From NCBI RefSeq assembly GCF_003990445.1, contig NZ_REEZ01000016.1:39498-103497 (forward strand): 64,000 nt of DNA, given 5' to 3'. Positions 1 through 64,000 of this stretch are shown piece after piece. Position 1 is the stretch's first letter. Each line of letters begins with the position of its first letter. A model generated the notes under the pieces. The model had not been told where the DNA came from and ran no database searches. It was given only the letters and a program-made list of their open reading frames with translations. Source of the stretch: Pararhodobacter zhoushanensis (lineage in GTDB: Bacteria > Pseudomonadota > Alphaproteobacteria > Rhodobacterales > Rhodobacteraceae). A program made the translations under genes and the position numbers.

Positions 1-2656
1 CCAGATTGATTTCCTGGGACTTCAAGAGGTCGACCTCAAAGACGACATCATCCCAGTCGATCGTTGACTCAACCTGCTCGGCGCTCGTCTTTTCACGGCG
101 AAGCCAATCCCGGATGTCATTGTAGATCGAACGGTAGTCCTGGACCTTTCGGTCAGCAGGCATCTCGATGCTCTTGAGCCCGTCAACGTCATCATCACTC
201 AAATGATGCCGCTCCTTGAACGCTCTCACCGCTTCGGCGTCACTCTCGTCAATCTCCTGAAGCTCTCTTAGGCTGGAGAACTCATCATAATTCTGAAGGG
301 TATTCTCAACGCGGAGATACTCGCCGAACAGCTTCGCAAAGGCCTTCTTGTCCGCTTCCTTTTCGATGGCGGCGGGGTTCGGGAAACGCTCTTCCAGCTC
401 ACGGACGACATCGACAAAGCCTCGCCGCGCCTCGCCTGTCGTCTGGTCCGTAAAACCTTCCATGTATTCTGAGTAACTCTTCTCCAGAACGACGTTCTTG
501 GTATTGGCGTTGCCGAAGAGTGTGATCGCCTTGACGGTCGCCTCTTCCAGGTCGCGGAAGGTAACGATGTTGCCGAAAGACTTGGTCGCATCATAAATGC
601 GGTTGGTGCGGGAGTAGGCTTGTATAAGGCCGTGAAAACGCAGGTTCTTGTCCACGAACAGCGTGTTCAGAGTCGGCGCGTCAAAGCCGGTCAGGAACAT
701 GCCAACCACAATGAGCAAGTCGACTTCCTTGGACTTCACCCGTTTCGCCAGATCCCGGTAATAATTCTGGAAGCCTTTGCTATCGACGCTGAAATTCGTT
801 CGGAAATAGGCGTTGTAGTCCGCGATGGCGACGTTCAGGAATTCCTTGGCGCTGCTGTTCAGCGCCGAAACCTCAAAACTCTCGTCAGGAATGTCGCCAA
901 TCGCATCCTGTTCTTCGTTGGCCGCGAATGAAAAGATGGTCGCGATCTTCAAGGGCTTGTCGCTACCGTCCTGCAGCGTATTCAGCTTTTCATAATAGAG
1001 CTTGGCTGCATCAACGCTGCTCACCGCGAACATGGCGTTGAAGCCCTTATTGTCTCCATAGAGACGATGCGTCTTGCGGCGGAAGTTTTCGAGAATGTAC
1101 TGGGAAATCTCGGCGATCCGTTCGGGGTGCTGAAGAGCTTGCCGGTTTTCGGCGGCGGTCAGCTTCTTTTCGTCCTGTTCGGTTTCGATCGCTTTGAACT
1201 GCGGGCGCACATCGTTGTAATCGACCTTGAACTTCAGCACCTTCTCGTCGCGGATCGCGTCGGTGATCACATAAGAATGAAGTTCGCTTCCGAATACGCT
1301 GGCCGTCGTCTCCGCACCCGAAGCATTTTCCGGAAAGATCGGTGTGCCGGTGAAGCCGAACTGGCAGAACTGCTTGAACTTCCGATTGAGGTTCTTCTGT
1401 GCCTCACCAAACTGGCTGCGATGGCACTCGTCGAAAATGAAGACGACGCGCTGGGTGTAGACCGGCAGGTCGCCCTCGCTCTTCATCAAATTGTTGAGCT
1501 TCTGGATGGTCGTGACGATGATCCTGTTGTCGTCCTTGGAGAGGTTCTGCTTCAACCCGGCTGTACTGTCCGATCCATTGACGCTGTCTGGCGAGAAGCG
1601 CTGATACTCCTTCATCGTTTGGAAATCGAGGTCCTTGCGGTCGACCACGAAAAAGACCTTGTCGATGAAATCGAGTTCAGTGGCGAGGCGGGCCGCCTTG
1701 AAGCTGGTCAGCGTCTTGCCTGAGCCCGTAGTGTGCCAGACATATCCGCCGCTTTCCGGCTTTCTAAGCGTCTTGCCTTCGAACGAGCTTCTGATCTTTC
1801 GTAAGATTCGTTCCGTCGCCGCGATCTGATAGGGGCGCATCACCAGCAGCGTGTCGCTGACATCAAAGACGGAATAATCGAGCAACACCTTCAACAGTGT
1901 GCGCTTCTCGAAGAAGGTCGCCGTAAAATCCTTTAGGTCCCGGATCAGGCTGTTATCCGCCTGCGCCCAGTTCATCGTGAAGTCGAAACTGTTCTTGTCG
2001 CGCTTGGTCGTATTGGCGAAGTAGCGCGTATCCGTGCCGTTCGAGATCACGAAGATCTGGAGGTACTTGAAGAGCGAACTGTCCGAGTTGAAGCTCTCCT
2101 TGCTATAACGGTGGATCTGGTTGAACGCCTCCCGAATGGCGACGCCGCGCTTTTTCAGCTCGACCTGCACCAGCGGCAGCCCGTTCACAAGGATGGTCAC
2201 ATCGTAGCGGTTCGCGTGGGTTCCTGCCTGCTCGAACTGCTTGATGACCTGTATCTTGTTGCGGCAGACTTGACGCTTATCGACGAGATAGATGTTCTGA
2301 ATCCTGCCGTCATCGAAGACGAAATCGAAGATGTAGTCGTCATGGAGTTTGCGGGCTTTGTCCGTCACGCTGTCGCTGGGCTTGTCCAAATAGGTTTCGA
2401 CGAAGCGCGCCCACTCCTTATCGGTAAACTGAACATCATTGAGCGCCTGCAGCTGCACGCGCACATTGGCCAGCATGGCGTCTGTTGATTTCAGGTCAGG
2501 CAGATGCTCATAGCCCTGATTGCGCAGGTCCTGAACAAGCTCGCGCTCCAGGTCGCCCTCAGACTGATAGCTGTCAGCCGCCTCCCAGGCGCGCACGTAC
2601 TTGTCCAGAACGATAAAGCGATTGGTCTCGGCGATCGGGGTCGTCTGCTCAGGCAT
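1..2656 (-). CDS. hsdR: Type I restriction enzyme R subunit (partial, C-terminus off the window)
   Basis: This is the motor and nuclease subunit of a type I restriction enzyme; it cuts DNA after ATP-driven translocation. The frame is open from an ATG at 2656 to the left edge, giving about 885 residues of a family that usually exceeds 1000. An N-terminal RecB-type nuclease region shows VQVELKKRG near residue 160. The helicase core has Walker [11 protein letters not shown] near residue 310 and a DECH box ([13 protein letters not shown]) near 410. The start ATG overlaps the end of prrC by 8 nt, so translation is coupled. Base composition is lower in GC than the chromosomal genes to the right, consistent with transfer. 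The missing C-terminus normally contacts the methylase. The family call is secure; intactness beyond the edge cannot be judged. Confidence 0.95.
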
Positions 2657-3809
2657 TCGGGGCCTCCTCCTGCCAATAGCTGTAATTGTTGCGCAAATGC
2701 TCCAGCAGGAGCTTCACCGTCTGCTTTTCCTGCGGCGACGGCTCGGCAATGGCCTCGCTAGAGAGCGTACTATGGCTCGTAAACTGAATGATGCGGTTCA
2801 GGTAAAGTTGCTGGTCGCCCGGCAGCAACTCTGACCATCGCGGATAGCCCAGAAAGTTCGATGTCTTTTCATAGAGATTGCGCAGCAGTGTGAAATGATA
2901 GCGCTCGATCTTGTCCGCCGCGATTGCCTCCTCCAGCGTCCGCTTGAGGTAAAGGTGATACGAAAAGCTCTGGTTGGAATCGCCATTCTTCGCGTCTAGC
3001 TCAAAGGTTCCATCCTCCAGCCTTTTCAGCATGTAGCAGGTTTTTTTCCCCAACTCATTGAACAGCACGTTAAAGAACAGCGGGCTGTGGGTCGTGATGA
3101 TGAACTTCAGGCCGTTCACGCTTTCACTTCTCTTGATGAGGTCGGCGACATCGACGGCAAGCTGAATGAGATGGTTCTCGTCGAGCGAGCTAACCGGGTC
3201 ATCGATGAATATGTATTCGAGATCGTTGAACTGATCCGTCTCGCGCTCATCGACTTCGGCGACATTGCGGGTGCTGATGACCTGATCCAGCAGGCAATAA
3301 AAAATGCTCCAGATGAAGTTGCTTTCTTCACCCTTCGATATTTTGAGACGTTCTGGGTTGGTCGCCGGATCTTGCCCCAGTGTGAAGATCACTTCGGAAA
3401 ATGCCGGGACGGCAATCTCTTTGTTGTCCTTGTCCCTGGTTTTGTATTCCTCATTGAAGCGGGGCGTAAGGTTCTGCTGGGTGTAACGCTGAAACACGGT
3501 AATCACATTGAGGTCGAGCCCAAGATCTTCGAAGGCGGACCTGGTGAACGCATTCGGCTGAATGCAAAGCTTCCGCTCGGTATCGCCGGTCAGATCATTG
3601 TCCCAGTAAAAGAGGTCTTCGGTGAAGGCGTTGTAGTAGAGCACCTTAGGGCGATAATCGTCGTCCCGTTCTTCGGTCTTCGGGTCGATTAGCTCTCTGA
3701 ATGCGCGGGAGAGACGGGTCTTTCCAGACGCATTGAACGCGTAAATCAGCTGCACCTTTTTATCGGCGTCCCGCAGCAACTGCGCGATCTCGGTCAGCGT
3801 GTGTCCCAT
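2649..3809 (-). CDS. prrC: PrrC-type tRNA-Lys anticodon nuclease
   Basis: This 386-residue protein matches E. coli PrrC (about 396 aa), the latent anticodon nuclease kept silent by a type IC restriction complex and released when a phage blocks restriction. The N-terminal ABC-type ATPase has a Walker A-like AFNASGKT (24-31), signature [10 protein letters not shown] (156-165), Walker B YIFIDDP (199-205), D-loop SSLD (207-210) and switch His241. The C-terminal nuclease half holds R310, E314 (RNLYE) and H346 (FTSHSTLS), which align at a constant offset of 10 with the E. coli triad R320/E324/H356 as I recall it. D277 (GDSNQSF) aligns with the reported anticodon-recognition D287. It sits between the methylase and hsdR, as in the E. 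coli prr locus. Its ATG abuts the hsdMS stop (TAAATG). Activity is inferred. Confidence 0.93.
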
Positions 3810-5981
3810 TTAAGTCGCCATGTCATCAGGTTTGGGGAAGCTTAGGAGCAGATCGCGGTAGTGGGTGTACTGTTTTTTGCGGGCACTAAGCTCGGCACTA
3901 AGCTCGGCGGCAAGCGCGGCGAAGCTGTCGAGTATCCGAACAATCTCCCCCTGTATCGCCAACGACTTCTCTGGATCACTGGGGCATGGGATGGGGACGG
4001 TGATCTGAACCAAATTCCCTTTCGTCAGCTTTGCCCGCCCTTTGCTCGACAAGAAGGGAAGGAAGTTGGTCGTCGTCAAACAGTGGAAAAGGAACCGCGT
4101 ATCGACCGCGTCCGTTCCTCGCACAACATGAACATGGTTGTTGGCCCAGAATTTACCGGAGACATATTGGATTGAGTAGTTCTCGAGACTTGCTGAACCG
4201 TCCTCAGCGATGAGGACGTATTCGCCGTTGTGGGTGTGGCCATCGACGTAATCCTGAATGTTGTTAGCGCCGTAGTAGGGGATATCTCCAGCTGCACGCA
4301 ATGATGCTTTGACCGGCCTGCGGGCAGTATTGGCAAGCTCGAAATAGTTGTCATCACCGAGCGGCACCCACGCCACCTCAGCCCCATTCAGCAGCTTATC
4401 CAGAAAACCCGCCGCACTCATGGACTGAGCCTCGTTGGCGTCAATCTCCACAATGATGGCGTCGATATTAGTGCGTAGCTGATCGATCTTCTCAACCTTG
4501 GCTTTGATCTCCTCATTCAGCTCACCAATGTTGACGATCTCGCGCGTATCACGCGGCTCGACATAGGAGCTGACCGAGAGGTTGTAGCCCCGCTCCACGA
4601 CGGTCTCATACGGGACCGAGGCGGCGACATGGTCGACGTCTTGCTTGCTATCAAAAATCTCCATCACCCGCCCGATGTGTTCGTCCGTCATCAGATTGGT
4701 GTTGGTGGCCTTTTTGAAAAACTCCTCTCCCGTAGCGTCGATGAATTGGATGGCCGTGTCGGTCTTGTTCTTCGCGAGGACCAGGATCGTCACCGCGATG
4801 GTCGTTCCGTAGAAAAGGTTGGAGGCGAGCGCAATCACCGTCTCGACATAGTTGTTGTCGACCAGATACTGCCGGATCTTCTTCTCCGCGCCGTCGCGAT
4901 AGAAGATCCCCGGAAAGCAGACAATCGCCGCGCGACCCTTGGCTGACAGGTAACTCAGGGCATGGAGTACAAAGGCAAAATCCGCCTTTGATTTGGGCGC
5001 CAGCACGCCAGCGGGCGCGAAGCGGTCATCATTGATCAGCGTCGGGTCATCCGAACCGATCCATTTCACCGAATATGGCGGATTGGAGACGATGGCATCA
5101 AAGGGCTTGTCGTCCTGAAAGTGGGGCTGGGTGAGCGTGTCACCGCGCTGGATATTGAACTTGTCGTAATTGATGTTGTGCAGGAACATGTTCATGCGGG
5201 CAAGGTTGTAGGTCGTGTGGTTGATCTCCTGCCCGAAAAAGCCCTCTTCGATGATGTGTGCGTCGAAGTGCTTCTTGGCTTGCAGCAGCAGGGAACCGGA
5301 GCCGCAGGCCGGGTCGTAAATCTTGTTGACTTTTTCCTGCCCATGCATGGCGAGCTGCGCAATGAGCTTCGAGACATGTTGTGGGGTAAAAAATTCCCCG
5401 CCGGACTTGCCCGCATTGGCGGCGTAGTTCGAGATCAGGAATTCATAGGCATCGCCGAACAGATCAATCTGACTGTTGTGGAAGTCTCCGAAATCCAGCT
5501 CCGCAACGCGCTTCAACACTTTTGCCAAGCGGCTATTCTTTTCCGTGACTGTGTTGCCCAGGCGCGTGCTGGTCGTGTCAAAGTCGGCGAACAGGCCCTT
5601 GATGTCCAGCTCAGAGGGGTAGCCATTGGCGGAGGATTCGATCGCCGCAAAAACCTGAGCGAGATCGGTGTTGAGGCTATCATTGGTGTTAGCGTTCTTC
5701 GCGACATTGGCGAACAGCTGGCTGGGATAGATGAAATAGCCCTTGGTCTTGATGGCGTCGTCCTTGATGTCATCGGTGACGACATTGTCGGGAAGACCAG
5801 CGTAGTTGATGCTCTCGTCATCCGCCGCGATGTAAGCAGCGAAATTCTCGCTGATAAAGCGGTAAAAGAGCGTGCCGAGGACATATTGTTTGAAGTCCCA
5901 GCCATCGACTGAGCCGCGCACATCGTTCGCAATGTCCCAGATTTTCCGTTGTAGCGCCGCACGTTGTTCCTGGCCGGTCAT
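3810..5981 (-). CDS. hsdM: Fused type I methylase and single-TRD specificity subunit (HsdM-HsdS)
   Basis: A 723-residue fusion. Residues 1 to about 520 are a type I N6-adenine methylase: HsdM N-terminal domain, AdoMet motif DPACGSG (223-229) and catalytic NPPY (300-303). Residues of about 535 to 670 form one target-recognition domain of the HsdS type, followed by a helical spacer (676-712) like an HsdS conserved region. HsdS normally carries two such domains in a separate protein of about 400 aa; only one is present here and no separate hsdS occurs in the window. Two fused chains should therefore supply the two half-sites, predicting a palindromic bipartite target. The ATG overlaps the stop of the upstream HTH gene (ATGA), and the TAA touches the prrC start. 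Methylation protects host DNA and, with HsdR, holds PrrC inactive. Confidence 0.92.
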
Positions 5982-6196
5982 CTCTCTTTGTCCTTCTTCG
6001 GACTGGCTTCACGCTCGATCCAGTCCTCAATATCCACGCGCCGAAACCGCCAAGTGCCGCCAACCTTGAAGCCGGGCAACTTGCTTTCGGCCGCAAGGCG
6101 GTAGGCGGTTTTCTTGTTGATCCTGAGATAGTCGGCGACTTCATCAATGGTCATGATGTCAGCTGCCATGCGAAGCACTTTCCGAAAATCATCCAT
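5978..6196 (-). CDS. Excisionase/MerR-type helix-turn-helix protein
   Basis: A 72-residue protein made almost entirely of one winged-HTH domain of the excisionase family ([21 protein letters not shown], then a [14 protein letters not shown] wing). It is the first gene of the restriction operon and overlaps hsdMS by ATGA. Genes of this type often precede hsdM and probably act as a controller or a DNA-binding accessory. Alternative in-frame starts exist at the internal ATGs MAADIM and MTIDEV, and no strong ribosome site settles the choice. It could instead be an excisionase of a larger island, but no cognate integrase lies beside it. Confidence 0.8.
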
Positions 6197-6625
6197 TTTG
6201 AGATTTCTATGGAAATTTGCGGATTCCTACAAGGGGGGAATTCCAAGCGATTTCAGAGTTCTGATGAGATCGGGCTGGCTTTGGGTGTGTCGCTCCTTGT
6301 ATTTGGGTTGCGTCGGCGTTTTAGATGTCCTGACACCTGAGCCGTGTCACCGCCCAAGCCCTCTAGCTCTGCCCACGGTCCAGTCGCTGCCGCCTGTACG
6401 TAGAGACTGCGAGTTCGACTGCCCCTTGATTTTGCTAATGCAGCGAACGGCGGGTTCGACGGGCCGCATCGCAGCAACAAGACCGCACAGTGGAGGTCGG
6501 CTATGGGCCGTCAGCCGCCGCTAGGGCTTTTCGATACTTGGAATGTTCACATGGCTTGCGCCAAGCATAACGAACACCGTCGCCTGGCGCCGCTGCCCGG
6601 TGCTCGAACGGCGCAACTGTCTCGC
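6197..6625. other. Intergenic junction between restriction operon and phage element
   Basis: About 430 bases without a convincing gene. The left part must hold the promoter of the leftward restriction operon; an A/T-rich stretch on the minus strand just upstream of 6196 is a plausible -10 region. The remainder (about 6250-6620) shows no conserved frame, no tRNA fragment and no long exact repeat of the sequence around the integrase at 21650-21850. It probably contains the left boundary of the phage-like element, but I cannot point to an att core. Confidence 0.4.
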
Positions 6626-7027
6626 TTAAATCTTCGGGTCGGGCACAAACTGCAAGCTCTGCCCGGCAAGGATTGCCTCGGCATTCCACGCGGTCTGCAT
6701 CGGCCCAGCGACCGAGAACACGCTCATGCTCTGCGCGGCAGCGATCGCGCTGCCCTCGGTGATGCCCGGCGTATCACCCCAGTTGACCTGCGGCATGGCA
6801 TCGCCAGCCGCCATCAGCCGCCACATGGTTTCCAGTTCCGCCGTGGCGCTCATGTCCTGCATCAGGCGATGCGTCGGCGCGGTCTCAAACGTTGCGCCAG
6901 GATCTTTCGCGCAGACCTTCCGGCCCCGCGTGAAGCTGTTCGGTCCTCTGCCCATTGCGTCAAAGACGATGGACAGCTTCTCGGCCTGAGCCTCTGGCAC
7001 GATGATGATGCACGGTACATTGGCCAT
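6626..7027 (-). CDS. Hypothetical phage protein, last gene of the late operon
   Basis: A 133-residue protein starting one base after the LamG gene ends, so it is cotranscribed with it. It is soluble, begins MANVPCIIIVPEAQAEKL, and shows no membrane segment or motif I recognise. Its place directly after the fibre-like gene suggests an accessory or chaperone of the tip module, which is an inference from position only. It is the last phage-type gene before the restriction locus. Confidence 0.65.
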   Translation of the reverse strand: MANVPCIIIVPEAQAEKLSIVFDAMGRGPNSFTRGRKVCAKDPGATFETAPTHRLMQDMSATAELETMWRLMAAGDAMPQVNWGDTPGITEGSAIAAAQSMSVFSVAGPMQTAWNAEAILAGQSLQFVPDPKI

Positions 7028-7028
7028 G

Positions 7029-8171
7029 TCAGGCGCTCCAATAGTTGTGAAGTTTCAGGATTTCGGTGGGGGTGAGCACGCGGTCGCTCGCGAGAGCGTC
7101 AGAGATAAGCCCAGAGAAGAGGAATAGCGGGGTTCCATTGATGTTCAGTCCGCCCAGCGTCACCCCAAGTCCATTGGACGTAGGGCCACTCTGGGGGGCA
7201 CTGTAAACTTCCACCCCGTCAGCATAGAGGTTCACTGTGGACCCATCCCACGTGATCTCCCCGGTGCGCCAGCCGTTACCAAGGTCCGGCCCGCCAAAGA
7301 TGATGCTCGGTGAATTTTCGCCAACACCCCCAGATATTTGCCCATTCGCGTGCCTGGTGAGATAGGCGCGATTGTTGGCACCTGATGAGCCTATGATGCC
7401 TCGAGTTCCCGTCGCCCCTTGCGAGGCCTTGAAACGCGCCGCCAGCGTTCCGGCAACGCCCGGTTTGAACGTAGTCTCCAGCCGGTCATCGCTGCCGTCG
7501 AAAGACAGACCTGTGCTCTGGTATGTCGGGCGCGCACCCGCTGTGGGCTGTACGCCGTGGTAGCCGGGGATTTCACGCACCGAGATGTTGCCGATCTCGA
7601 CGTACTGCCCGGCTTCGGACGGCACGGCGATGCAGCCGACATACATGGTTTCCACCGTCGCGACGAACACCTCATCAAAATCAAACGAGGAAGAAAGCAA
7701 CGACCCTGACGGGAGAGTCGCCAAGTGACCAACGCGATTTGAGATGGCGCCGACAGTGCCCGCAAAGCCAGTCTGGGTCACACGATAGAAGTTACCGACC
7801 ACAAGACCGGTGATCTCTTGAGAAACCCCCATTGCCGCCGTCGACGCTGCGGTAACGCGGATGCGCCCGCCTGCCGAGGTGATAACCTCCGATCCCCGCG
7901 CCGCCAACCAACCGTCGACCGCCGCGCCGTCGCCGTTGATCACCCTTTCCGGCCCAGGCTCCGGACCCGGTGTCTTGCTCAGAACCAGACCGGCTGGATT
8001 TCCCGGCGCGGAAACATTCGTGATGCCCGCGCTTGTCAGGAAAAGCGTGCTCAGGTCGCGGTGGGCGAACAAAAGGCCCGTGTCGGACGGGCCGAAAATG
8101 GCGGCAGGTGTCCAGCGGCTGCGCGACCCGAATGGCGATCGCGGATCGAAGGGCGATGCGCGGTTACGCAT
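7029..8171 (-). CDS. LamG/concanavalin-like tail-fibre-type protein
   Basis: A 380-residue protein. The C-terminal part (about 220-380) has the pattern of a concanavalin/LamG jelly roll (GLSFDGSDDRLETTF, WRTGEITWDGSTVNLYADG, SDRVLTPTEILKLHNYW), a domain often used for glycan binding at phage tail tips. A middle region (about 75-200) looks like a second beta-sandwich (GAAVDGW, VGNFYRVTQTG, QYVEIGNISVREI). I chose the ATG at 8171, which overlaps the upstream stop by 8 nt; the longer frame to 8342 only extends antisense to the gene before it and has unlikely composition. In other phages such a gene follows tail genes; here it follows the portal gene almost directly. Confidence 0.72.
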   Translation of the reverse strand: MRNRASPFDPRSPFGSRSRWTPAAIFGPSDTGLLFAHRDLSTLFLTSAGITNVSAPGNPAGLVLSKTPGPEPGPERVINGDGAAVDGWLAARGSEVITSAGGRIRVTAASTAAMGVSQEITGLVVGNFYRVTQTGFAGTVGAISNRVGHLATLPSGSLLSSSFDFDEVFVATVETMYVGCIAVPSEAGQYVEIGNISVREIPGYHGVQPTAGARPTYQSTGLSFDGSDDRLETTFKPGVAGTLAARFKASQGATGTRGIIGSSGANNRAYLTRHANGQISGGVGENSPSIIFGGPDLGNGWRTGEITWDGSTVNLYADGVEVYSAPQSGPTSNGLGVTLGGLNINGTPLFLFSGLISDALASDRVLTPTEILKLHNYWSA

Positions 8172-8451
8172 GGCTGACCGAGATAGCCCCCAGCCCGGTT
8201 GCTGATCTCGCCCACACGCGTTTAGCCATCGGCAGCCCGGGGAAGAGGTCAGAGAGCGCCTCATTCCGGGCACCGGTTCCGCAGGGATAGAACCATTCGG
8301 CGAAGTCCCCGGTGGGCTCCGTGCCGCCTGTCGTTGCGGCAATCATCACCTGCGCCCCCGAGATAACCTCGAAGGAAATCGAAGCGACATCGCTCGATGT
8401 CAGCTCGGTCCACTCACCCTCGGGCAGGCTCAGCTTGGTATTACGCGGCAT
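8164..8451 (-). CDS. Small phage protein upstream of the fibre gene
   Basis: A 95-residue protein beginning MPRNTKLSLPEGEWTELTSSD and ending ALSDLFPGLPMAKRVWARSATGLGAISVSHA. The composition suggests a compact beta-rich fold, of a kind seen beside phage tail-tip genes; I do not assign a function. The chosen ATG (8451) lies inside the portal stop region, an 11-nt overlap that argues for translational coupling. The frame remains open upstream to 8508, but that extension is buried in the portal gene. It is the only gene between portal and fibre, where capsid and tail genes would normally be. Confidence 0.7.
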   Translation of the reverse strand: MPRNTKLSLPEGEWTELTSSDVASISFEVISGAQVMIAATTGGTEPTGDFAEWFYPCGTGARNEALSDLFPGLPMAKRVWARSATGLGAISVSHA

Positions 8452-10087
8452 TCTTTGCGCCTCCTTTTTTCTGTCCGCTGGCAGTATCGCCGTCGTTCGC
8501 AGGCGCATCGGCTTGATCAGCAGGCGCGGGCGGTGCGGTGCCCTTCCGGGTCAGAGCAGCCTCGATGAACTGGTCAGGGATCCCGGCCGCGCGCATCTGC
8601 TCGACGTCCTGCGCGATCTCGCGCCAGACAGTTTGAGGGTCTCGCCCCTGGTCCCGGATGTAAGACCCAAAGGACCGCATCAAGTTGTCTTTCTCGGTTA
8701 CTGCGGCGTCGACGTCAGCCCGCGGGTCGATCCACGACCAGCGCCGGGCCTGCCACAAAACTGACCGGTATTTCTCCAGGCGCTCGGGCTTCAGCGTTCC
8801 GCCGGCTGCAGTCTTGATCCGTCCGGCCAGCAATGCCCGCGGCAACCAGGCCAGGAACACCGGCTCGACTAGCATTTCGATCAGCCATTCCTGAAGACCC
8901 TTCCAGTGCTCGCGCTCGTCAAGCGCGCCTTGCCGGATCGACGAGAAGTTGACCCCCTCGAGATCATTCGCGAGGTTGTTATAGGCCACGCCCATGCCAA
9001 CCGAGATGCCGCGAAGCATTTCCTTTCTGAACGGCGCGAGCTCGCCCAGAGGATAGGTCGGGTGGTTCGGGACAGGCTCGACACCCGCGGGAAGCTCCTG
9101 CCACACGCCCGCCTCAACATCGACCTCGATCGAGGCGTCATCTTCTTCACTTTCAGGGCCATAGCCCTCAGCCCATTTGAAGAATCCGCCCTTCGCTGCT
9201 GACACCCGGGCGTTGACCAGCGCCGCCTGTTCGTATCCGGCCAACATGCGCATGCGCCATAGCGCGGTGACCATCCAGGGCAGGCCGCGCTTTTGACCCA
9301 CCATGTCCTCGACAAACCCATGAAGGATTTCAGACGCGGGAACCGTTACAAAGGATCGCCCGCCGAACGCGTAGTCCGCATCGCGCTCATCCGTGGTCGT
9401 GAACAGGTAGGCGATCGGGCGGCCATAGCGGTTGAATCTGATGCCGTGCCGGATGAACGTCCCATCTTGGCGGCGCTCTTCATCGTAATCGACCGGGCAT
9501 CGCTGCGGATCCAGCACCTGCAACGCGAAACCCCATGGACCCGCCTCTGCGCCAAAGATCGTGCGCACCATGAACTCGCCGTCCCGTGCCGCCGTGGCGG
9601 CTGCAGACTTCTGGATTGCGACGAATGAGCGCCGGCCAGTGACGTCAGCATTTTCGCGACGGCACCAGTCGCGCCAAGCTTGCTCGATCGCATCGTTCGC
9701 TTCGGTGTCGAGCGTTCCGCCCTGGTCGCGCGCCTGTGCCTGCAGCCGGATACCGACAGGACCCACCACGTTCTGCGTCACGGTCCGCAGGAAGCCACGG
9801 CCATAATCGTTGTTCAGTGCCTGGTCACGCGACCGCGCCACAACGGCGCGCTGGTTGTTTCGGATCACCGTGTCGGCTGTTACCGGCGTTGCGGTCCAGC
9901 TGGCCGACAGCCGATCTGTTGCACCGGCATCGAGGTTCCGTGCCGCAGCTCTCGCGGAAGCCATCACAGCCCGCTGACGCGCTCGCCGCACGATCCCGCC
10001 AGATTGCGGCGCAGCCGTGATGATCGGCTCAGCGCGCGCAGCGCCGGTATTACCCGCCTCTGGCGCGCCTTTCCCAAATCCGAACAT
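8441..10087 (-). CDS. Phage portal protein, lambda gpB family
   Basis: A 548-residue portal of the lambda type, the dodecameric ring through which terminase pumps DNA. Recognisable stretches include RDQALNNDYGRGFLRTVTQNVVGP (early; shortened here to its core LNNDYGRGFLRTV), VLDPQRCPVDYDE, a GRSFVTVPASEILHGF segment, ALWRMRMLAGYEQAALVNAR and the late VNFSSIRQGALDEREHWK. The tail is low-complexity and Ala/Gly/Lys rich. The ATG overlaps the preceding stop as TGATG. In lambda-like phages the next gene encodes the capsid protease or scaffold; here the next gene is a 95-aa protein. Confidence 0.93.
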   Translation of the reverse strand: MFGFGKGAPEAGNTGAARAEPIITAAPQSGGIVRRARQRAVMASARAAARNLDAGATDRLSASWTATPVTADTVIRNNQRAVVARSRDQALNNDYGRGFLRTVTQNVVGPVGIRLQAQARDQGGTLDTEANDAIEQAWRDWCRRENADVTGRRSFVAIQKSAAATAARDGEFMVRTIFGAEAGPWGFALQVLDPQRCPVDYDEERRQDGTFIRHGIRFNRYGRPIAYLFTTTDERDADYAFGGRSFVTVPASEILHGFVEDMVGQKRGLPWMVTALWRMRMLAGYEQAALVNARVSAAKGGFFKWAEGYGPESEEDDASIEVDVEAGVWQELPAGVEPVPNHPTYPLGELAPFRKEMLRGISVGMGVAYNNLANDLEGVNFSSIRQGALDEREHWKGLQEWLIEMLVEPVFLAWLPRALLAGRIKTAAGGTLKPERLEKYRSVLWQARRWSWIDPRADVDAAVTEKDNLMRSFGSYIRDQGRDPQTVWREIAQDVEQMRAAGIPDQFIEAALTRKGTAPPAPADQADAPANDGDTASGQKKGGAKNAA

Positions 10088-10620
10088 CAGAACCTCGCCA
10101 ATATTTGCCGCCCGAGCAGCGATTGCCCGTGCCGCGCCGCCTTCTGCCGGCGCACCTCGTCGCGATAGCGGGATCTGAGCAGCAAGAGGTCGGCAACGGT
10201 CATCCTCGTGATCGACCGGCCGTTGATCTGATAGGCCTGCTGGTCTTTCGTCGCGCGCCCCTCGATCACAGCCTCAATGGCAACGAGAACGCGTTCGGCA
10301 TGCGACCGACCGTCATGGCCGGATGCAATCACAGACAGGTCAGCCTCGAGCGTGAGCTGACCCTCGTCGACAAGCGCGACCTCGGCGCCCTGAACCGCGC
10401 GCAGCGACCACCAGTAGGCTCCGGGTGCCCAGCTGGACGTCATCGCTGCATCAGCGGCAATCAGATGTGAGGATCCGCTGGCAGTCGAAGTCAGATCGAT
10501 CTGGGCCGGGCCGCGCAGGTAGAGCGCGAGCGACCACTCTGGTGCCCGGTATGCGGTCAGGGTGATGCTGATCGAAAGAGTCACACCTGCGTAAATCGTG
10601 CCCGGGATGTTTCCCGCCAT
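10087..10620 (-). CDS. gpW-like head-tail joining candidate
   Basis: A 177-residue protein between terminase and portal, the position of lambda gpW. The last 80 residues (ERVLVAIEAVIEGRATKDQQ, then QINGRSITRMTVADLLLLRSRYRDEV) resemble the short alpha/beta gpW pattern. The first 100 residues are a beta-rich domain (TLSISITLTAYRAPEWSLALYL) not found in lambda gpW. It might therefore be a fusion of a small beta domain with a gpW-type module. It starts 3 nt after the terminase gene stops and overlaps the portal start. The function is inferred from position and weak similarity. Confidence 0.6.
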   Translation of the reverse strand: MAGNIPGTIYAGVTLSISITLTAYRAPEWSLALYLRGPAQIDLTSTASGSSHLIAADAAMTSSWAPGAYWWSLRAVQGAEVALVDEGQLTLEADLSVIASGHDGRSHAERVLVAIEAVIEGRATKDQQAYQINGRSITRMTVADLLLLRSRYRDEVRRQKAARHGQSLLGRQILARF

Positions 10621-10623
10621 GCC

Positions 10624-12621
10624 TCACCACCTGTTCACCCAGCTCGCCCCGCGCTTCGGGCGTTTCTGGCGTGCGCCTTTGGCGGCAGACTGCGCTGACG
10701 GTGGCTCTTGGTCCTCTGGCGGTATGCCCGCCTGTGCCGTCTGCGCAGCAGCAGAGGCCCGAAGCCGCGCACGCGGTGCGCTGATCGTTTCCACCGGTGC
10801 TGGCGTCGGTTCGTCGTCGTCGACATCCGTCGCCAGGCGCTTCGCCAGGCGCGGCAGATTCGGGTTAATGACCTTCAACGCGGCATAGGCGTAGACACGG
10901 CAGTCAAGCGCTTCGTTCCTGTCACGCGTCTTGTGCCAAGAGCGCACGGCAAATCCGCGCAGATGTTTGGTGACAAGCTTCTCCGCTGTCGCCATCGCGA
11001 ACCATTCGGCGTCACGATCATCGGGAACATGGCAGTAACCCGGGCCGAGGGCGGTTTGGGCGAGCCGCCGCGCAACGATTAGTTTCGCCTCGTCGACGCC
11101 GACCGAGAACAGGTCGACCTTCCGCGCCCGCTGGCCGGATTTTTTCTTGCTCGGTGCACTGACGATCGGGCGGCCCCAACCTTCGACCCCTTTGATCGCG
11201 AAGAGGCGGCGCCCGGTCTTGCCTCTGGCATAGTCATAGGCGGCTTGTGTGTAGCCGCCGCGCCCCCCGGTATCGAGGCAGGTTGCCGAGATCGGCAACT
11301 GCGCGCCGGACTGGTGCAGCCAGGTGCGCGACAAATGGGCGTCCAGATCATCCCAAACGTCGCCGTGAAGCGGATCGCCCCAGAGCACGGTATAGTCGAC
11401 AGACCAGCTTTCTTCCCCCAGCCCCCAAGCCACGGTTTCGAGCTCGAGGCGATCCTCTTGCATATCAACACCGCAGGTCAGGACTAGCCCGCCGGCGGGC
11501 ACCGGTGCCGCGAAGCGTTCCGCGCGGGCAATCAGGTCCGAGGATTTCAGCTGCTCGCCAGCCTCTTCCCAGGTCTCAGCCAAACTCACGTTGACGAAGG
11601 TCTGAAGGTCATTCGCCGCCTTTTTGTCGAGGAAGGACTGCACGATGTCGCGCAGTTTTCGCATCGTCGAGTAGAGCTCGTTAAGATGATAGGAAGCATG
11701 ACCTGTGAACGGCCGCTCGGCCTTCCAACCTGCTCCGACCTTCTCAGCGTCCCTGATCGCGGCGACGCGTTCCCCATCGGACCATACCGTGCCGCAGTCC
11801 TCGGCCTCGCAAAGATACCGCGCGCTGGACGGCAAATGCTCACCGCCTGCGCCCTTGTCCCAGACCACCTGCGCCCAGCGCAGCGTTTGGTGGTGGCCGC
11901 AGTGCGGGCAGGCGACATGGAACCTGCGACCATCGCCTTGCTCGAACGCGCTCTCGATCCAGCTCGCACCTTTGATTGTCGGCGTGCTTATCTCGAGCAG
12001 CTTGCGCTGATCTCCAAAGGTTGCCGCGCGCTGCCACAAAAGCCCGACCGGATGGCCTTCGGCTGTCCGATCGTAGCCGTCGGTCTCATCACACACGATG
12101 AAAGGGGCTGAGCGTCCCCGCATGGTCTTTGGACTGCCAGACCAGCTGAACATCAGGAACCCTCCCGGATAGGATTTCATGCGCTGGTTGTTTACCCCGT
12201 CACGCCCGCGGGGCTTTGCAATCAGCTCCTGGAGCTCGTCGCTCGCCTCGACCAACGGGTTAAACTTGGTTTCCAGCCAGGTGTGCAGGTCACCTTGGCT
12301 CGGCTGCATCATGATCTGCGACGTAGGGTTCTGAGCTATGCGATACGCCTGCGCGCACAGCGCGAGCATTGTTTTGCCGACTTGAGCGCCCCACATGAGC
12401 GTAATGCGCTGGCAGTCAGGATCCGCCGTCATATCCAAGGGCTCGCGCTGATAGGGCGCGTTGTCGAACCGGATCAGGCCAGGGATGGCGTTGCCGATCG
12501 GCGCCTTAACTGATTGCTCGGCCCACTCAGTGGGACGCAGGTCAGGAGGTGGCCGCAAGTGCCGCTGCGCACGAGAGACCGCAAAGATGATCTCAGACGC
12601 GTTGCCAAACGGCGCGCTCAC
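10624..12621 (-). CDS. Terminase large subunit, GpA family
   Basis: A 665-residue packaging ATPase and nuclease of the lambda gpA family. The ATPase half has LMWGAQVGKTMLAL as Walker A and FIVCDETDGYDR as Walker B. A zinc-ribbon-like insertion follows (CPHCGHH, then CEAEDCG). The C-terminal nuclease half contains LVLTCGVDMQEDRLELE and CLDTGGRGGYT acidic positions. It starts with GTG at 12621, overlapping the small-subunit stop (GTGA). The C-terminus is a basic, Pro-rich tail. It forms the packaging motor together with the neighbouring portal and small subunit; length and motifs are typical, so the gene appears intact. Confidence 0.95.
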   Translation of the reverse strand: MSAPFGNASEIIFAVSRAQRHLRPPPDLRPTEWAEQSVKAPIGNAIPGLIRFDNAPYQREPLDMTADPDCQRITLMWGAQVGKTMLALCAQAYRIAQNPTSQIMMQPSQGDLHTWLETKFNPLVEASDELQELIAKPRGRDGVNNQRMKSYPGGFLMFSWSGSPKTMRGRSAPFIVCDETDGYDRTAEGHPVGLLWQRAATFGDQRKLLEISTPTIKGASWIESAFEQGDGRRFHVACPHCGHHQTLRWAQVVWDKGAGGEHLPSSARYLCEAEDCGTVWSDGERVAAIRDAEKVGAGWKAERPFTGHASYHLNELYSTMRKLRDIVQSFLDKKAANDLQTFVNVSLAETWEEAGEQLKSSDLIARAERFAAPVPAGGLVLTCGVDMQEDRLELETVAWGLGEESWSVDYTVLWGDPLHGDVWDDLDAHLSRTWLHQSGAQLPISATCLDTGGRGGYTQAAYDYARGKTGRRLFAIKGVEGWGRPIVSAPSKKKSGQRARKVDLFSVGVDEAKLIVARRLAQTALGPGYCHVPDDRDAEWFAMATAEKLVTKHLRGFAVRSWHKTRDRNEALDCRVYAYAALKVINPNLPRLAKRLATDVDDDEPTPAPVETISAPRARLRASAAAQTAQAGIPPEDQEPPSAQSAAKGARQKRPKRGASWVNRW

Positions 12622-13154
12622 CCCGTGTCGTCCCCGTCATCGTCTTCGTCTTCAAGGTCGTCCGCGCTGAGCAGCTGCGAGTCCGCCAGAGCCTCGAGAG
12701 CCCGGTCGACCTCTTCCTCGAGGACGTGACGGATTCGCGCTTCGTCTTTCTCACCGACGATCATCCTTGGCACGCGCGACGCGATGGTGCGCATGTTTGC
12801 GCGGACCTCGGCGAAGGCCTTGACCATGGCGCTCTCAAACTGCGCAACCGGCGCGACGTCGGCTTTCTCACGAGCAAACGCAAGCTCTTCGCGCCCGGTC
12901 ATCGCTGCCAAGCGGCGACGCTTCAGTTCCTGTTCCGAGGCGGTGACGTTGCCGGCTGCCTCATCCCGCGCCTTGAGCTCTCGCCAGGTAGCAACTGCGG
13001 CTGTGTTGAATTCGTATTCGCGCCCCTTGCCGCCGCGTTTCTCAACAGGGCAGCCGTTCCGGATCCAGTGATCGATAGTCGGCATAGCGACGCCAAAGAG
13101 CTCAGCGAGCCCCGTCCTGTTGACTATCCTGCCCGTCTGCCTCCGGTTCGTCAT
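12618..13154 (-). CDS. Terminase small subunit, Nu1 type
   Basis: A 178-residue DNA-recognition subunit. The N-terminus is a winged HTH (NRTGLAELFGVAMPTIDHWIRNG) as in lambda Nu1, which binds the cos site; the middle is helical and the C-terminus is an acidic tail (DDLEDEDDDGDDTG). It overlaps the large subunit by GTGA. The gene begins a packaging block after a 208-nt gap, where a cos site would be expected. Confidence 0.9.
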   Translation of the reverse strand: MTNRRQTGRIVNRTGLAELFGVAMPTIDHWIRNGCPVEKRGGKGREYEFNTAAVATWRELKARDEAAGNVTASEQELKRRRLAAMTGREELAFAREKADVAPVAQFESAMVKAFAEVRANMRTIASRVPRMIVGEKDEARIRHVLEEEVDRALEALADSQLLSADDLEDEDDDGDDTG

Positions 13155-13362
13155 GCGCGCTGCCTATAATAATAACCCATGATTTCAGCGGCCTCGCACA
13201 TGTACATTTTTGCGCTTCCATGCCCCCCGCAGTAAATCCGGCCAGAAAGGACCCGGAAAATTTCCTAGCGTTATCAGTGACTTGACTTGGTCCTCGCACC
13301 GTCCGACCCAGATCACCGTCCAGCACCGTCGGCGCGGCGCGACCACGCTAGGCAGCGCCTCT
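13155..13362. other. Gap between lysis and packaging genes, candidate cos region
   Basis: This 208-nt gap is the only sizeable break in the late operon and lies just upstream of the Nu1-type gene, the position of cos in lambda-like genomes. It contains a G/C run followed by A/T-rich blocks (for example around 13215-13225 and 13255-13265). Short frames cross it but none has a clear start signal. Assignment as cos is positional only; no cohesive-end sequence is recognised. Confidence 0.35.
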
Positions 13363-13584
13363 CTACTGCCCCGCATCGGCATGGACGCACGCGGCGTCGG
13401 TGCGCGCGAGCAGGGTCGCGCCCGTGCTCACCGAGGCGTCGCCACCGTCTGCGAGAAGGGCATCGGCGTGCGCCGCGCGGTCAGCCCGTGTCGCGTCGCA
13501 CAGTGCCTCAAGATCGGCGACCGGTGCGGTCGCGCAACCAGTCGCGAGCAGCAGCGGGATCGCCGCGAAGATCAGGCGCATCAT
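13363..13584 (-). CDS. Rz1-like outer-membrane spanin lipoprotein
   Basis: A 73-residue protein with a lipoprotein signal (MMRLIFAAIPLLLATGC, lipobox LATGC), so the mature form starts at Cys with about 55 residues. It begins inside the preceding Rz-like gene in another frame, a nested layout typical of Rz/Rz1 pairs. An SD-like GGAGG lies 8 nt before the first ATG, which decides the start. Together with Rz it would fuse inner and outer membranes at the end of lysis. Confidence 0.75.
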   Translation of the reverse strand: MMRLIFAAIPLLLATGCATAPVADLEALCDATRADRAAHADALLADGGDASVSTGATLLARTDAACVHADAGQ

Positions 13585-13738
13585 CAAGCCTCCGTCTGGT
13601 GTTGCGGTATCCCTCGGCCCGGTCAGCTCGATCGAGAGCGTCGTCACGCTCTTGCGTGCGCAGACGCAACAGGAAGCACAGAGCCGCGAACGCAACCGCC
13701 GATGCGGCCGATAGCCAAAGGCGCAGACGCGCAATCAT
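13508..13738 (-). CDS. Rz-like inner-membrane spanin
   Basis: A 76-residue protein with one N-terminal membrane segment (IARLRLWLSAASAVAFAALC, about 3-24) and a charged, periplasmic, coiled-coil-prone tail rich in Arg and Asp. This is the i-spanin design. Its ATG overlaps the endolysin stop as TGATG; a GTG one codon earlier is an alternative. The 3' part contains the Rz1-like gene in another frame. It is shorter than lambda Rz, so function rests on topology and order. Confidence 0.7.
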   Translation of the reverse strand: MIARLRLWLSAASAVAFAALCFLLRLRTQERDDALDRADRAEGYRNTRRRLDDAPDLRGDPAAARDWLRDRTGRRS

Positions 13739-14550
13739 CACTGCACGCCATCAGCGAGCCGCTTGATGCGGTCGCGCATGATCCACAGCCCCAGCAGCAC
13801 GACAGCCCCGGCGAATGCCAAGGCGAAGATCTGGGCAGTGCCGTCCAGTGCGCCAACGCCCGCCACGGCCGCACCAGCCCCGGTCACGACCTGCGCAACA
13901 GACCCTCTGAACGCAGCGCCGTCGGTGGGGCGCTCGGGCTCTGGCTCGGCGCGACCGGCAGCCACGTGCGGGTCAGGGATGTGCGCGGCAGCGCCGGGCA
14001 GGGCGGTGGCCATGACAATCGCCCGGTCGATGACACCAGTGTCGGCATCATCCCAATCAGGACGCTCGCCCATCACGCGACGGCGCCAGCCGACGCCAAA
14101 AACACCAAACCGCGACAGGGTGCGCAGCCATGCCATGCGGTCACGGCAGAGGGCAGGGATCAGGGATTGCGGGTCAGCTCTCTCGACAGCATTGAGTGTC
14201 ACCTCGCCAATCACGCCGTCGGCAGTGACACCAACGGCGCGCTGCAGGAACTGTACAGCGCGACGCGGCCCGCTGTTCACAGCGAAATCGAATACCGCAT
14301 AGTCGACGCCAGCAGGCAGGGCGTCGCCCTGGATCGCGTCCCAGTATTGCCGACGATAGATCTCGGTCACTTCGGCGTCGGTGATCTCGCGCACTGACCT
14401 AAGGGCAAGACCCTTGCGGGCGCGGAACGCATCATAGACGCGGCGCGTCACGCCCCGGTTGGTCTCGCCGCCCGGATCGTCGGGGTGGTTTGCATAGCCG
14501 CCCTCGTGCGCCAGCACCCACCTCAAGGCCAGATTGAAGCTATCGCGCAT
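13738..14550 (-). CDS. Endolysin, GH108 N-acetylmuramidase with C-terminal membrane segment
   Basis: A 270-residue peptidoglycan hydrolase. The N-terminal GH108 domain has the catalytic Glu16 in HEGGYANHPDDPGG followed by ETNRGVT. A peptidoglycan-binding type 3 domain occupies about 90-170 (FDFAVNSGPRRAVQFLQRAVG, VTADGVIGEVTLNAV; shown in parts). A linker and one predicted transmembrane helix (about 232-254, FALAFAGAVVLLGLWIM) end the protein. A C-terminal anchor is unusual for a classic soluble endolysin and may restrain it until the holin fires. The gene sits between the holin-like and spanin genes. Confidence 0.9.
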   Translation of the reverse strand: MRDSFNLALRWVLAHEGGYANHPDDPGGETNRGVTRRVYDAFRARKGLALRSVREITDAEVTEIYRRQYWDAIQGDALPAGVDYAVFDFAVNSGPRRAVQFLQRAVGVTADGVIGEVTLNAVERADPQSLIPALCRDRMAWLRTLSRFGVFGVGWRRRVMGERPDWDDADTGVIDRAIVMATALPGAAAHIPDPHVAAGRAEPEPERPTDGAAFRGSVAQVVTGAGAAVAGVGALDGTAQIFALAFAGAVVLLGLWIMRDRIKRLADGVQ

Positions 14551-14552
14551 GG

Positions 14553-14795
14553 TCAGCCCTTCTTGTCGAGCAGGACATTCTCAATTCTGATTACCGACGA
14601 TCTGACATCGTCGATGGCGGCGCGGTCCTCTTTGCGCTGCTCATTGCGGTGTGCGAGGTCACGCTCGAGAAGCTCGATTTGGCGCTGATTTGTCAGCACC
14701 CGTCGCACGAGCCAGGCACATGCTGTGACGATCGCTGCCCCAGCTGCTGCAAGGATTGAGATGATGATCTGCTCGATCCGCTCGTATTGCGTCAC
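14553..14795 (-). CDS. Holin-like small membrane protein
   Basis: An 80-residue protein with one strong membrane helix (about 8-30, IIISILAAAGAAIVTACAWLV), then a charged amphipathic region (QIELLERDLAHRNEQRKEDR). Position immediately before the endolysin suggests a holin or antiholin; the single segment and long charged tail are also compatible with a membrane-anchored accessory. It starts with GTG overlapping the upstream stop (GTGA). Confidence 0.6.
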   Translation of the reverse strand: MTQYERIEQIIISILAAAGAAIVTACAWLVRRVLTNQRQIELLERDLAHRNEQRKEDRAAIDDVRSSVIRIENVLLDKKG

Positions 14796-15247
14796 ACTGC
14801 CACCTGCCTGCCCTTCACCACCTTTGTGGTCTCGGTCTGGCCCGCTACCGTGCCTTTTTCCTCTGGCGGGTTCCCCTCAGCCGGATATCTGAGGATCTCG
14901 CGCACGCGATAGGTAGAGAGCCCCACCGCCTCAGCGATCTCATCCAGGGCTTTGCCGTCAGCGCGCATGCGGGCGATCTCGCGATTGCGGAACTCACGCA
15001 CGACGAAACCACAGTTGGCGGGCTGGAGGATTGCGCCGCCGAAGTGCCGCCGCATCCGTTCCGCGTCATCGTGGCCCAGACATTGGATCAACCAGTGATC
15101 CTGCGGCATGCGCTTCGGGACGTAGAGCACCCGCCGCCATGGCCGTGAGCCAGATGTGGGCAGCATACCAATTAGATACAGCGCCCGAGCCCGCCCGATG
15201 ATGTCAGCGATCTCCTGGGCACTCGACGGGAGTCCTGCAGAGCTCAT
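14792..15247 (-). CDS. Phage HTH protein, possible late-gene activator
   Basis: A 151-residue protein. The C-terminal half holds a helix-turn-helix (REIARMRADGKALDEIAEAV followed by GLSTYRVREILRY), similar in form to Mor/C-type activators. The N-terminal half (IADIIGRARALYLIGML, then RPWRRVLYVPKRM) is basic. It is located between the replication and lysis blocks, where a late activator would sit. It overlaps both neighbours by four bases. Role inferred from fold and place. Confidence 0.6.
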   Translation of the reverse strand: MSSAGLPSSAQEIADIIGRARALYLIGMLPTSGSRPWRRVLYVPKRMPQDHWLIQCLGHDDAERMRRHFGGAILQPANCGFVVREFRNREIARMRADGKALDEIAEAVGLSTYRVREILRYPAEGNPPEEKGTVAGQTETTKVVKGRQVAV

Positions 15248-15360
15248 CGGGCGAACCTGTCGGTGGCACTGCCCCCGGCCGACCGCCCGGTGCCGCGCTG
15301 GCGGCCGCGAAAGGCCTCAGCAGAGGGCGTGCGGATGCTGAGATCATCGACCACGATCAA
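15244..15360 (-). CDS. Possible 38-aa coupled micro-ORF
   Basis: A TTG at 15360 overlaps the stop of the initiator gene (TTGA), and the frame ends in a TGA that overlaps the next ATG. It encodes a 38-residue basic peptide (starts M-IVVDDLSIRTPSAEAFRG). The evidence is only the unbroken chain of overlapping stop-start junctions; the rare start codon and short length keep this tentative. A longer frame through the initiator gene is rejected as antisense-like composition. Confidence 0.35.
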   Translation of the reverse strand: MIVVDDLSIRTPSAEAFRGRQRGTGRSAGGSATDRFAR

Positions 15361-16295
15361 ACACCCCGCTTGCGCAGCTGCGCCTCGGTGACGTGACCGC
15401 GCGCCAGCAGTGCGCCTCGAACCTCGCTCGAAATGGCGTTCGGCGCGATGTAGCCGCTGCCGGTCAGGCGCTTGCGCCAGAACTCGACCCGCTCGTCGAG
15501 AGAGGCGCGGGGGCTCTCGGCACCGCGGGATCGCCTCGAGCTCTTGGACCCGCTGGCATTCTTCGCCGCTCGGGCCATCGCAGGGCCCAGGGCGCGCGGC
15601 CCCTGCGGCAAGTCGGGCTTCTCGAGGGCGAAGGCCCGGGCTGTGGCAATCATTTGAGCCTCGGTCAGGCCCAGCGCCGTCCATGCCTCGCGATACCGGC
15701 CATCCCGCGCTTCGATCGGCCAGTATCCACTCTCAGCGAGCGACGGCTCACCGAAAGCCTCGGCCATCGACTTCACAAAATCCACATTCAGCCGAGCGCG
15801 CTCGCGCGCATCGTCTTCGTCGTTTACAGGTTCCCTTAAAGGTTCCCTTACAGGGTTAGTGTCCAGATTCTGGACACGGCTCTGCGGTAAATCTGGACAC
15901 GGCTCGGGGTCCAATCTGGACACGGCTCCGTGTCCGGTTTCTGGACACGGGTCAGCCTCGTGTTCTTTTTCCGTTCGTGTTTCGCCGTGTCCAGTTTCTG
16001 GACACGGGCTTTGTGCGAACTCAGGCTCGAACCCCAAAATATAGCGCGTGGGCCGCTGCCGGCGCGTGGTGGGATCGACCGATCGGACACGCTGGATGTG
16101 TCCCTTTTCCTCGAGCCGCGCGAGGTTGTCATTCACCGACGCACGCGACATGCACGAGGTCTCTGCCAGATAGGACTGGCTCGGGAAACACCCGTTCCGG
16201 GGGTTGTGACAGTCCGCCAGGCACAAGAGCAGCAGCTTCTCGGCCGGGCGCAGGTCGCCCAAGGCAAAGGCCCAGTTCGTCGCAATATGGCTCAT
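15357..16295 (-). CDS. O-type replication initiator with internal origin
   Basis: A 312-residue protein with an N-terminal winged HTH (GDLRPAEKLLLLCLADCHNP, then SQSYLAETSCMSRASVNDNLARLEEKGHIQRV in parts), the arrangement of phage O-type initiators. A low-complexity middle (about 95-150) contains repeated CPETGHG and CPDL motifs because the DNA beneath is a set of palindromic repeats. The C-terminal half is helical and basic. Lambda O likewise contains its own iterons within the gene. No helicase gene lies beside it, so the element probably recruits host DnaB. Overlaps with neighbours are ATGA and TTGA. Confidence 0.75.
   Translation of the reverse strand: MSHIATNWAFALGDLRPAEKLLLLCLADCHNPRNGCFPSQSYLAETSCMSRASVNDNLARLEEKGHIQRVRSVDPTTRRQRPTRYILGFEPEFAQSPCPETGHGETRTEKEHEADPCPETGHGAVSRLDPEPCPDLPQSRVQNLDTNPVREPLREPVNDEDDARERARLNVDFVKSMAEAFGEPSLAESGYWPIEARDGRYREAWTALGLTEAQMIATARAFALEKPDLPQGPRALGPAMARAAKNASGSKSSRRSRGAESPRASLDERVEFWRKRLTGSGYIAPNAISSEVRGALLARGHVTEAQLRKRGV
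15859..16005. repeat. Iteron array with palindromic core, candidate phage origin
   Basis: Sites built on GTGTCCAGA-N-TCTGGACAC occur at 15859-15877 (perfect), 15882-15900 (right half good), 15905-15923 (right half good), 15930-15948 and 15987-16005 (near perfect). The first four are spaced 23, 23 and 25 bp, roughly two helical turns. A looser GGACAC/GTGTCC pair follows at 16085-16103. All lie within the initiator gene, as in lambda. Origin function is inferred. Confidence 0.75.
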
Positions 16296-16651
16296 GCGGT
16301 ACCTCGTGCGCCTGCAGGCGTCATCTCAGCCGCCACGGCGGCAACGATCGCCCCCAAGGGCGAGGCGTGGTGATCGGCAGCAGAGCGGGCACTGGGCAGC
16401 TTCAGTAGGCTGTGGCCGAGGTCAGCGGGATCCGCGCCGAGCTGCAGCGCGATGCTGATCAGCACGCAGGCGTCGGAAATCACCGCCGCCATGTCCGAAC
16501 CGGTCTTGCCGCCGGCAAAGACCTCGAGCGGTGCCGCTGTTTCAGGGTCAAAGCCGATCGTGACGGTGAAGCCGTGCGCGTGATCATCACGCTGCCACAG
16601 GACCTGCCGCGTGACCGAAGGACGGCGATCTGGGGGGCGCTGACGCATCAT
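16292..16651 (-). CDS. Stand-alone TSCPD-domain protein
   Basis: A 119-residue protein whose core (FTVTIGFDPETAAPLEVFAG, then GSDMAAVISDACVLISIALQ) matches the TSCPD domain best known from the C-terminus of class II ribonucleotide reductases. Alone in phages its role is unknown; it may bind a reductase or nucleic acid. The start is an ATG coupled (ATGA) to the 29-aa gene before it; longer readings upstream run antisense to RusA. Next to replication genes, a nucleotide-supply role is plausible but unproven. Confidence 0.65.
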   Translation of the reverse strand: MMRQRPPDRRPSVTRQVLWQRDDHAHGFTVTIGFDPETAAPLEVFAGGKTGSDMAAVISDACVLISIALQLGADPADLGHSLLKLPSARSAADHHASPLGAIVAAVAAEMTPAGARGTA

Positions 16652-16737
16652 GCGGCCCTCAATTCTTGCCGGTCCCGCTGCATCAATGGCGTCTGGACGG
16701 CGGCAGTCTTGGTGACGCTCAGGACAACGCGTTTCAT
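16648..16737 (-). CDS. 29-aa coupled micro-ORF
   Basis: An ATG at 16737 overlaps the RusA stop (ATGA), and its own TGA overlaps the ATG of the TSCPD gene. It encodes MKRVVLSVTKTAAVQTPLMQ plus nine residues, a small basic peptide. The double coupling is the main support; no function can be assigned. Confidence 0.5.
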   Translation of the reverse strand: MKRVVLSVTKTAAVQTPLMQRDRQELRAA

Positions 16738-17165
16738 CGCAGCAACTCCCGAAGCCCGCGCGGCACAAGGGCGACGATCTCGCTGGCCACCGGCGAAAGG
16801 GGCGCAAGCTCGATGACCGCCACGGCACCGGCCATGGCTGGCGTCCACACCGCCGTCGCGCTGCGGACCCACCTGCGGCTGTCGTCAACGATCACGCCCG
16901 CCCGGACGAACGCATCCAGATAGCCCTTGAGCGTGTTGTCGCTGTCCATGTTGCCGACGCTGTGCTCGCCGACATAGAGCGTGATCGCGACCGGCAGGGT
17001 GAAGCGCGGCGAGGCATTGGCGCGGATCGCATCGAGGACGCTCGCGCGCCACGTCTTGTATTTTGCCGAATGCACACGCCCCTTGCCCGGAACGTTGCAA
17101 AACAGGTTGTTGGTGCTGATCGGCCCGGGCAGGGCAAGGCAGGCCGAGGAAGGGGAGACGGCCAT
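16734..17165 (-). CDS. RusA-family Holliday junction resolvase
   Basis: A 143-residue endodeoxyribonuclease that resolves recombination intermediates during phage replication. The signature is the acidic cluster MDSDNTLKGYLDAFVRAGVI followed by VDDSRRW, which supplies the metal-binding aspartates and the conserved Lys of RusA. The N-terminus has the typical W-rich strand region (KYKTWRASVLDAIRANA). ATG 17165 is preferred; a GTG one codon earlier also exists. The gene follows the GapR-like gene without spacing. Confidence 0.88.
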   Translation of the reverse strand: MAVSPSSACLALPGPISTNNLFCNVPGKGRVHSAKYKTWRASVLDAIRANASPRFTLPVAITLYVGEHSVGNMDSDNTLKGYLDAFVRAGVIVDDSRRWVRSATAVWTPAMAGAVAVIELAPLSPVASEIVALVPRGLRELLR

Positions 17166-17168
17166 CAC

Positions 17169-17417
17169 TCAGCTCATCCCCAGCGCAGCTTTGTAGAGGT
17201 CGAGGATTGCCTCTTCCTCGGCAATGTCATCGGGCTCGCGCTTGCGCAGCGCGATAATCTTGCGCAGCACGGCGGTGTCGTAGCCGCGCCCCTTCGCCTC
17301 GGCCATGACTTCCTTCTGCTGCTCGGCCAGATCCTTCTTTTCGGCCTCGAGGTGCTCGTAGCGCTCGACAAACTGGCGCAGCTCATCGGCGGTGACGTCA
17401 TAGGCGGTGTCGGGCAT
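17169..17417 (-). CDS. GapR-like DUF2312 DNA-binding protein
   Basis: An 82-residue helical protein (ADELRQFVERYEHLEAEKKD, then LRKIIALRKREPDDIAEEE) of the DUF2312 family, whose chromosomal member GapR binds overtwisted AT-rich DNA and aids topoisomerases during replication. The chosen ATG has a clear GGAGGAC ribosome site; an upstream ATG lacks this. Carried in the replication block of the phage operon, it may relieve supercoiling ahead of phage forks. Confidence 0.82.
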   Translation of the reverse strand: MPDTAYDVTADELRQFVERYEHLEAEKKDLAEQQKEVMAEAKGRGYDTAVLRKIIALRKREPDDIAEEEAILDLYKAALGMS

Positions 17418-17533
17418 GGTGTCCTCCATCTGCCCGCAGGCGCGGGACAAGGGTGCAGAATATCGGGCGCGCCAGGTGCGGCACGCTGCTGTGGTCTGGT
17501 AATTGCGGGTGCTGTGCGGCGCGGGCCGCTGGC

Positions 17534-17728
17534 TTAATGCGGCGGCTTCCGCCCAAGGCTGCGCTGCACCTCGAAGGTCAGGGAACCGGTGTCAGACGTC
17601 ACCACGGCCACCGGCCCGGACAGGTCCAGCTCAAAGACCGCGTCGGGTTCCGGCGCGGCGGCGAGGGCGACTCGCAGTGTCGCAATCAAATCGTCAAGCT
17701 GGTCGCGGGTCATAGGGGCCGAGATCAT
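17534..17728 (-). CDS. Hypothetical 64-aa phage protein
   Basis: A small acidic protein (MISAPMTRDQLDDLIATLRV, then FELDLSGPVAVVTSDTGSL). Its ATG overlaps the stop of the 37-aa gene (ATGA). A 116-nt gap follows before the GapR-like gene. No recognised domain; the helix followed by a beta hairpin is all that can be described. Confidence 0.6.
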   Translation of the reverse strand: MISAPMTRDQLDDLIATLRVALAAAPEPDAVFELDLSGPVAVVTSDTGSLTFEVQRSLGRKPPH

Positions 17729-17838
17729 GCCGGGCCCTCCGGCCGATAGCTCGGCAGAGCAATGGTGCTGCCGCCGTCCACGGGAGAACAAACGGCGACA
17801 GCGATCCGCGCGGAGAGGAGGTCGCGCGAATAGGTCAT
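17725..17838 (-). CDS. 37-aa coupled micro-ORF
   Basis: Starts at an ATG overlapping the previous stop (ATGA at 17835-17838) and ends in a TGA overlapping the next ATG. It encodes MTYSRDLLSARIAVAVCSPV and 17 more residues. The chain of couplings makes translation plausible; function unknown. Confidence 0.5.
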   Translation of the reverse strand: MTYSRDLLSARIAVAVCSPVDGGSTIALPSYRPEGPA

Positions 17839-18275
17839 ACGGCGCCCCCTCGAACGCCCATCTTTGTCTTAAGCGCAGCCATCGCATCACCGGTCAGTCG
17901 ATGCACGTCGTCGAGCTCGGCATAGGCGCGGGCAATGGCCTGCGGGTCTTCGGGCGCAGCCTCATAGGCTGCGAGTGCAGTCACACCCTCGGTGGCCTCG
18001 CGCAGCATGTCGAGATGGCAGGCCAGCCCGGACTTCATCGGAAGCCCGGACAACTCGCGCGACCGCATGTTCGAGAACGGGTAGCGTCGCGTGGCGTTTT
18101 CGAGAGCACAAACCCACGAGTAAGGAGGTTCGGAGTTGCCATTCTGAATGCGCGACAGGCTGGCCGAAGATACCGAATGCCCGACAGCCGCCTCGATCGC
18201 TGCCATCGCGGCTGGCTGGCCGCCTGCGGCTTTGACCAGCTCATCAAACATATGGGCGCGAAGGTGCAGGGTCAT
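17835..18275 (-). CDS. Phage HTH regulator of the early operon
   Basis: A 146-residue protein whose N-terminal half looks like an XRE/CII-type helix-turn-helix (FDELVKAAGGQPAAMAAIEA, then SSASLSRIQNGN). The C-terminal half is helical (MLREATEGVTALAAYEAAPE). It is the second gene of the leftward early operon, where lambda places cII. ATG 18275 is chosen because upstream extension runs into the Cro-like gene in an unlikely frame; an AAGGA lies 12-13 nt upstream. A CII-like or operon-control role is inferred. Confidence 0.65.
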   Translation of the reverse strand: MTLHLRAHMFDELVKAAGGQPAAMAAIEAAVGHSVSSASLSRIQNGNSEPPYSWVCALENATRRYPFSNMRSRELSGLPMKSGLACHLDMLREATEGVTALAAYEAAPEDPQAIARAYAELDDVHRLTGDAMAALKTKMGVRGGAV

Positions 18276-18348
18276 TGAAAACGGTTTTCCTTGTTGATGG
18301 CCGATAAAGACGGATCTTGCGTTCAGGAAGGGAGGTGCTCGGATGGCA

Positions 18349-18549
18349 TCAGGAAGCGGCACGGAGCGGGGGATTTTCCCGCATGTAGGCTCGAACACGG
18401 TCACCGGTCTCAAAGCGAGGGCTGGATTTACCGTCTTTCCAGTCTCGCCACTGGCCGTGGTTTGCGCCGATTGCCAGCTTCAAGAGCCTTTGAGGCGAGG
18501 TGCCACACTGCGCACAGTAGGCTTCGATGTCTGAGATGAGCTGTTCCAT
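18349..18549 (-). CDS. Cro-like HTH protein, first gene of leftward operon
   Basis: A 66-residue protein with a compact HTH (AQCGTSPQRLLKLAIGANHG, QWRDWKDGKSSPRF), transcribed leftward from the control region shared with the S24 repressor. Size, place and divergent arrangement are those of a Cro analogue. The start ATG lies just downstream of an operator at 18562-18577, so the repressor should silence it in the integrated state. Confidence 0.7.
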   Translation of the reverse strand: MEQLISDIEAYCAQCGTSPQRLLKLAIGANHGQWRDWKDGKSSPRFETGDRVRAYMRENPPLRAAS

Positions 18550-18561
18550 AGAGGTCTTTAT

Positions 18562-18577
18562 GGGGGATTATTCCCCC
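18562..18577. promoter_or_regulatory. Left operator inside the leftward early promoter
   Basis: GGGGGATTATTCCCCC, five-G and five-C arms around an A/T centre. On the minus strand it overlaps a candidate promoter: TTGCGT as -35 and CATAAA or CCATAA as -10 about 17 nt later, immediately before the Cro-like gene. A weaker copy (AGGGGAAATCACCTCC) lies at 18586-18601. The same motif recurs at the right control region, so one repressor should control both. Confidence 0.7.
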
Positions 18578-18602
18578 GGTACGCAAGGGGAAATCACCTC
18601 CA

Positions 18603-18636
18603 TTACACGAGCGCCGCTTGAGGGTATATTTCCCCT
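18603..18636 (+). promoter_or_regulatory. Repressor maintenance promoter with operator over -10
   Basis: TTACAC (18603-18608) and TATATT (18625-18630) are separated by 16 nt. The -10 lies inside an operator-like AGGGTATATTTCCCCT (18621-18636). The expected transcription start (about 18637) coincides with the repressor ATG at 18638, implying a leaderless message and autoregulation. Confidence 0.6.
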
Positions 18637-18637
18637 C

Positions 18638-19273
18638 ATGGAAAAGCCCTTCAAGGATGCCCTGGAGTTTGCGATCGAGACGACCAAGCGGTCGCTTCGC
18701 AGTGTCGCTATCGATGCCGGGGTGTCATACGATCAGCTGAAGAGCCTCATGCAGGGCAAGGCTAAGTCGACGAATTTCGACGACGGCGTGAAAGTGGCCG
18801 CTGCCTTCGGCGTGTCGGTAGAGGATTTTCTTGCGGGCAATCTGACATTCGCAGGCCCTACCGTTGCGGTGGCAGGCTGTGTCGGGGCGGGCGCGTCTGT
18901 CGAGCTTGTTGATGCCTATGACAAGGGCGACGGATTATATCACGTAAGAACGCCCGAGGGTGTTAGTCCGCGCGGCATCGTTGCAGTAGAGGTGGCGGGC
19001 GATAGCATGTCCCCGGTCTACCAGCCTGGCACGGTCTTGTTCTACAGCCGTGATGTTGTTGGTGTCCCTACTGAGGCCATTGGCAAGATCTGCATCTGCG
19101 AAGACGAATCTGGCAAGGCATGGGTGAAGGTTGTGCGAGTGGGCCGCGAGGAGGGCACGTTCAGCATGATTTCCCTGAACCCCGAGGCAGGCAACATTCA
19201 TGGTGTACGCCTCAAGTGGGCGGCGCCGGTTAAGTTCAGCTTGCCGCCGGAATATGTGCAAAAGATTGAGTGA
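18638..19273 (+). CDS. CI-like S24 self-cleaving phage repressor
   Basis: A 211-residue lysogeny repressor. The N-terminal HTH (about 18-65, RSVAIDAGVSYDQLKSLMQG) binds DNA; the C-terminal LexA/S24 peptidase domain has Ser123 in VAGDSMSP and a Lys in the WVKVVRVG strand, with candidate Ala-Gly cleavage sites near 79-85 (VAGCVGAG). This predicts SOS induction through RecA. ATG 18638 is favoured: the domain begins there and a promoter is placed for a leaderless start, while the alternative ATG at 18560 would run through the operators. Its targets are the five G-run/C-run operators on both sides. Confidence 0.88.
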   Translation: MEKPFKDALEFAIETTKRSLRSVAIDAGVSYDQLKSLMQGKAKSTNFDDGVKVAAAFGVSVEDFLAGNLTFAGPTVAVAGCVGAGASVELVDAYDKGDGLYHVRTPEGVSPRGIVAVEVAGDSMSPVYQPGTVLFYSRDVVGVPTEAIGKICICEDESGKAWVKVVRVGREEGTFSMISLNPEAGNIHGVRLKWAAPVKFSLPPEYVQKIE

Positions 19274-19335
19274 CCTTTTTCGAGCTCGTGTGGGCCGCCG
19301 CTGGCGGAAAGTCTGCTGAACTCAATGATGACGCA

Positions 19336-19361
19336 CCCCGCCTAGAGCGGGGCTTTTCTTT
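19336..19361 (+). terminator. Rho-independent terminator of the repressor gene
   Basis: Stem CCCCGC / GCGGGG with a five-base loop, followed by CTTTTCTTT. It separates the repressor transcript from the rightward operon whose promoter lies 85 nt further on. Confidence 0.8.
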
Positions 19362-19420
19362 GCGCTGCCAGGGCGCGCCTGCGTGCCTTGGTGCTTAGCG
19401 GCGGCTCGGCTGCTGAATCC

Positions 19421-19473
19421 GGGGGAATTATCCCCCATATTCTATTGACGGGGGAAAATTCCCCCTATACGTT
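19421..19473 (+). promoter_or_regulatory. Rightward early promoter with two operators
   Basis: GGGGGAATTATCCCCC at 19421-19436 and GGGGGAAAATTCCCCC at 19450-19465, centres 29 bp apart. A -35 TTGACG (19445-19450) leads into the second operator and a -10 such as TATACG (19466-19471) or TACGTT (19468-19473) follows it. Repressor bound here would directly block the integrase operon. Confidence 0.75.
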
Positions 19474-19508
19474 CGCTCCCATACTCGAAGGCATCGAAGG
19501 GAGAGACC

Positions 19509-19793
19509 ATGGACACCATCATCGACCGCCTCGGCCCGGTATCGCCCATGCGCACGGATCTTCCTGCGCGCATGTCACAGCATCGGCCGGGTCAGGTCAC
19601 ATGGCCGGAGCCTCTGCTTGGGCGCAGCTGCGCCCAGTGCGCGCATCTTACCCCGGAGAAGCCCCGCAAGGACGGCACCCTGCGCGGGCGCTGCGCGAAG
19701 GTCATGACGCACCAAAACGTGCAGGGGGTGGCGTTCAGCTTCGCCGACGCCGTGGCATGCCCGCAGTTCTACGCAGCGGGGCCAGCACGATGA
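19509..19793 (+). CDS. Hypothetical phage protein with Cys cluster
   Basis: A 94-residue protein, first gene of the rightward operon, with a GGGAGAG ribosome site just upstream of the ATG. The C-terminal half has four cysteines (CAQCAHLTP, RGRCAKV, AVACPQF) that could bind a metal. No family recognised. Its stop overlaps the next ATG (ATGA). Confidence 0.7.
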   Translation: MDTIIDRLGPVSPMRTDLPARMSQHRPGQVTWPEPLLGRSCAQCAHLTPEKPRKDGTLRGRCAKVMTHQNVQGVAFSFADAVACPQFYAAGPAR

Positions 19794-19942
19794 CCTTTCG
19801 CCCTGACAGCGCCGACCGGCCAGAATGGCAGGCTCTGGCGATCAACATCCTCGTTGGTGTTGCGATCGGCGGGGCGGCGGGGTGGTTCTATCTCGCAATG
19901 ACCGCCCAGCGCGTCGCGGCTCTTCTGGTTATTGCGCAATGA
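19790..19942 (+). CDS. Small single-pass membrane protein
   Basis: A 50-residue protein with one hydrophobic helix (INILVGVAIGGAAGWFYLAM). It is coupled at both ends by ATGA overlaps. Possibly a superinfection-exclusion type peptide given its place in the lysogeny-side operon, but this is speculation. Confidence 0.55.
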   Translation: MTFRPDSADRPEWQALAINILVGVAIGGAAGWFYLAMTAQRVAALLVIAQ

Positions 19943-20280
19943 CGCGGCACCCGTCCGAGGTCAGCTTGCGCCCGACGCCCAGCGCGCTGCGTTACCTCTG
20001 GCGCTGGGCGCAAGAGAAGAGCGCGTTCGCCAAGACGGCTGGCCGGGCCTTCCCGAAGCTCGATCTTCTGCCGATGGGGCTGGCCGGGCAACCCGGGAGC
20101 CACGTTGAGCTGCGCCACTGGAATGGCGACCGCATGTTGCGCGTCTGGATCGACTACCAGGCTCCGGGCTGCTGGGCGTTGGTTGTCCGGCTCGAGCGCC
20201 CGCTGTCGCGACAGAACGATCAAACCACCCTGAACATCCCGCGTGCCGTGGCGCGTCTGGCGATGGCCGAAAAAGGATGA
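19939..20280 (+). CDS. Hypothetical 113-aa phage protein
   Basis: Starts MTRHPSEVSLRPTPSALRYL and continues with a beta-rich region (HVELRHWNGDRMLRVWIDYQ, WALVVRLERPLS). No known motif. Both junctions are ATGA overlaps, supporting this start over the longer in-frame reading that begins in the previous gene. Confidence 0.65.
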   Translation: MTRHPSEVSLRPTPSALRYLWRWAQEKSAFAKTAGRAFPKLDLLPMGLAGQPGSHVELRHWNGDRMLRVWIDYQAPGCWALVVRLERPLSRQNDQTTLNIPRAVARLAMAEKG

Positions 20281-20363
20281 CCACTGTGAGCACCACCCGT
20301 TCCGTTCCGCTAACCGCCACCGCCGCCCAGCGCCTCGCGCGCTGGACGCCGAGCTTTGAGTGA
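20277..20363 (+). CDS. 28-aa coupled micro-ORF
   Basis: ATG overlaps the preceding TGA (ATGA). Encodes MTTVSTTRSVPLTATAAQRL plus eight residues, ending RWTPSFE. Only the coupling supports it; function unknown. Confidence 0.4.
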   Translation: MTTVSTTRSVPLTATAAQRLARWTPSFE

Positions 20364-20398
20364 GGGGGCCGGTGGCCCGCCCAGCGGATGAGGCCCCT

Positions 20399-20509
20399 AT
20401 GATCGTTCGAGGCCTCCACCTCGCCCTAAAGCGCCTGCTCTGCCGCCATCAGTGGGAGCGGATCGGCGATCACACCGAATGCGTCAAATGCGGAAGGACC
20501 CAGAAATGA
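20399..20509 (+). CDS. 36-aa zinc-ribbon-like micro-protein
   Basis: Encodes a peptide with the pattern C-R-H-Q-W then H-T-E-C-V-K-C-G-R, similar in layout to the tiny DUF1660-type phage proteins (Cys, His-x-Trp, then Cys-x-x-Cys). The Cys/His spacing suggests one metal site. Its stop overlaps the next ATG (ATGA). An upstream in-frame GTG overlapping the 28-aa gene stop is an alternative start. Confidence 0.55.
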   Translation: MIVRGLHLALKRLLCRHQWERIGDHTECVKCGRTQK

Positions 20510-20673
20510 GCATGCGAGCCATCATCACAGTCGCCGCCATGCGAGAGGCCATTCAGGCCGCAAAGGAAGGTCTGAAAGTAGAGGTCAAGCCTGACGGTAC
20601 GCTCATCATTGCGCCGGTTGCATTTGAGCGCGATGCTGGTGATGAGTTCGACCTCGTGAGCATGAAGCGATGA
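20506..20673 (+). CDS. 55-aa protein, excisionase-position gene
   Basis: A 55-residue protein (MSMRAIITVAAMREAIQAAK, then VEVKPDGTLIIAPV) directly before the integrase and coupled to it by ATGA. The helix plus beta hairpin is compatible with a small DNA-binding directionality factor, but the sequence is not a recognisable Xis. Position is the only functional hint. Confidence 0.6.
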   Translation: MSMRAIITVAAMREAIQAAKEGLKVEVKPDGTLIIAPVAFERDAGDEFDLVSMKR

Positions 20674-21650
20674 AGCGCGAACTGCCGAAATTCGTCTATC
20701 CCAAAGGGAAGCGGGGCTACCTGTATTTCTGCCGCGGGAAGACGACCCAGCGAATTCAGGCCGACTTTGGCACGCCCGAGTTCTGGGCCGAGTATGCTAT
20801 AGCTCTGAAGGGCAGGGCGCCCGTCCGGCCCGGGAAGACATTCACCGCGCTGATCGAGAGCTACAAACGGAGCAACCGGTTCAGCCGCCTCGCGCCTCGC
20901 ACAAAGGCTGACTATGACAAGGTCCTGACGTTCATCGTGGATCGGATAGGCGGGCTGGATCCGGCAAAGATGCAGCGCCGCAGCGTCATCGCCTATCGGG
21001 ATGAGAACGCGGGGGCCGTCCGCTTTGCAAACTACCTGGTGCAGATCCTGCGTATCCTTTTTGAACACGCGCACGACATCGGCTGGAGGAATGACAACCC
21101 GGCGAAGGGCGTCTCCCTGCTCAAATCGACGGCCGCACCGCGCGAGCCGTGGCCAGCTGATCTCGTCGAAGCGTTCCGCGCGAAAGCGACAGGCCCAGCG
21201 CTTTTGATATTCGAACTGTGCCTGGGCACAGGCCAGCGGATCAGTGACGTGCTTCGGATGCGCTGGAACGACATCGAGGCAGGCGGGGTCAACGTCACCC
21301 AGGGCAAGACCGGTGCGCGTTTATGGGTGCCGCTCACGCCTCAACTGCGCGCCGTGCTGGCCGTGACTGCAAAGGACGGTCTCACCATCGTCACGACGCG
21401 GGGCGGGCGGATGATGTCCTACAAGACCGCGCAGGGCCATGTGATGCGGGTTCGATTGCAGATCGGCGGGGAAGGGCACGACATCCACGGCTTGAGGCAC
21501 ACGGCGGCATCGGAGTTGGCGCGCCTCGGGTGCAGTGACGAGCTGATCCAGTCGGTCACTGGCCATTCCAGCGCCAGGATGGTTGCTCACTACGCGGGCG
21601 CAGCGCGGCAGAAGGCCCGAGCCAAAGAGGCGCAGGAGAGGCGGGAATGA
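20670..21650 (+). CDS. Tyrosine-family phage integrase
   Basis: A 326-residue site-specific recombinase. The catalytic residues are visible: R190 (GTGQRISD), K213 (QGKTGA), H273-x-x-R276 (HGLRHTA), H299 (TGHSS) and nucleophile Y308 (VAHYAG). The N-terminal part has an arm-binding-like segment and a core-binding SAM-like domain (about 58-145). It is the last gene of the repressed rightward operon, so its expression follows induction. The closest candidate target is the tRNA-Leu gene 116 nt downstream, but the orientation is not the usual one. Confidence 0.93.
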   Translation: MKRELPKFVYPKGKRGYLYFCRGKTTQRIQADFGTPEFWAEYAIALKGRAPVRPGKTFTALIESYKRSNRFSRLAPRTKADYDKVLTFIVDRIGGLDPAKMQRRSVIAYRDENAGAVRFANYLVQILRILFEHAHDIGWRNDNPAKGVSLLKSTAAPREPWPADLVEAFRAKATGPALLIFELCLGTGQRISDVLRMRWNDIEAGGVNVTQGKTGARLWVPLTPQLRAVLAVTAKDGLTIVTTRGGRMMSYKTAQGHVMRVRLQIGGEGHDIHGLRHTAASELARLGCSDELIQSVTGHSSARMVAHYAGAARQKARAKEAQERRE

Positions 21651-21693
21651 TATTTGTTGGGGCATGGAACAGAACAGGACCGGAACGAGAACC

Positions 21694-21716
21694 TTGAAAC
21701 GGTCGTTGAAACGGTC
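21694..21716. repeat. Tandem direct repeat near the element end
   Basis: TTGAAACGGTC occurs at 21694-21704 and 21706-21716, twelve bases apart, between integrase and tRNA-Leu. Such short direct repeats can be integrase arm sites, but no third copy or core site was found. Confidence 0.4.
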
Positions 21717-21766
21717 CTGCCGAGCCCTTGCGCCCAACGCCCCAACGTGCTGAAAACGTTAGCAGT

Positions 21767-21852
21767 GGCCGCTTGCTGGAATGGTAGACAGACCGGACTT
21801 AAAATCCGTTGCTCGTATGAGCGTGTGGGTTCGAGTCCCACAGCGGCTACCA
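21767..21852 (+). tRNA. tRNA-Leu(UAA)
   Basis: An 86-nt class II tRNA. The anticodon TAA lies at 21800-21802 in the loop CTTAAAA; the long variable arm pairs GCTC with GAGC; the T arm is GTGGG-TTCGAGT-CCCAC; discriminator A and encoded CCA end at 21852. The acceptor stem pairs GGCCGCT with AGCGGCT, giving a G-U first pair, which is a little odd and could mark a recombination scar at the 5' end. It lies just outside the phage-like element. Confidence 0.93.
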
Positions 21853-21870
21853 CCTGGACTCTTTCGCATT

Positions 21871-21896
21871 GTAACACGTTGATTTGCCGGTGTTAC
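21871..21896. other. Short inverted repeat after the tRNA
   Basis: GTAACAC and GTGTTAC separated by 12 nt. It may help end the tRNA transcript or be an integrase-related site. The stretch from here to the next gene (22012) has no other visible element. Confidence 0.3.
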
Positions 21897-22011
21897 GTTT
21901 GGCGTGGGTCAGGTTAGGCGCTCATCGCTGCGTTTCATGCCGGTTTCAGCAACGCCAGCACCCGCCGCGCTGCGGCGAAGGGCGGGGGTGTCGCTTGCCG
22001 ACTGGCGGGTC

Positions 22012-22839
22012 TCAGGGTGCGCCGGGGACATCGCCGGGCAGGTCGCCGCGCCCGGCATGGCGCAGCAGCCACAGGGCGTAAAGCCCGTTCGGCACCACCA
22101 CGATCAGCGGCAGGATCATCAGTGAAAACAGCGCCGGCTCGCCGTCCTTGCCCTGCTGGCGCAGCGCGAGTTCCAGCGAGAACGCACCGAAATTCCACAA
22201 CAGATGATATATCACGGCAGGCCAGATCGAGCCTCGGCGCAACCGCATGGCCAGCAGCAGAAGGCCGGTCGATATGGCGGCGACGGATTGCACGGCGGCG
22301 GGGCGGAAGTCACCGATCTCCAGCCCGTTGCCCATATGGATCAGGCCAAACACCCCGCTGGTCAGCAGCATCGCGGGCCAGATCCGCAGCCGACGCCGAA
22401 GGGCCGGGAACAGGATGCCGCGAAACATCAGCTCTTCGGACACCGCAATCCAGACCATGAGGGCAAACAGACCGATCAGCTGCGTCACGGGAGGGGTGCC
22501 GACCCAGACGACCAGCGCGCCAAAACCGGGCAGATAGAGCCACGGCAACCACATGATCCGCTGCGTGCCGGGTCTGGGCAAGCCCAGCGCCAGATCCGAC
22601 CAGCGAAACGCCAGCAGGCACAGCACCAGAAAGCCGGTGGCGAGCGCTTGCGGCACCGGCGCCTGAGCGATCGGGCCAAAGGTGCCCGGCAGGAATCCCA
22701 GCGAGGAAAGCGCCAGCCAGACCGCGAAGACCACCAGCGCACCAACCAGCCCCAGCGGCCTGCGCGGACGGCCGGTGCCCTGCCATGCGGACGTGTGCGG
22801 CGGTTGCAACTCTGGTTGTGGTTCGGGCGCGTCGGTCAC
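22012..22839 (-). CDS. CPBP-family intramembrane metalloprotease
   Basis: A 275-residue multi-pass membrane protein. The CPBP/Abi signature is present: SEELMFRG (motif 1 with the Glu pair), FGLIHMG (motif 2 with His) and a late His in VIYHLLWNFG. At least six hydrophobic helices are seen. Family members cleave prenylated or other membrane substrates; many act in bacteriocin or stress biology. It begins with GTG overlapping the DUF3237 stop. Substrate unknown. Confidence 0.88.
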   Translation of the reverse strand: MTDAPEPQPELQPPHTSAWQGTGRPRRPLGLVGALVVFAVWLALSSLGFLPGTFGPIAQAPVPQALATGFLVLCLLAFRWSDLALGLPRPGTQRIMWLPWLYLPGFGALVVWVGTPPVTQLIGLFALMVWIAVSEELMFRGILFPALRRRLRIWPAMLLTSGVFGLIHMGNGLEIGDFRPAAVQSVAAISTGLLLLAMRLRRGSIWPAVIYHLLWNFGAFSLELALRQQGKDGEPALFSLMILPLIVVVPNGLYALWLLRHAGRGDLPGDVPGAP

Positions 22840-23318
22840 GCCGGTTCGACCAGCCAGACGTTGATCTTCACCGCACCACGGTCAGGGGGCAGACTGTTCA
22901 TCGAGCCGACAAACACCCGGCGGTTCAGCCAGTCCCAACGGCCCCTGGGCGCGGTGATCCTGACATGCGAGAGCGCATAGCGGCCGTTCGGGGTGGGATC
23001 GTCGATGGTCACGCGGTTCTCGATATGCAGCACGGTGCCATCGTCGACCTGCATCTCGTAAATCGCCTCCAACTCCTTGACCCCGTCGGCGCGCAGCAAT
23101 TGGCGGTCCGCGCCGCCGGACAGGACAGTGCCGCTAAGGGTCTCGAACCCCGCGGCGCCACGAAAGAGCCCGCCAATGATGGGCACGATGAACCGTTCGC
23201 CATAGGGGCCAATGCCCAGATCCTGCTTGGGCTGGCAGGTCACGACCGCCTCCCACAGCAGGCGCGTTTGCGGGGCGGGCGCGGGATTGGCGCGCAGAAG
23301 GCTGTCAAAATCGTCCAT
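22836..23318 (-). CDS. DUF3237-family protein
   Basis: A 160-residue soluble protein with the DUF3237 pattern (GPYGERFIVPIIGGLFRG, QLLRADGV, then LEAIYEMQVDDGTVLHIENR in part). Function is not established. It lies between the TetR gene and the CPBP protease on the same strand, with a GTGA overlap to the latter, and so may be TetR-controlled. Confidence 0.82.
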   Translation of the reverse strand: MDDFDSLLRANPAPAPQTRLLWEAVVTCQPKQDLGIGPYGERFIVPIIGGLFRGAAGFETLSGTVLSGGADRQLLRADGVKELEAIYEMQVDDGTVLHIENRVTIDDPTPNGRYALSHVRITAPRGRWDWLNRRVFVGSMNSLPPDRGAVKINVWLVEPA

Positions 23319-23359
23319 AAACCTCTCCAGATCGCGCGCATCCTGCGGCGCGGGCCCCG

Positions 23360-23944
23360 TCAGCGCAAGGGGGGCAGGACGAGGGTCAGCGCCTGATCGG
23401 TCAGCGCCTCAAGGTCCAGCGCGCCGCCCGGCTTGTACCAGAAACTTGTCCAGGCGAGCGCCCCGTGCAGGAACTGCCGCAGCATCGTGGGGTCCAGTGT
23501 CGTGAGACCCGCAGTCTGCGCGTCGGTCAGCACCTGCTGCCATAGCGCGAAATAGGCGCTGCGCCCGTCCAGCAGCACGGCACGCCGCGCCTCGGACAGC
23601 GCGCGCCATTCGTGGAACAGAACCCCCGTGGCATCGGCGGCAGGGCCGTGCAGGTAGCGCAGCTCGACGCTGATCAGCGCGCGCAGGCGGGTTTGCGGGT
23701 CGCTCGCGCTGGCCAGTTCGGCGCGCAGGGCGTCGTGCATGGCGCTGATGACGCGTTCCATGACGGCAAAGAGCATGTCCTCCTTGCTTTTGACATGGTG
23801 GAACAAGCTGCCCGACAGGATGCCGACCTCGGCCCCGATCTCGCGCACGGTGGTGGCGGCAAACCCCTGGCGGTGAAACAGCCGCGCGGCGGCAGAGAGC
23901 AGCCGGTCACGGGGTTTTTCGGGATCGAAGAGGGGCGGGGTCAT
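23360..23944 (-). CDS. TetR-family regulator of the acyl-CoA cluster
   Basis: A 194-residue repressor. The N-terminal HTH is canonical (AARLFHRQGFAATTVREIGA, then VGILSGSLFHHVKSKEDML). The C-terminal helical ligand domain ends in a hydrophobic segment. It is divergent from the BKACE/carboxylase operon with a 24-bp dyad in between, so it likely responds to an acyl-CoA or related ligand and represses both directions. Confidence 0.9.
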   Translation of the reverse strand: MTPPLFDPEKPRDRLLSAAARLFHRQGFAATTVREIGAEVGILSGSLFHHVKSKEDMLFAVMERVISAMHDALRAELASASDPQTRLRALISVELRYLHGPAADATGVLFHEWRALSEARRAVLLDGRSAYFALWQQVLTDAQTAGLTTLDPTMLRQFLHGALAWTSFWYKPGGALDLEALTDQALTLVLPPLR

Positions 23945-23973
23945 GGAACGTGTCTACGCCGTGACGTGGCGGA

Positions 23974-23997
23974 AAACAACCAAGCGCTTGCTTGTTT
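23974..23997. promoter_or_regulatory. 24-bp dyad, candidate TetR operator
   Basis: Twelve-base half-sites centred on CAAGC|GCTTG, extending outward as AAACAAC and CTTGTTT; only one mismatched pair in 24 bp. Located 30 nt from the TetR start and 38 nt from the BKACE start, so one bound dimer could block both promoters. Confidence 0.7.
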
Positions 23998-24034
23998 TTG
24001 CGGGCTTGTTAGGCTGGGACGCAGGGAGAGGCCC

Positions 24035-24895
24035 ATGACAGACACCGCCATCATCACCTGCGCGCTGACCGGCGTGCTGACCGACCCGCGCCAACACCCG
24101 GTGCCGGTGACGCCCGAGGAATTGGCCGCCTCGGCGCACGAGGCCTGGGACGCAGGCGCGGTCTGCATGCATGTCCATTTCCGCCAGCAGGGCGCGGGGC
24201 GCGGGCATCTGCCCAGCTGGGACCCCGCGCTGGCGGTCGAAGTGGCCGAGGCGATCCGCGCGGCCTGTCCCGGTGTCATTCTGAACTTCACCACCGGCAT
24301 CGTCGGGCGCGACCAGTCCGGGCCGATTGCCTGCCTGCGTGCCGGGCGGCCCGAGATCGCGGCCTGCAACGCGGGCTCGCTGAATTATCTCAAGACGCGC
24401 TCGGGCGGGCAGTGGGCATGGCCGCCGATGTTGTTCGACAACCCGGTCGACAAGGTTGCCGAGATCGTCGGCGTGATGGACGAGACGGGGACAAAGCCGG
24501 AATTCGAGTGCTTCGATACCGGGATCGTGCGCTCGGTCGCGATGTTCGCCGAGGTCGGCATCGTGGAACGCCCGCAGGTGAATTTCGTGATGGGCGTGTC
24601 GTCGGGCATGCCCGCCGACCCGGATCTGTTGCCGCTCTTGCTGAAATACCGTCCCGAGGGCTGCCCGTGGCAAACCACTGTGATCGGCCGGGCCGAAGTC
24701 TGGGATCTGCACCGCCGCGCGGCGGAACTGGGCGGGCATTTGCGCACGGGGCTGGAGGATACATTCTATCTGCCGGACGGCTCGCGCGCCTCGGGCAATG
24801 GCGCGCTGGTCGCGGCGCTGGCGCGGGTGGCGCGCGCGGCGGGACGGTCGGTGGCCAGCGCAGCCGAGGCGCGGGCGCTCTGGGGGATCGGGTGA
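24035..24895 (+). CDS. BKACE-family beta-keto acid cleavage enzyme
   Basis: A 286-residue TIM-barrel enzyme of the 3-keto-5-aminohexanoate cleavage (BKACE) family, which condenses a beta-keto acid with acetyl-CoA to give acetoacetate and a new acyl-CoA. The metal-binding HxH is in CMHVHFR, and PEFECFDTG supplies another typical motif, with NFTTG and NFVMG strand ends. ATG with GGGAGAG upstream. It heads the cluster with carboxylase and dehydrogenase genes, suggesting entry of a keto acid into acyl-CoA metabolism; the true substrate is unknown. Confidence 0.88.
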   Translation: MTDTAIITCALTGVLTDPRQHPVPVTPEELAASAHEAWDAGAVCMHVHFRQQGAGRGHLPSWDPALAVEVAEAIRAACPGVILNFTTGIVGRDQSGPIACLRAGRPEIAACNAGSLNYLKTRSGGQWAWPPMLFDNPVDKVAEIVGVMDETGTKPEFECFDTGIVRSVAMFAEVGIVERPQVNFVMGVSSGMPADPDLLPLLLKYRPEGCPWQTTVIGRAEVWDLHRRAAELGGHLRTGLEDTFYLPDGSRASGNGALVAALARVARAAGRSVASAAEARALWGIG

Positions 24896-24908
24896 GCGGG
24901 TGGCGCAC

Positions 24909-25002
24909 CTCGGGGGCATCGAGCCCCCTCGGCCCGCGCGGGGGTTCCACCCCCACCGGCGCGATGCGCCGCCCCTGGGAGTATTTTCGACAAGATGATG
25001 GG
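24909..25002 (+). repeat. Intergenic family element, copy A
   Basis: Contains the hairpin GGGGGC-ATCGA-GCCCCC (24912-24928) and, 50 nt on, GAGTATTTTCGACAAGATGATGGG split as GAGTATTT (24979-24986) and CAAGATGATGGG (24991-25002). The same two blocks recur at 54810-54889. It lies between BKACE and the carboxylase gene, ending 8 nt before the GTG start. Confidence 0.65.
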
Positions 25003-25010
25003 AGCGCAGG

Positions 25011-26615
25011 GTGCAGGGGCTGACATCGGAACTTGACGCGGCGGGGCCGGGGTTCGCGGCGAATGCAGCGGCGATGGAGGCGGCATGGGCGCCGGTGCTG
25101 GCGGTGCGCGAGGCCGTCGAAGAGGCAGCTGAGGCCGTGCGCGGGCGCTATGCCAAGCGCGGGATGTTGCTGCCGCGCGAGCGTCTGGCGCTGCTGCTGG
25201 ACCCGGGCGCGCCCTGGCTGGAGCTGTGTCCTTTCGCCGGCTGGAAGCGCTATGGCGACAAGGACGGCACCGGGGCAGGGGCGGGCGCGATTGCCGGGAT
25301 CGGGCGGGTGGCCGGGCGGTCCTGCGTGGTCGTCGTCGACAACTTCGCGGTCAAGGGCGGGACAGTGACGCCGGACGGGTTGGCGAAAAAGCTGCGCCTG
25401 CAAGAGATCGCGCGCGAGAACCGGCTGCCGCTGGTCAGTCTGAGCCAGTCGGGCGGTGCCAATCTGCAATACGCGCATGAGGTGTTCATCCCCGGCGGGC
25501 GCGGCTTTGCCAATCAGGCGCGGCTCTCGGCGCTGGGCATTCCGCAGGTGACGGTGGTGCATGGCTCGGCCACGGCGGGGGGCGCGTATCAGCCGGGGCT
25601 GTCGGATTACGTCATCCTCGTGCGCGGGCAGGCGACGATGTATCTGGCCGGGCCGCCCTTGCTGAAGGCGGCGACCGGCGAGGTGGCGACGGATGAGGAG
25701 CTTGGCGGGGCCGAGATGCACACGCAGGTCTCGGGTGTCGGCGATTATCTGGCCGAGGATGACGCCGACGGCATCCGGCTGGCGCGCGAGGTGATCAACG
25801 CACTGCCTTGGCCTGCGGATGGCGCGGCGGCGGCGGGCGTCGCGCCACTGTATCCGGCGTCCGAGCTGATGGGGATTGTGCCCGCCGACGCCAAGCAGCC
25901 CTATGACTGCCGCGAAATCTTGGCTCGGCTGGTGGATGGCTCGGGCTTTCTGGACTTCAAGCCCGAGTACGACGCGGCCACCGTCTGCGGTCATGCCCGC
26001 ATCGAAGGCCACGCCCTCGGCATCATCGCCAACAACGGCCCGATCACCGCGCAAGGCGCGGCGAAGGCCGGGCAGTTCATCCAGCTGTGCGATCAGGCCG
26101 GGGTGCCGCTGCTGTTTGTGCACAACACCACCGGCTTTCTGGTGGGGACCGAGCCCGAGCGCGCCGGGATCATCAAGCATGGATCGAAACTCATTCAGGC
26201 GGTGGCCAATGCACGGGTGCCCAAGCTGAGCCTTGTGGTCGGCGGCAGCTATGGCGCGGGGAATTATGCGATGTGCGGGCGCGGCTTCGATCCGCGCTTC
26301 ATCTTCGCGTGGCCCAACGCGCGCACCTCGGTCATGGGGCCGGCGCAGGCGGGGCAGGTAATGCGCATCGTCACCGAAGCCGCGATGACGCGGGCGGGTG
26401 CGGTGGACGCGGCCAAACTGGACGCGCTGGAGCAGGGCACGGCTGCGATGCTGGCCGAAGCGACGACGGCGCTGGCCTCGTCGGCGCGGCTGGAGGATGA
26501 CGGCATCATCGACCCGCGCCAGACCCGCGACATTCTGGGGCTGGTGCTGGGGCTGATCGCCTCCGAGGGCGCGCGCGTGACGCGGCCCAATACCTTCGGG
26601 GTGGCGCGGCTATGA
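25011..26615 (+). CDS. Acyl-CoA carboxylase beta (carboxyltransferase) subunit
   Basis: A 534-residue biotin-dependent carboxyltransferase, the size of methylcrotonyl-CoA carboxylase beta (about 535). Crotonase-fold motifs include SQSGGANLQYAHEVF, VHGSATAGGAYQPG and, in the second half, NNGPITAQGAAKAGQFIQL and GGSYGAGNYAMCGRGFDPRF. The start is a GTG at 25011 with GGGAGCG just upstream; ATG codons nearby are out of frame. Its stop overlaps the alpha-subunit ATG (ATGA). Substrate could be methylcrotonyl-CoA, geranyl-CoA or a related enoyl-CoA; propionyl-CoA is less likely by context. Confidence 0.9.
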   Translation: MQGLTSELDAAGPGFAANAAAMEAAWAPVLAVREAVEEAAEAVRGRYAKRGMLLPRERLALLLDPGAPWLELCPFAGWKRYGDKDGTGAGAGAIAGIGRVAGRSCVVVVDNFAVKGGTVTPDGLAKKLRLQEIARENRLPLVSLSQSGGANLQYAHEVFIPGGRGFANQARLSALGIPQVTVVHGSATAGGAYQPGLSDYVILVRGQATMYLAGPPLLKAATGEVATDEELGGAEMHTQVSGVGDYLAEDDADGIRLAREVINALPWPADGAAAAGVAPLYPASELMGIVPADAKQPYDCREILARLVDGSGFLDFKPEYDAATVCGHARIEGHALGIIANNGPITAQGAAKAGQFIQLCDQAGVPLLFVHNTTGFLVGTEPERAGIIKHGSKLIQAVANARVPKLSLVVGGSYGAGNYAMCGRGFDPRFIFAWPNARTSVMGPAQAGQVMRIVTEAAMTRAGAVDAAKLDALEQGTAAMLAEATTALASSARLEDDGIIDPRQTRDILGLVLGLIASEGARVTRPNTFGVARL

Positions 26616-28489
26616 GGATCCTGATTGCCAACCGGGGCGAGATCGCCCTGCGCGTGATGCGCTCGGCCCGGGCGCTGGGCTATGGCTGCGTCGCGGTTCA
26701 TGGCCCCGGCGAGGCAGGCGCGCCGCATGTGCTTGCCGCCGATCTGGCGGTTGAGGTGCCGGGCTATCTGGACGGGGCCGCGATCATCGCGGCGGCTGTC
26801 GCGACCGGGGCAGGCATGGTGCATCCGGGCTATGGCTTCCTGTCGGAAAATGCCGGTTTCGCAAGGGCTTGCGCCGAGGCAGGGCTGGTGTTCATCGGCC
26901 CCTCGCCTGAGGCCATCGCGCTGATGGGCGACAAGGGCAGGGCCAAGGCGGCGGCGCTCGCAGCGGGGGTGCCCTGCCTGCCGGGGGCAACCGGAGACCT
27001 GCTGGAGGCGGGCCAGCGCATCGGCGTGCCGCTGATGGTCAAGGCGGCGCTGGGCGGCGGCGGCAAGGGGATGCGGCTGGTGCGCGCTCTGGCCGCGCTG
27101 CCCGAGGCGCTGACCCGCGCCGCGTCCGAGGCCGAGAAGAGTTTCGGCGACGGGGCGCTGATCGTCGAGAAAGCACTGCTCGCGCCGCGCCATATCGAGG
27201 TGCAGGTGTTTGGCGACAGCCATGGCAACGTTGTCCATCTGGGCGAGCGCGATTGCTCGATCCAGCGACGGCATCAGAAGGTGGTCGAGGAAGCGCCATC
27301 GCCCGCCGTCGACAACGCCTTGCGCGAACAGATGGGCACGGCGGCGGTCAGTCTGGCACAGGCCTGTGGCTATCAGGGCGCAGGGACGGTCGAATTCCTG
27401 CTAGAGGACGGCGCGTTCTATTTCCTTGAGATGAACACCCGCCTGCAGGTCGAACACCCGGTGACCGAGGCTGTTACAGGACTCGATCTGGTCGACTGGC
27501 AGATCCGCGTCGCGCGCGGCGAGCCGCTGCCGCTGACGCAGGACCAGATCACCCTGAGCGGCCATGCCATCGAGGTCCGCCTCTACGCCGAAGACCCCGC
27601 CAACGGCTTCCTGCCGCAGACCGGGCGCGTTCTGCGCTGGGCACCCGACCCGGCGCTGCGCAGCGACGATGCGCTGGCCGAGGGCGTAGAGGTGGGCGCG
27701 GGCTTCGACCCGATGCTGGCCAAGCTGATCGCCCACGGCCCTGATCGGGACACGGCGCGCCAACGGCTAATTGAGGGCCTCAACCGCACCGAACTGCTGG
27801 GCCTGCGCACCAACAAACCCTTCCTTGGCCGCGTTCTGGCGCACCCGGTCTTCGCCCAAGGCGACGCGACCACCGCCTTTCTTGAGCGCGACTTTGCCAC
27901 CGACCCCGCGCTCACCCAAACCCCGCCAGACCCCGCCTTGCTGGCGCTCGCCGTGCTCCTCCTCGCCGGTGCCCCCGCGCCGCGCTTCGGCTTCACCACC
28001 GGCCCGCGCCCGACCCTGACCCGCCGCTTTGACACGGGCGTGGGCACCGCCAGCGTAACCCTCACGCTGGACGGCCCCAGCGCCCACATCCCTGACGGCC
28101 CCAGTGTCACGCTCGACAGCCTCACCCCGACCCACGCCCGCGCCCGCTTGAACGGCATCGCCCATACTCTGCCCTATGCCCGCGACGGCGACACGCTCCA
28201 TCTTGGCGACCTCACACTCACCGACATCACCCTTGCGCCCGCGCAATCCCGTGCCCAGCAGGGCGACGGGCGGATCCTCGCACCGATGGCGGGGACGGTG
28301 CTTGCCGTAGAGGTCGCGCTCGGTGACCGGGTGACACAGGGCCAGACCCTCGCCATTCAGGAGGCGATGAAGATGGAGCACCCGCTCCGCGCGCCCTTCG
28401 CAGGCCGCGTCACCAGCCTCACTCTGACCAAAGGCGCGCAGGTCCGCGCGCGCCAACCCCTGATAACCCTCGACCCGGAGTCCCCATGA
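26612..28489 (+). CDS. Acyl-CoA carboxylase alpha (biotin carboxylase plus BCCP) subunit
   Basis: A 625-residue fusion. The biotin carboxylase domain (about 1-445) has the ATP-grasp loop GGGGKGM (148-154), the HPGYGFLSEN motif and NTRLQVEHPVTE. A less conserved middle region bridges to the C-terminal BCCP domain with biotin Lys587 in EAMKMEH. It pairs with the preceding beta subunit to form an alpha6beta6-type enzyme. From about 27800 on, codon use is extremely C-rich but the frame holds. The stop overlaps the GST start. Confidence 0.92.
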   Translation: MRILIANRGEIALRVMRSARALGYGCVAVHGPGEAGAPHVLAADLAVEVPGYLDGAAIIAAAVATGAGMVHPGYGFLSENAGFARACAEAGLVFIGPSPEAIALMGDKGRAKAAALAAGVPCLPGATGDLLEAGQRIGVPLMVKAALGGGGKGMRLVRALAALPEALTRAASEAEKSFGDGALIVEKALLAPRHIEVQVFGDSHGNVVHLGERDCSIQRRHQKVVEEAPSPAVDNALREQMGTAAVSLAQACGYQGAGTVEFLLEDGAFYFLEMNTRLQVEHPVTEAVTGLDLVDWQIRVARGEPLPLTQDQITLSGHAIEVRLYAEDPANGFLPQTGRVLRWAPDPALRSDDALAEGVEVGAGFDPMLAKLIAHGPDRDTARQRLIEGLNRTELLGLRTNKPFLGRVLAHPVFAQGDATTAFLERDFATDPALTQTPPDPALLALAVLLLAGAPAPRFGFTTGPRPTLTRRFDTGVGTASVTLTLDGPSAHIPDGPSVTLDSLTPTHARARLNGIAHTLPYARDGDTLHLGDLTLTDITLAPAQSRAQQGDGRILAPMAGTVLAVEVALGDRVTQGQTLAIQEAMKMEHPLRAPFAGRVTSLTLTKGAQVRARQPLITLDPESP

Positions 28490-29112
28490 TCGAGCTATGG
28501 CATAGCAAAGGCGCACGCTCTTTCCGCCCTCTGTGGACGCTGGAAGAACTGGGCGTGCCTTATCAGCTGCACATGCTGGGCTTCCCGCCCCGCGCCACGA
28601 ACCCCGAATTTCTGGGGATCAACCCGTTGGGCACGGTGCCCTACATGACCGACGGCGACACCCAGATGACGGAATCGAGCGGCATCACCCATTACCTGTC
28701 GCGCCGCTATGGCGAAGGGTCTCTCGCCGTCGCCCCCGATGAGAAGGCCTATGGCGACTGGCTCAACTGGCTCTACCACTCGGACGCCACGCTGACCTTC
28801 CCGCAAACGCTGGTCCTGCGCTATGGCCGGTTCGAGGCCGGTGAGCGCCGCCAGCCACAGGTCGTCGACGACTACACGCAATGGTTCCTCTCGCGGCTCA
28901 AGCTGGTCAACGCGCGGGTCGAGCAGGCCGATTTCCTCTGCGCCGACCGCTTCACCGCCGCCGACATCGCCGTGGGCTATGCGCTCTACCTTGGCGAGCT
29001 GATCGGCATCTGCCAGCACTACAAACCCCAGACGCAGGCCTATCTCGACCGGCTCAAGGCGCGCCCCGCCTTCCAGCGTGCCGAGGCCCCCGGCCAGATC
29101 AGCGCGGTATAA
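28486..29112 (+). CDS. Glutathione S-transferase family protein
   Basis: A 208-residue GST with an N-terminal thioredoxin fold (HSKGARSFRPLWTLEELGVP, then INPLGTVPYM and ESSGITHYL) and a helical C-terminal domain (ADRFTAADIAVGYALYLGEL). Ser in the first motif is a likely glutathione contact. It overlaps the carboxylase alpha gene by ATGA and precedes the dehydrogenase, so it belongs to the acyl-CoA cluster; possible roles are isomerisation or detoxification of a reactive enoyl intermediate. Confidence 0.88.
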   Translation: MIELWHSKGARSFRPLWTLEELGVPYQLHMLGFPPRATNPEFLGINPLGTVPYMTDGDTQMTESSGITHYLSRRYGEGSLAVAPDEKAYGDWLNWLYHSDATLTFPQTLVLRYGRFEAGERRQPQVVDDYTQWFLSRLKLVNARVEQADFLCADRFTAADIAVGYALYLGELIGICQHYKPQTQAYLDRLKARPAFQRAEAPGQISAV

Positions 29113-29115
29113 ATC

Positions 29116-30300
29116 ATGCAGTTCACCCCCACGCCCGAGCAGCAAGCCCTCTACGACGCCGCCTTTCGTTACGCCGAGGCCAGGCTGCACCCGCTTTTCG
29201 CCCGCATGGATGACGAGGACTGGTTCCCCGACCAGCTGATCGCGCAACTCGGCGCAGACGGCTATTGCGGCCTGACCGCGCCCGAAAGCCTCGGCGGCGC
29301 GGGCATGGATCTGATGTCAGCGGGCATGGTGGCCGAGGCCTTCGGCTACTGGAACACCAACGCCGCCTTCATCTGGGGGCCGCATGAAAATCTGTGCCTG
29401 AACAACATCCTGCGCAATGGCACGCCCGAGCAGATCGCCCGATTTGCGCCTGACCTGATCGCCGGGCGCAAGATCGGCGCGCTGGGGCTGACCGAGCCGG
29501 GGGCGGGGTCCGATGCGCTGGGCTCGATGGCGCTGAAGGCGGTGCGCGATGGCGATGACTATGTGCTGACCGGGCGCAAGATGTTCATCTCGAACGGGCC
29601 GGTGGCCGATCTGGTCCTGACCTACGCCAAGACGGCACCCGAACGCGGGGCCAAGGGCATCTCTGCCTTTGTCGTCGACACCGCCACGCCGGGCTTCTCT
29701 GTCGCCCAGACGTTAACCAAGATGGGCTGGCGCGGCTGCCCCACCGGCGAGCTGGTCTTCGAGGGTGTGCGCGTCCCGGCGGCGAACCTGCTGGGGGCCG
29801 AGAACGCCGGGGTCGGCGTCGTCATGTCCGGCCTCGACATCGAACGCGCCTTTCTCGGCCTGCCCTATATCGGCGCGGCCCAGCGCTGCCTCGACCTCTC
29901 GCTCGATTACGCGGCCACCCGCCGGCAGTTCGGCAAACCGATTGGCAGCTTCCAGATGATCCAGTCGCATCTGGCCGAGATGGCCACCCTGATCGACGCC
30001 GCCCGCCTCTATGCCTACCGCGCCCTCTCGGCCTGCGACGCGCTGGCGCGTGGCGAAGGGGGCAGGGGAGAGATCCACCGCCTCTGCGCGGGATCGGTGC
30101 TGTTTGGTGCCGATATGATCGCGCAGGTCACCGACCGGGCGGTGCAGATCCACGGCGGCTCAGGCTTCGTGTGGGAGACCGAAGTCAACCGCCACTACCG
30201 CAACGCCCGCATCGCAAGCCTGGGCGGTGGCACCACCGAAGTGCGCAAACTGATCATCGCCGAAGAACTCTTCCGCGCCCGCGGCCTGCGCCTGGACTGA
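29116..30300 (+). CDS. Acyl-CoA dehydrogenase, isovaleryl-CoA dehydrogenase-like
   Basis: A 394-residue FAD flavoenzyme. Family signatures include LTEPGAGSDALGSMALKA, RKMFISNGPVADLVL and QIHGGSGFVWETEVNRHYRN in part. At the usual catalytic-Glu position near the C-terminus it has Gly (ASLGGGTTEVRK), and instead Glu243 is found in SGLDIER. That relocation is the hallmark of isovaleryl-CoA dehydrogenases. With the adjacent carboxylase this suggests a branched or isoprenoid-type acyl-CoA route. It starts three bases after the GST stop region. Confidence 0.9.
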   Translation: MQFTPTPEQQALYDAAFRYAEARLHPLFARMDDEDWFPDQLIAQLGADGYCGLTAPESLGGAGMDLMSAGMVAEAFGYWNTNAAFIWGPHENLCLNNILRNGTPEQIARFAPDLIAGRKIGALGLTEPGAGSDALGSMALKAVRDGDDYVLTGRKMFISNGPVADLVLTYAKTAPERGAKGISAFVVDTATPGFSVAQTLTKMGWRGCPTGELVFEGVRVPAANLLGAENAGVGVVMSGLDIERAFLGLPYIGAAQRCLDLSLDYAATRRQFGKPIGSFQMIQSHLAEMATLIDAARLYAYRALSACDALARGEGGRGEIHRLCAGSVLFGADMIAQVTDRAVQIHGGSGFVWETEVNRHYRNARIASLGGGTTEVRKLIIAEELFRARGLRLD

Positions 30301-30307
30301 ACAAAGC

Positions 30308-30385
30308 TCAATTTTCTGTCTGAAAATATCCTCAGGGGGTGAGGCCCGGCACGGGCCGAGGGGGCAGAATGCCCCCTGCGCCGCC
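30308..30385 (-). repeat. Intergenic family element, copy C
   Basis: Read on the minus strand: a GGGGGCATTCTGCCCCCT hairpin, a GC-rich spacer, then CCTGAGGATATTTTCAGACA and AGAAAATTGAG. It lies downstream of the dehydrogenase gene and upstream of the Rrf2 promoter. The hairpin probably also serves transcript ending for the acyl-CoA operon. Confidence 0.6.
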
Positions 30386-30472
30386 GGAACGGCGGCGCGT
30401 CGGTCGCCCAAGACCTGCGCGCCGCAAGGCGTGCCGGGCGCGGGCGAAACACCGCCCGGTCCCACCCCGATC

Positions 30473-30508
30473 TTGACGATCAGGCCGAATCGTAATAAAT
30501 GAAGTTAC
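30473..30508 (+). promoter_or_regulatory. Rrf2 gene promoter with overlapping dyad
   Basis: TTGACG (30473-30478) and TAAATG (30496-30501) with 17-nt spacing. GTAA and TTAC flanking the -10 form a small inverted repeat that ends right at the ATG (30509). The predicted start places transcription at the ATG, suggesting a leaderless message and autoregulation. Confidence 0.45.
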
Positions 30509-30964
30509 ATGAAACGCGACAGCCGCCTCTCCTCCGTTCTGCATGCGCTCTTGCACATGGCCGAACACGACCAGCCGATGACCTCGGAAACCCTCGCCCA
30601 GTGCATGACCACCAACCCGGTCGTCGTGCGCCGCACCATGGGGCTGCTGCGCGAGGCCGGGATCGTCGCCTCGGCGCGCGGTCCCTCGGGCGGCTGGACG
30701 ATCACCGCAGACCTTGAAACCCTCACCCTGCGCGATCTGCACAACGCGCTGGGCGAACCTGCGGTCTTTGCCATCGGAAACCGCAATGAGACCCCCGACT
30801 GTCTCGTCGAGCAGGCCGTCAACGCCGCCCTGCACGATGCCTTCGCGCAGGCCGAAGCCCTGCTGCTCGACCATTTCGCGCAGATCACCCTCGCCACGCT
30901 GGCGCGCGACTTTGCGCGCCGTCACGCAGCCAGACGCCAAACGACACCCCACCCACAGGAGTAA
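30509..30964 (+). CDS. Rrf2-family regulator without the Fe-S cysteine cluster
   Basis: A 151-residue winged-HTH protein (SRLSSVLHALLHMAEHDQPM, then NPVVVRRTMGLLREAGIVAS and GPSGGW). The three-Cys iron-sulfur cluster of IscR/NsrR types is absent; only scattered single cysteines remain, as in YwnA-like members. It precedes the thioredoxin-reductase-like gene with four bases between, so it probably senses an electrophile or redox signal and controls that enzyme. Confidence 0.88.
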   Translation: MKRDSRLSSVLHALLHMAEHDQPMTSETLAQCMTTNPVVVRRTMGLLREAGIVASARGPSGGWTITADLETLTLRDLHNALGEPAVFAIGNRNETPDCLVEQAVNAALHDAFAQAEALLLDHFAQITLATLARDFARRHAARRQTTPHPQE

Positions 30965-30968
30965 TCCC

Positions 30969-31856
30969 ATGCCCGATGTCATCATCATCGGTGGCGGCTA
31001 TGCCGGAATGGCCGCCGCCCTCCAACTGCTGCGCGCGCGCCGTGACGTCCTGATCATCGACGCAGGCCAGCGCCGCAACCGTTTCGCCAGCCATGCGCAC
31101 GGCTTTCTGACGCAGGACGGCGAAGACCCCGCCGTCATCGCTGCCAGGGCCCGCGCCCAGATCGAGGCGTATCCCGATCTCGACTGGTACGAGGGTGAAG
31201 CGACCCGCATCGACGGCGAAAAGGGCAATTTTGTCGTCCTCCTGAGCGATGGGGCGGCTTTCAGCGCCAGCAGGGTGATCCTCGCGCTCGGGGTCAGTGA
31301 CACGCTGCCCGAGATCCCGGGGCTTGCCGAGCGCTGGGGACAGTCGGTGTTCCACTGCCCCTATTGCCACGGGTACGAGCTGAATCGTGGCCGCATCGGC
31401 GTCATCGCCTCAGGGCCTGAGATCACCGGTCACGTCGGACTGTTTTCCGAATGGGGCGAGGTGACCCTATTGGTCAATGGCGCGTTCAGCATGAATGACG
31501 ATCACACCGCCGCCATGCGCGGGTACGGTATCACCGTTGAGGAGACGCCGATTGCGGCCATCGAGGGCCAAGCCGAGGTCGTGCTGAGCGACAACCGGCG
31601 GCTCCAGCCCTTCGCCGGGCTTTTCGTGACCTCGCGCGCCGCCCCTGCCACCGGAATCGCACAGGCAGCAGAGCTGAGCTTGGCCGAAACCCCCATGGGT
31701 CAGCAGATCGACACCGACTCGCTCAAGGAAACCTCGCGGCCCGGAATCTACGCCTGTGGCGACGCCGCCCGCGTGCCGCATTCGTTGGCTCTGGCCATCG
31801 CCGACGGGTCATGGGCCGGGGCGACGGTGCATCGCTCGCTCGTCTTCGACCACTGA
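30969..31856 (+). CDS. Thioredoxin-reductase-like NAD(P)/FAD oxidoreductase
   Basis: A 295-residue flavoprotein. The N-terminal FAD motif is IIIGGGYAGMAAALQLL, the redox pair is in HCPYCHGYE, and GIYACGDAARVPHSLALAIA closes the FAD domain. The NAD(P)-binding motif (GVIASGPEITGH) is degenerate compared with the usual GxGxxA, so it may accept another donor or partner. Paired with the Rrf2 gene upstream in one operon. Confidence 0.87.
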   Translation: MPDVIIIGGGYAGMAAALQLLRARRDVLIIDAGQRRNRFASHAHGFLTQDGEDPAVIAARARAQIEAYPDLDWYEGEATRIDGEKGNFVVLLSDGAAFSASRVILALGVSDTLPEIPGLAERWGQSVFHCPYCHGYELNRGRIGVIASGPEITGHVGLFSEWGEVTLLVNGAFSMNDDHTAAMRGYGITVEETPIAAIEGQAEVVLSDNRRLQPFAGLFVTSRAAPATGIAQAAELSLAETPMGQQIDTDSLKETSRPGIYACGDAARVPHSLALAIADGSWAGATVHRSLVFDH

Positions 31857-32074
31857 CGAACCCCGGGCGGCGGGGGCATCGAACCCCCGCCGCCCGACGG
31901 CCCGCGAAGGCGGTCCGCGGCCCGGCCCCAGCGAAATCGCGCTGATTTGGCGCGGTTTTCCGGTTCTGGCGCAGAAAGTTCCGACTGTGGGCGCTAACGT
32001 CTCAACCGCGCCATTGTCGTGTCACTTTCCCCCGCGTATCCCTGTGCCCAGCAGTCAAACAAGAGGGACCCGCC
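31857..32074. promoter_or_regulatory. Hairpin and aldolase promoter region
   Basis: A perfect 13-bp stem (CGGGCGGCGGGGG / CCCCCGCCGCCCG) with loop CATCGAA lies at 31864-31896, ending the oxidoreductase transcript; its GGGGGCATCGA core resembles the dispersed intergenic family but the TATTT block is missing. A weak promoter, TTGTCG then TATCCC 17 nt later (about 32014-32042), precedes the aldolase. Confidence 0.5.
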
Positions 32075-33004
32075 ATGCGCGCCACCAAGCTCGTTCAAAA
32101 GATCCTGGCCAACTACGAGGGCGAAACCCCCGGGGTGAAAGCCAACCTGTGCCGCATCCTGATGGAAGGCAAACTGGGCGGTACCGGCAAGCTGATCATC
32201 CTGCCGGTGGATCAGGGCTTCGAGCACGGGCCTGCCCGCTCCTTCGCGCCGAACCCGGCGGGCTATGACCCGCATTACCATTACCAGCTGGCCATCGACG
32301 CTGGTCTCTCGGCCTATGCCGCGCCGCTGGGCTCGCTGGAAGCCGGTGCCGACACCTTCGCCGGGCAGATCCCGACGATCCTGAAGGTGAACTCGTCGAA
32401 CTCGCTGATGTCAGACACGGCGGGCAAGAACCAGGCGATCACCGCCTCGGTCGATGATGCGCTGCGTCTGGGCTGCTCGGCCATCGGCTTCACGATCTAT
32501 CCGGGCTCGGACTGCGCGCTCGACATGTTCGAAGAGATCGTCGAAATGCGCAAAGAGGCCGCCGCCAAAGGCGTGGCCACCGTGATCTGGTCCTACCCGC
32601 GCGGTGAGGCGATCACCAAGGACGGCGAAACCGCCATCGACGTGGCCGCCTATGCCGCCCATATCGCGGCACTGCTGGGCGCGCATATCATCAAGATCAA
32701 GCTCTCGACCGACCACCTGATGCTGCCCGAAGCCAAGAAGGTCTACGAGAAGGAAGCCATTGACGTCGCAACGCAAGCCGCACGCGTCAAGCATTGCGTG
32801 CAATCCTCGTTCAATGGCCGCCGGATCATCGTCTTCTCGGGCGGCGCTGCCAAAGGCGCAGACGCTGTGTATGACGACGCCCGCGCGATCCGCGATGGCG
32901 GCGGCAACGGCTCGATCATCGGGCGCAACAGTTTCCAGCGCTCGCGCGAGGATGCGCTGTCGATGCTGAGCAAGCTGGTGGATATCTACAAAGGCAAAGC
33001 CTGA
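32075..33004 (+). CDS. fbaB: Class I fructose-bisphosphate aldolase, DhnA type
   Basis: A 309-residue Schiff-base aldolase of the archaeal/DhnA class, which interconverts fructose 1,6-bisphosphate and triose phosphates. Characteristic stretches are ILPVDQGFEHGPARSF, HIIKIKLSTDHLML (with the Schiff-base lysine region) and RRIIVFSGGAAKGADAVYDD. GAGGG ribosome site. Stand-alone gene with its own promoter; high-usage codons fit a housekeeping role. Confidence 0.93.
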   Translation: MRATKLVQKILANYEGETPGVKANLCRILMEGKLGGTGKLIILPVDQGFEHGPARSFAPNPAGYDPHYHYQLAIDAGLSAYAAPLGSLEAGADTFAGQIPTILKVNSSNSLMSDTAGKNQAITASVDDALRLGCSAIGFTIYPGSDCALDMFEEIVEMRKEAAAKGVATVIWSYPRGEAITKDGETAIDVAAYAAHIAALLGAHIIKIKLSTDHLMLPEAKKVYEKEAIDVATQAARVKHCVQSSFNGRRIIVFSGGAAKGADAVYDDARAIRDGGGNGSIIGRNSFQRSREDALSMLSKLVDIYKGKA

Positions 33005-33210
33005 CGCTTTCGCCAGCGTCAGCCAGAAAAAGGAGGGGGGCTGTCAGCCCCCCTCTTCGCTTTCAGCGAATTCACCCCCCGAGGATATTTGAAGAGCAAA
33101 GAAAGCGCGGTTAACCCTTCGTTAACGCCCCTCTTTGCTCCTTAAATATCCCGGGGGGCGGGCCGGAACGGCCCGGTGGGGGGCAGCGCCCCCCTCGCGG
33201 CGCGAGGGCC
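33001..33210. repeat. Facing pair of intergenic family elements, copies D and E
   Basis: Copy D (plus) has a GGGGGG-CTGTCAG-CCCCCC type hairpin at 33035-33053 and CCCCCCGAGGATATTTGAAG with AGCAAAGAAAG near 33075-33103. Copy E (minus) mirrors it at about 33122-33200 with CCCCCCGGGATATTTAAGG and AGCAAAGAG. Before them a CTGACGCT/AGCGTCAG stem (33001-33022) includes the aldolase stop codon. The pair sits between convergent genes and likely ends both transcripts. Confidence 0.65.
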
Positions 33211-33243
33211 CTCGATGGGCCCGAGCGCCGCACCTCCCCTGTC

Positions 33244-34620
33244 TCAGTTCCCGGGCAGCAGCTTGCCCGGGTTCATCACGCCCTCGGGGTCCAGCGCAGA
33301 TTTGATCGCGCCCATCACGTCCCAGGCGTCGCCATGTTCCGCGCGCATGTATTTCGTCTTGCCCAGCCCGATCCCATGCTCGCCCGACACTGTGCCACCC
33401 AGCCGCAGCGCGCGTTCGGCCATGTTGGCCGAGAGTTTCATCGCGGTTTCCCATTCACCCGCGTCGCCGGTTTTGGGCAGCAGCAGCGCGTGGAAGTTGC
33501 CGTCGCCGACATGCCCCACGATCGGCCCCGGCAGCCCCGAGGCGGCGATTTCTGCGGCGGTTTCCTCGACGGCTTCCGCCAGCCGTGAGATCGGCACGCA
33601 GATGTCCGTGGTGATCGCCGTGCAGCCCGGATAGGCCTGCAGTGTCGTGCGGTACGCATTGTGGCGCATCGCCCAGAGTGCGGTGCGCTCTTCAGGTTTG
33701 GCCGCCCAGCGGAACCCCTGCGCGCCAAAGTCCTCGGCAATTTCGGCGAAGCGTTCGGTTTGCTCGATCACGCCTGCCTCCGAGCCGTGGAACTCGACCA
33801 TCAGATGCGGCGCATCCGGCCAGTCGGTGCCTGCGCCCTTGTTGAACGCCGCCGCGGCTGCCGTATCCACGAACTCGATCCGCGCCATCGGGATGCCCGA
33901 CTGGATCGTCGCGATCACCGCATCCACCGCGCCCGCCATCGTGTCGAAGGCGCAGACCGCCGAGCGCGAAGCCTCGGGCTGACCGTGCAGCTTGAGCGTG
34001 ATCTCGGTGATCAGCCCCAGCGTGCCCTCAGCCCCGACGAACAGCGCCGTCAGGTCATAGCCGGTCGAGGATTTCGGCGCGCGCGTGCCGGTGCGGATCA
34101 CCCGACCGTCGGCCAGCACGACCTCAAGCCCCAGCACGTTCGAGCGCATCGTGCCGTAGCGCACGGCCGTCGTGCCCGATGCGCGGGTCGAGGCCATGCC
34201 ACCGATCGAGGCATTCGCGCCCGGATCAATCGGAAAGAACAGCCCCGTCGCGCGCAGCTCGGTGTTCAGCGCTTCCCGCGTCACACCCGGCTGGACGCTG
34301 ACCACCATATCCTCGGGCACGATGTCCAGCACCTTGGCCATGCGCGAGAAATCCACCGTCACCCCGCCGCGCGGCGCCAGCGCGTGCCCCTCCAGCGAGG
34401 TTCCGGCACCCCAGCCGATGATCGGCAGGCCCGCGCCGTGGCAGATCTTGACGATCTCGGCCACCTCGGCGGTGCTTTCGGGATAGGCCACGGCGTCGGG
34501 GGGCATTTGCTTGAAATGGCTTTCCGAGCGTCCGTGCAGGTCGCGGTCGGATTGCGAGCGGTTCAGGCGGTCGCCCAGCAGGTCGGTGAGCGCATCAAGC
34601 GCGGCGGCGGTGGTCGGCAT
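33244..34620 (-). CDS. FAD-linked oxidase, D-lactate/glycolate dehydrogenase family
   Basis: A 458-residue PCMH-type flavoprotein (GlcD/DLD family) that oxidises a 2-hydroxy acid such as D-lactate or glycolate. FAD-binding motifs are IIGWGAGTSLEGHA, DPGANASIGGMASTRASG and GLITEITLKLHG; the C-terminal substrate domain ends VSGEHGIGLGKTKYM and DPEGVMNPGKLLP. ATG 34620 is chosen because the frame upstream, though open for 1.9 kb, is antisense to the chloride channel gene. No GlcE/GlcF partner is adjacent, so a D-lactate role is somewhat favoured. Confidence 0.9.
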   Translation of the reverse strand: MPTTAAALDALTDLLGDRLNRSQSDRDLHGRSESHFKQMPPDAVAYPESTAEVAEIVKICHGAGLPIIGWGAGTSLEGHALAPRGGVTVDFSRMAKVLDIVPEDMVVSVQPGVTREALNTELRATGLFFPIDPGANASIGGMASTRASGTTAVRYGTMRSNVLGLEVVLADGRVIRTGTRAPKSSTGYDLTALFVGAEGTLGLITEITLKLHGQPEASRSAVCAFDTMAGAVDAVIATIQSGIPMARIEFVDTAAAAAFNKGAGTDWPDAPHLMVEFHGSEAGVIEQTERFAEIAEDFGAQGFRWAAKPEERTALWAMRHNAYRTTLQAYPGCTAITTDICVPISRLAEAVEETAAEIAASGLPGPIVGHVGDGNFHALLLPKTGDAGEWETAMKLSANMAERALRLGGTVSGEHGIGLGKTKYMRAEHGDAWDVMGAIKSALDPEGVMNPGKLLPGN

Positions 34621-34770
34621 CGGTTTCTCCTCAAACTGGCCCAAGCTTAGCGCGCGGCCGGGCGCGATGCCAGAGAGCCTGTCGCTTGTGCCAATACCCT
34701 GGTCTTCCTGTGCAAAGCCTTGCAACCGGGGGCAATCTGCGCTTTGCAAGACCCAAGCGAGGGACCGTCC

Positions 34771-36435
34771 ATGAGCCGCACCAGCCACCGCCGCAAGATC
34801 CTGCGCCAGTTCAGTCTGGGCTTGCGCCGCGTGCGCCAGCACGGCCCTTCCGAGGCGCTGTTCTGGCTGATCGCGTTCTTTCTGGGCACGGCGGCGGGGC
34901 TGGCGGCGCTGTTGTTCCGGCTGGGCATCTCGACGCTGGAGACGCTGCTCTATAACGCGCAGGATCACGCCGTGCTGGCGTCGGCCTCGGTCATGCCGTG
35001 GTGGCAACTGGTGGCGATCCCGGCCACCGGAGGGCTGGTCGTCGGCCTGATCCTGCACCGTTTCACCCCCGATGGCCGGGTCCGCGCCGTGGCCGATGTG
35101 ATCGAAGGTGCCGCGCTGCACCGGGGCAGGGTGGAGGTGCGCGAGGGGCTGGCCTCGGCGGTGGCGTCGATGATCACGCTGGGCTCGGGCGGCTCTGCGG
35201 GGCGCGAGGGGCCGGTGGTGCACCTTGCCGCCGTGATCTCGACCCGCATCGCCGACCGCATCCACGCCAATGGCATCACCGGGCGCGATCTGTTGGGCTG
35301 CGCGGTGGCGGCGGCGGTGTCCGCCTCGTTCAACGCGCCGATTGCCGGGGCGATTTTCGCCATGGAGGTGGTCCTGCGCCACTACGCGCTGCACGCCTTC
35401 GCGCCCATCGCGATTGCCTCGATCATGGGCACGCTGGTCAACCGGCTGGCCTTTGGCGATGTGGCCGAATTCACCCTGCCGATCCGCAACATGGTGGCGT
35501 TTTACTGGGAGATCCCGGCTTATCTGATCCTTGGCCTTGTCGCCGGTCTGGTTGCCGTCGCCCTGATGCGCACGATCTTCTTTGCCGAGACCTTCGCCAG
35601 CACGGTTCAGGCCCGCACCGGGATGCCGCGCTGGTTGCGCCCTGCCGTGGCGGGGGCGCTGGTCGGGATCATCGCGATCTTCGTGCCGCAGGTGATCGGC
35701 ATCGGCTATGAAGTCACCACCCGCGCGCTGACCGGCGAGATGGCGCTGCGCGAGGTGATGTTCATCGCCGTCGCCAAGACCATCGCCGTCGCGATCACGC
35801 TGGGCGGGCGCATGGGCGGCGGGGTGTTTTCCCCCGCGCTGGTCATCGGCGCGCTGACCGGGCTGGCCTTTGGCCTGATCGCGACGCAGCTGATCCCGGC
35901 CTATTCCGGCAGCGCGACCACCTATGCATTGGCGGGGATGGGGGCGATCGCGGCGGCGGTTCTGGGCGCGCCGGTTTCGACAACGCTGATCGTGTTCGAG
36001 CTGACCGGCGACTGGCAGACCGCCATCGCCGTGCTGGCGGCGATCTCGACCGCCTCGGCCGTCGCCAGCCGCTTTGTGAAACGCTCGTTCTTTCTGGCGC
36101 AGCTGGCGCGGCGCGATGTGCGCATTGCGCAGGGACCGCAGGAGTATCTGCTGCAACTTGTGGGCATCGCGCATATCACCAAGCAGGAGGGCACCACCGG
36201 GGCGCTCAGCCCCGAGGCACTCGACAGCCTTCTGTCTCAAGGCCTGAGCATCGACGCCGAGTCGCGCCTCAAACCCGCGCTTCGCATCTTCGAGCGTACC
36301 GGCGCGCTGCATCTGGCCGTCACCCAGCACGGGCGCGACGGGGCGGTGCGGGTGGTCGGCAGTCTCAGCCATGTCGACGCGCTGCGCGCCTATACGCAAG
36401 CGCTGGCAGCGACGGCGGCGGAAGAGCATTCCTGA
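34771..36435 (+). CDS. ClC-family chloride channel or H+/Cl- antiporter with C-terminal CBS-like region
   Basis: A 554-residue membrane protein with the ClC selectivity motifs GSGGS (138-142, usual GSGIP), GREGP (144-148 with the gating Glu146) and GGVFSPAL. At least ten hydrophobic helices. The last 100 residues after KRSFFLAQLARRDV are soluble and resemble a CBS segment. The GSGGS variant alters the anion-coordinating residues and is shared by a ClC subgroup. Divergent from the FAD oxidase. Confidence 0.9.
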   Translation: MSRTSHRRKILRQFSLGLRRVRQHGPSEALFWLIAFFLGTAAGLAALLFRLGISTLETLLYNAQDHAVLASASVMPWWQLVAIPATGGLVVGLILHRFTPDGRVRAVADVIEGAALHRGRVEVREGLASAVASMITLGSGGSAGREGPVVHLAAVISTRIADRIHANGITGRDLLGCAVAAAVSASFNAPIAGAIFAMEVVLRHYALHAFAPIAIASIMGTLVNRLAFGDVAEFTLPIRNMVAFYWEIPAYLILGLVAGLVAVALMRTIFFAETFASTVQARTGMPRWLRPAVAGALVGIIAIFVPQVIGIGYEVTTRALTGEMALREVMFIAVAKTIAVAITLGGRMGGGVFSPALVIGALTGLAFGLIATQLIPAYSGSATTYALAGMGAIAAAVLGAPVSTTLIVFELTGDWQTAIAVLAAISTASAVASRFVKRSFFLAQLARRDVRIAQGPQEYLLQLVGIAHITKQEGTTGALSPEALDSLLSQGLSIDAESRLKPALRIFERTGALHLAVTQHGRDGAVRVVGSLSHVDALRAYTQALAATAAEEHS

Positions 36436-36517
36436 CCGCACGGGGACGCCTGACTTGCCCGATAGGGACGGGTCTGGCAGGCTGAAGGCTTTCAAAAAGC
36501 CATGTTGGACCAGATCG

Positions 36518-37690
36518 ATGAACAGATTTCACAGGCTCCTGCGCGGGGCCATGCTTGGTATTCTCACGGTTTCTCCGCAGGTTGGCACTGCACAGTCAGC
36601 ACTTTGGGACTGGTCCGGGGCCGTTGACGAAACCCCCGCGACAGCCCCTTTGCGCGCGATGCTGGCGCAGGTTCCGGCGGCCTATCTGCTGCCATCGGGC
36701 GATCTGCTGGCCAGCCTTGGCTTTGGCGATTTAGACGCCGCACGCAGGGTGCTGGCGTCACTGGACAGCGATCTGCCTCTGGCCCTGCGCGCCGCCAACC
36801 GGGCGGCCCCGACCGCGCGGCTGACGATGGAGATGGGCGCCGAGACCGAAACCTGGATCAACGCGGTCGGTTTCAGCGTGGCCGATATTCACCAGATGGT
36901 GGTCCATGAGAACCGCACGGATGCGGCGAGCCTGATCGCGTTGTCACCCGACGCCGCTGCGAGGGTGCCTGACGCGCTTCTGGCCAGCGGCTACGAGCGG
37001 CAGGGATACATGAGCCTGCACGCCTATGCCGCGGGCGAGGATGGCACGCGTGATCGCGAGGCAGGGCGCAGCGGCGATCCGTTCCGTTCGTTCATCGGCC
37101 TGTCTGCGCGGGTGGATGTCGCGGGAACGCTGCTGCGCCATGGACGCACGTGGTCCAGCTTTTCGACACTGGCTTATGGTGCGCGGTCGCCCGCCGTCGC
37201 CGATCCCGTCGTGCGGGTGCAGCTTGATGCGCTGGACGGTCTGGACGCAGGCGCGCTGTTGCAGGCCACTTTCCACCCCGAAGCCGCGCCGCTGTTGCAA
37301 AGCGATCCGGTCGCCGCGCTGCGCGGAACCGACGCCGAGCGCGATGCAGGGGGCTGGCGTTCGCTGCTGCTGGCCGATTTCTCGACCGGCGCGGTATCGA
37401 CCGGGGTGATGGTGCTGACCGCCGACTGGCCCGCCGATCTGGACCCCACGCCGCTGGCGGCGCTGATTACAGCGCGTTGGAACGGCACCGACATTGCCGG
37501 GCGCAGCGCCGCTGTGCAGCTGGGCGTCCCGGTTGAGGTCAACCTGTGGCAGACCGCCGACGGGTTGGTCGTGCTGCGCCTTGCCGCAACCGCGCCCACC
37601 GCGGTCGGCCAGCGCGGTGTCACAACAAACCCGGTCTTTGCGTTTTTCAGCCAGAGGCTGCGCATGCTGGACCTGAATTTCCTGCCCTGA
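36518..37690 (+). CDS. Exported hypothetical protein
   Basis: A 390-residue protein with an N-terminal signal peptide (MNRFHRLLRGAMLGILTVSP, cleavage after about GTAQS). The rest is soluble and of mixed alpha/beta composition, without recognised motif. The ATG at 36518 is chosen because it starts the signal peptide; the frame extends upstream into the chloride channel gene. It converges on xerD. Confidence 0.7.
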   Translation: MNRFHRLLRGAMLGILTVSPQVGTAQSALWDWSGAVDETPATAPLRAMLAQVPAAYLLPSGDLLASLGFGDLDAARRVLASLDSDLPLALRAANRAAPTARLTMEMGAETETWINAVGFSVADIHQMVVHENRTDAASLIALSPDAAARVPDALLASGYERQGYMSLHAYAAGEDGTRDREAGRSGDPFRSFIGLSARVDVAGTLLRHGRTWSSFSTLAYGARSPAVADPVVRVQLDALDGLDAGALLQATFHPEAAPLLQSDPVAALRGTDAERDAGGWRSLLLADFSTGAVSTGVMVLTADWPADLDPTPLAALITARWNGTDIAGRSAAVQLGVPVEVNLWQTADGLVVLRLAATAPTAVGQRGVTTNPVFAFFSQRLRMLDLNFLP

Positions 37691-37697
37691 ATGCCGC

Positions 37698-38633
37698 TCA
37701 GCGCCGCGCCAGCGGGTGGTGATCCATCACCAGCTGTCGCAGGCGTTCATCCAGCACATGGGTGTAAATCTCGGTCGTGCCCAGATCGGCATGGCCCAGC
37801 AAGGTCTGGATCACCCGCAGATCGGCACCGCCCGCCAGCAGATGCGTCGCAAAAGCGTGGCGCAGAACGTGGGGGCTGACGCGCTCCGGGTCCAGCCCGG
37901 CGCGGGCTGCGACTTGTTTGACGATGGTATGAAAGCGCACGCGGCTCAAATGCCCCTCGGCCCCGCGCGCCGGGAACAGAAAGCGCGAGGGGGGCACCCC
38001 CTTTTTGCGCGCCAGATCCTCGTCCCGGTCCCGGTGCGCCAGCCAGATCGCCACCGCCGCGCGGGCCGGGTCAGACAGCGGCACCAGCCGGTCCTTGTTG
38101 CCCTTGCCGCGCACCATCAACATCTCGGGCGATCCGCGCAACGCCGCTTGCGGCAGCGTCACCAATTCGCTGACCCGCAGCCCGGTGGCATAGAGCAGCT
38201 CGAACAGACAGGCGTTGCGCGCGCGTTCGCCCGCGTCGCGACCATGGGCGCGCGCGGCGTCGAGCAGGCGTGAGACCTCGTCCTCGCTCAACGTGCCCGG
38301 CAGTTTCTGGCTGCGCCCCGGACCGTCGATGCGCAGCACCGGGTTGTCTGTGCGCCACCCTTCGTCATAGGCGAAACGGTAGTATTGCTTGAGCGATGAC
38401 AGCCGCCGCGCGCGCGTGGCCCGCGACAGGCCCTCGGCATCGAGCGAGACCAGATACCCTTCGATCTGATCGCGCCCGGCGCTGTCCAGCGCGCTGCCAT
38501 GCCCGGACAGCCACTCGGCCGCATGGGCCAGATCGCGCCCATAGGCCAGCAGCGTGTTGCGCGCAGCACCGTTTTCGGCGGCGATGGCCTCAAGAAACGT
38601 GGAAATCTGGCGGTTGTCGTCGCTCAGGGCCAT
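37698..38633 (-). CDS. xerD: Tyrosine recombinase XerD
   Basis: A 311-residue recombinase for chromosome dimer resolution at dif. Catalytic residues: R153 (ATGLRVSEL), K177 (GKGNKDR), H255-x-x-R258 (SPHVLRHAFATHL), H281 (LLGHADLG) and Y290 (TEIYTHV). Length and the C-terminal tail fit XerD rather than a phage integrase. It overlaps the upstream hypothetical gene as TGATG, and such coupling is unlikely for a mobile element. Confidence 0.92.
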   Translation of the reverse strand: MALSDDNRQISTFLEAIAAENGAARNTLLAYGRDLAHAAEWLSGHGSALDSAGRDQIEGYLVSLDAEGLSRATRARRLSSLKQYYRFAYDEGWRTDNPVLRIDGPGRSQKLPGTLSEDEVSRLLDAARAHGRDAGERARNACLFELLYATGLRVSELVTLPQAALRGSPEMLMVRGKGNKDRLVPLSDPARAAVAIWLAHRDRDEDLARKKGVPPSRFLFPARGAEGHLSRVRFHTIVKQVAARAGLDPERVSPHVLRHAFATHLLAGGADLRVIQTLLGHADLGTTEIYTHVLDERLRQLVMDHHPLARR

Positions 38634-40228
38634 CAGCCCCGGCGCTCCAGCAACAGGCTTTCCAGCGCCGTGCGCCGGGCGATGTCTTCCAGCCCCAGCG
38701 CGCGCAGGCCGCCAAGACCCTCTGCCAGCACGCGGGGATCGCCCGGTCCGCCCAGCTGCATCAGAATGCGCAGCATTTCTTCGCCCAGCCGCCCCTCTGC
38801 CAGCCGCTCGGCCATGCCATCGGGCAGCGGCGGCTCGGGCCCGAAGGCCTGCGTCACGGCGGCGGCCAGCTCGCCCGGCATCGCGCCCGCTTGCGCCGGG
38901 TCCAGACCGCGCGCCACGGCGGCAAGGAAGCGCTCCTCAGCATCTGCGCCCGCAGGCAGACCCAGCGCGACGGTCTCATAGGCTTCGGACAACAAGCCGA
39001 TGCGGTAGGCAATCGCGCGCGCCTCGCCGGTCAGCCCGATCTGTCCCAGTGGCTGCGCATAGAGGCTGGCCATCGGCACCTCCAGCTCACCGGCCTGAAT
39101 CTGCGGCCAGGCTTCGATCAGGGCAGCGCTTGTCGCTGCTGCATCCGCGTTGCGCAGGGCGGTATCGAGCCGCTGAACGACGCGCACCCGCTCCCAGATC
39201 CCGCCCGAAGCCGCCGCGCGGCGCTCGGTGTAAAGCCCCAGCAGCCGGTTGGGCGACAGCGCCCCGGCGCGCACCAGACGCTCGGCGGCTTCGATCTGCG
39301 CGCGCCAGCCTTGCGTGCCGCGCAGGTCAGCATGGGCGTACGAGACCGGTAGGCCGAGCGTCGGCAGCCCGTCGCCGACGGCCTCACGCAGACGCCAAGT
39401 CAGGGGATCGGGCGTGCCGGGGGGCGGCGGCAGCAGGGTCGAGGCCCCGGGCAACGTTTCATCGCCGTCAAGGAAATGTTGCAGCAATTCAGCCAGATAG
39501 GGCGCAACCCGGTTTTCTTCCGCTGCCGCATCCAGCAGCGCCGATGCTTCTTGCCATTGCCCGGCGCGGGCCATGCAGAAGATCAGCGCGGCGGCATCGC
39601 CCACGGGCGGCTCTTCGCGCAAGACGGGCTGGCAGGCGGTGTGTTCGTCACCCAGCAACAGGCCGATGTCAAAGCGGCGCAGCCGCAGCACAGGCGCATC
39701 CGAATCCAGCGTATCGAGCACCGCCGCCGCTTGGTCCAGCGCGCCGAATTCGATCAGCTTGTCGATGCGGGTCAGCAGGAAATCGGGCACCGGCGACGGC
39801 TCGGTGCCGGGCAGGGGGGCGTTGAACTCGGCCAGCAGCAGGCGCAGCGACAACTCGCGCAACGACGGCAGCATATCGGCGGGAAGATCGGCGATCAGAT
39901 CCGACAGCGCCCGCGCCGGGGTCGTCCCCCACAGCGCGGCGGGCAAGCCGACCCGGGCGGCGGGATAAAGACCCACCGCTTCGGGACGCAGGGCATCCAG
40001 CGCGCGCACCGAAATGCCCGTGCTGCCGCCCACGCTGCTCGCCACGGGCGGGGTTATCGGATAGGCGCCGGGCATCTCGACCCCGCCGCGCGTCTGCAAC
40101 CAGTCGATGGCGGACAAGGGGCCGGGATTTTGCGCCAGAACAGTGCCGGGAAGCATACCAAGGCCGAGCACCACACACACGGTGCGCAGCGAATCGGTGG
40201 AAAGGCGGCGCGCGACCATACGGGTCAA
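38633..40228 (-). CDS. Exported hypothetical protein, repeat-like helical
   Basis: A 531-residue protein with signal peptide (LRTVCVVLGLGMLPGTVLAQ). The body is Ala/Leu rich with recurring helix pairs (ALDQAAAVLDTLDSDAPVL, ARAGQWQEASALLDAAAEEN), suggesting a TPR-like solenoid. The TTG at 40228 overlaps the upstream stop (TTGA); an ATG three codons later is an alternative. Operon with the 54-aa membrane gene and xerD; function unknown. Confidence 0.75.
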   Translation of the reverse strand: MTRMVARRLSTDSLRTVCVVLGLGMLPGTVLAQNPGPLSAIDWLQTRGGVEMPGAYPITPPVASSVGGSTGISVRALDALRPEAVGLYPAARVGLPAALWGTTPARALSDLIADLPADMLPSLRELSLRLLLAEFNAPLPGTEPSPVPDFLLTRIDKLIEFGALDQAAAVLDTLDSDAPVLRLRRFDIGLLLGDEHTACQPVLREEPPVGDAAALIFCMARAGQWQEASALLDAAAEENRVAPYLAELLQHFLDGDETLPGASTLLPPPPGTPDPLTWRLREAVGDGLPTLGLPVSYAHADLRGTQGWRAQIEAAERLVRAGALSPNRLLGLYTERRAAASGGIWERVRVVQRLDTALRNADAAATSAALIEAWPQIQAGELEVPMASLYAQPLGQIGLTGEARAIAYRIGLLSEAYETVALGLPAGADAEERFLAAVARGLDPAQAGAMPGELAAAVTQAFGPEPPLPDGMAERLAEGRLGEEMLRILMQLGGPGDPRVLAEGLGGLRALGLEDIARRTALESLLLERRG

Positions 40229-40389
40229 CCCAGCTGCAAATTGACCGGCAAGCTGCGCGGCTCGGGGGGGCGACCAAGATCGCCGAAATAGGCAAAGGCA
40301 ACAAAGCCAAGCCCACCCACCAGCACCAGAATCAGCACCAGCCTGAACAGGTAGCCAAAAAAACCGGGGCGGTCGTCATATCGGGGCAT
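40225..40389 (-). CDS. Small membrane protein of the xerD operon
   Basis: A 54-residue protein: short basic head (MPRYDDRPGFFGY), one membrane helix (LFRLVLILVLVGGLGFVAFA) and a periplasmic tail. It precedes the exported repeat-like protein with a TTGA overlap. No function recognised; the gene spacing suggests a conserved envelope unit. Confidence 0.72.
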   Translation of the reverse strand: MPRYDDRPGFFGYLFRLVLILVLVGGLGFVAFAYFGDLGRPPEPRSLPVNLQLG

Positions 40390-40528
40390 AGGGGGCTCGA
40401 TCCTCACATCGGTCGGCAATCTGCTGCCGGTTGTTTGCAGATTTATAACTGGAACTCTGGGCAAGTTCACGCCATTCAGGGGGACAAAGCGAAAAATCGC
40501 CTGCATGTGAAGTGGGCCGGGTGTTTTG

Positions 40529-41089
40529 ATGAAGCCGAGGTTGCACAAGACCGTCATGATGGTCGGGATGATGGGGGCGGGAAAATCCGCCGTGGGCAAG
40601 GAATTGGCCCATGTGCTGGGTGTGCCCTTCGTTGATTCGGACGCCGAGATCGAGCGTGCCGCCAATGCCACGATCGCGGAAATCTTTTCGCGCGACGGCG
40701 AGGCGTTCTTTCGCGACAAGGAAGCCCGCGTCATCGCCCGCCTGATCGAGGGCGAGCCGTGTGTCCTTTCGGTCGGCGGCGGGGCGTTCCTGCGCGCCGA
40801 TACGCGTGAGAAAGTGTCGGAACTGGGCGTGTCGGTCTGGCTGAAGGCCGATCTCGACACGCTCTGGAGCCGGGTCAAACGCAAGGACACGCGGCCCTTG
40901 CTGCGCACGCCCAACCCACGACAGACGCTTGCCGATCTGATGAGCGCGCGCGAGCCGTCTTATGCACAGGCGGATCTGATCGTCGCCACGACGGCAGACT
41001 ATGCCATTGAAACCACGGCCCTGAAGGTTGTCGAGGCGCTGGCCGAGCGTCCCGATGTGCTCGAAAAGCTTGAAAGTCCCCCCGCATGA
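40529..41089 (+). CDS. aroK: Shikimate kinase
   Basis: A 186-residue kinase that phosphorylates shikimate in the chorismate pathway. P-loop GMMGAGKS (about 12-19), shikimate-binding DSDAEIE and GGGAF, lid arginines in KRKDTRPLL. ATG 40529 follows a TTG; the ATG is preferred. Its stop overlaps the aroB start (ATGA), the usual aroKB order. Confidence 0.95.
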   Translation: MKPRLHKTVMMVGMMGAGKSAVGKELAHVLGVPFVDSDAEIERAANATIAEIFSRDGEAFFRDKEARVIARLIEGEPCVLSVGGGAFLRADTREKVSELGVSVWLKADLDTLWSRVKRKDTRPLLRTPNPRQTLADLMSAREPSYAQADLIVATTADYAIETTALKVVEALAERPDVLEKLESPPA

Positions 41090-42207
41090 CCACCGCCCCG
41101 ATCGAAGATGTCGCCGTCAATCTGGGCGCGCGCTCGTACACCGTGCGCGTCGGACGCGGGCTGATCGCACGCGCCGGGGCCGAGATTGCCCCGCTGTTGC
41201 GCCGCCCGCGTGTGGCCGTGGTCACCGAAGAAACCGTCGCCGCGTGTCAGCTGGACCGTCTGCGGGCCGGGCTTTCGGCCTACGGCATCACCTGCGAGGT
41301 TCTTATCCTGCCCGCCGGTGAAGGCACCAAGAGCTGGCCGTATCTGCAACAGACGGTGGAATGGCTGCTGGAGCAAAAGGTCGAGCGGGGGGACATCGTC
41401 ATCGCGCTGGGCGGCGGGGTGATCGGCGATCTGGTCGGCTTCGCCGCCGCCGTGCTGCGCCGGGGCGTGCGCTTTGTGCAGATCCCGACCTCGCTGCTGG
41501 CGCAGGTGGACAGCTCGGTCGGCGGCAAGACCGGCATCAACTCGCCGCGCGGCAAGAACTTGATCGGGGCGTTCCACCAGCCGTCGCTGGTGCTGGCCGA
41601 TATTGATGCGCTCGACAGCCTGCCGGGTCGGGATTTTCTGGCAGGCTATGGCGAGGTGGTGAAATACGGGCTGTTGGGCGACGCCGGGTTCTTTGACTGG
41701 CTCGACACCAACGCGCCCGCGATGGCCGCCGGGGACAAGGTGCTGCGCCAGCAGGCGGTGCGCCACGCGGTGCGGATGAAGGCCGATATCGTCGAGCGCG
41801 ACGAGACCGAACAGGGCGACCGCGCGCTGCTCAATCTGGGCCACACGTTCGGCCATGCGCTGGAAGCGGCGACCGGCTTCTCGGACCGGCTCTTGCACGG
41901 CGAGGGTGTGGCGATCGGCTGCCTTCTGGCCTTCGATCTGTCGGCGCGACTGGGTCTGTGTTCGCAAGAGGCGCCCGAGCGGGTGGCCGAGCATCTGGCC
42001 CGCATGGGCATGAAGCGGCGGCTGTCGGATATTCCGGGCGATCTGCCGGGCCGCGACGCGTTGATCGCGCTGATGGGGCAGGACAAGAAGGTGCAGGACG
42101 GCACCATGCGCTTCATTCTGGCGCGCGGGATTGGCGAGAGTTTCGTCACCGCCGATGTGCCAAAGGCGGCGCTGGAGGCGCTGTTGGACGAGGCGCTGTC
42201 TCTCTAG
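41086..42207 (+). CDS. aroB: 3-Dehydroquinate synthase
   Basis: A 373-residue NAD- and metal-dependent enzyme, second step of the shikimate pathway. NAD-binding GGGVIGDLVGFAAA and metal/active-site motifs AGYGEVVKYG, LNLGHTFGHALE and LHGEGVAIG are all present. Coupled to aroK by ATGA. Length normal. Confidence 0.96.
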   Translation: MTTAPIEDVAVNLGARSYTVRVGRGLIARAGAEIAPLLRRPRVAVVTEETVAACQLDRLRAGLSAYGITCEVLILPAGEGTKSWPYLQQTVEWLLEQKVERGDIVIALGGGVIGDLVGFAAAVLRRGVRFVQIPTSLLAQVDSSVGGKTGINSPRGKNLIGAFHQPSLVLADIDALDSLPGRDFLAGYGEVVKYGLLGDAGFFDWLDTNAPAMAAGDKVLRQQAVRHAVRMKADIVERDETEQGDRALLNLGHTFGHALEAATGFSDRLLHGEGVAIGCLLAFDLSARLGLCSQEAPERVAEHLARMGMKRRLSDIPGDLPGRDALIALMGQDKKVQDGTMRFILARGIGESFVTADVPKAALEALLDEALSL

Positions 42208-42235
42208 CTGCCGGGGGCTGCCGCCGCGGGTTTAC

Positions 42236-42337
42236 TGTTAGTGCGGGGGGCTGCCGCCCCCCGGGCCCCCTGCTTCAAGGGGGACGCACGCGCCCCCCTT
42301 GAAAATCCCCCCGTGGATATTTGCTGACAGAAAATGG
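42236..42337 (+). repeat. Intergenic family element, copy F
   Basis: About 102 nt including a GGGGGGCTGCCGCCCCCCGG hairpin, a second G/C block and CCCCCCGTGGATATTT followed by GACAGAAAATGG. It is nearly identical in inverted orientation to 50175-50277, differing in a C-run length and a couple of bases after ATATTT. It lies between convergent aroB and the EamA gene and may end both transcripts. Confidence 0.75.
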
Positions 42338-42338
42338 C

Positions 42339-43229
42339 TCAGGCGCGGCGGCGGTTGATCAGCATCAGGCCGGCGATCAGCAGGGCGATGGCGATGGGGG
42401 TGGTGGCCGCGACGGGCTCGTCGAGGACCAGCCAGCCCAGCAACGCGCTCAGCGCCGGGGTCAGGAAGCTGAAGCTGGCCAGCGTCGAGGCCTGATAGCG
42501 GCCCAGCAGCCAGAACCAGGTGACAAAGCCGACGCAGACCACGCCGAGCGCCTGCACCACCAGCATGATCGCCTGAAAGCCGTCGAAATCGCGCACCAAC
42601 GGGCCGCCATAGAGCGGTGCAAGCGCGCAGAGCAGGACCGCCGAGACGACGGTTTGCCACAGGATCTGCGTTTCGGCCGGGGTGTTGCCCAAGGCGGTCT
42701 TGCGCGACACCACCACGATGGCCGCCCAGGAAACGCCCGCGAAGATCGCCGCCAGATCGCCGCCGATGCTGCCGTCACCCAGCCCGCCGGCGCGTCCTGC
42801 AAGCGTCAGCACGACGCCCGAGAACCCCAGCGCGAAGCCCAGGGCGCGCGGTCCGGTCAGCCGCTCACCCGGGAACAGGAAATGCGCCGCCAGCGCCAAC
42901 CAGATCGGCATGGCGTAAAACAGCGATGAGGCGCGCACGACGCTGGTGTTGTCGAGCGCAATGAACAGCAGCATGAACTCGGCGCTGAACAAAAACCCCA
43001 TCATCAGCCCGGCGCGCCACAGGTCCAGCCGCACAGGGATCTTGCGCCACGCCATCCACAGCGCCAGCGCGCCCGTGCCGATGACCGAGCGCACCCCGGC
43101 AAAGAACACCGGCTGCAACCCTTCGTTGCCCAGCTTGATCATGAGATTATTGGCGCCGAACAGCAGCGCCAGACCGAGCATAAGCCAGAACCCGGTCAGA
43201 TCGAGCGGGCGGCGCGGGGCAGGGGACAT
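42339..43229 (-). CDS. EamA/DMT-superfamily transporter
   Basis: A 296-residue membrane protein with ten predicted helices in two EamA repeats (first about 15-145, second about 160-290). Conserved Pro/Gly-rich repeats such as FAGVRSVIGTGALALW and ALSALLGWLVLDEPV are typical exporters of metabolites. Substrate cannot be told. Divergent from another DMT gene, with different sequence. Confidence 0.87.
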   Translation of the reverse strand: MSPAPRRPLDLTGFWLMLGLALLFGANNLMIKLGNEGLQPVFFAGVRSVIGTGALALWMAWRKIPVRLDLWRAGLMMGFLFSAEFMLLFIALDNTSVVRASSLFYAMPIWLALAAHFLFPGERLTGPRALGFALGFSGVVLTLAGRAGGLGDGSIGGDLAAIFAGVSWAAIVVVSRKTALGNTPAETQILWQTVVSAVLLCALAPLYGGPLVRDFDGFQAIMLVVQALGVVCVGFVTWFWLLGRYQASTLASFSFLTPALSALLGWLVLDEPVAATTPIAIALLIAGLMLINRRRA

Positions 43230-43361
43230 AGGGGATCTTGAACCTGTGAAATGAGTGTGCGAGTGAACCTCTGGCGGCGGTCGGGGTCAACCCCTGTTTG
43301 GCGCGCCTTCCGGTAGGGTGTTGCGCCCGCTTTGTGACCGGGACAATCAAGGAGTGTGGCG

Positions 43362-44228
43362 ATGAGCAGCGTGCGTGGTCCGATCCTGATGGTGGCCGCT
43401 ATGGCAGGCTTCGCCATCGAAGACGCCTTCATCAAAACCCTTGCACTGCGCATCCCGGCCGGTGAAATCGCCATCGCTCTGGGGCTGATCGGCGGGCTGG
43501 TGTTCGGCCTGATGGTTCGGCGCGAGGGCGGCCGGCTGATGAACCTGCGCGCCCTCAAAGGCGCGGTACTGTGGCGCAACCTGTTCGAGACCGGCGCCGT
43601 GATGACCATGGTGCTCGGCGTGGCGATTGTGCCGCTCAGCGTCGTATCATCGATCCTGCAGGCCGTGCCGCTGACCGTGACGCTGGGCGCGGCGCTTTTC
43701 CTGGGCGAATCCGTCGGTTGGCGGCGCTGGAGCGCGATCCTTGTCGGCTTTGTCGGCGTGCTGATGATCGTGCGCCCGGGCATGGCAGGGTTCGACGTGC
43801 TCGTCCTGATCCCGCTGCTGGCCGTCGTCTTTCTGACCGGGCGCGATCTGGTCACGCCCTCGGTGCCGCGCGACATCTCTACCTTCAAGATCTCGGGCTG
43901 GGGGTTTCTGACCGGCGTGCCCGGCGGTCTGATGTTGCTGGCCATCACCGGCGACGCGCCGGTCATGCCCAATGCGCTGGAAGCCGTGCTCATGCTCGGC
44001 ACCGCCGTCAGTGGCATTCTGGCCTATGCCGCCCTGGTGCTGGCGACCCGCGCGGGCAATCTGGGCGCGACGACGCCGTTTCGCTATGCGCGTCTGGTCT
44101 TCGCCATGATCATCGGTGTGACCCTGTTTGGCGAGCGGCCCGATGCAATGACGCTGGCGGGGGCAGGGCTGATCGTGGTGGCCGGGTTCTACACGCTGAT
44201 GCGCAATCTGCGCCTGCGTGAGCGTTAA
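43362..44228 (+). CDS. EamA/DMT-superfamily transporter
   Basis: A 288-residue ten-helix exporter (MAAMAGFAIEDAFIKTLALR, VPLTVTLGAALFLGESVGWR, ATTPFRYARLVFAMIIGVTL). The ATG at 43362 has GGAG seven bases upstream; a GTG two codons earlier is less likely. Faces away from the other transporter gene; substrate unknown. Confidence 0.87.
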   Translation: MSSVRGPILMVAAMAGFAIEDAFIKTLALRIPAGEIAIALGLIGGLVFGLMVRREGGRLMNLRALKGAVLWRNLFETGAVMTMVLGVAIVPLSVVSSILQAVPLTVTLGAALFLGESVGWRRWSAILVGFVGVLMIVRPGMAGFDVLVLIPLLAVVFLTGRDLVTPSVPRDISTFKISGWGFLTGVPGGLMLLAITGDAPVMPNALEAVLMLGTAVSGILAYAALVLATRAGNLGATTPFRYARLVFAMIIGVTLFGERPDAMTLAGAGLIVVAGFYTLMRNLRLRER

Positions 44229-44298
44229 GCGGCGACACAGGCGCTAACGGTGGCGATAACGCGCGCGGGCGGGCCTTTCAACGCCGGGTCCCGCGCAG

Positions 44299-45611
<1,313 letters not shown>

Positions 45612-45632
45612 GGGTTCAGGCGCAGTCAGATC

Positions 45633-45662
45633 AGGCGCGATCCTTCGGGGTCGCGCCTTTTT
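45633..45662 (+). terminator. Rho-independent terminator after enolase
   Basis: AGGCGCGA and TCGCGCCT pair around a TCCTTCGGGG loop, followed by TTTTT. Clean stem and U-tract. Confidence 0.9.
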
Positions 45663-45809
45663 GCTGCGCTGGGGGGGGCGGGCAGAGCTGTCGCATTCGC
45701 TTGCGCATCCCGAAAGCGCGGGAGTTTCTTTCGTTAAAATTTGAGAGGTTAAGAGACCCTTAAGGGTGCAAGTATAGAGTGAGGGCATCGACACGCATCG
45801 AGGTTTGCC

Positions 45810-46262
45810 ATGACCACTGTTCTGTCCCCTCTCGCGCCCAGCAGCGCCCCGGCCCGTGACCTGCCCCTGACCGGGCAACCGCAGGGCCACCGCGCAGTTG
45901 CGCGCGCTACCACGGTGGAAACGGCACGCGCGCCAGCGCCCGTGGACAGCCGTGCCCCGGCTGAATCCCCGCGGAACCAAACCGCGCGCGAGCGCCCGGT
46001 GGGGCCACCGCCGGCTTTTGAAATCAACGTGTTGCAGGATATTCGCACCCGGCTCGCCGAGCCAGTCAGAGAGGCACCGCCTGCCCAATCCGCTTTTCCT
46101 CCGCCAGGTGACGAAGTGGACGAACCTGAGGGGGAAGCCGACACGGCCACCGTCATGGATGACACCGAAGAAGCGCCAGAAGCAGCAGCACCAGAACCAC
46201 CCGTCATCCGCGCACCGGCAACCCTCAGCGAAGAGCCGCATCAACTGGACAAGAAAGTCTGA
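45810..46262 (+). CDS. Hypothetical Pro/Ala-rich protein
   Basis: A 150-residue, likely disordered protein rich in Pro, Ala, Glu (EAPEAAAPEPPVIRAPATLS), with one more structured segment (FEINVLQDIRTRLAEPV). Starts at ATG with AGG upstream. No domain recognised. Codon use is like the neighbours, supporting a real gene. Confidence 0.6.
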   Translation: MTTVLSPLAPSSAPARDLPLTGQPQGHRAVARATTVETARAPAPVDSRAPAESPRNQTARERPVGPPPAFEINVLQDIRTRLAEPVREAPPAQSAFPPPGDEVDEPEGEADTATVMDDTEEAPEAAAPEPPVIRAPATLSEEPHQLDKKV

Positions 46263-46279
46263 CGGTCACAACACCGGGT

Positions 46280-46762
46280 TTACGCCGATTCGCGGACCGA
46301 TTTGGCAGGGCGCTGCAAGAAAATGTTCAGGTCAGAGCGTCCGGCCTCGATAAACCCGTGCCGGGTATACAGGCTGCCAACCGGGCTCCAACGTAGATAT
46401 TCCAGCCGAACAGGCACATCCATCTCGTCGGCTATGCTCAGACAGTGCTCCAGAACCCGTGCCCCGATGCCGTGGCGTTGGTGTTCCGGCTGCAGATAAA
46501 ACTCGCCAAACCGCACATAACTGACCTGCGACTGCATCGACACCGTGCCGATACGCTCTCCCTTCAACGTGATGGCAAAGAACGGTTTTTCAGCGAAATG
46601 CTCGGCGTGGATCTGACGCTGATGTGCCTCGTCCCAGTCCCATTTCTTGATGATATGCGGCTCCATCGCCGCCCGTTTCACCGCAAAGGCAAAATCGCGG
46701 TTTGCCTGCGTCGGGTCGAGTCGCGGAAAGGTCAGGTCGGGGGCGAGATCAGGAATGAACAT
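46280..46762 (-). CDS. GNAT-family N-acetyltransferase
   Basis: A 160-residue acetyltransferase. The acetyl-CoA motif is FYLQPEHQRHGIGARVLEHC and the C-terminal strand has NIFLQRP; GERIGTVSMQ forms the core strand. Substrate unknown. It lies alone between the hypothetical gene and the pyrimidine operon. Confidence 0.88.
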   Translation of the reverse strand: MFIPDLAPDLTFPRLDPTQANRDFAFAVKRAAMEPHIIKKWDWDEAHQRQIHAEHFAEKPFFAITLKGERIGTVSMQSQVSYVRFGEFYLQPEHQRHGIGARVLEHCLSIADEMDVPVRLEYLRWSPVGSLYTRHGFIEAGRSDLNIFLQRPAKSVRESA

Positions 46763-46938
46763 GATGACACTCTAAATCCAAGTTAATCCCGTTGTCACCG
46801 GGTCTTTCGCCGGTGTTGCCGGTTCCATGTCAGCCATGCAACCCGCACCGCGCACCGACGAAAGCCTGAACCCCAAGATCGGCAAAAAAAGGACCGGCGC
46901 GAAGGGGATACGCGCCGGTCTTCATGTCGCAAACCGGC

Positions 46939-48243
46939 TTATTCAGCCGCCGGAACCATCGGGTTGTTGGGATGCTGCGTCCAGTTGCCCGGCTCGGCCG
47001 ACACCACCTTGCCGGTACGCTCGTCCATCTTGCCCGGCGCGACGCGCTCCATGGTGATGCAATCCTCAACCGGGCAGACGTTAACGCACAGGTTGCACGC
47101 CACGCATTCCGCATCATTGACCTCGAACACCCGGTCCGGCTTTTGCCAGATCGCCTGATGGCTGGTATCTTCGCAGGCCGCAAAGCACCGCCCGCAGCCG
47201 ATACATTTCTCGGCGTCGATCTTCGCTTTGGTCACGAAATTCAGGTTCAGATACTGCCAGTCGGTCACATTCGGCACCGCACGACCCACCACCTGCTCAA
47301 CCTCGGTGAACCCTTTGCGGTCCATCCACAGGCTCAGCCCTGCCGTCATTTCCTTAATGATGCCAAAGCCATAGGTCATCGCCGCCGTGCAGACCTGCAC
47401 ATTCCCGGCCCCCAGCGACAGGAATTCCGCAGCATCGCGCCATGTCGTGATCCCGCCAATCCCGCTGATCGGCAGGTCCGCCGTGTCCGCCGACCGCGCA
47501 ATCTCGGCGACCATGTTCAGCGCGATCGGCTTGACCGCCGGGCCGCAATAGCCCCCATGTGTGCCTTTGCCGTCGATCGCCGGTTCCGGGCAGAAGTCAT
47601 CCAGATCGACCGAGGTGATCGAGTTGATCGTGTTGATCAGGCTGACCGCATCCGCGCCGCCCTTCTTGGCCGCCAGCGCGGGTTTGCGCACATCGGTGAT
47701 GTTCGGCGTCAGCTTCACGATCACCGGCATCCGCGTGTTCTGCTTGCACCAGCGGGTGATCATCTCGATCAGATCGGGGTTCTGCCCCACCGCCGCGCCC
47801 ATGCCGCGCTCGGACATGCCGTGCGGGCAGCCGCAGTTCAGCTCGATCCCGTCCGCGCCGGTTTCCTCGACTAAAGGCAGGATCGCTTTCCACGCCTCCT
47901 CGACGCAGGGCACCATCAGCGAGGCGATCAGCGCGCGATCCGGGTAGTCCCGTTTCACCGCCTTCATCTCGCGCAGGTTCACCTCCAGCGGCCGGTCGGT
48001 GATCAGCTCGATGTTGTTGAGGCCCAGAAGCCGCCGGTCCGCCCCCCAGATTGCGCCATAGCGCGGGCCGTTAACGTTGACGACGGGCGGGCCGGCCTCG
48101 CCCAGAGTCTTCCAGACCACGCCGCCCCAGCCCGCTTCAAAGGCGCGGCGCACGTTGTATTCCTTGTCCGTCGGCGGGGCCGAGGCCAGCCAGAACGGGT
48201 TGGTGGATTTGATCCCGGCGAAAGTAGAGGTCAGGTTTGCCAT
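46939..48243 (-). CDS. preA: Dihydropyrimidine dehydrogenase subunit PreA
   Basis: A 434-residue catalytic subunit that reduces uracil and thymine using electrons from PreT. The N-terminal TIM barrel binds FMN (PFWLASAPPTDKEYNVRRAF, GVVWKTLG; substrate loop ELNCGCPHGM). The C-terminus has two 4Fe-4S motifs (CIGCGRCFAAC and CVACNLCVNVCPVEDC). It is the third gene of the operon, two bases after the GFA gene. Confidence 0.95.
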   Translation of the reverse strand: MANLTSTFAGIKSTNPFWLASAPPTDKEYNVRRAFEAGWGGVVWKTLGEAGPPVVNVNGPRYGAIWGADRRLLGLNNIELITDRPLEVNLREMKAVKRDYPDRALIASLMVPCVEEAWKAILPLVEETGADGIELNCGCPHGMSERGMGAAVGQNPDLIEMITRWCKQNTRMPVIVKLTPNITDVRKPALAAKKGGADAVSLINTINSITSVDLDDFCPEPAIDGKGTHGGYCGPAVKPIALNMVAEIARSADTADLPISGIGGITTWRDAAEFLSLGAGNVQVCTAAMTYGFGIIKEMTAGLSLWMDRKGFTEVEQVVGRAVPNVTDWQYLNLNFVTKAKIDAEKCIGCGRCFAACEDTSHQAIWQKPDRVFEVNDAECVACNLCVNVCPVEDCITMERVAPGKMDERTGKVVSAEPGNWTQHPNNPMVPAAE

Positions 48244-48244
48244 C

Positions 48245-48721
48245 TCAGCGCTCCTCTGACGCGATCAGCGTCGCGTAGTCCCCGAGCAACGCCGGAAAGG
48301 CGTCCATGGGGGGAAAGGTTTCGTATGTGTGCGGGGCAGGGGTTTCGACCCAGGCCAGCTTCTCCGAGGTGTAGGTCTCGATGAAGGGCACAAAGCCTGA
48401 AGCTTCGTCCAGCATGGTCGCGCGCAGGTTCAGGAACGCGTCGACGCCCTCGATGCGGGTGAACACCCAGCTCAGGCACTCCGGGCAATGGTTGTGCACC
48501 AGCCCGGGTTTTTTGGTCCCGCCGCGCACAGGGGTGCCCTCGGTCACCTCAAATCCCGTTACCGGGACCATCAGCGTTGTCGAAAATGCCCCGCCGGACA
48601 TTCTCTGACAGCCGGTGCAATGGCACACCGCGCTCATGATCGGCTGGGCTGTGACGCGGAACCGCAGCGCCCCGCACCGGCAGCCGCCCTCGGCGGGCAG
48701 GGCGTAGGGTTTGGCGCTCAT
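48245..48721 (-). CDS. GFA-family zinc protein inside the preT-preA operon
   Basis: A 158-residue protein of the glutathione-dependent formaldehyde-activating (GFA/CENP-V) fold, with metal-binding cysteines in GGCRCGALRF, CHCTGCQRMSG and HNHCPECLSW. Overlaps preT by ATGA. The fold binds zinc and small thiol adducts; a role in pyrimidine breakdown is not known, so its tight placement between two subunits of one enzyme is notable. Confidence 0.85.
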   Translation of the reverse strand: MSAKPYALPAEGGCRCGALRFRVTAQPIMSAVCHCTGCQRMSGGAFSTTLMVPVTGFEVTEGTPVRGGTKKPGLVHNHCPECLSWVFTRIEGVDAFLNLRATMLDEASGFVPFIETYTSEKLAWVETPAPHTYETFPPMDAFPALLGDYATLIASEER

Positions 48722-50049
48722 GTCAGCGCCCGGTGAATATCCAGCGCCGCGTCGCGCCCCTGCGCCACGGCAGTGACCGTCAGATCCTCACCGCCTGCCG
48801 CGCAATCGCCGCCCGCCCAGATCCCGCTGACCGAGGTCCGGCCCGCCGCATCAACGGCGATCTTGCCGCCCTCCAGCGTCAGGCCTTCGGGCGCTCCGGC
48901 CAATGTCTGACCAATCGCCTTGAACACCTGATCGGCGGGCAGGGTGAAGGTCTCGCCGGTCTTTTCCAGCCCCGTCGCCCCGCTGCGGGTATAGGCAAAC
49001 TCGACCGCCTGGGCCTTGCCCGCGCCGGTCACTGCCACCGGCATCGCGTTTGTCAGGATCGTCACGCCCTCGGTCGAGGCATGGTCCAACTCGTAATCCG
49101 AGGCCGACATCGCCCCGCGGTCACGCCGGTAGACCATCGTCACATGCTCGGCGCCCAAGAGCCGCGATTGCACCGCCGCATCGACCGCCGTCATCCCGCC
49201 GCCGATCACCACCACATGGCGGCCGATGGGAAGCGCGCTCAGATCGTCACACTGGCGCAGTTCGGCGATGAAATCGACCGCGTCGCGCACCCCGTCCAGA
49301 TCCTCACCCGGCGCGCGCAGCGCGTTCACGCCCGCCAACCCCATGCCCAGAAACACCGCGTCATGGCTTTCCTGCAGCTCGGCCAGCGACACGTCGCGGC
49401 CCAGAGCACTGCCGGTCACGATGGAAATCCCGCCGATCCGCAGCAGCCAGTCAACCTCTTCCTGCGCAATGTCATTCGCGGCCTTATAGCTGGCAATGCC
49501 GTATTCATTCAGCCCGCCGGGCTTGGCATGCGCATCGTGGATCACCACCTCATGCCCCAGCATCGCCAAACGGTGCGCACAGGCCAGCCCTGCCGGACCC
49601 GCGCCCACCACGGCCACGCGCTTGCCGGTCGGGGCCGCGCGCTCGAACGGATGCTCGTTCGATGCCAGCAACCCGTCCGTGGCATAGCGCTGCAAACGGC
49701 CGATCTCGACCGGATTGCCCTCGGCCACCTCGCGCACGCAGGACCCTTCGCACAGCGTCTCGGTCGGGCAGACCCGCGCGCACATCGCGCCCAGAATGTT
49801 CTGCCCCAGAATGGTCCGCGCCGCCGCTTCGGGCATGCCGGTGGCGATCTGGCGGATGAACAGGGGGATGTCGATTGCCGTCGGACAGGCCGTCACACAG
49901 GGGGCATCATGGCAGAAATAACACCGATCCGCCGCCACCCGCGCCTCATGCGGGTCCAGATCGGGATAGATGTCATCGAAATGCGCCGCCAGCGTCTGGC
50001 TGTCCAGACGCGCGGCGACGATGCCGTCGGTCTGAGGGGAGTGGGTCAC
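48718..50049 (-). CDS. preT: Dihydropyrimidine dehydrogenase subunit PreT
   Basis: A 443-residue electron-transfer subunit. N-terminal cysteine motifs for Fe-S clusters (CYFCHDAPCVTACPTAIDIP, CARVCPTETLCEGSC), FAD motif VAVVGAGPAGLACAHRL, NAD(P)H motif VVIGGGMTAVDAAVQS, and C-terminal GIWAGGDCAAGGE. It starts with GTG, fixed by a strong GGAGGT six bases upstream. Together with PreA it reduces pyrimidines as the first step of reductive catabolism. Confidence 0.94.
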   Translation of the reverse strand: MTHSPQTDGIVAARLDSQTLAAHFDDIYPDLDPHEARVAADRCYFCHDAPCVTACPTAIDIPLFIRQIATGMPEAAARTILGQNILGAMCARVCPTETLCEGSCVREVAEGNPVEIGRLQRYATDGLLASNEHPFERAAPTGKRVAVVGAGPAGLACAHRLAMLGHEVVIHDAHAKPGGLNEYGIASYKAANDIAQEEVDWLLRIGGISIVTGSALGRDVSLAELQESHDAVFLGMGLAGVNALRAPGEDLDGVRDAVDFIAELRQCDDLSALPIGRHVVVIGGGMTAVDAAVQSRLLGAEHVTMVYRRDRGAMSASDYELDHASTEGVTILTNAMPVAVTGAGKAQAVEFAYTRSGATGLEKTGETFTLPADQVFKAIGQTLAGAPEGLTLEGGKIAVDAAGRTSVSGIWAGGDCAAGGEDLTVTAVAQGRDAALDIHRALT

Positions 50050-50105
50050 GGGCTACCTCCGGGTTGGCTTGTGCTTGTTTTCTCCCAGACTGCCACGGTT
50101 CAAAA

Positions 50106-50123
50106 TTTTATCAACTGATAAAA
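50106..50123. promoter_or_regulatory. Perfect 18-bp dyad upstream of preT
   Basis: TTTTATCA-AC-TGATAAAA, perfect eight-base arms. It lies 57 nt upstream of the preT start, in the right place for an operator of a GntR- or TetR-type regulator of pyrimidine degradation. No such regulator gene is in the window. Confidence 0.7.
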
Positions 50124-50174
50124 AACGTAGCCTGCAAAATAAGGCCCCCTTGCCCAACAATTCGCCAGACTGAC

Positions 50175-50277
50175 CCATTTTCTGTCGAGAAATATCCACG
50201 GGGGGATTTTCAAGGGGGGGCGCGTGCGTCCCCCTTGAAGCAGGGGGCCCGGGGGGCGGCAGCCCCCCGCACTAACA
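50175..50277 (-). repeat. Intergenic family element, copy G
   Basis: Inverted near-identical copy of 42236-42337 (see there). It lies between the preT promoter region and the end of the nucleoside hydrolase gene, so on the minus strand it follows the hydrolase and precedes preT. Confidence 0.75.
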
Positions 50278-50313
50278 GCAGACCTGAGGCGGCAGCCCCC
50301 TGCACTTACAGCG

Positions 50314-51243
50314 TCAGAGCCGCCCCAGTCGCTCCGTCAGCAGCGCATAAAACCCGTCCGCATCGCAACCGCCGACAAAGAACGCATTCTTAGGCCGGTC
50401 GGTAACCCCCCACCAGTCGGCCACCGTCATGCCCAAGGTCAGCTCGGACACCGTCTCGATCTCGACGTTGATCTGGCGGCCCGAGAACAGGTCGGGCTGC
50501 AACAGCCATGCCACCGTGCACGGATCATGCAGCGGAGCGCCCTCGCTGCCGTATTTCGCCATATCGAAACGCTCGAAGAAATCGGTCCAGCCCGCCACCG
50601 CCGGCCCCACCGCACCGGGGAGGGCGCGAAACGCGTCGATCCGCGCGCGGGTGGTCAGCACGCTATGCGTCACATCCAGCGGCATCACGGTCAGCTTGAT
50701 GCCCGAGCGGAACACGATCTGCGCGGCCTCGGGGTCGACGTAGATGTTGAACTCTGCCGCGGGCGTGATGTTGCCGACCTCAAAATACGCCCCGCCCATG
50801 ATGACGATCTCGTCAATCTTCGCGGCAATATCGGGCGCGCGTTGCAAGGCTGTGGCAATATTGGTCAGCGGGCCAATCGGCACCAGCGTCACGGCCTCGT
50901 GCGCCCGGCAACTGTCGATAATGAAATCAACGGCATGCTGTTCTTGCAGCGGCATCACCGGGTCGGGCAGGTCGGTGCCATCCAGCCCGGTCTTGCCATG
51001 CACATGCTCGGCGGTCACCAGCGGGCGCACCAGCGGACGGTCGCACCCGGCGAAGACCTTTACATCCGGCCGTCCGGCCAGCTCGCAGACAATCCGCGCG
51101 TTGATCGCGGTGCGCGACAGCGGCACGTTTCCGGCAACGCAGGTGATGCCCAGCAGCGCCAGCTCCGGCGAGGCCAGCGCCAGAAGAATGGCGACAGCGT
51201 CGTCCTGTCCGGGGTCGGTGTCGATGATAATCTTGCGAGCCAT
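50314..51243 (-). CDS. Nucleoside hydrolase (IunH/RihA type)
   Basis: A 309-residue ribonucleoside hydrolase that splits pyrimidine or purine nucleosides. The Ca-binding motif is IIDTDPGQDDAVAILL; further signatures are IVIMGGAYFEVGNITPAAEF and DPCTVAWLLQP. Placed upstream of the pyrimidine operon on the same strand, it could feed uracil to PreTA. Substrate preference not deducible. Confidence 0.92.
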   Translation of the reverse strand: MARKIIIDTDPGQDDAVAILLALASPELALLGITCVAGNVPLSRTAINARIVCELAGRPDVKVFAGCDRPLVRPLVTAEHVHGKTGLDGTDLPDPVMPLQEQHAVDFIIDSCRAHEAVTLVPIGPLTNIATALQRAPDIAAKIDEIVIMGGAYFEVGNITPAAEFNIYVDPEAAQIVFRSGIKLTVMPLDVTHSVLTTRARIDAFRALPGAVGPAVAGWTDFFERFDMAKYGSEGAPLHDPCTVAWLLQPDLFSGRQINVEIETVSELTLGMTVADWWGVTDRPKNAFFVGGCDADGFYALLTERLGRL

Positions 51244-51394
51244 GCTGCCTTCTCGAATTGCGAAGCGACGACCCTAGGAAATCTCCCCTCCGATGTCGAG
51301 GGCGACTGGCAACGCCCCGCCGTCGGCTTATCTTGCCGTAAAATGGCCCCGTTTCTCTGGCTTTCAGGGGGGCAGTTACGCTAGGAAGACCCTG

Positions 51395-51940
51395 ATGAGT
51401 TTCGCACGCGCAGACCGGATGACTGACCTGACCGAGCCCTCGACCTTTGTGCCCGGACCGGCAACCGAACGCGCCTTTCGCGACGCGCTCGGGGCCTATG
51501 CGACCGGCGTGACCGTGATCACGACCAAGAGTGACGTGGGGCCGCTGGGCATCACCGCCAATTCTTTCGCCTCGCTTTCGCTGGACCCGCCGCTGGTGCT
51601 GTGGTCGCCCGCGCGCTTCTCACGCCGGTTCGAGGCGTTCACCGCCGCGCCGCATTTCGCCATCCATGTGCTGGGGGCCGATCAGATGGCACTTGGCCGC
51701 CATTTCGCCAAGCAAGGCCATGCGTTCGATCTGCCGGGCGTCGCGCTGAACGCGCAGGGCATTCCGGTGCTGCCGGGCTGTCTGGCGGTGTTTGAATGCG
51801 CGCTCGAAGCGGTGCATGAGGGCGGGGATCATGCCATTGTCGTGGGCCGGGTGCTGTCGGCGCGGCATCGCGCCGGTGCCCCTTTGGTGTTCCATGGCGG
51901 GCTTTATGGCGGTTTTGGCGATGGTTTTTCGCGCGATTAA
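51395..51940 (+). CDS. Flavin reductase-like FMN-binding protein
   Basis: A 181-residue protein with the flavin reductase split-barrel pattern (GAYATGVTVITTKSD, GITANSFASLSLDPPLVLWS, HFAIHVLGADQM). Such proteins supply FMNH2 to monooxygenases. ATG 51395 has an AGGAAG site upstream; MTDLTEP at 51419 is an alternative. No monooxygenase partner is adjacent. Confidence 0.87.
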   Translation: MSFARADRMTDLTEPSTFVPGPATERAFRDALGAYATGVTVITTKSDVGPLGITANSFASLSLDPPLVLWSPARFSRRFEAFTAAPHFAIHVLGADQMALGRHFAKQGHAFDLPGVALNAQGIPVLPGCLAVFECALEAVHEGGDHAIVVGRVLSARHRAGAPLVFHGGLYGGFGDGFSRD

Positions 51941-52036
51941 CCCAAAGCCGGGGGTTATGCTTGCTGGATCGCAGCCGGGCAGGGTAGTCTGTCACCAAGC
52001 GGGCAAAGACCCGGGCCGAGCGTTGGGATCAAGGCA

Positions 52037-53683
52037 GTGAACCAAATCAAGACCAGCCCGGGCGCGTTGCAGACCGGGGTCCGTGCGCAATCGCGTCCGT
52101 GGATCGACGCGGGGGCGCAGGTGCCCTTTGTCTTCCTCAGCCAGTCGCAAGGTGCCGTACAGGTTCAGGGCACGCCCGCCGCGCTGGTCGGTCACCGCAT
52201 GCGCGTGCCCGGTGATGCGCGCCCGCGCGGGCTTTGGGGGGAATGGGCATGGGACGGCGAAACCCTCACCGCTGCCGTCGATCCGATGGGCTATTTCAGC
52301 CTCTATGTGTATGCCAAAGGTGGCCAGATCGGCCTCTCGCCGTCGATCCTGCACCTGTTGCAAGCCGGGGCTGATCCTGAGCCCGACGACCTTGCGCTGG
52401 CTGTCTTTCACCGCGTTGGCTTTTTCGTGGGCGACGACACGCCTTTCCGCCATATCCGAACCCTGCCGCCGAACGCGCGGCTGACATGGGCCAGGGGCAA
52501 GCTCAGCATCACCGGCGGCCCGCCTGCGCCCAAAACGCTGGACCTGAGCCGCGAGCAGGCGGTCGAGGCCTTCATCGAACTGCCCCGCGCCGCGATCAGC
52601 CGGTTTCTGGGCAGCTGGGATGGCCCCATCGCACTGCCGCTGACCGGCGGGCGCGACTCGCGGCATATCCTGCTGGAAATGGCGCATCAGGGGCGCAAGC
52701 CCGACACCTGCCTGACCTTCCACCACGGCGGAAGCGCCCTGAATGCCGAGGTCCAGTCGGCCCGCGCCGTCGCCGGGCGCGTCGGCGTCACCCACCGCAT
52801 CCTCGGCCATCCCCGCCTGCGCCTGCGCGACTGCGTGCGCGGTTTGCTGATGACCCAGCTGTGCGCCGACGAGCACGCGCAGATGATGCCGATGCATGAT
52901 TTCCTCAGCGGCAGCGCCTATGCGGCCGTCGACGGCATCGGCGGCGACATCCTGACCAACCCCGACGACTGGGCGGCGGGTTTCATGGAACGCGCCCGGC
53001 GCGGTGACTATACCGGCATCGCGCGCGGCATGGCCGAGGGGCATGGCGGTGTGATCAGCCGTCCGGGCCATAGGGGCGGGGCAGGGGCGGTGTTCTCGCC
53101 CGAGCTTGACGCCGCTGCCATCGCGCGGATCGCCGATGCGGTAAAGCTCTATGACGACGCGCCCGATCCCTATCAGGCCTTCTGGTTCTGGCACCGCACC
53201 CGGCGCGAGATTTCCTTTACCTCGACTGCGGTGATGGGCGGCGCTGCCATGGTGTTCAACCCGTATCTGGACCCCGATTTCGTCGAACTGGGCCTGTCGC
53301 TGCCCTGGGACGTGACGTGCGATCAGAAACTGCACGACGACGCCATCTTCCGCGCCTATCCGGCCTATGCGGATATTCCCTTCGCCTCGGGGTTCCGCAA
53401 CCAGCCGCTCAGCAAGTTCCGGCTGCACCGGGTCGCCAACGCAGTGGATGCGCTGCGCATCGCCGCCATCGCCGGGCCGGGCAGCGCGCTGCAAGGCGTG
53501 CGCGCGGCCCTGCGCGAAACGCCGCTCAACCGGATCCCGTCGGACATTCTGCGGCTGCATGACGGCTACGTGCGCGGCATGGATGCGGCAGAAGCGCAGC
53601 GCCTGATCGCCCTGTCCACCCGTCTGTCCGCGGCGGCAGTCAAAGGCGAGGGAGTGGTGAGCCATGTCCATTCCGACCCCTGA
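52037..53683 (+). CDS. Degenerate asparagine synthetase-like protein
   Basis: A 548-residue protein with the AsnB layout: an N-terminal glutaminase-like domain (LWGEWAWDGETLTAAVDPMG, then SPSILHLL) lacking the Cys at position 2, and a PP-loop ATPase domain with PLTGGRDSRHILLEM in place of SGGxDS. FWFWHRTRREISF and NPYLDPDFVELGLSLPWDV follow as in related sulfotransferase-neighbour or lasso-type synthetases. Starts with GTG. Without the Cys it cannot use glutamine, so it may use ammonia or form another amide or lactam. Its 3' end overlaps the next gene by 20 nt. Confidence 0.8.
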   Translation: MNQIKTSPGALQTGVRAQSRPWIDAGAQVPFVFLSQSQGAVQVQGTPAALVGHRMRVPGDARPRGLWGEWAWDGETLTAAVDPMGYFSLYVYAKGGQIGLSPSILHLLQAGADPEPDDLALAVFHRVGFFVGDDTPFRHIRTLPPNARLTWARGKLSITGGPPAPKTLDLSREQAVEAFIELPRAAISRFLGSWDGPIALPLTGGRDSRHILLEMAHQGRKPDTCLTFHHGGSALNAEVQSARAVAGRVGVTHRILGHPRLRLRDCVRGLLMTQLCADEHAQMMPMHDFLSGSAYAAVDGIGGDILTNPDDWAAGFMERARRGDYTGIARGMAEGHGGVISRPGHRGGAGAVFSPELDAAAIARIADAVKLYDDAPDPYQAFWFWHRTRREISFTSTAVMGGAAMVFNPYLDPDFVELGLSLPWDVTCDQKLHDDAIFRAYPAYADIPFASGFRNQPLSKFRLHRVANAVDALRIAAIAGPGSALQGVRAALRETPLNRIPSDILRLHDGYVRGMDAAEAQRLIALSTRLSAAAVKGEGVVSHVHSDP

Positions 53684-54794
53684 GGTTTTTGCCAACCGGG
53701 TGCGGCTCTACGCCCGCCGCCGCCGCGCCGAGGCGGCGCGCGCGCGCGCGATGGCGAGCGGTTTCCCCAAAGGGGCGAAGGAGCGGCTGCTGTTGGTCAG
53801 CCAGCCCGAGCGCATCCCGCAAAGCCAGATCTACCCGTTTCACCACTACGCCGCCGATCTTGAGCGCCTCTACGGCGCGTCAGTGCGCGAGGCCGATACC
53901 TGGGCCGTGCTGCGCGGCGAGGTGCCGCGGGCAACCGGAGCGAGTGTCGTGGCCTTTCAGACACCCTTCGACATTGCCGATGCCGACCTGATCCGGCTGG
54001 TCGAGACCCTGCGCGCCCAGAACCCCGGCGCGCGGACGGTCTGTCTGGACTGGTTCGCGCCCACTGACCTGCGCAACGCCGCGCGCATGGACCCGCTGGT
54101 GGACCTGTACGTCAAGAAACACCTGCTGCGCGACCGATCGCTCTATGGCCAGCCGACGCGCGGTGATACCAACCTGACCGACTATTTCAACCGACGCTAT
54201 GGCATCAACGAAGCCGAGCAACGCTATGAAATCCCGCCGGGTTTTCTGGACAAGCTGGTGCTCGGCCCCTCCTTCCTGACCGCCCCCGGCATCCTGCCCG
54301 CCCTCACCGGCCGCCGCCCGCGCGGGGCGCGGCCCATCGACCTGCACGGCCGTTTCGCGGTTGGCGGGACGCCGTGGTACGCGGGGATGCGCGGCGAGGC
54401 CGAGGCGGCGCTGGAACGGTTGGACGGGCTGAGCGTGCTCAAGGGCGAGGGTGTGCCGCTGCCGCGTTTCATGGTCGAGATGAGCCGCTCGAAACTGGGA
54501 TTCTCGCCCTTCGGCTATGGCGAGGTGTGCTGGCGCGATTACGAATCGATCATGGCCGGGGCGGTGCTGCTCAAACCCGACATGCGCCATATCGAGACCG
54601 CGCCGGATATTTTCGAGCCTTGGGAAACCTATGTCCCCGTTGCCTGGGATCTGTCGGATTTCGAGGCGGTTACCCGCCGCGTCTGCGCCGATGACGCGCT
54701 GCGCGAGCGGATCGCGGCCAAGGCGTTCGACCGGCTGCATGACTGGCTGCTGTCAGACGCCTTTGCCCGGACCATGGCGCCGCTGTTCGGCTGA
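53664..54794 (+). CDS. Hypothetical protein paired with the AsnB-like gene
   Basis: A 376-residue soluble protein; after a basic N-terminal helix it has alternating strands and helices (ERLLLVSQPERI, VVAFQTPFDIADADLIRLVE, RTVCLDWFAPTDLRN) and FSPFGYGEVCWRDYESIMAG followed by AVLLKPDMRHIET, a pattern close to glycosyltransferase C-terminal donor-site regions. I suspect a GT-B-like transferase but cannot name a family. It overlaps the AsnB-like gene, so the two products probably act on one surface molecule. Confidence 0.6.
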   Translation: MSIPTPEVFANRVRLYARRRRAEAARARAMASGFPKGAKERLLLVSQPERIPQSQIYPFHHYAADLERLYGASVREADTWAVLRGEVPRATGASVVAFQTPFDIADADLIRLVETLRAQNPGARTVCLDWFAPTDLRNAARMDPLVDLYVKKHLLRDRSLYGQPTRGDTNLTDYFNRRYGINEAEQRYEIPPGFLDKLVLGPSFLTAPGILPALTGRRPRGARPIDLHGRFAVGGTPWYAGMRGEAEAALERLDGLSVLKGEGVPLPRFMVEMSRSKLGFSPFGYGEVCWRDYESIMAGAVLLKPDMRHIETAPDIFEPWETYVPVAWDLSDFEAVTRRVCADDALRERIAAKAFDRLHDWLLSDAFARTMAPLFG

Positions 54795-54809
54795 CGGGCC
54801 CCGGCGCTC

Positions 54810-54889
54810 GGGGGCATCGAGCCCCCTCGCGCCGCTCAAAGCCCGCAGGCGGGCTTTGAGAAGGTGAGTATTTAGGACAAGATGATGGG
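54810..54889. repeat. Intergenic family element, copy B, with strong hairpin
   Basis: GGGGGC-ATCGA-GCCCCC hairpin (54810-54826), then a perfect 12-bp stem CTCAAAGCCCGC / GCGGGCTTTGAG with two-base loop (54835-54860), then GAGTATTT (54866-54875 region) and GACAAGATGATGGG (54876-54889). It separates two convergent genes and can stop transcription from both sides. Confidence 0.75.
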
Positions 54890-54892
54890 CGA

Positions 54893-56383
54893 TCAGTAGT
54901 CGTTGGCGCCTTCTTGCCAGCTTTGGACAAGGTTGCCGAAGCGGGTGAACTGGCCGTCGAAGCTGAGGTTCACGGTGCCGATGGGGCCGTGGCGCTGCTT
55001 GCCGATGATCACCTCGGCGCGGCCGTGCAGGCGTTCCATGCGCTCCTGCCATTTGGCCATTTCGTCGAGCTTGTCGTCCGAGGGTTTCTCGCGCTCGGCG
55101 TAATATTCTTCGCGGAACACGAACATCACCGAATCCGCGTCCTGCTCGATCGAGCCGGATTCGCGCAGATCCGAGAGCTGCGGGCGTTTGTCTTCGCGGC
55201 TTTCGACCGCGCGGCTGAGCTGTGAGAGGGCGATGACCGGGATCATCAGTTCCTTGGCGATGGCCTTGAGGCCCTGGGTGATCTCGGACACTTCCTGCAC
55301 GCGGCTTTCCTTGGACGAGCCGCGCAGCAGTTGCAGGTAGTCGATGACCAGCACATCCAGCCCATGCGTGCGTTTCAGGCGGCGGGCGCGGGCGGCGACC
55401 TGGCTGATCGGCAGGGCGGGGGTATCGTCGATGTAGAGCGGGCAGTTTTCCAGCGTCTTGGCCGCTTCGATGAAGCGGCGCAATTCGTCCTGGCTGAGCG
55501 TACCACGGCGGATTTGCTCCGAGGGTACTTCGGCGGCCTCGGACAGGATACGCGTGGCGAGCTGGTCGGCGGACATCTCGAGGCTGAAGAAGCCGACCGC
55601 ACCGCCGTTGATCGCGCCTTCGGTGCCGTCCGGCCGGATCCCGCGTTTGTAGACCTTGGCGATGTTATAGGCGATGTTGGTGGCGAGCGAGGTTTTGCCC
55701 ATCGACGGGCGACCGGCGAGGATCAGCAAGTCCGAAGGGTGCAGCCCGCCGAGCTTCTTGTCGAGATCGTCAAGCCCGGTCGAAATCCCCGACAGCCCGC
55801 CATCGCGCTGATAGGCGGCGTTGGCGACGTTGACGGCTTCGGTCGCGGCGCGCAGGAAGCTTTGGAAGCCGCGCTCGGCCACACCCTGTTCGCCCATCTT
55901 GTAGAGCGCCTGCTCGGCCTCGATGATCTGCTCTTTCGGCTCGCTGGAAATATCCACCGTTGCCGCCTTGGCGGCGATGTCGCGGCCCAGCTGGATCAGA
56001 TCGCGGCGCACGGCCAGATCGTAGATCATCTGCGCATAGTCGCGCGCGGCATAGGAGGCGATGGCGGCCCCGGCGATGCGCGCGAGGTACGCCGCGCCGC
56101 CCAACTCTTTCAGCCCGGCGTCGTCATCCATGAAGGCCTTGATCGTCACCGGCGAAGCCAGCGCGTTCTTCTGGATCCGCGCGGCGGTGATCTCGAAGAT
56201 GCGCTTGTGCACCGGCTCGAAGAAATGCTCGGCCTTTACGATGGAAGACACGCGGTCGAAGATCTCGTTGTTGGTCAGGATCGCGCCGATGAGCTGCTGC
56301 TCGGCCTCGACGTTATGGGGCAGGACATCGAGCGGTTCGGCCGCGGGGGCAGCGTTGGGACGAATCGCGGTGATCTCGGTCAT
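54893..56383 (-). CDS. dnaB: Replicative DNA helicase DnaB
   Basis: A 496-residue hexameric helicase. N-terminal domain 20-130 (LPHNVEAEQQLIGAILTN), linker, then RecA-like ATPase with Walker A GRPSMGKT (224-231), Walker B in LDVLVIDYLQLL and the sensor loop QLSRAVESREDKRPQLSDLR (in part) with ESGSIEQDADSVMFVFR. Chromosomal copy; the phage initiator upstream in the window would need to recruit such a helicase. Confidence 0.97.
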   Translation of the reverse strand: MTEITAIRPNAAPAAEPLDVLPHNVEAEQQLIGAILTNNEIFDRVSSIVKAEHFFEPVHKRIFEITAARIQKNALASPVTIKAFMDDDAGLKELGGAAYLARIAGAAIASYAARDYAQMIYDLAVRRDLIQLGRDIAAKAATVDISSEPKEQIIEAEQALYKMGEQGVAERGFQSFLRAATEAVNVANAAYQRDGGLSGISTGLDDLDKKLGGLHPSDLLILAGRPSMGKTSLATNIAYNIAKVYKRGIRPDGTEGAINGGAVGFFSLEMSADQLATRILSEAAEVPSEQIRRGTLSQDELRRFIEAAKTLENCPLYIDDTPALPISQVAARARRLKRTHGLDVLVIDYLQLLRGSSKESRVQEVSEITQGLKAIAKELMIPVIALSQLSRAVESREDKRPQLSDLRESGSIEQDADSVMFVFREEYYAEREKPSDDKLDEMAKWQERMERLHGRAEVIIGKQRHGPIGTVNLSFDGQFTRFGNLVQSWQEGANDY

Positions 56384-56433
56384 CTGGACATCCGGGCATG
56401 AGGGGGGCTTCGGGGGGCGTGTCCCGTTATGCC

Positions 56434-56464
56434 AAACCCCGGCGCGTGGGGCAACGCGCCGGGG
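56434..56464 (-). terminator. Terminator after pyrE
   Basis: Perfect 11-bp stem CCCCGGCGCGT / ACGCGCCGGGG with a six-base loop (56437-56464), followed on the minus strand by TTTGG. The U-tract is short but the stem is very strong. Confidence 0.65.
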
Positions 56465-56536
56465 TGAAATCTCTGGGGGCAGAGCTGTGGATAAGCCGCA
56501 AGCCGCTGGCAGCGCTGCGAAAGAAACTGGACCTGC

Positions 56537-57211
56537 TCAGTGGCTGGGCGGTGTCCAGTCGCGCGGGGCCTTGAGGAAGACTTCCACCGAATCCAGCGTC
56601 TCGGTGTCGAAATCCCCGCCGCGACGGGCTTCGGCCAGAACGTCCCACCAGGTGCACAGGTAATGCAGGGCGACGCCGTGTTCGGCCAGACGCGGTTCGG
56701 TCTCGGGGAAGATGTCGTAATAGAAGATCACCGCCGTATGGCCGCAGCTGGCTCCGGTTTCCCGGATCGCGTCGACGAAAGAGAGTTTCGAGCCGCCGTC
56801 GGTGGTCAGATCCTCGACCAGCAGCACGCGCTGGCCTTCGGACATCAGCCCTTCGATGCGGGCATTGCGGCCGTAGCCTTTGGGCTTCTTGCGCACATAG
56901 GTCATCGGCAGCGCCATGCGCTCGGCCACCAGCGCGGCAAAGGGGATGCCCGCCGTCTCGCCACCGGCGATGTTGTCGAAGGCTTCGAACCCGGCGTCGC
57001 CCATCACCTTGGCGACCAGAAAATCCATCAGCGTCGAGCGGATGCGCGGAAAGCTGATCAGCTTGCGGCAGTCGATATAGGTGGGGGCCTTGTTGCCGCT
57101 GGCATGGGTGAAGGGCTCGCGCGCGTTGAAGTGCACGGCCTGAATATCCAGCAGCATGCGAGCGGTGAGGCGGGCCATGACGGCTGGATCAATGTGCGTG
57201 GCGGGGATCAT
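56537..57211 (-). CDS. pyrE: Orotate phosphoribosyltransferase
   Basis: A 224-residue pyrimidine biosynthesis enzyme. PRPP loop [14 protein letters not shown] (129-142), orotate/PRPP flexible loop [16 protein letters not shown], and N-terminal [18 protein letters not shown]. Own terminator separates it from dnaB. Confidence 0.95.
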
Positions 57212-57323
57212 CTGGGCACTCCTGCGGCAATCGGGGGCAAAGCGGGGATCTGCCGCGTCCTAGCCGCTAATCCTTTCGCTGACAACGGGCCGGGCTGCTA
57301 TCAGGGCGCACAGGAGGCCCCCT

Positions 57324-58127
57324 ATGTACCGAATCGTTCCCACCGCCGTTTTCGCTGCCCTTGTCGGGGCGGCGCTGCCGGCTCAGGCCCAGACCCTGGA
57401 CGGCCACTGGATGGCTGTCGGCGATATGCTGGGCCTCGCGCCCGGCAATATCGAGGCGCTGACCATTGAGGATGGCCACGCCGCCTCGGTGCTGTGGCGC
57501 GCGCCGACGGAAGCCTGCGCAACCGCCCCGGCGGCCGAGGGCTGCGCCATGCCGGTGCCCAGTGCCTCGGGTGCGATCAGCGTCGATGCGGTGACGTTCG
57601 GGATCACGGCGGACGAGGCTGATGCCTCACCGTTCCCCGATGTGGCGACATGGCCGTTTCTGGCGCTGCCGGGCGGGGCGTGGTCGATCATCAGTCAGGA
57701 CCGGCGGTTGATGTCGATGCGCGAGGCCAGCGTGAACGGCAACTCGGTGCCGCTGATGCGCATCTGGCTGCAGGTCGCGCCTGAGGTGCCCGAGCAGCTT
57801 TATGACTACCTGACCGTTGGTGGCCGTGACATCGCGCGCAGCATCTGCGGGGTGACGACGCTGCATGCCGATGCGGCGCTGTGGCAGGGCTTCACCGCGC
57901 ATCTGGCCAGCCTGTCCGCGCCGATGCACGACATGCGGCTGGGCACGCCTCAGGCGGACCCAAGCCGCTATGGCCCGCAAGCCGCGCAGTCGCTGCACCA
58001 GACGGCGGCGTGGATTCAGGGCGATCTGCCCGAGGGCAGCGTGATGGTCGCCGATATCCTCTACCCGGTGCCCGCCGCGACCGCCGCCGCCATCGCCGAT
58101 TGCACGACGCGGTTGTTCGGCGGCTGA
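57324..58127 (+). CDS. Exported hypothetical protein
   Basis: A 267-residue protein with signal peptide (IVPTAVFAALVGAALPAQAQ). GGAGG lies upstream of the ATG. It has paired cysteines (ACATAPAAEGCA; SICGVTT and IADCTTR) that may form disulfides. No family recognised. Confidence 0.72.
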   Translation: MYRIVPTAVFAALVGAALPAQAQTLDGHWMAVGDMLGLAPGNIEALTIEDGHAASVLWRAPTEACATAPAAEGCAMPVPSASGAISVDAVTFGITADEADASPFPDVATWPFLALPGGAWSIISQDRRLMSMREASVNGNSVPLMRIWLQVAPEVPEQLYDYLTVGGRDIARSICGVTTLHADAALWQGFTAHLASLSAPMHDMRLGTPQADPSRYGPQAAQSLHQTAAWIQGDLPEGSVMVADILYPVPAATAAAIADCTTRLFGG

Positions 58128-58220
58128 GGAACCCGGCGGCAGGACTATGCGTTCCACTGGGTGGAAGACTTGACGCCCCGCACCCGAGGGCGCAGCGTTG
58201 CGTCAACAAAGGAGCCCGCC

Positions 58221-58421
58221 ATGGCAAACACCTTCACCCTGTCCGTTCCCGATATGAGCTGCGGCCATTGCCGCGCGTCGATCGACAAGGCGCTCGCGCC
58301 GCTGGCGGCCAAGCCCGACTTCGACATGGAGCACCGCCGCGTTACCGTCAGCGGTGATGCGCCGGAACCGGCTGTGATCGCCGCGCTCGATGCGATCGGC
58401 TTCCCGGCAGAGCGCGTCTAG
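58221..58421 (+). CDS. Copper chaperone-like heavy-metal-associated protein
   Basis: A 66-residue HMA domain (MANTFTLSVPDMSCGHCRAS) with the CxxC pair C14/C17 for Cu(I) binding. The ATG has GGAG upstream. Usually delivers copper to a P-type ATPase; none is next to it. Confidence 0.88.
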   Translation: MANTFTLSVPDMSCGHCRASIDKALAPLAAKPDFDMEHRRVTVSGDAPEPAVIAALDAIGFPAERV

Positions 58422-58425
58422 GCCG

Positions 58426-59652
58426 TTGTTTCGCCTCGTCCTCTGGCTGCGCAGGCTTGGTCGTGCGCTCTGGCTCCGCGTCGCCGCCTTTGCGGTGCTC
58501 GCCCTGCTCGCCGTGGTGGCGGCGCATCTGGCTGCACCCCTCGTGCCCGAGTGGCTGGACGAACGCATCGACGCGAAGGCGGTGCTGCCGGTGCTCGAGA
58601 TCCTCGCCTCGTCCATGCTGGCGGTGTCGACGTTCTCGCTGGGCATCATGGTGCAATCGCACCGCTCGGCGCAGCAGACTACCACGCCGCGTGTCCTGAC
58701 GCTGATGATCTCGGACCCGTTGACCCAGACGGTGTTGGGGATCTTCATCGGGGCTTTTGTCTATGCGCTGACCGCGCTCATCCTGTTTCAGGCGGGCTTT
58801 GACAGCGGTGCGCCCCTCGTGTTGGGCGTTACGCTGGCCGTTACCGGGGCCGTCGTCTTCGCGCTGATCCGCTGGATTGCCTATCTGACCACGATGGGCA
58901 CCACCGGCGACGCGCTGGGCCGGGCCGAGGAGCAGGCGCGCAAGGCGCTGAAATCGCACCGCCGCCAGCCCGCGCTGGGGGCGACGCCGATGGGCGCCGA
59001 TATCGTCACGCCCGATGTGGTCAAGACACTGACTGCCCGGCGCTCGGGCATCTTGCAGGTGATCGACGTCAAGGGGCTGGCCGAATGCGCGGATGGCCCG
59101 GTCTGGGTGCTGCGCCGTCCCGGTCAGGCGGTGCTGCGCGGCGCGCCGGTGTTGCAGATCACCGGTGACGGCGACCCCGAGGCGCTGCTGTCGTGCCTGG
59201 TGATCGGCGATGACCGCACGTTCGAGCAAGACCCGGCTTATACGCTGACCGTGCTCAGCGAGATCGCCTCGCGCGCACTGTCGCCGGCGGTTAACGATCC
59301 GGGCACGGCGATTGCGGTGATCACCCGGCTTGAGCGGCTGTTGTGGGACTGGTCACAGGCAGACCCGCGCGAGGTGATCGATCACCCGCAGGTCTTTGTG
59401 CGCCCGTGGACAGCCGAGGAAATGGTCGAGGCCGCCTTCGCCCCCATCGCCCGCGACGGGGCCGGGATGCTTGAGGTGGCGACGCAGCTGCTGGATGCCT
59501 TGGGTGCGTTGGGCAAGGGGGGCGATGATGGTCTCGCCGCGGCGGCGCGCGCGATGGGCGAGCGCGCCCGCGCCCATGCCGAGGGCGGGCTGCGGCTGGA
59601 CGACGATACAAAGCGGCTACCGGGGAGCGGGGCGCGAACGGCGGTGCGTTGA
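58426..59652 (+). CDS. DUF2254 membrane protein
   Basis: A 408-residue protein with four N-terminal membrane helices (about 15-150; ALLAVVAAHLAAPLV, ILASSMLAVSTFSLGIMV, VLGIFIGAFVYALTALILF) and a soluble C-terminal part (TYTLTVLSEIASRALSPAVND, PGTAIAVITRLERLL). Typical DUF2254 architecture; function unknown. The start is probably the TTG four bases after the chaperone stop. The last codons (GTG CGT TGA) lie in a REP arm. Confidence 0.8.
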   Translation: MFRLVLWLRRLGRALWLRVAAFAVLALLAVVAAHLAAPLVPEWLDERIDAKAVLPVLEILASSMLAVSTFSLGIMVQSHRSAQQTTTPRVLTLMISDPLTQTVLGIFIGAFVYALTALILFQAGFDSGAPLVLGVTLAVTGAVVFALIRWIAYLTTMGTTGDALGRAEEQARKALKSHRRQPALGATPMGADIVTPDVVKTLTARRSGILQVIDVKGLAECADGPVWVLRRPGQAVLRGAPVLQITGDGDPEALLSCLVIGDDRTFEQDPAYTLTVLSEIASRALSPAVNDPGTAIAVITRLERLLWDWSQADPREVIDHPQVFVRPWTAEEMVEAAFAPIARDGAGMLEVATQLLDALGALGKGGDDGLAAAARAMGERARAHAEGGLRLDDDTKRLPGSGARTAVR

Positions 59653-59721
59653 AAACGCACCCTACCTCTGCACAACCGTTGGGCGCAGTTCCACCGCCGT
59701 AGGGTGCGTTTTCAACGCACC
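59643..59721. repeat. REP doublet (REPIN type 1)
   Basis: Perfect 23-bp inverted repeats at 59643-59665 and 59699-59721, separated by 33 nt. Each arm is itself a hairpin (GGTGCGTT-n-AACGCACC) next to a GTAG tag, the mark of REP sequences mobilised by TnpA-REP tyrosine transposases. The GTAG tags point inwards. Both flanking genes end inside the arms. Confidence 0.8.
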
Positions 59722-60437
59722 ATCATCCCACCGCCAACCGCCCCCAACAACAACGGCGCAAACTCGCGCAGCAGTTTCACCCGCATCGCCCGCGCGAAAT
59801 CGCCAAACCCCTGCGCCTCCAGCGCAAACGCCCCCGGACCTTGCAGGATATTGACCTCGTACCAGCCGACCAGCCCGTCCACCGCCCCGTCATAATCGAG
59901 CGGCATGTTCCCGGCCACGGCCAGCGCATTCACCGTCACCGCCTCCAACCGGACCGAGGCCGGGCCGTCATTGGACTCGCCATCCCCTGCCAGATCAATC
60001 GTTTGGGCATCGCAGACCGGCGCGCGGCTCAACAGCCGCTCACCCGCCGCCAGCGCCGCCCCGACCCCGGTGCGTCCGCCCCAGATGCTCAGGGGATCGC
60101 CCGTCGGGCGCGGAAAACCCTGTAGCCGGTCGGCGAATTCGGCCAGATCCGTCTCGCTCTCGATCAGCACCCAGTCGACCGCAATCGCCTGCTCGCGCCG
60201 CCCGGCCCAGACATAGGCGGCCAGCGCAACCGGCAGATCGCTCAGCGCCGCCTGCCGCACCTGCGGGTCGCGCAGGGCCTCGGCGGTGCCCTCCATCATC
60301 AGCCGGTATTCGCGCGCATCGACCGAGGCCGAGACATCAAACGCCAGCGCCAAAGCCAGCCGACACGCGGCCCCCGCCGGCCCAGCCGCGCCGATCAGCG
60401 CCGCGAGCAACAGGGCAGGGGCCGCGCGCCCGTTCAT
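59712..60437 (-). CDS. DUF1194 von Willebrand-type exported protein
   Basis: A 241-residue protein with signal peptide (ALLLAALIGAAGPAGAACRL). A VWA fold follows with the MIDAS motif DVSASVD, then TDLAEFADRLQGF and AQTIDLAGDGESNDGPA. DUF1194 proteins are typical of Rhodobacterales; function unknown. ATG 60437 starts the signal peptide. Its stop lies inside the REP arm (Val-Arg-stop). Confidence 0.87.
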   Translation of the reverse strand: MNGRAAPALLLAALIGAAGPAGAACRLALALAFDVSASVDAREYRLMMEGTAEALRDPQVRQAALSDLPVALAAYVWAGRREQAIAVDWVLIESETDLAEFADRLQGFPRPTGDPLSIWGGRTGVGAALAAGERLLSRAPVCDAQTIDLAGDGESNDGPASVRLEAVTVNALAVAGNMPLDYDGAVDGLVGWYEVNILQGPGAFALEAQGFGDFARAMRVKLLREFAPLLLGAVGGGMMVR

Positions 60438-60444
60438 TGCCCGG

Positions 60445-60873
60445 TCACCAGTGGCCGGTGTTCGGCATCGACGACCACGGCTCGGCGGGAACCTTCGCCT
60501 CGCCCTTTTGCAGCAGCTCGATCGAGATGTTGTCGGGGCTGCGCACAAAGGCCATGCGGCCATCCCGCGGCGGGCGGTTGATCAGCACGCCATTGTCCTG
60601 CAAATGCTGGCACATCGCGTAAATATCATCGACCTCATAGGCCAGATGGCCAAAATGCCGCCCGTCCGACGGCAGCCCGTCATCGCCGTCCCAGTTATAG
60701 GTCAGCTCGACCGGGCATTCCTCTTGCCCCTCGGGGGCCATGAAAATCAGGCTGAACCGCCCCTGTTCGCTGTCCATACGCCGCGTCTCTTTCAGCCCCA
60801 GCAGCGCATAGAACGCCATTGACGCCTCAAGATCCTTCACCCGGACCATGGTGTGCAGGTATTTCGTGCTCAT
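60445..60873 (-). CDS. gloA: Lactoylglutathione lyase (glyoxalase I)
   Basis: A 142-residue metalloenzyme converting the methylglyoxal-glutathione adduct. Metal ligands are visible as His in YLHTMVRV, Glu in VELTYNW, His in FGHLAYEVDD and Glu in ISIELLQ. Length and fold normal. Confidence 0.93.
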   Translation of the reverse strand: MSTKYLHTMVRVKDLEASMAFYALLGLKETRRMDSEQGRFSLIFMAPEGQEECPVELTYNWDGDDGLPSDGRHFGHLAYEVDDIYAMCQHLQDNGVLINRPPRDGRMAFVRSPDNISIELLQKGEAKVPAEPWSSMPNTGHW

Positions 60874-60933
60874 GCGTGTCTCCTTAACGCCGTGTGCCGG
60901 GAAGATAACGCGCCCGCGCGCAATGTCGCCCCC

Positions 60934-61800
60934 TCATTCGCCAGAAAGTTCCCGGTCCGCGGGCCGCACCGGGTCGCGGTGCAGCGCGTCGCGCATCACC
61001 AGCGTGACGGTGACAAAGCTCACATAGAGCAGCAAATACCACGACCCCAGCTTGCCCAGCGACACCAGATCCAAGCGGCCTTGCCCGGCATAGACCCAGG
61101 TCTGCGTCAGTGTGCCGACATTCTCGGCCAGCCACAGAAAGAACGCCGACAGGAACGCGGCGACCGGCAGCGGCATCCAATAGGCATGCGCGCCGGGGAA
61201 GAACCAGATCCGCGTGCGCCAGAACATCAGCACCGTCGCGGCGAACAGCACCACCCGGATATCCGGCCCGAAATGATGTGTGAAGAAATTCGCATAGATC
61301 GCCCCCGCCAGCACCACCGTCGCCCAGAACGGCGGGTAAGGCGCGAACTGCATGTGGAAGATGCGGATCACCCGCGCCATGAACGAGCCCACGCAGCCAT
61401 ACATGAACCCGCTGAAGAGCGGCACACCCGCGATCTCGAACACCCCCGCATCGGGGTAATCCCACGAGCCCTGCGCCAGCTTGAACACCTCCATCACCGT
61501 GCCCGTCACATGGAACAGCACGATGACGCGGGCCTCCTCCCACTCCTCCAGACGCAGCCACAGAAACAGCGCCTGCGTGCCCACCGCGAAGACGAAGAGT
61601 GCGTCATATCGGCTCACCACCCAGTCCGGCTGCCACACCGCCCGGCTCACGATCAGCGCCGCCAGAAACAGGATGCCGAACAGCGCCGCCCAGCCCTGCT
61701 TGAGCGCGAACATCACAAACGCTGCCGAATGCCGCCCCATCCGTGAGCGGACCCATGTCCCCAACCGGCGCTCCAGAAACGCCGTTCCCCGGTCTTGCAT
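60934..61800 (-). CDS. DUF817 membrane protein
   Basis: A 288-residue protein with about eight membrane helices and Trp-rich loops ([38 protein letters not shown]). The pattern is DUF817. ATG 61800 is preferred over the TTG one codon earlier. Function unknown. Confidence 0.85.
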
Positions 61801-61884
61801 CAATCAAGACCCTTCTTCTTGCGGTCCATGCCCGCTGTGATGCAAAATGTAGTCAAAACGAATCCCGTAAAAGAAAGATACCCC

Positions 61885-62790
61885 ATGCCGCTCAGCGACG
61901 AACAACTGGCCGAGATCACCGCATCGCGCGCAACGCCGCAACTCACATTGCGGTCAGTCGCCCCGGGGATGGAAAAGCACCTCTACACCGCCCAGCCCGT
62001 GCTGGACCACGGCTTCGTGCGCGCCATCGACTATATGGGCGACGATGCCGCCATCGTGCAGGCCGCCCGCGTCAGCTATGGCGCCGGCACCAAACACGTC
62101 TCCAACGACGAGGGGCTGATCCGCTACCTGATGCGCCACTGGCACTCGACCCCGTTCGAGATGTGCGAGATCAAGCTGCACGTCAAACTCCCGGTCTTCG
62201 TCGCCCGCCAGTGGATCCGCCACCGCACCGCCAACGTGAATGAATACTCGGCGCGCTATTCGATCCTCGACCGCGAGTTCTATATCCCCGAGCCCGCCCA
62301 ACTCGCCGCGCAATCCACCGTCAACAATCAGGGCAGGGGGGCCGTGCTGGAAGGGGCCGAGGCCGCCCGCGTGCTGGCGCTGCTCAAATCCGACGCCTCG
62401 CAGATGTACGACCATTACGAGGATATGCTGTCCCAGGACGGCCAGCAGGGTCTGGCCCGCGAATTGGCCCGCATGAACCTGCCGATGAACATCTATACGC
62501 AATGGTATTGGAAGACCGATCTGCACAACCTCTTCCACTTCCTCCGCCTGCGCGCCGACCCCCACGCCCAATACGAAATCCGCGTCTACGCCGAGGCGAT
62601 TGCGGCGATGGTCGCGGATTGGGTGCCCTTAGCGTTCGGGGCCTTCGAGGATTACCGGATGGGCGGCGTGAACCTGTCGGGCAAGGCCGTTGACGCATTG
62701 AAGCGGATGCTGAAGGGTGAGGAAGTGACGCGCGAGAGCACGGGGATGAGTATCGGGGAGTGGCGGGAGTTTAAGGGGGTTTGGGAGTGA
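61885..62790 (+). CDS. thyX: FAD-dependent thymidylate synthase ThyX
   Basis: A 301-residue flavoenzyme making dTMP from dUMP. The ThyX motif is [15 protein letters not shown] (112-126). FTP-like dUMP-binding and the [17 protein letters not shown] segment are present. AAGAAAG ribosome site. No ThyA in the window. Its stop overlaps the next GTG. Confidence 0.96.
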
Positions 62791-63665
62791 GTGGTGAAAA
62801 ACGCTCTCGGTTACATCACTATGTGCCTAAAGCACTTCAGCGCCAGTTTTGTTCCGACGGCGAGAAGATTTGGTATTCTAGTCGATTGACGGCGAATGCG
62901 TTCGGTGCTCCTGAATGCAGAAATATAAATTCCACATTCAGAGTGAGGGATTTGTATACTGTTCTCGATGATAGTATTTTGTCAGATCGTGTTGAGCGTG
63001 ATTTTTACGGAGCGCTTGACGATTATTTTGGTAAATTGTTGCCCGAAGTAAATCAGTGCTTCGAAAAGGGAGGTATTCCAATCTTTCAGGATACCCAGCT
63101 GCGCAAGCTGCGAAGTGCCGTTTTCGAGATGTTAAAAAGAACCCCTGAAGGGAAGTTCAATTTTGGTGAAGATGAAGCCCTTGGGCGGGAAGCAGTTAAG
63201 GAATGCCTGGCGCGTGCAGAAAAGATTGATGATTTGAATAATTCTTCACGCTACAGAGCGATCCTTCAAGATGATAAGAAGCTGAAAGCTTGGGGTAGAG
63301 ATATTCGAGTTCGGGGCACAATAACAAAGATGGATCGGGTTCTCGAAAAGCTTGAAGAATACTCGGTTCGCTGGATCGAAATAGATGGAAAATGTTCCTT
63401 TGTATTGCCCGGCTCTATAGTCTTGAGGGTGGGGAACGGTGGGCCAAATGGTCTCATTAATCCTAAGATGGAAATGTGGATGCCGATAGGCCCGAAGCGC
63501 TGTATGGTTCTTTTGCGAGATGTGGATTCACGAATACCATTGATAGTGTTTGAGACTGCCAAAAGGGTCAGAAATTTCAATGAATTTGCAGTCAGGCAAT
63601 CGCAGAGCGTGGCATCTCATAGCGAAAAATTGCTTAAGTCGGTGACTAATTTTTGTAAGCCGTAG
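62787..63665 (+). CDS. DUF4238 protein, AT-rich, likely acquired
   Basis: A 292-residue soluble protein starting at a GTG that overlaps the thyX stop (GTGA); the TTG six bases earlier is an alternative. The N-terminal [13 protein letters not shown] motif defines DUF4238. The gene is much richer in A/T than its neighbours, with A/T-ending codons, so it was likely gained recently. DUF4238 function is unknown; members are scattered in accessory regions and some may be nucleases or defence proteins. It is followed by REP sequences. Confidence 0.82.
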
Positions 63666-64000
63666 AAACCATTAGAGTGCGCGTTCATTGCGCACCGTTC
63701 CCCGTTAACAACCCACGCTCCATCAGTCGCCCCGACAATCCGCGACTTTGCTCTTAGCACCATGCAATCGGCAACGCCGGTTGATGGGTTGGTTGGCGAG
63801 CCGTAGGTCGGGGTTCACCCCGACATTTTCTCGACCACGCTCTCACCAAGAATCCCCCACGCGTCCCGCCGAGTCGGGGTGAACCCCGACCTACGTTTGA
63901 TCCCGGTGCCAACTGGAATACGGCGTAAGCGACGTCTCCGCCCCATTGATGTTCCGCTTGCGGTCGCCCGCTCGGTGGCGCTGTCGACTGGCGTTTGCGG
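63666..64000. repeat. Gene-free right end with REP doublet (REPIN type 2)
   Basis: A hairpin GTGCGC / GCGCAC (63677-63682 and 63690-63695) follows the DUF4238 gene and may end its transcript. Farther on, perfect 22-bp inverted repeats (63803-63824 and 63873-63894) each contain GTCGGGGT-TC-ACCCCGAC next to a GTAG tag; here the tags face outwards. The last 100 bases show no convincing frame and may be the edge of a gene outside the window. Confidence 0.75.

Follow-up and report, generated by a model that had tools for sequence, protein, structure and literature searches.

In a 64,000-nucleotide stretch of the Pararhodobacter zhoushanensis genome (the window), an operon with type I restriction-modification genes and prrC, the gene for a homologue of the anticodon nuclease PrrC, is cargo of an integrated temperate phage, with phage genes on both sides and attachment (att) sites bounding the whole element. 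HsdM and a half-size HsdS are joined in one protein in this operon. We consider it probable, at about 0.68, that the operon is an exclusion module carried by the phage, in which PrrC would guard a symmetric type IC enzyme and the anti-restriction activity of a competing phage would trigger cleavage of tRNA-Lys. The novelty is modest and lies in the prophage location and the natural fusion of HsdM with half an HsdS; the PrrC protein itself is ordinary.

The prrC gene and its family

The prrC gene (window 2649..3809, complementary strand) has an ATG start and encodes a 386-aa anticodon nuclease homologue with ABC NTPase and anticodon nuclease (ACNase) domains. A preliminary description, made from the sequence alone, had called it an intact PrrC within a type I restriction operon and had proposed a profile search as a check. 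In this search the PADLOC PrrC model covered residues 3-384 with E=2.8e-141, far ahead of the runner-up family in the library (E=6.2e-13), and hsdMS and a full-length hsdR were found alongside, which bears out both parts of that claim. In Pfam only AAA_13 scored above the cut-off, NCBIfam gave no match for the protein, and a sequence search of PDB chains returned no convincing PrrC relative (best E=0.52).

The residues R310, E314, H346 and D277, which had been placed at a constant offset of 10 from those of E. coli PrrC, were confirmed at these positions; when aligned with a 396-aa PrrC encoded on E. coli plasmid NZ_CP116245, they matched R320, E324, H356 and D287 with exactly that offset. E. 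coli PrrC is reported to lose its activity when R320, E324 or H356 is substituted (PMC3014915). Equivalents of the catalytic triad Arg320-Glu324-His356 were kept in all 102 rows of an alignment of the window protein with 101 relatives, and D277 in 100 of them, the other two having gaps there; the IMG/VR copy L087 was left out of this alignment as the same prophage, and L052 (one stop) and L107 (457 aa) were dropped by the length/stop filter. The ABC-type ATPase motifs of the preliminary description were likewise all found, with FNASGKT as Walker A, SKGEES as signature, a 10-residue Walker B/D-loop segment and His241 as switch histidine. The 11-residue tRNA-recognition peptide (284-294 in E. 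coli numbering) shared 9 of 11 positions with its counterpart in the E. coli plasmid PrrC. Another named feature of PrrC proteins is the 15-residue 'PrrC box' (PMC3014915). An AlphaFold2 model (pLDDT 79.4, pTM 0.67) fell below pLDDT 50 at residues 277-281 and 346-353, which include D277 and H346; because of this the active site is absent from the model, which is neutral on it, speaking neither for nor against.

The dN/dS of prrC against ten relatives was 0.059-0.125 (Nei-Gojobori), showing that the gene is under purifying selection; the same method gave values from 0.033 to 0.167 when hsdM was compared with nine relatives and hsdR with ten. Given its intact motifs, the conservation of the triad in every aligned row and this dN/dS, a decayed prrC was rejected. 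Judged by its sequence, the gene is a real and intact prrC and its product an ordinary member of the family.

A scan of genome contigs gave 502 pattern matches, 471 of which encoded a relative. The best 80 of these 471 were compared together with two plasmids, one genome of the same genus and 21 viral contigs (L087 included), giving 104 loci. HsdS was encoded upstream and HsdR downstream of PrrC, both within 1.5 kb, in 93 of the 104, and several of the 11 loci without this layout end at contig edges. The closest proteins included those of Paracoccus sp. M683 (98% identity) and Alterinioella (97%), and a Zymomonas plasmid encoded one at 88%. When 40 other genomes, 18 of them from the same genus, were searched as relatives, PrrC was matched in one, at 36%; such a sparse distribution would fit horizontal acquisition.

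The restriction operon and the HsdM/half-HsdS fusion

The operon lies on the complementary strand in the order hsdMS, prrC, hsdR. It begins with a gene for a 72-aa helix-turn-helix protein (HTH_17, excisionase-like; window 5978..6196), whose stop overlaps the start of hsdMS (window 3810..5981). The 5′ part of hsdR occupies window 1..2656 and overlaps the end of prrC by 8 bases; the complete gene, which reaches C8:39052 beyond the window, is intact and encodes 1033 aa. The motifs GSGKT and DECH of HsdR and DPACGSG and NPPY of HsdM were all present. Because HsdR holds an EcoR124_C domain, the operon fits a type IC-like restriction-modification system, as far as domain content indicates, and PrrC genes have been reported to be linked to type IC systems (PMC3014915). 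From the helix-turn-helix gene through hsdR the operon spans 6.6 kb, with a GC content of 0.54 as against 0.615 across the whole prophage. A promoter scan found no sigma-70-like promoter adjoining the helix-turn-helix gene, and a terminator scan found no terminator-like site after hsdR. Late transcription running through the operon could be a burden to the phage.

In the 723-aa HsdMS protein, HsdM is fused in frame with a half HsdS that has a single target recognition domain (TRD). The HsdM part matched TIGR00497 over its whole length (profile 1-515 of 515) and was followed by one Methylase_S domain; the HsdS part contains one TRD, and its C-terminal end resembles that of a full-length HsdS. 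HsdS has its start ATG at 4421, and where hsdM meets hsdS an additional 16 nucleotides (window 4422..4437, complementary strand) join the two frames through a short linker. These nucleotides were absent from five relatives (L009, L007, L005, L003 and L085), all of which had an ATGA stop-start overlap at the junction.

The arrangement of M and S could be assessed, both being matched, in 91 of the 104 loci, 12 others having no M match in the stretch examined and one (L107) no S match. A full-length S was found in 84 of the 91, and half-size S reading frames alone in five (one each in L005 and L007, two each in L021, L037 and L099); the separate half-S of L007 was 81% identical to that of the window. 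M and S were fused in the remaining two, L087 and a Xanthomarina locus (L065). L087, the IMG/VR copy of this prophage, is 100% identical and may be the same assembly, so that it is no independent proof of the fusion or of the prophage structure.

The one-TRD M-S protein departs from the classical type I layout (M2S1R2, with separate HsdM and a two-TRD HsdS) and would, by its sequence, belong to the group termed 'Type IMS', a name prompted by a fused EcoKI and covering HsdM-HsdS fusions that hold one TRD or two and leave HsdR as a separate protein (PMC3510504). Engineered M-half-S fusions of Staphylococcus type I enzymes are described as active methyltransferases that recognise a palindromic target and restrict DNA together with HsdR (PMC6158711), and NgoAV is a natural half-S system with a palindromic target (PMC3874165). 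The HsdMS of the window is a natural counterpart of the laboratory-made fusions; we do not claim that it is the first, as REBASE may list others.

The prophage and the place of the operon

The preliminary description was right about the type I operon and the intact PrrC, and it missed both the HsdM/half-HsdS fusion and the prophage around it. To the right of the operon, all on the complementary strand, lie three phage-region reading frames (133 aa, window 6626-7027; a laminin-G-like protein of 437 aa, 7029-8342; 114 aa, 8164-8508), followed by genes for a lambda-type phage portal protein (8441..10087), a head-tail joining protein and the large and small terminase subunits (10087..13154), an endolysin (13738..14550), a late transcriptional activator (14792-15247) and an O-like replication protein (15357-16295). 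A prophage repressor (18527..19273) and a tyrosine integrase (20670..21650) are encoded on the forward strand. Left of the window, on the same strand as the operon, are genes for a protease-capsid fusion, neck, baseplate, tail fibre and sheath, as well as a tail tube or head-closure-type protein, a tape measure and a gpD-like tail protein. The right att site (window 21725..21809, C8:61222-61306) overlaps the 5′ half of a tRNA-Leu(TAA) gene (window 21767-21852) and is one copy of an 85-bp perfect direct repeat, the left copy of which lies outside the window at C8:18877-18961; the element between the repeats measures 42.4 kb. Every gene that we examined for head, tail, lysis, regulation or integration was open.

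The operon is inserted between the portal and capsid genes, where the gap is 9.4 kb. Among 63 viral contigs with a related capsid, 56 had a portal match, and once this prophage was left out the gap in the other 55 had a median of 175 bp; it did not exceed 1 kb in 49 of them and was longer in six, so that a few relatives vary here as well. Four gaps were longer than 2 kb, and the three that we inspected (L109, L157 and L162) contained reading frames that, judged by eye, were fibre- or lectin-like. No match to HsdMS, PrrC or HsdR was found in the stretches examined of the 62 other capsid-related loci. We looked for repeats at the hsdR-capsid junction and found none. The 133-aa gene upstream of the operon has a shortened copy downstream of hsdR (69% over residues 60-133, with one stop) and a 90% copy on another contig of the same genome (C6). 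Because copies of this gene flank the operon and recur on C6, the region may have been built by recombination between prophages.

A search of 50,697 phage records at E 1e-5 gave no match to PrrC; the HsdMS protein matched 118 of these records, and in six the match covered 80% or more of the query. In IMG/VR there were 21 loci with PrrC, L087 being this prophage or the same assembly. We compared 20 flanking proteins from seven of the 21 (L090, L093, L097, L099, L104, L105 and L106) with PHROGs: in L093 and L106 the operon had a phage methyltransferase/ParB-like gene on one side and a gene for O-like replication on the other, an integrase gene lay near it in L105 and L097, the flanking genes of L104 included a transposase, and those of L090 and L099 included no clear phage gene. 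A terminase match was present in L093, L094 and L106. PrrC operons with separate M and S genes were also found on an E. coli IncY replicon (L084) that has a terminase of phage type close to the operon, and on two 110-kb Klebsiella replicons (L221 and L222). PrrC on phage-plasmids has already been published (PMC11652158), and prophages are reported to hold ABC-HEPN relatives of PrrC as well (PMC3710099). Rousset et al., in their account of the E. coli P2 and P4 hotspots, describe type I restriction-modification as absent from them (PMC9122126). Among the literature matches listed, no title or abstract beginning dealt with a type I-PrrC operon located among phage head genes.

Proposed function, alternatives and known systems

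In the host genome we found a single tRNA-Lys, with anticodon TTT, and none with CTT, by running ARAGORN on all 42 tRNA-model matches (one in the window, 41 elsewhere), a list that is incomplete in that one contig-end fragment received no call and tRNA-Ile and tRNA-Tyr are missing. Its anticodon loop, CTTTTAA, is the same as that of E. coli tRNA-Lys. A search for ArdA gave no match in this genome, nor did it in 14 controls, so the negative carries no information. In the EcoprrI model, PrrC is held latent in the Hsd complex and relieved by Stp with GTP hydrolysis; activation also requires DNA bearing unmodified sites (PMC3014915). Since PrrC is identified as such, its motifs are intact and it lies in a type I restriction-modification operon, we regard it by homology as a likely latent anticodon nuclease, with its activity, trigger and tRNA-Lys target carried over from the family. 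The preliminary description had also supposed that T4 does not grow in this host and that the trigger peptide must differ; we keep both as suppositions.

On this analogy, a temperate phage integrated in tRNA-Leu(UAA) would bring a complete type IC-like operon with its PrrC guard, set between portal and capsid, into the lysogen, where the M-half-S protein would dimerise and methylate an interrupted palindrome. HsdMS together with HsdR would restrict unmodified incoming DNA, and PrrC would be kept latent in the Hsd complex, here a symmetric (MS)2R2 enzyme. If an anti-restriction factor of a competing phage disabled the enzyme, PrrC would be unmasked and would cut the anticodon loop of the host tRNA-Lys(UUU), so that translation would stop and the infection would be aborted, presumably to the benefit of the prophage. 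We give little credence to the extension that, through its place in the late gene cluster, the guarded enzyme is also at work while the phage itself grows lytically, so that progeny DNA would be methylated and a cell would be aborted if a co-infecting phage attacked the restriction enzyme in it.

The chief competing explanation, which we consider unlikely, is that this is an ordinary PrrC/type I host defence that lies by chance in a prophage unable to form particles, with no gain for the phage. The near relatives of the operon in Paracoccus (L001, 98%) and Alterinioella (L009, 97%) have no match to this phage's genes in the stretches examined, and the phage could suffer from carrying a 9.4-kb insert among its late genes; however, all the phage genes examined are open, the att borders are perfect and other phage-like contigs carry the operon too. 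Slightly less probable is an active PrrC that cuts another tRNA or answers another trigger, such as DNA damage or dTTP. Substrates may vary among PrrC proteins, given their variable recognition sequence, and E. coli PrrC can be activated without Stp when dTTP is abundant (PMC3014915), but only 2 of the 11 residues of the recognition peptide differ between the window protein and the E. coli plasmid PrrC, and D277 is kept.

It is highly improbable that the fusion arose from an error in assembly or sequencing and that the true M and S are separate: the 16 extra nucleotides are not a homopolymer slip, the frame is open on both sides and a second fused case exists in Xanthomarina, even though this is the only further one in the 91 assessable loci and the IMG/VR copy may stem from the same assembly. 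We see almost no chance that the protein is RloC or a non-nuclease ABC ATPase. The lone AAA_13 match in Pfam would suit such a reading; against it stand the PADLOC PrrC match, the triad R310/E314/H346, a length of 386 aa as compared with the 658-897 aa reported for RloC (PMC2610378) and a sequence that has no CXXC, and both identities were rejected.

PrrC is the best-known case of a protein that guards a restriction enzyme. Its presence in the head-gene module of a temperate phage suggests that guard-type abortive infection may serve as a weapon between phages too, and the natural M-half-S fusion raises the question of whether a type I enzyme that is symmetric and built of two chains can keep PrrC latent.

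The closest known system is E. coli PrrC/EcoprrI (type IC; hsdM-hsdS-prrC-hsdR), with which the window operon shares gene order, the length class and NTPase motifs of PrrC, the triad, the D287 equivalent and an EcoR124-type HsdR; it differs in that HsdM and half an HsdS are one protein and that the operon lies inside an integrated prophage. The engineered Staphylococcus fusions resemble HsdMS in joining HsdM to a single-TRD HsdS beside a separate HsdR (PMC6158711), as does the EcoKI fusion in joining HsdM to HsdS with HsdR separate (PMC3510504), but both kinds are laboratory-made and come without PrrC, whereas the fusion of the window is natural. The PrrC operons of phage-plasmids and plasmids (PMC11652158; L084, L221 and L222) are also carried on mobile, partly phage-like elements; unlike the window operon, they are extrachromosomal and have separate M and S. 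RloC has an ABC NTPase and a HEPN-type anticodon nuclease with a common triad (PMC2610378, PMC3710099), but is described as a protein of 658-897 aa with a zinc-hook/coiled-coil insert (CXXC), against 386 aa for the window protein, and as rarely linked to type I restriction-modification. PARIS, grouped here with the P2/P4 defence hotspots, is likewise a prophage-borne defence that answers phage anti-restriction (PMC9122126), and its reported target, tRNA-Lys (PMC12409349), is the one that PrrC of the window would be expected to cut; by contrast, it consists of other proteins and occupies another place.

Genes and repeats at the prophage ends

Close to the left att site, within the prophage, lies a minus-strand gene (C8:21211-21993 on the contig that holds the window and its flanks; L083:19211-19993 in a stretch left of the window) whose product, according to domain matches, carries a cold-shock domain and an Mrr-type restriction endonuclease domain in one protein, and which is possibly the prophage's second defence gene. 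The left end also encodes, on the minus strand, a helix-turn-helix protein with an IrrE/ImmA-like peptidase (L082:323-1393, in another stretch left of the window); it resembles the spr1629 repressor/antitoxin family, with a score under the family cut-off. Directly adjoining each att copy is a 15-bp perfect repeat (C8:19028-19042 and C8:61185-61199, the latter window 21688-21702), which perhaps represents integrase arm sites or else arose by chance.

Surroundings and annotation of the PrrC operon

The 133-aa gene (window 6626-7027, minus strand) recurs on the opposite side of the operon as a truncated copy that contains a stop (L082:16668-16937, minus strand), and a third copy, 90% identical, is present on contig C6 of the same genome. 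On the Zymomonas plasmid (L085:8001-9161) and the two Klebsiella 110-kb replicons (L221:14001-15200 and L222:14001-15320), the sole annotation of the PrrC genes is 'AAA family ATPase'.

The helix-turn-helix gene ahead of hsdMS

Coupled to hsdMS is a minus-strand gene for a 72-aa helix-turn-helix protein (window 5978-6196), which also precedes hsdM in several relatives. Its product resembles MAD1, a regulator belonging to the MADS defence system, scoring 78.8 bits against a cut-off of 80.
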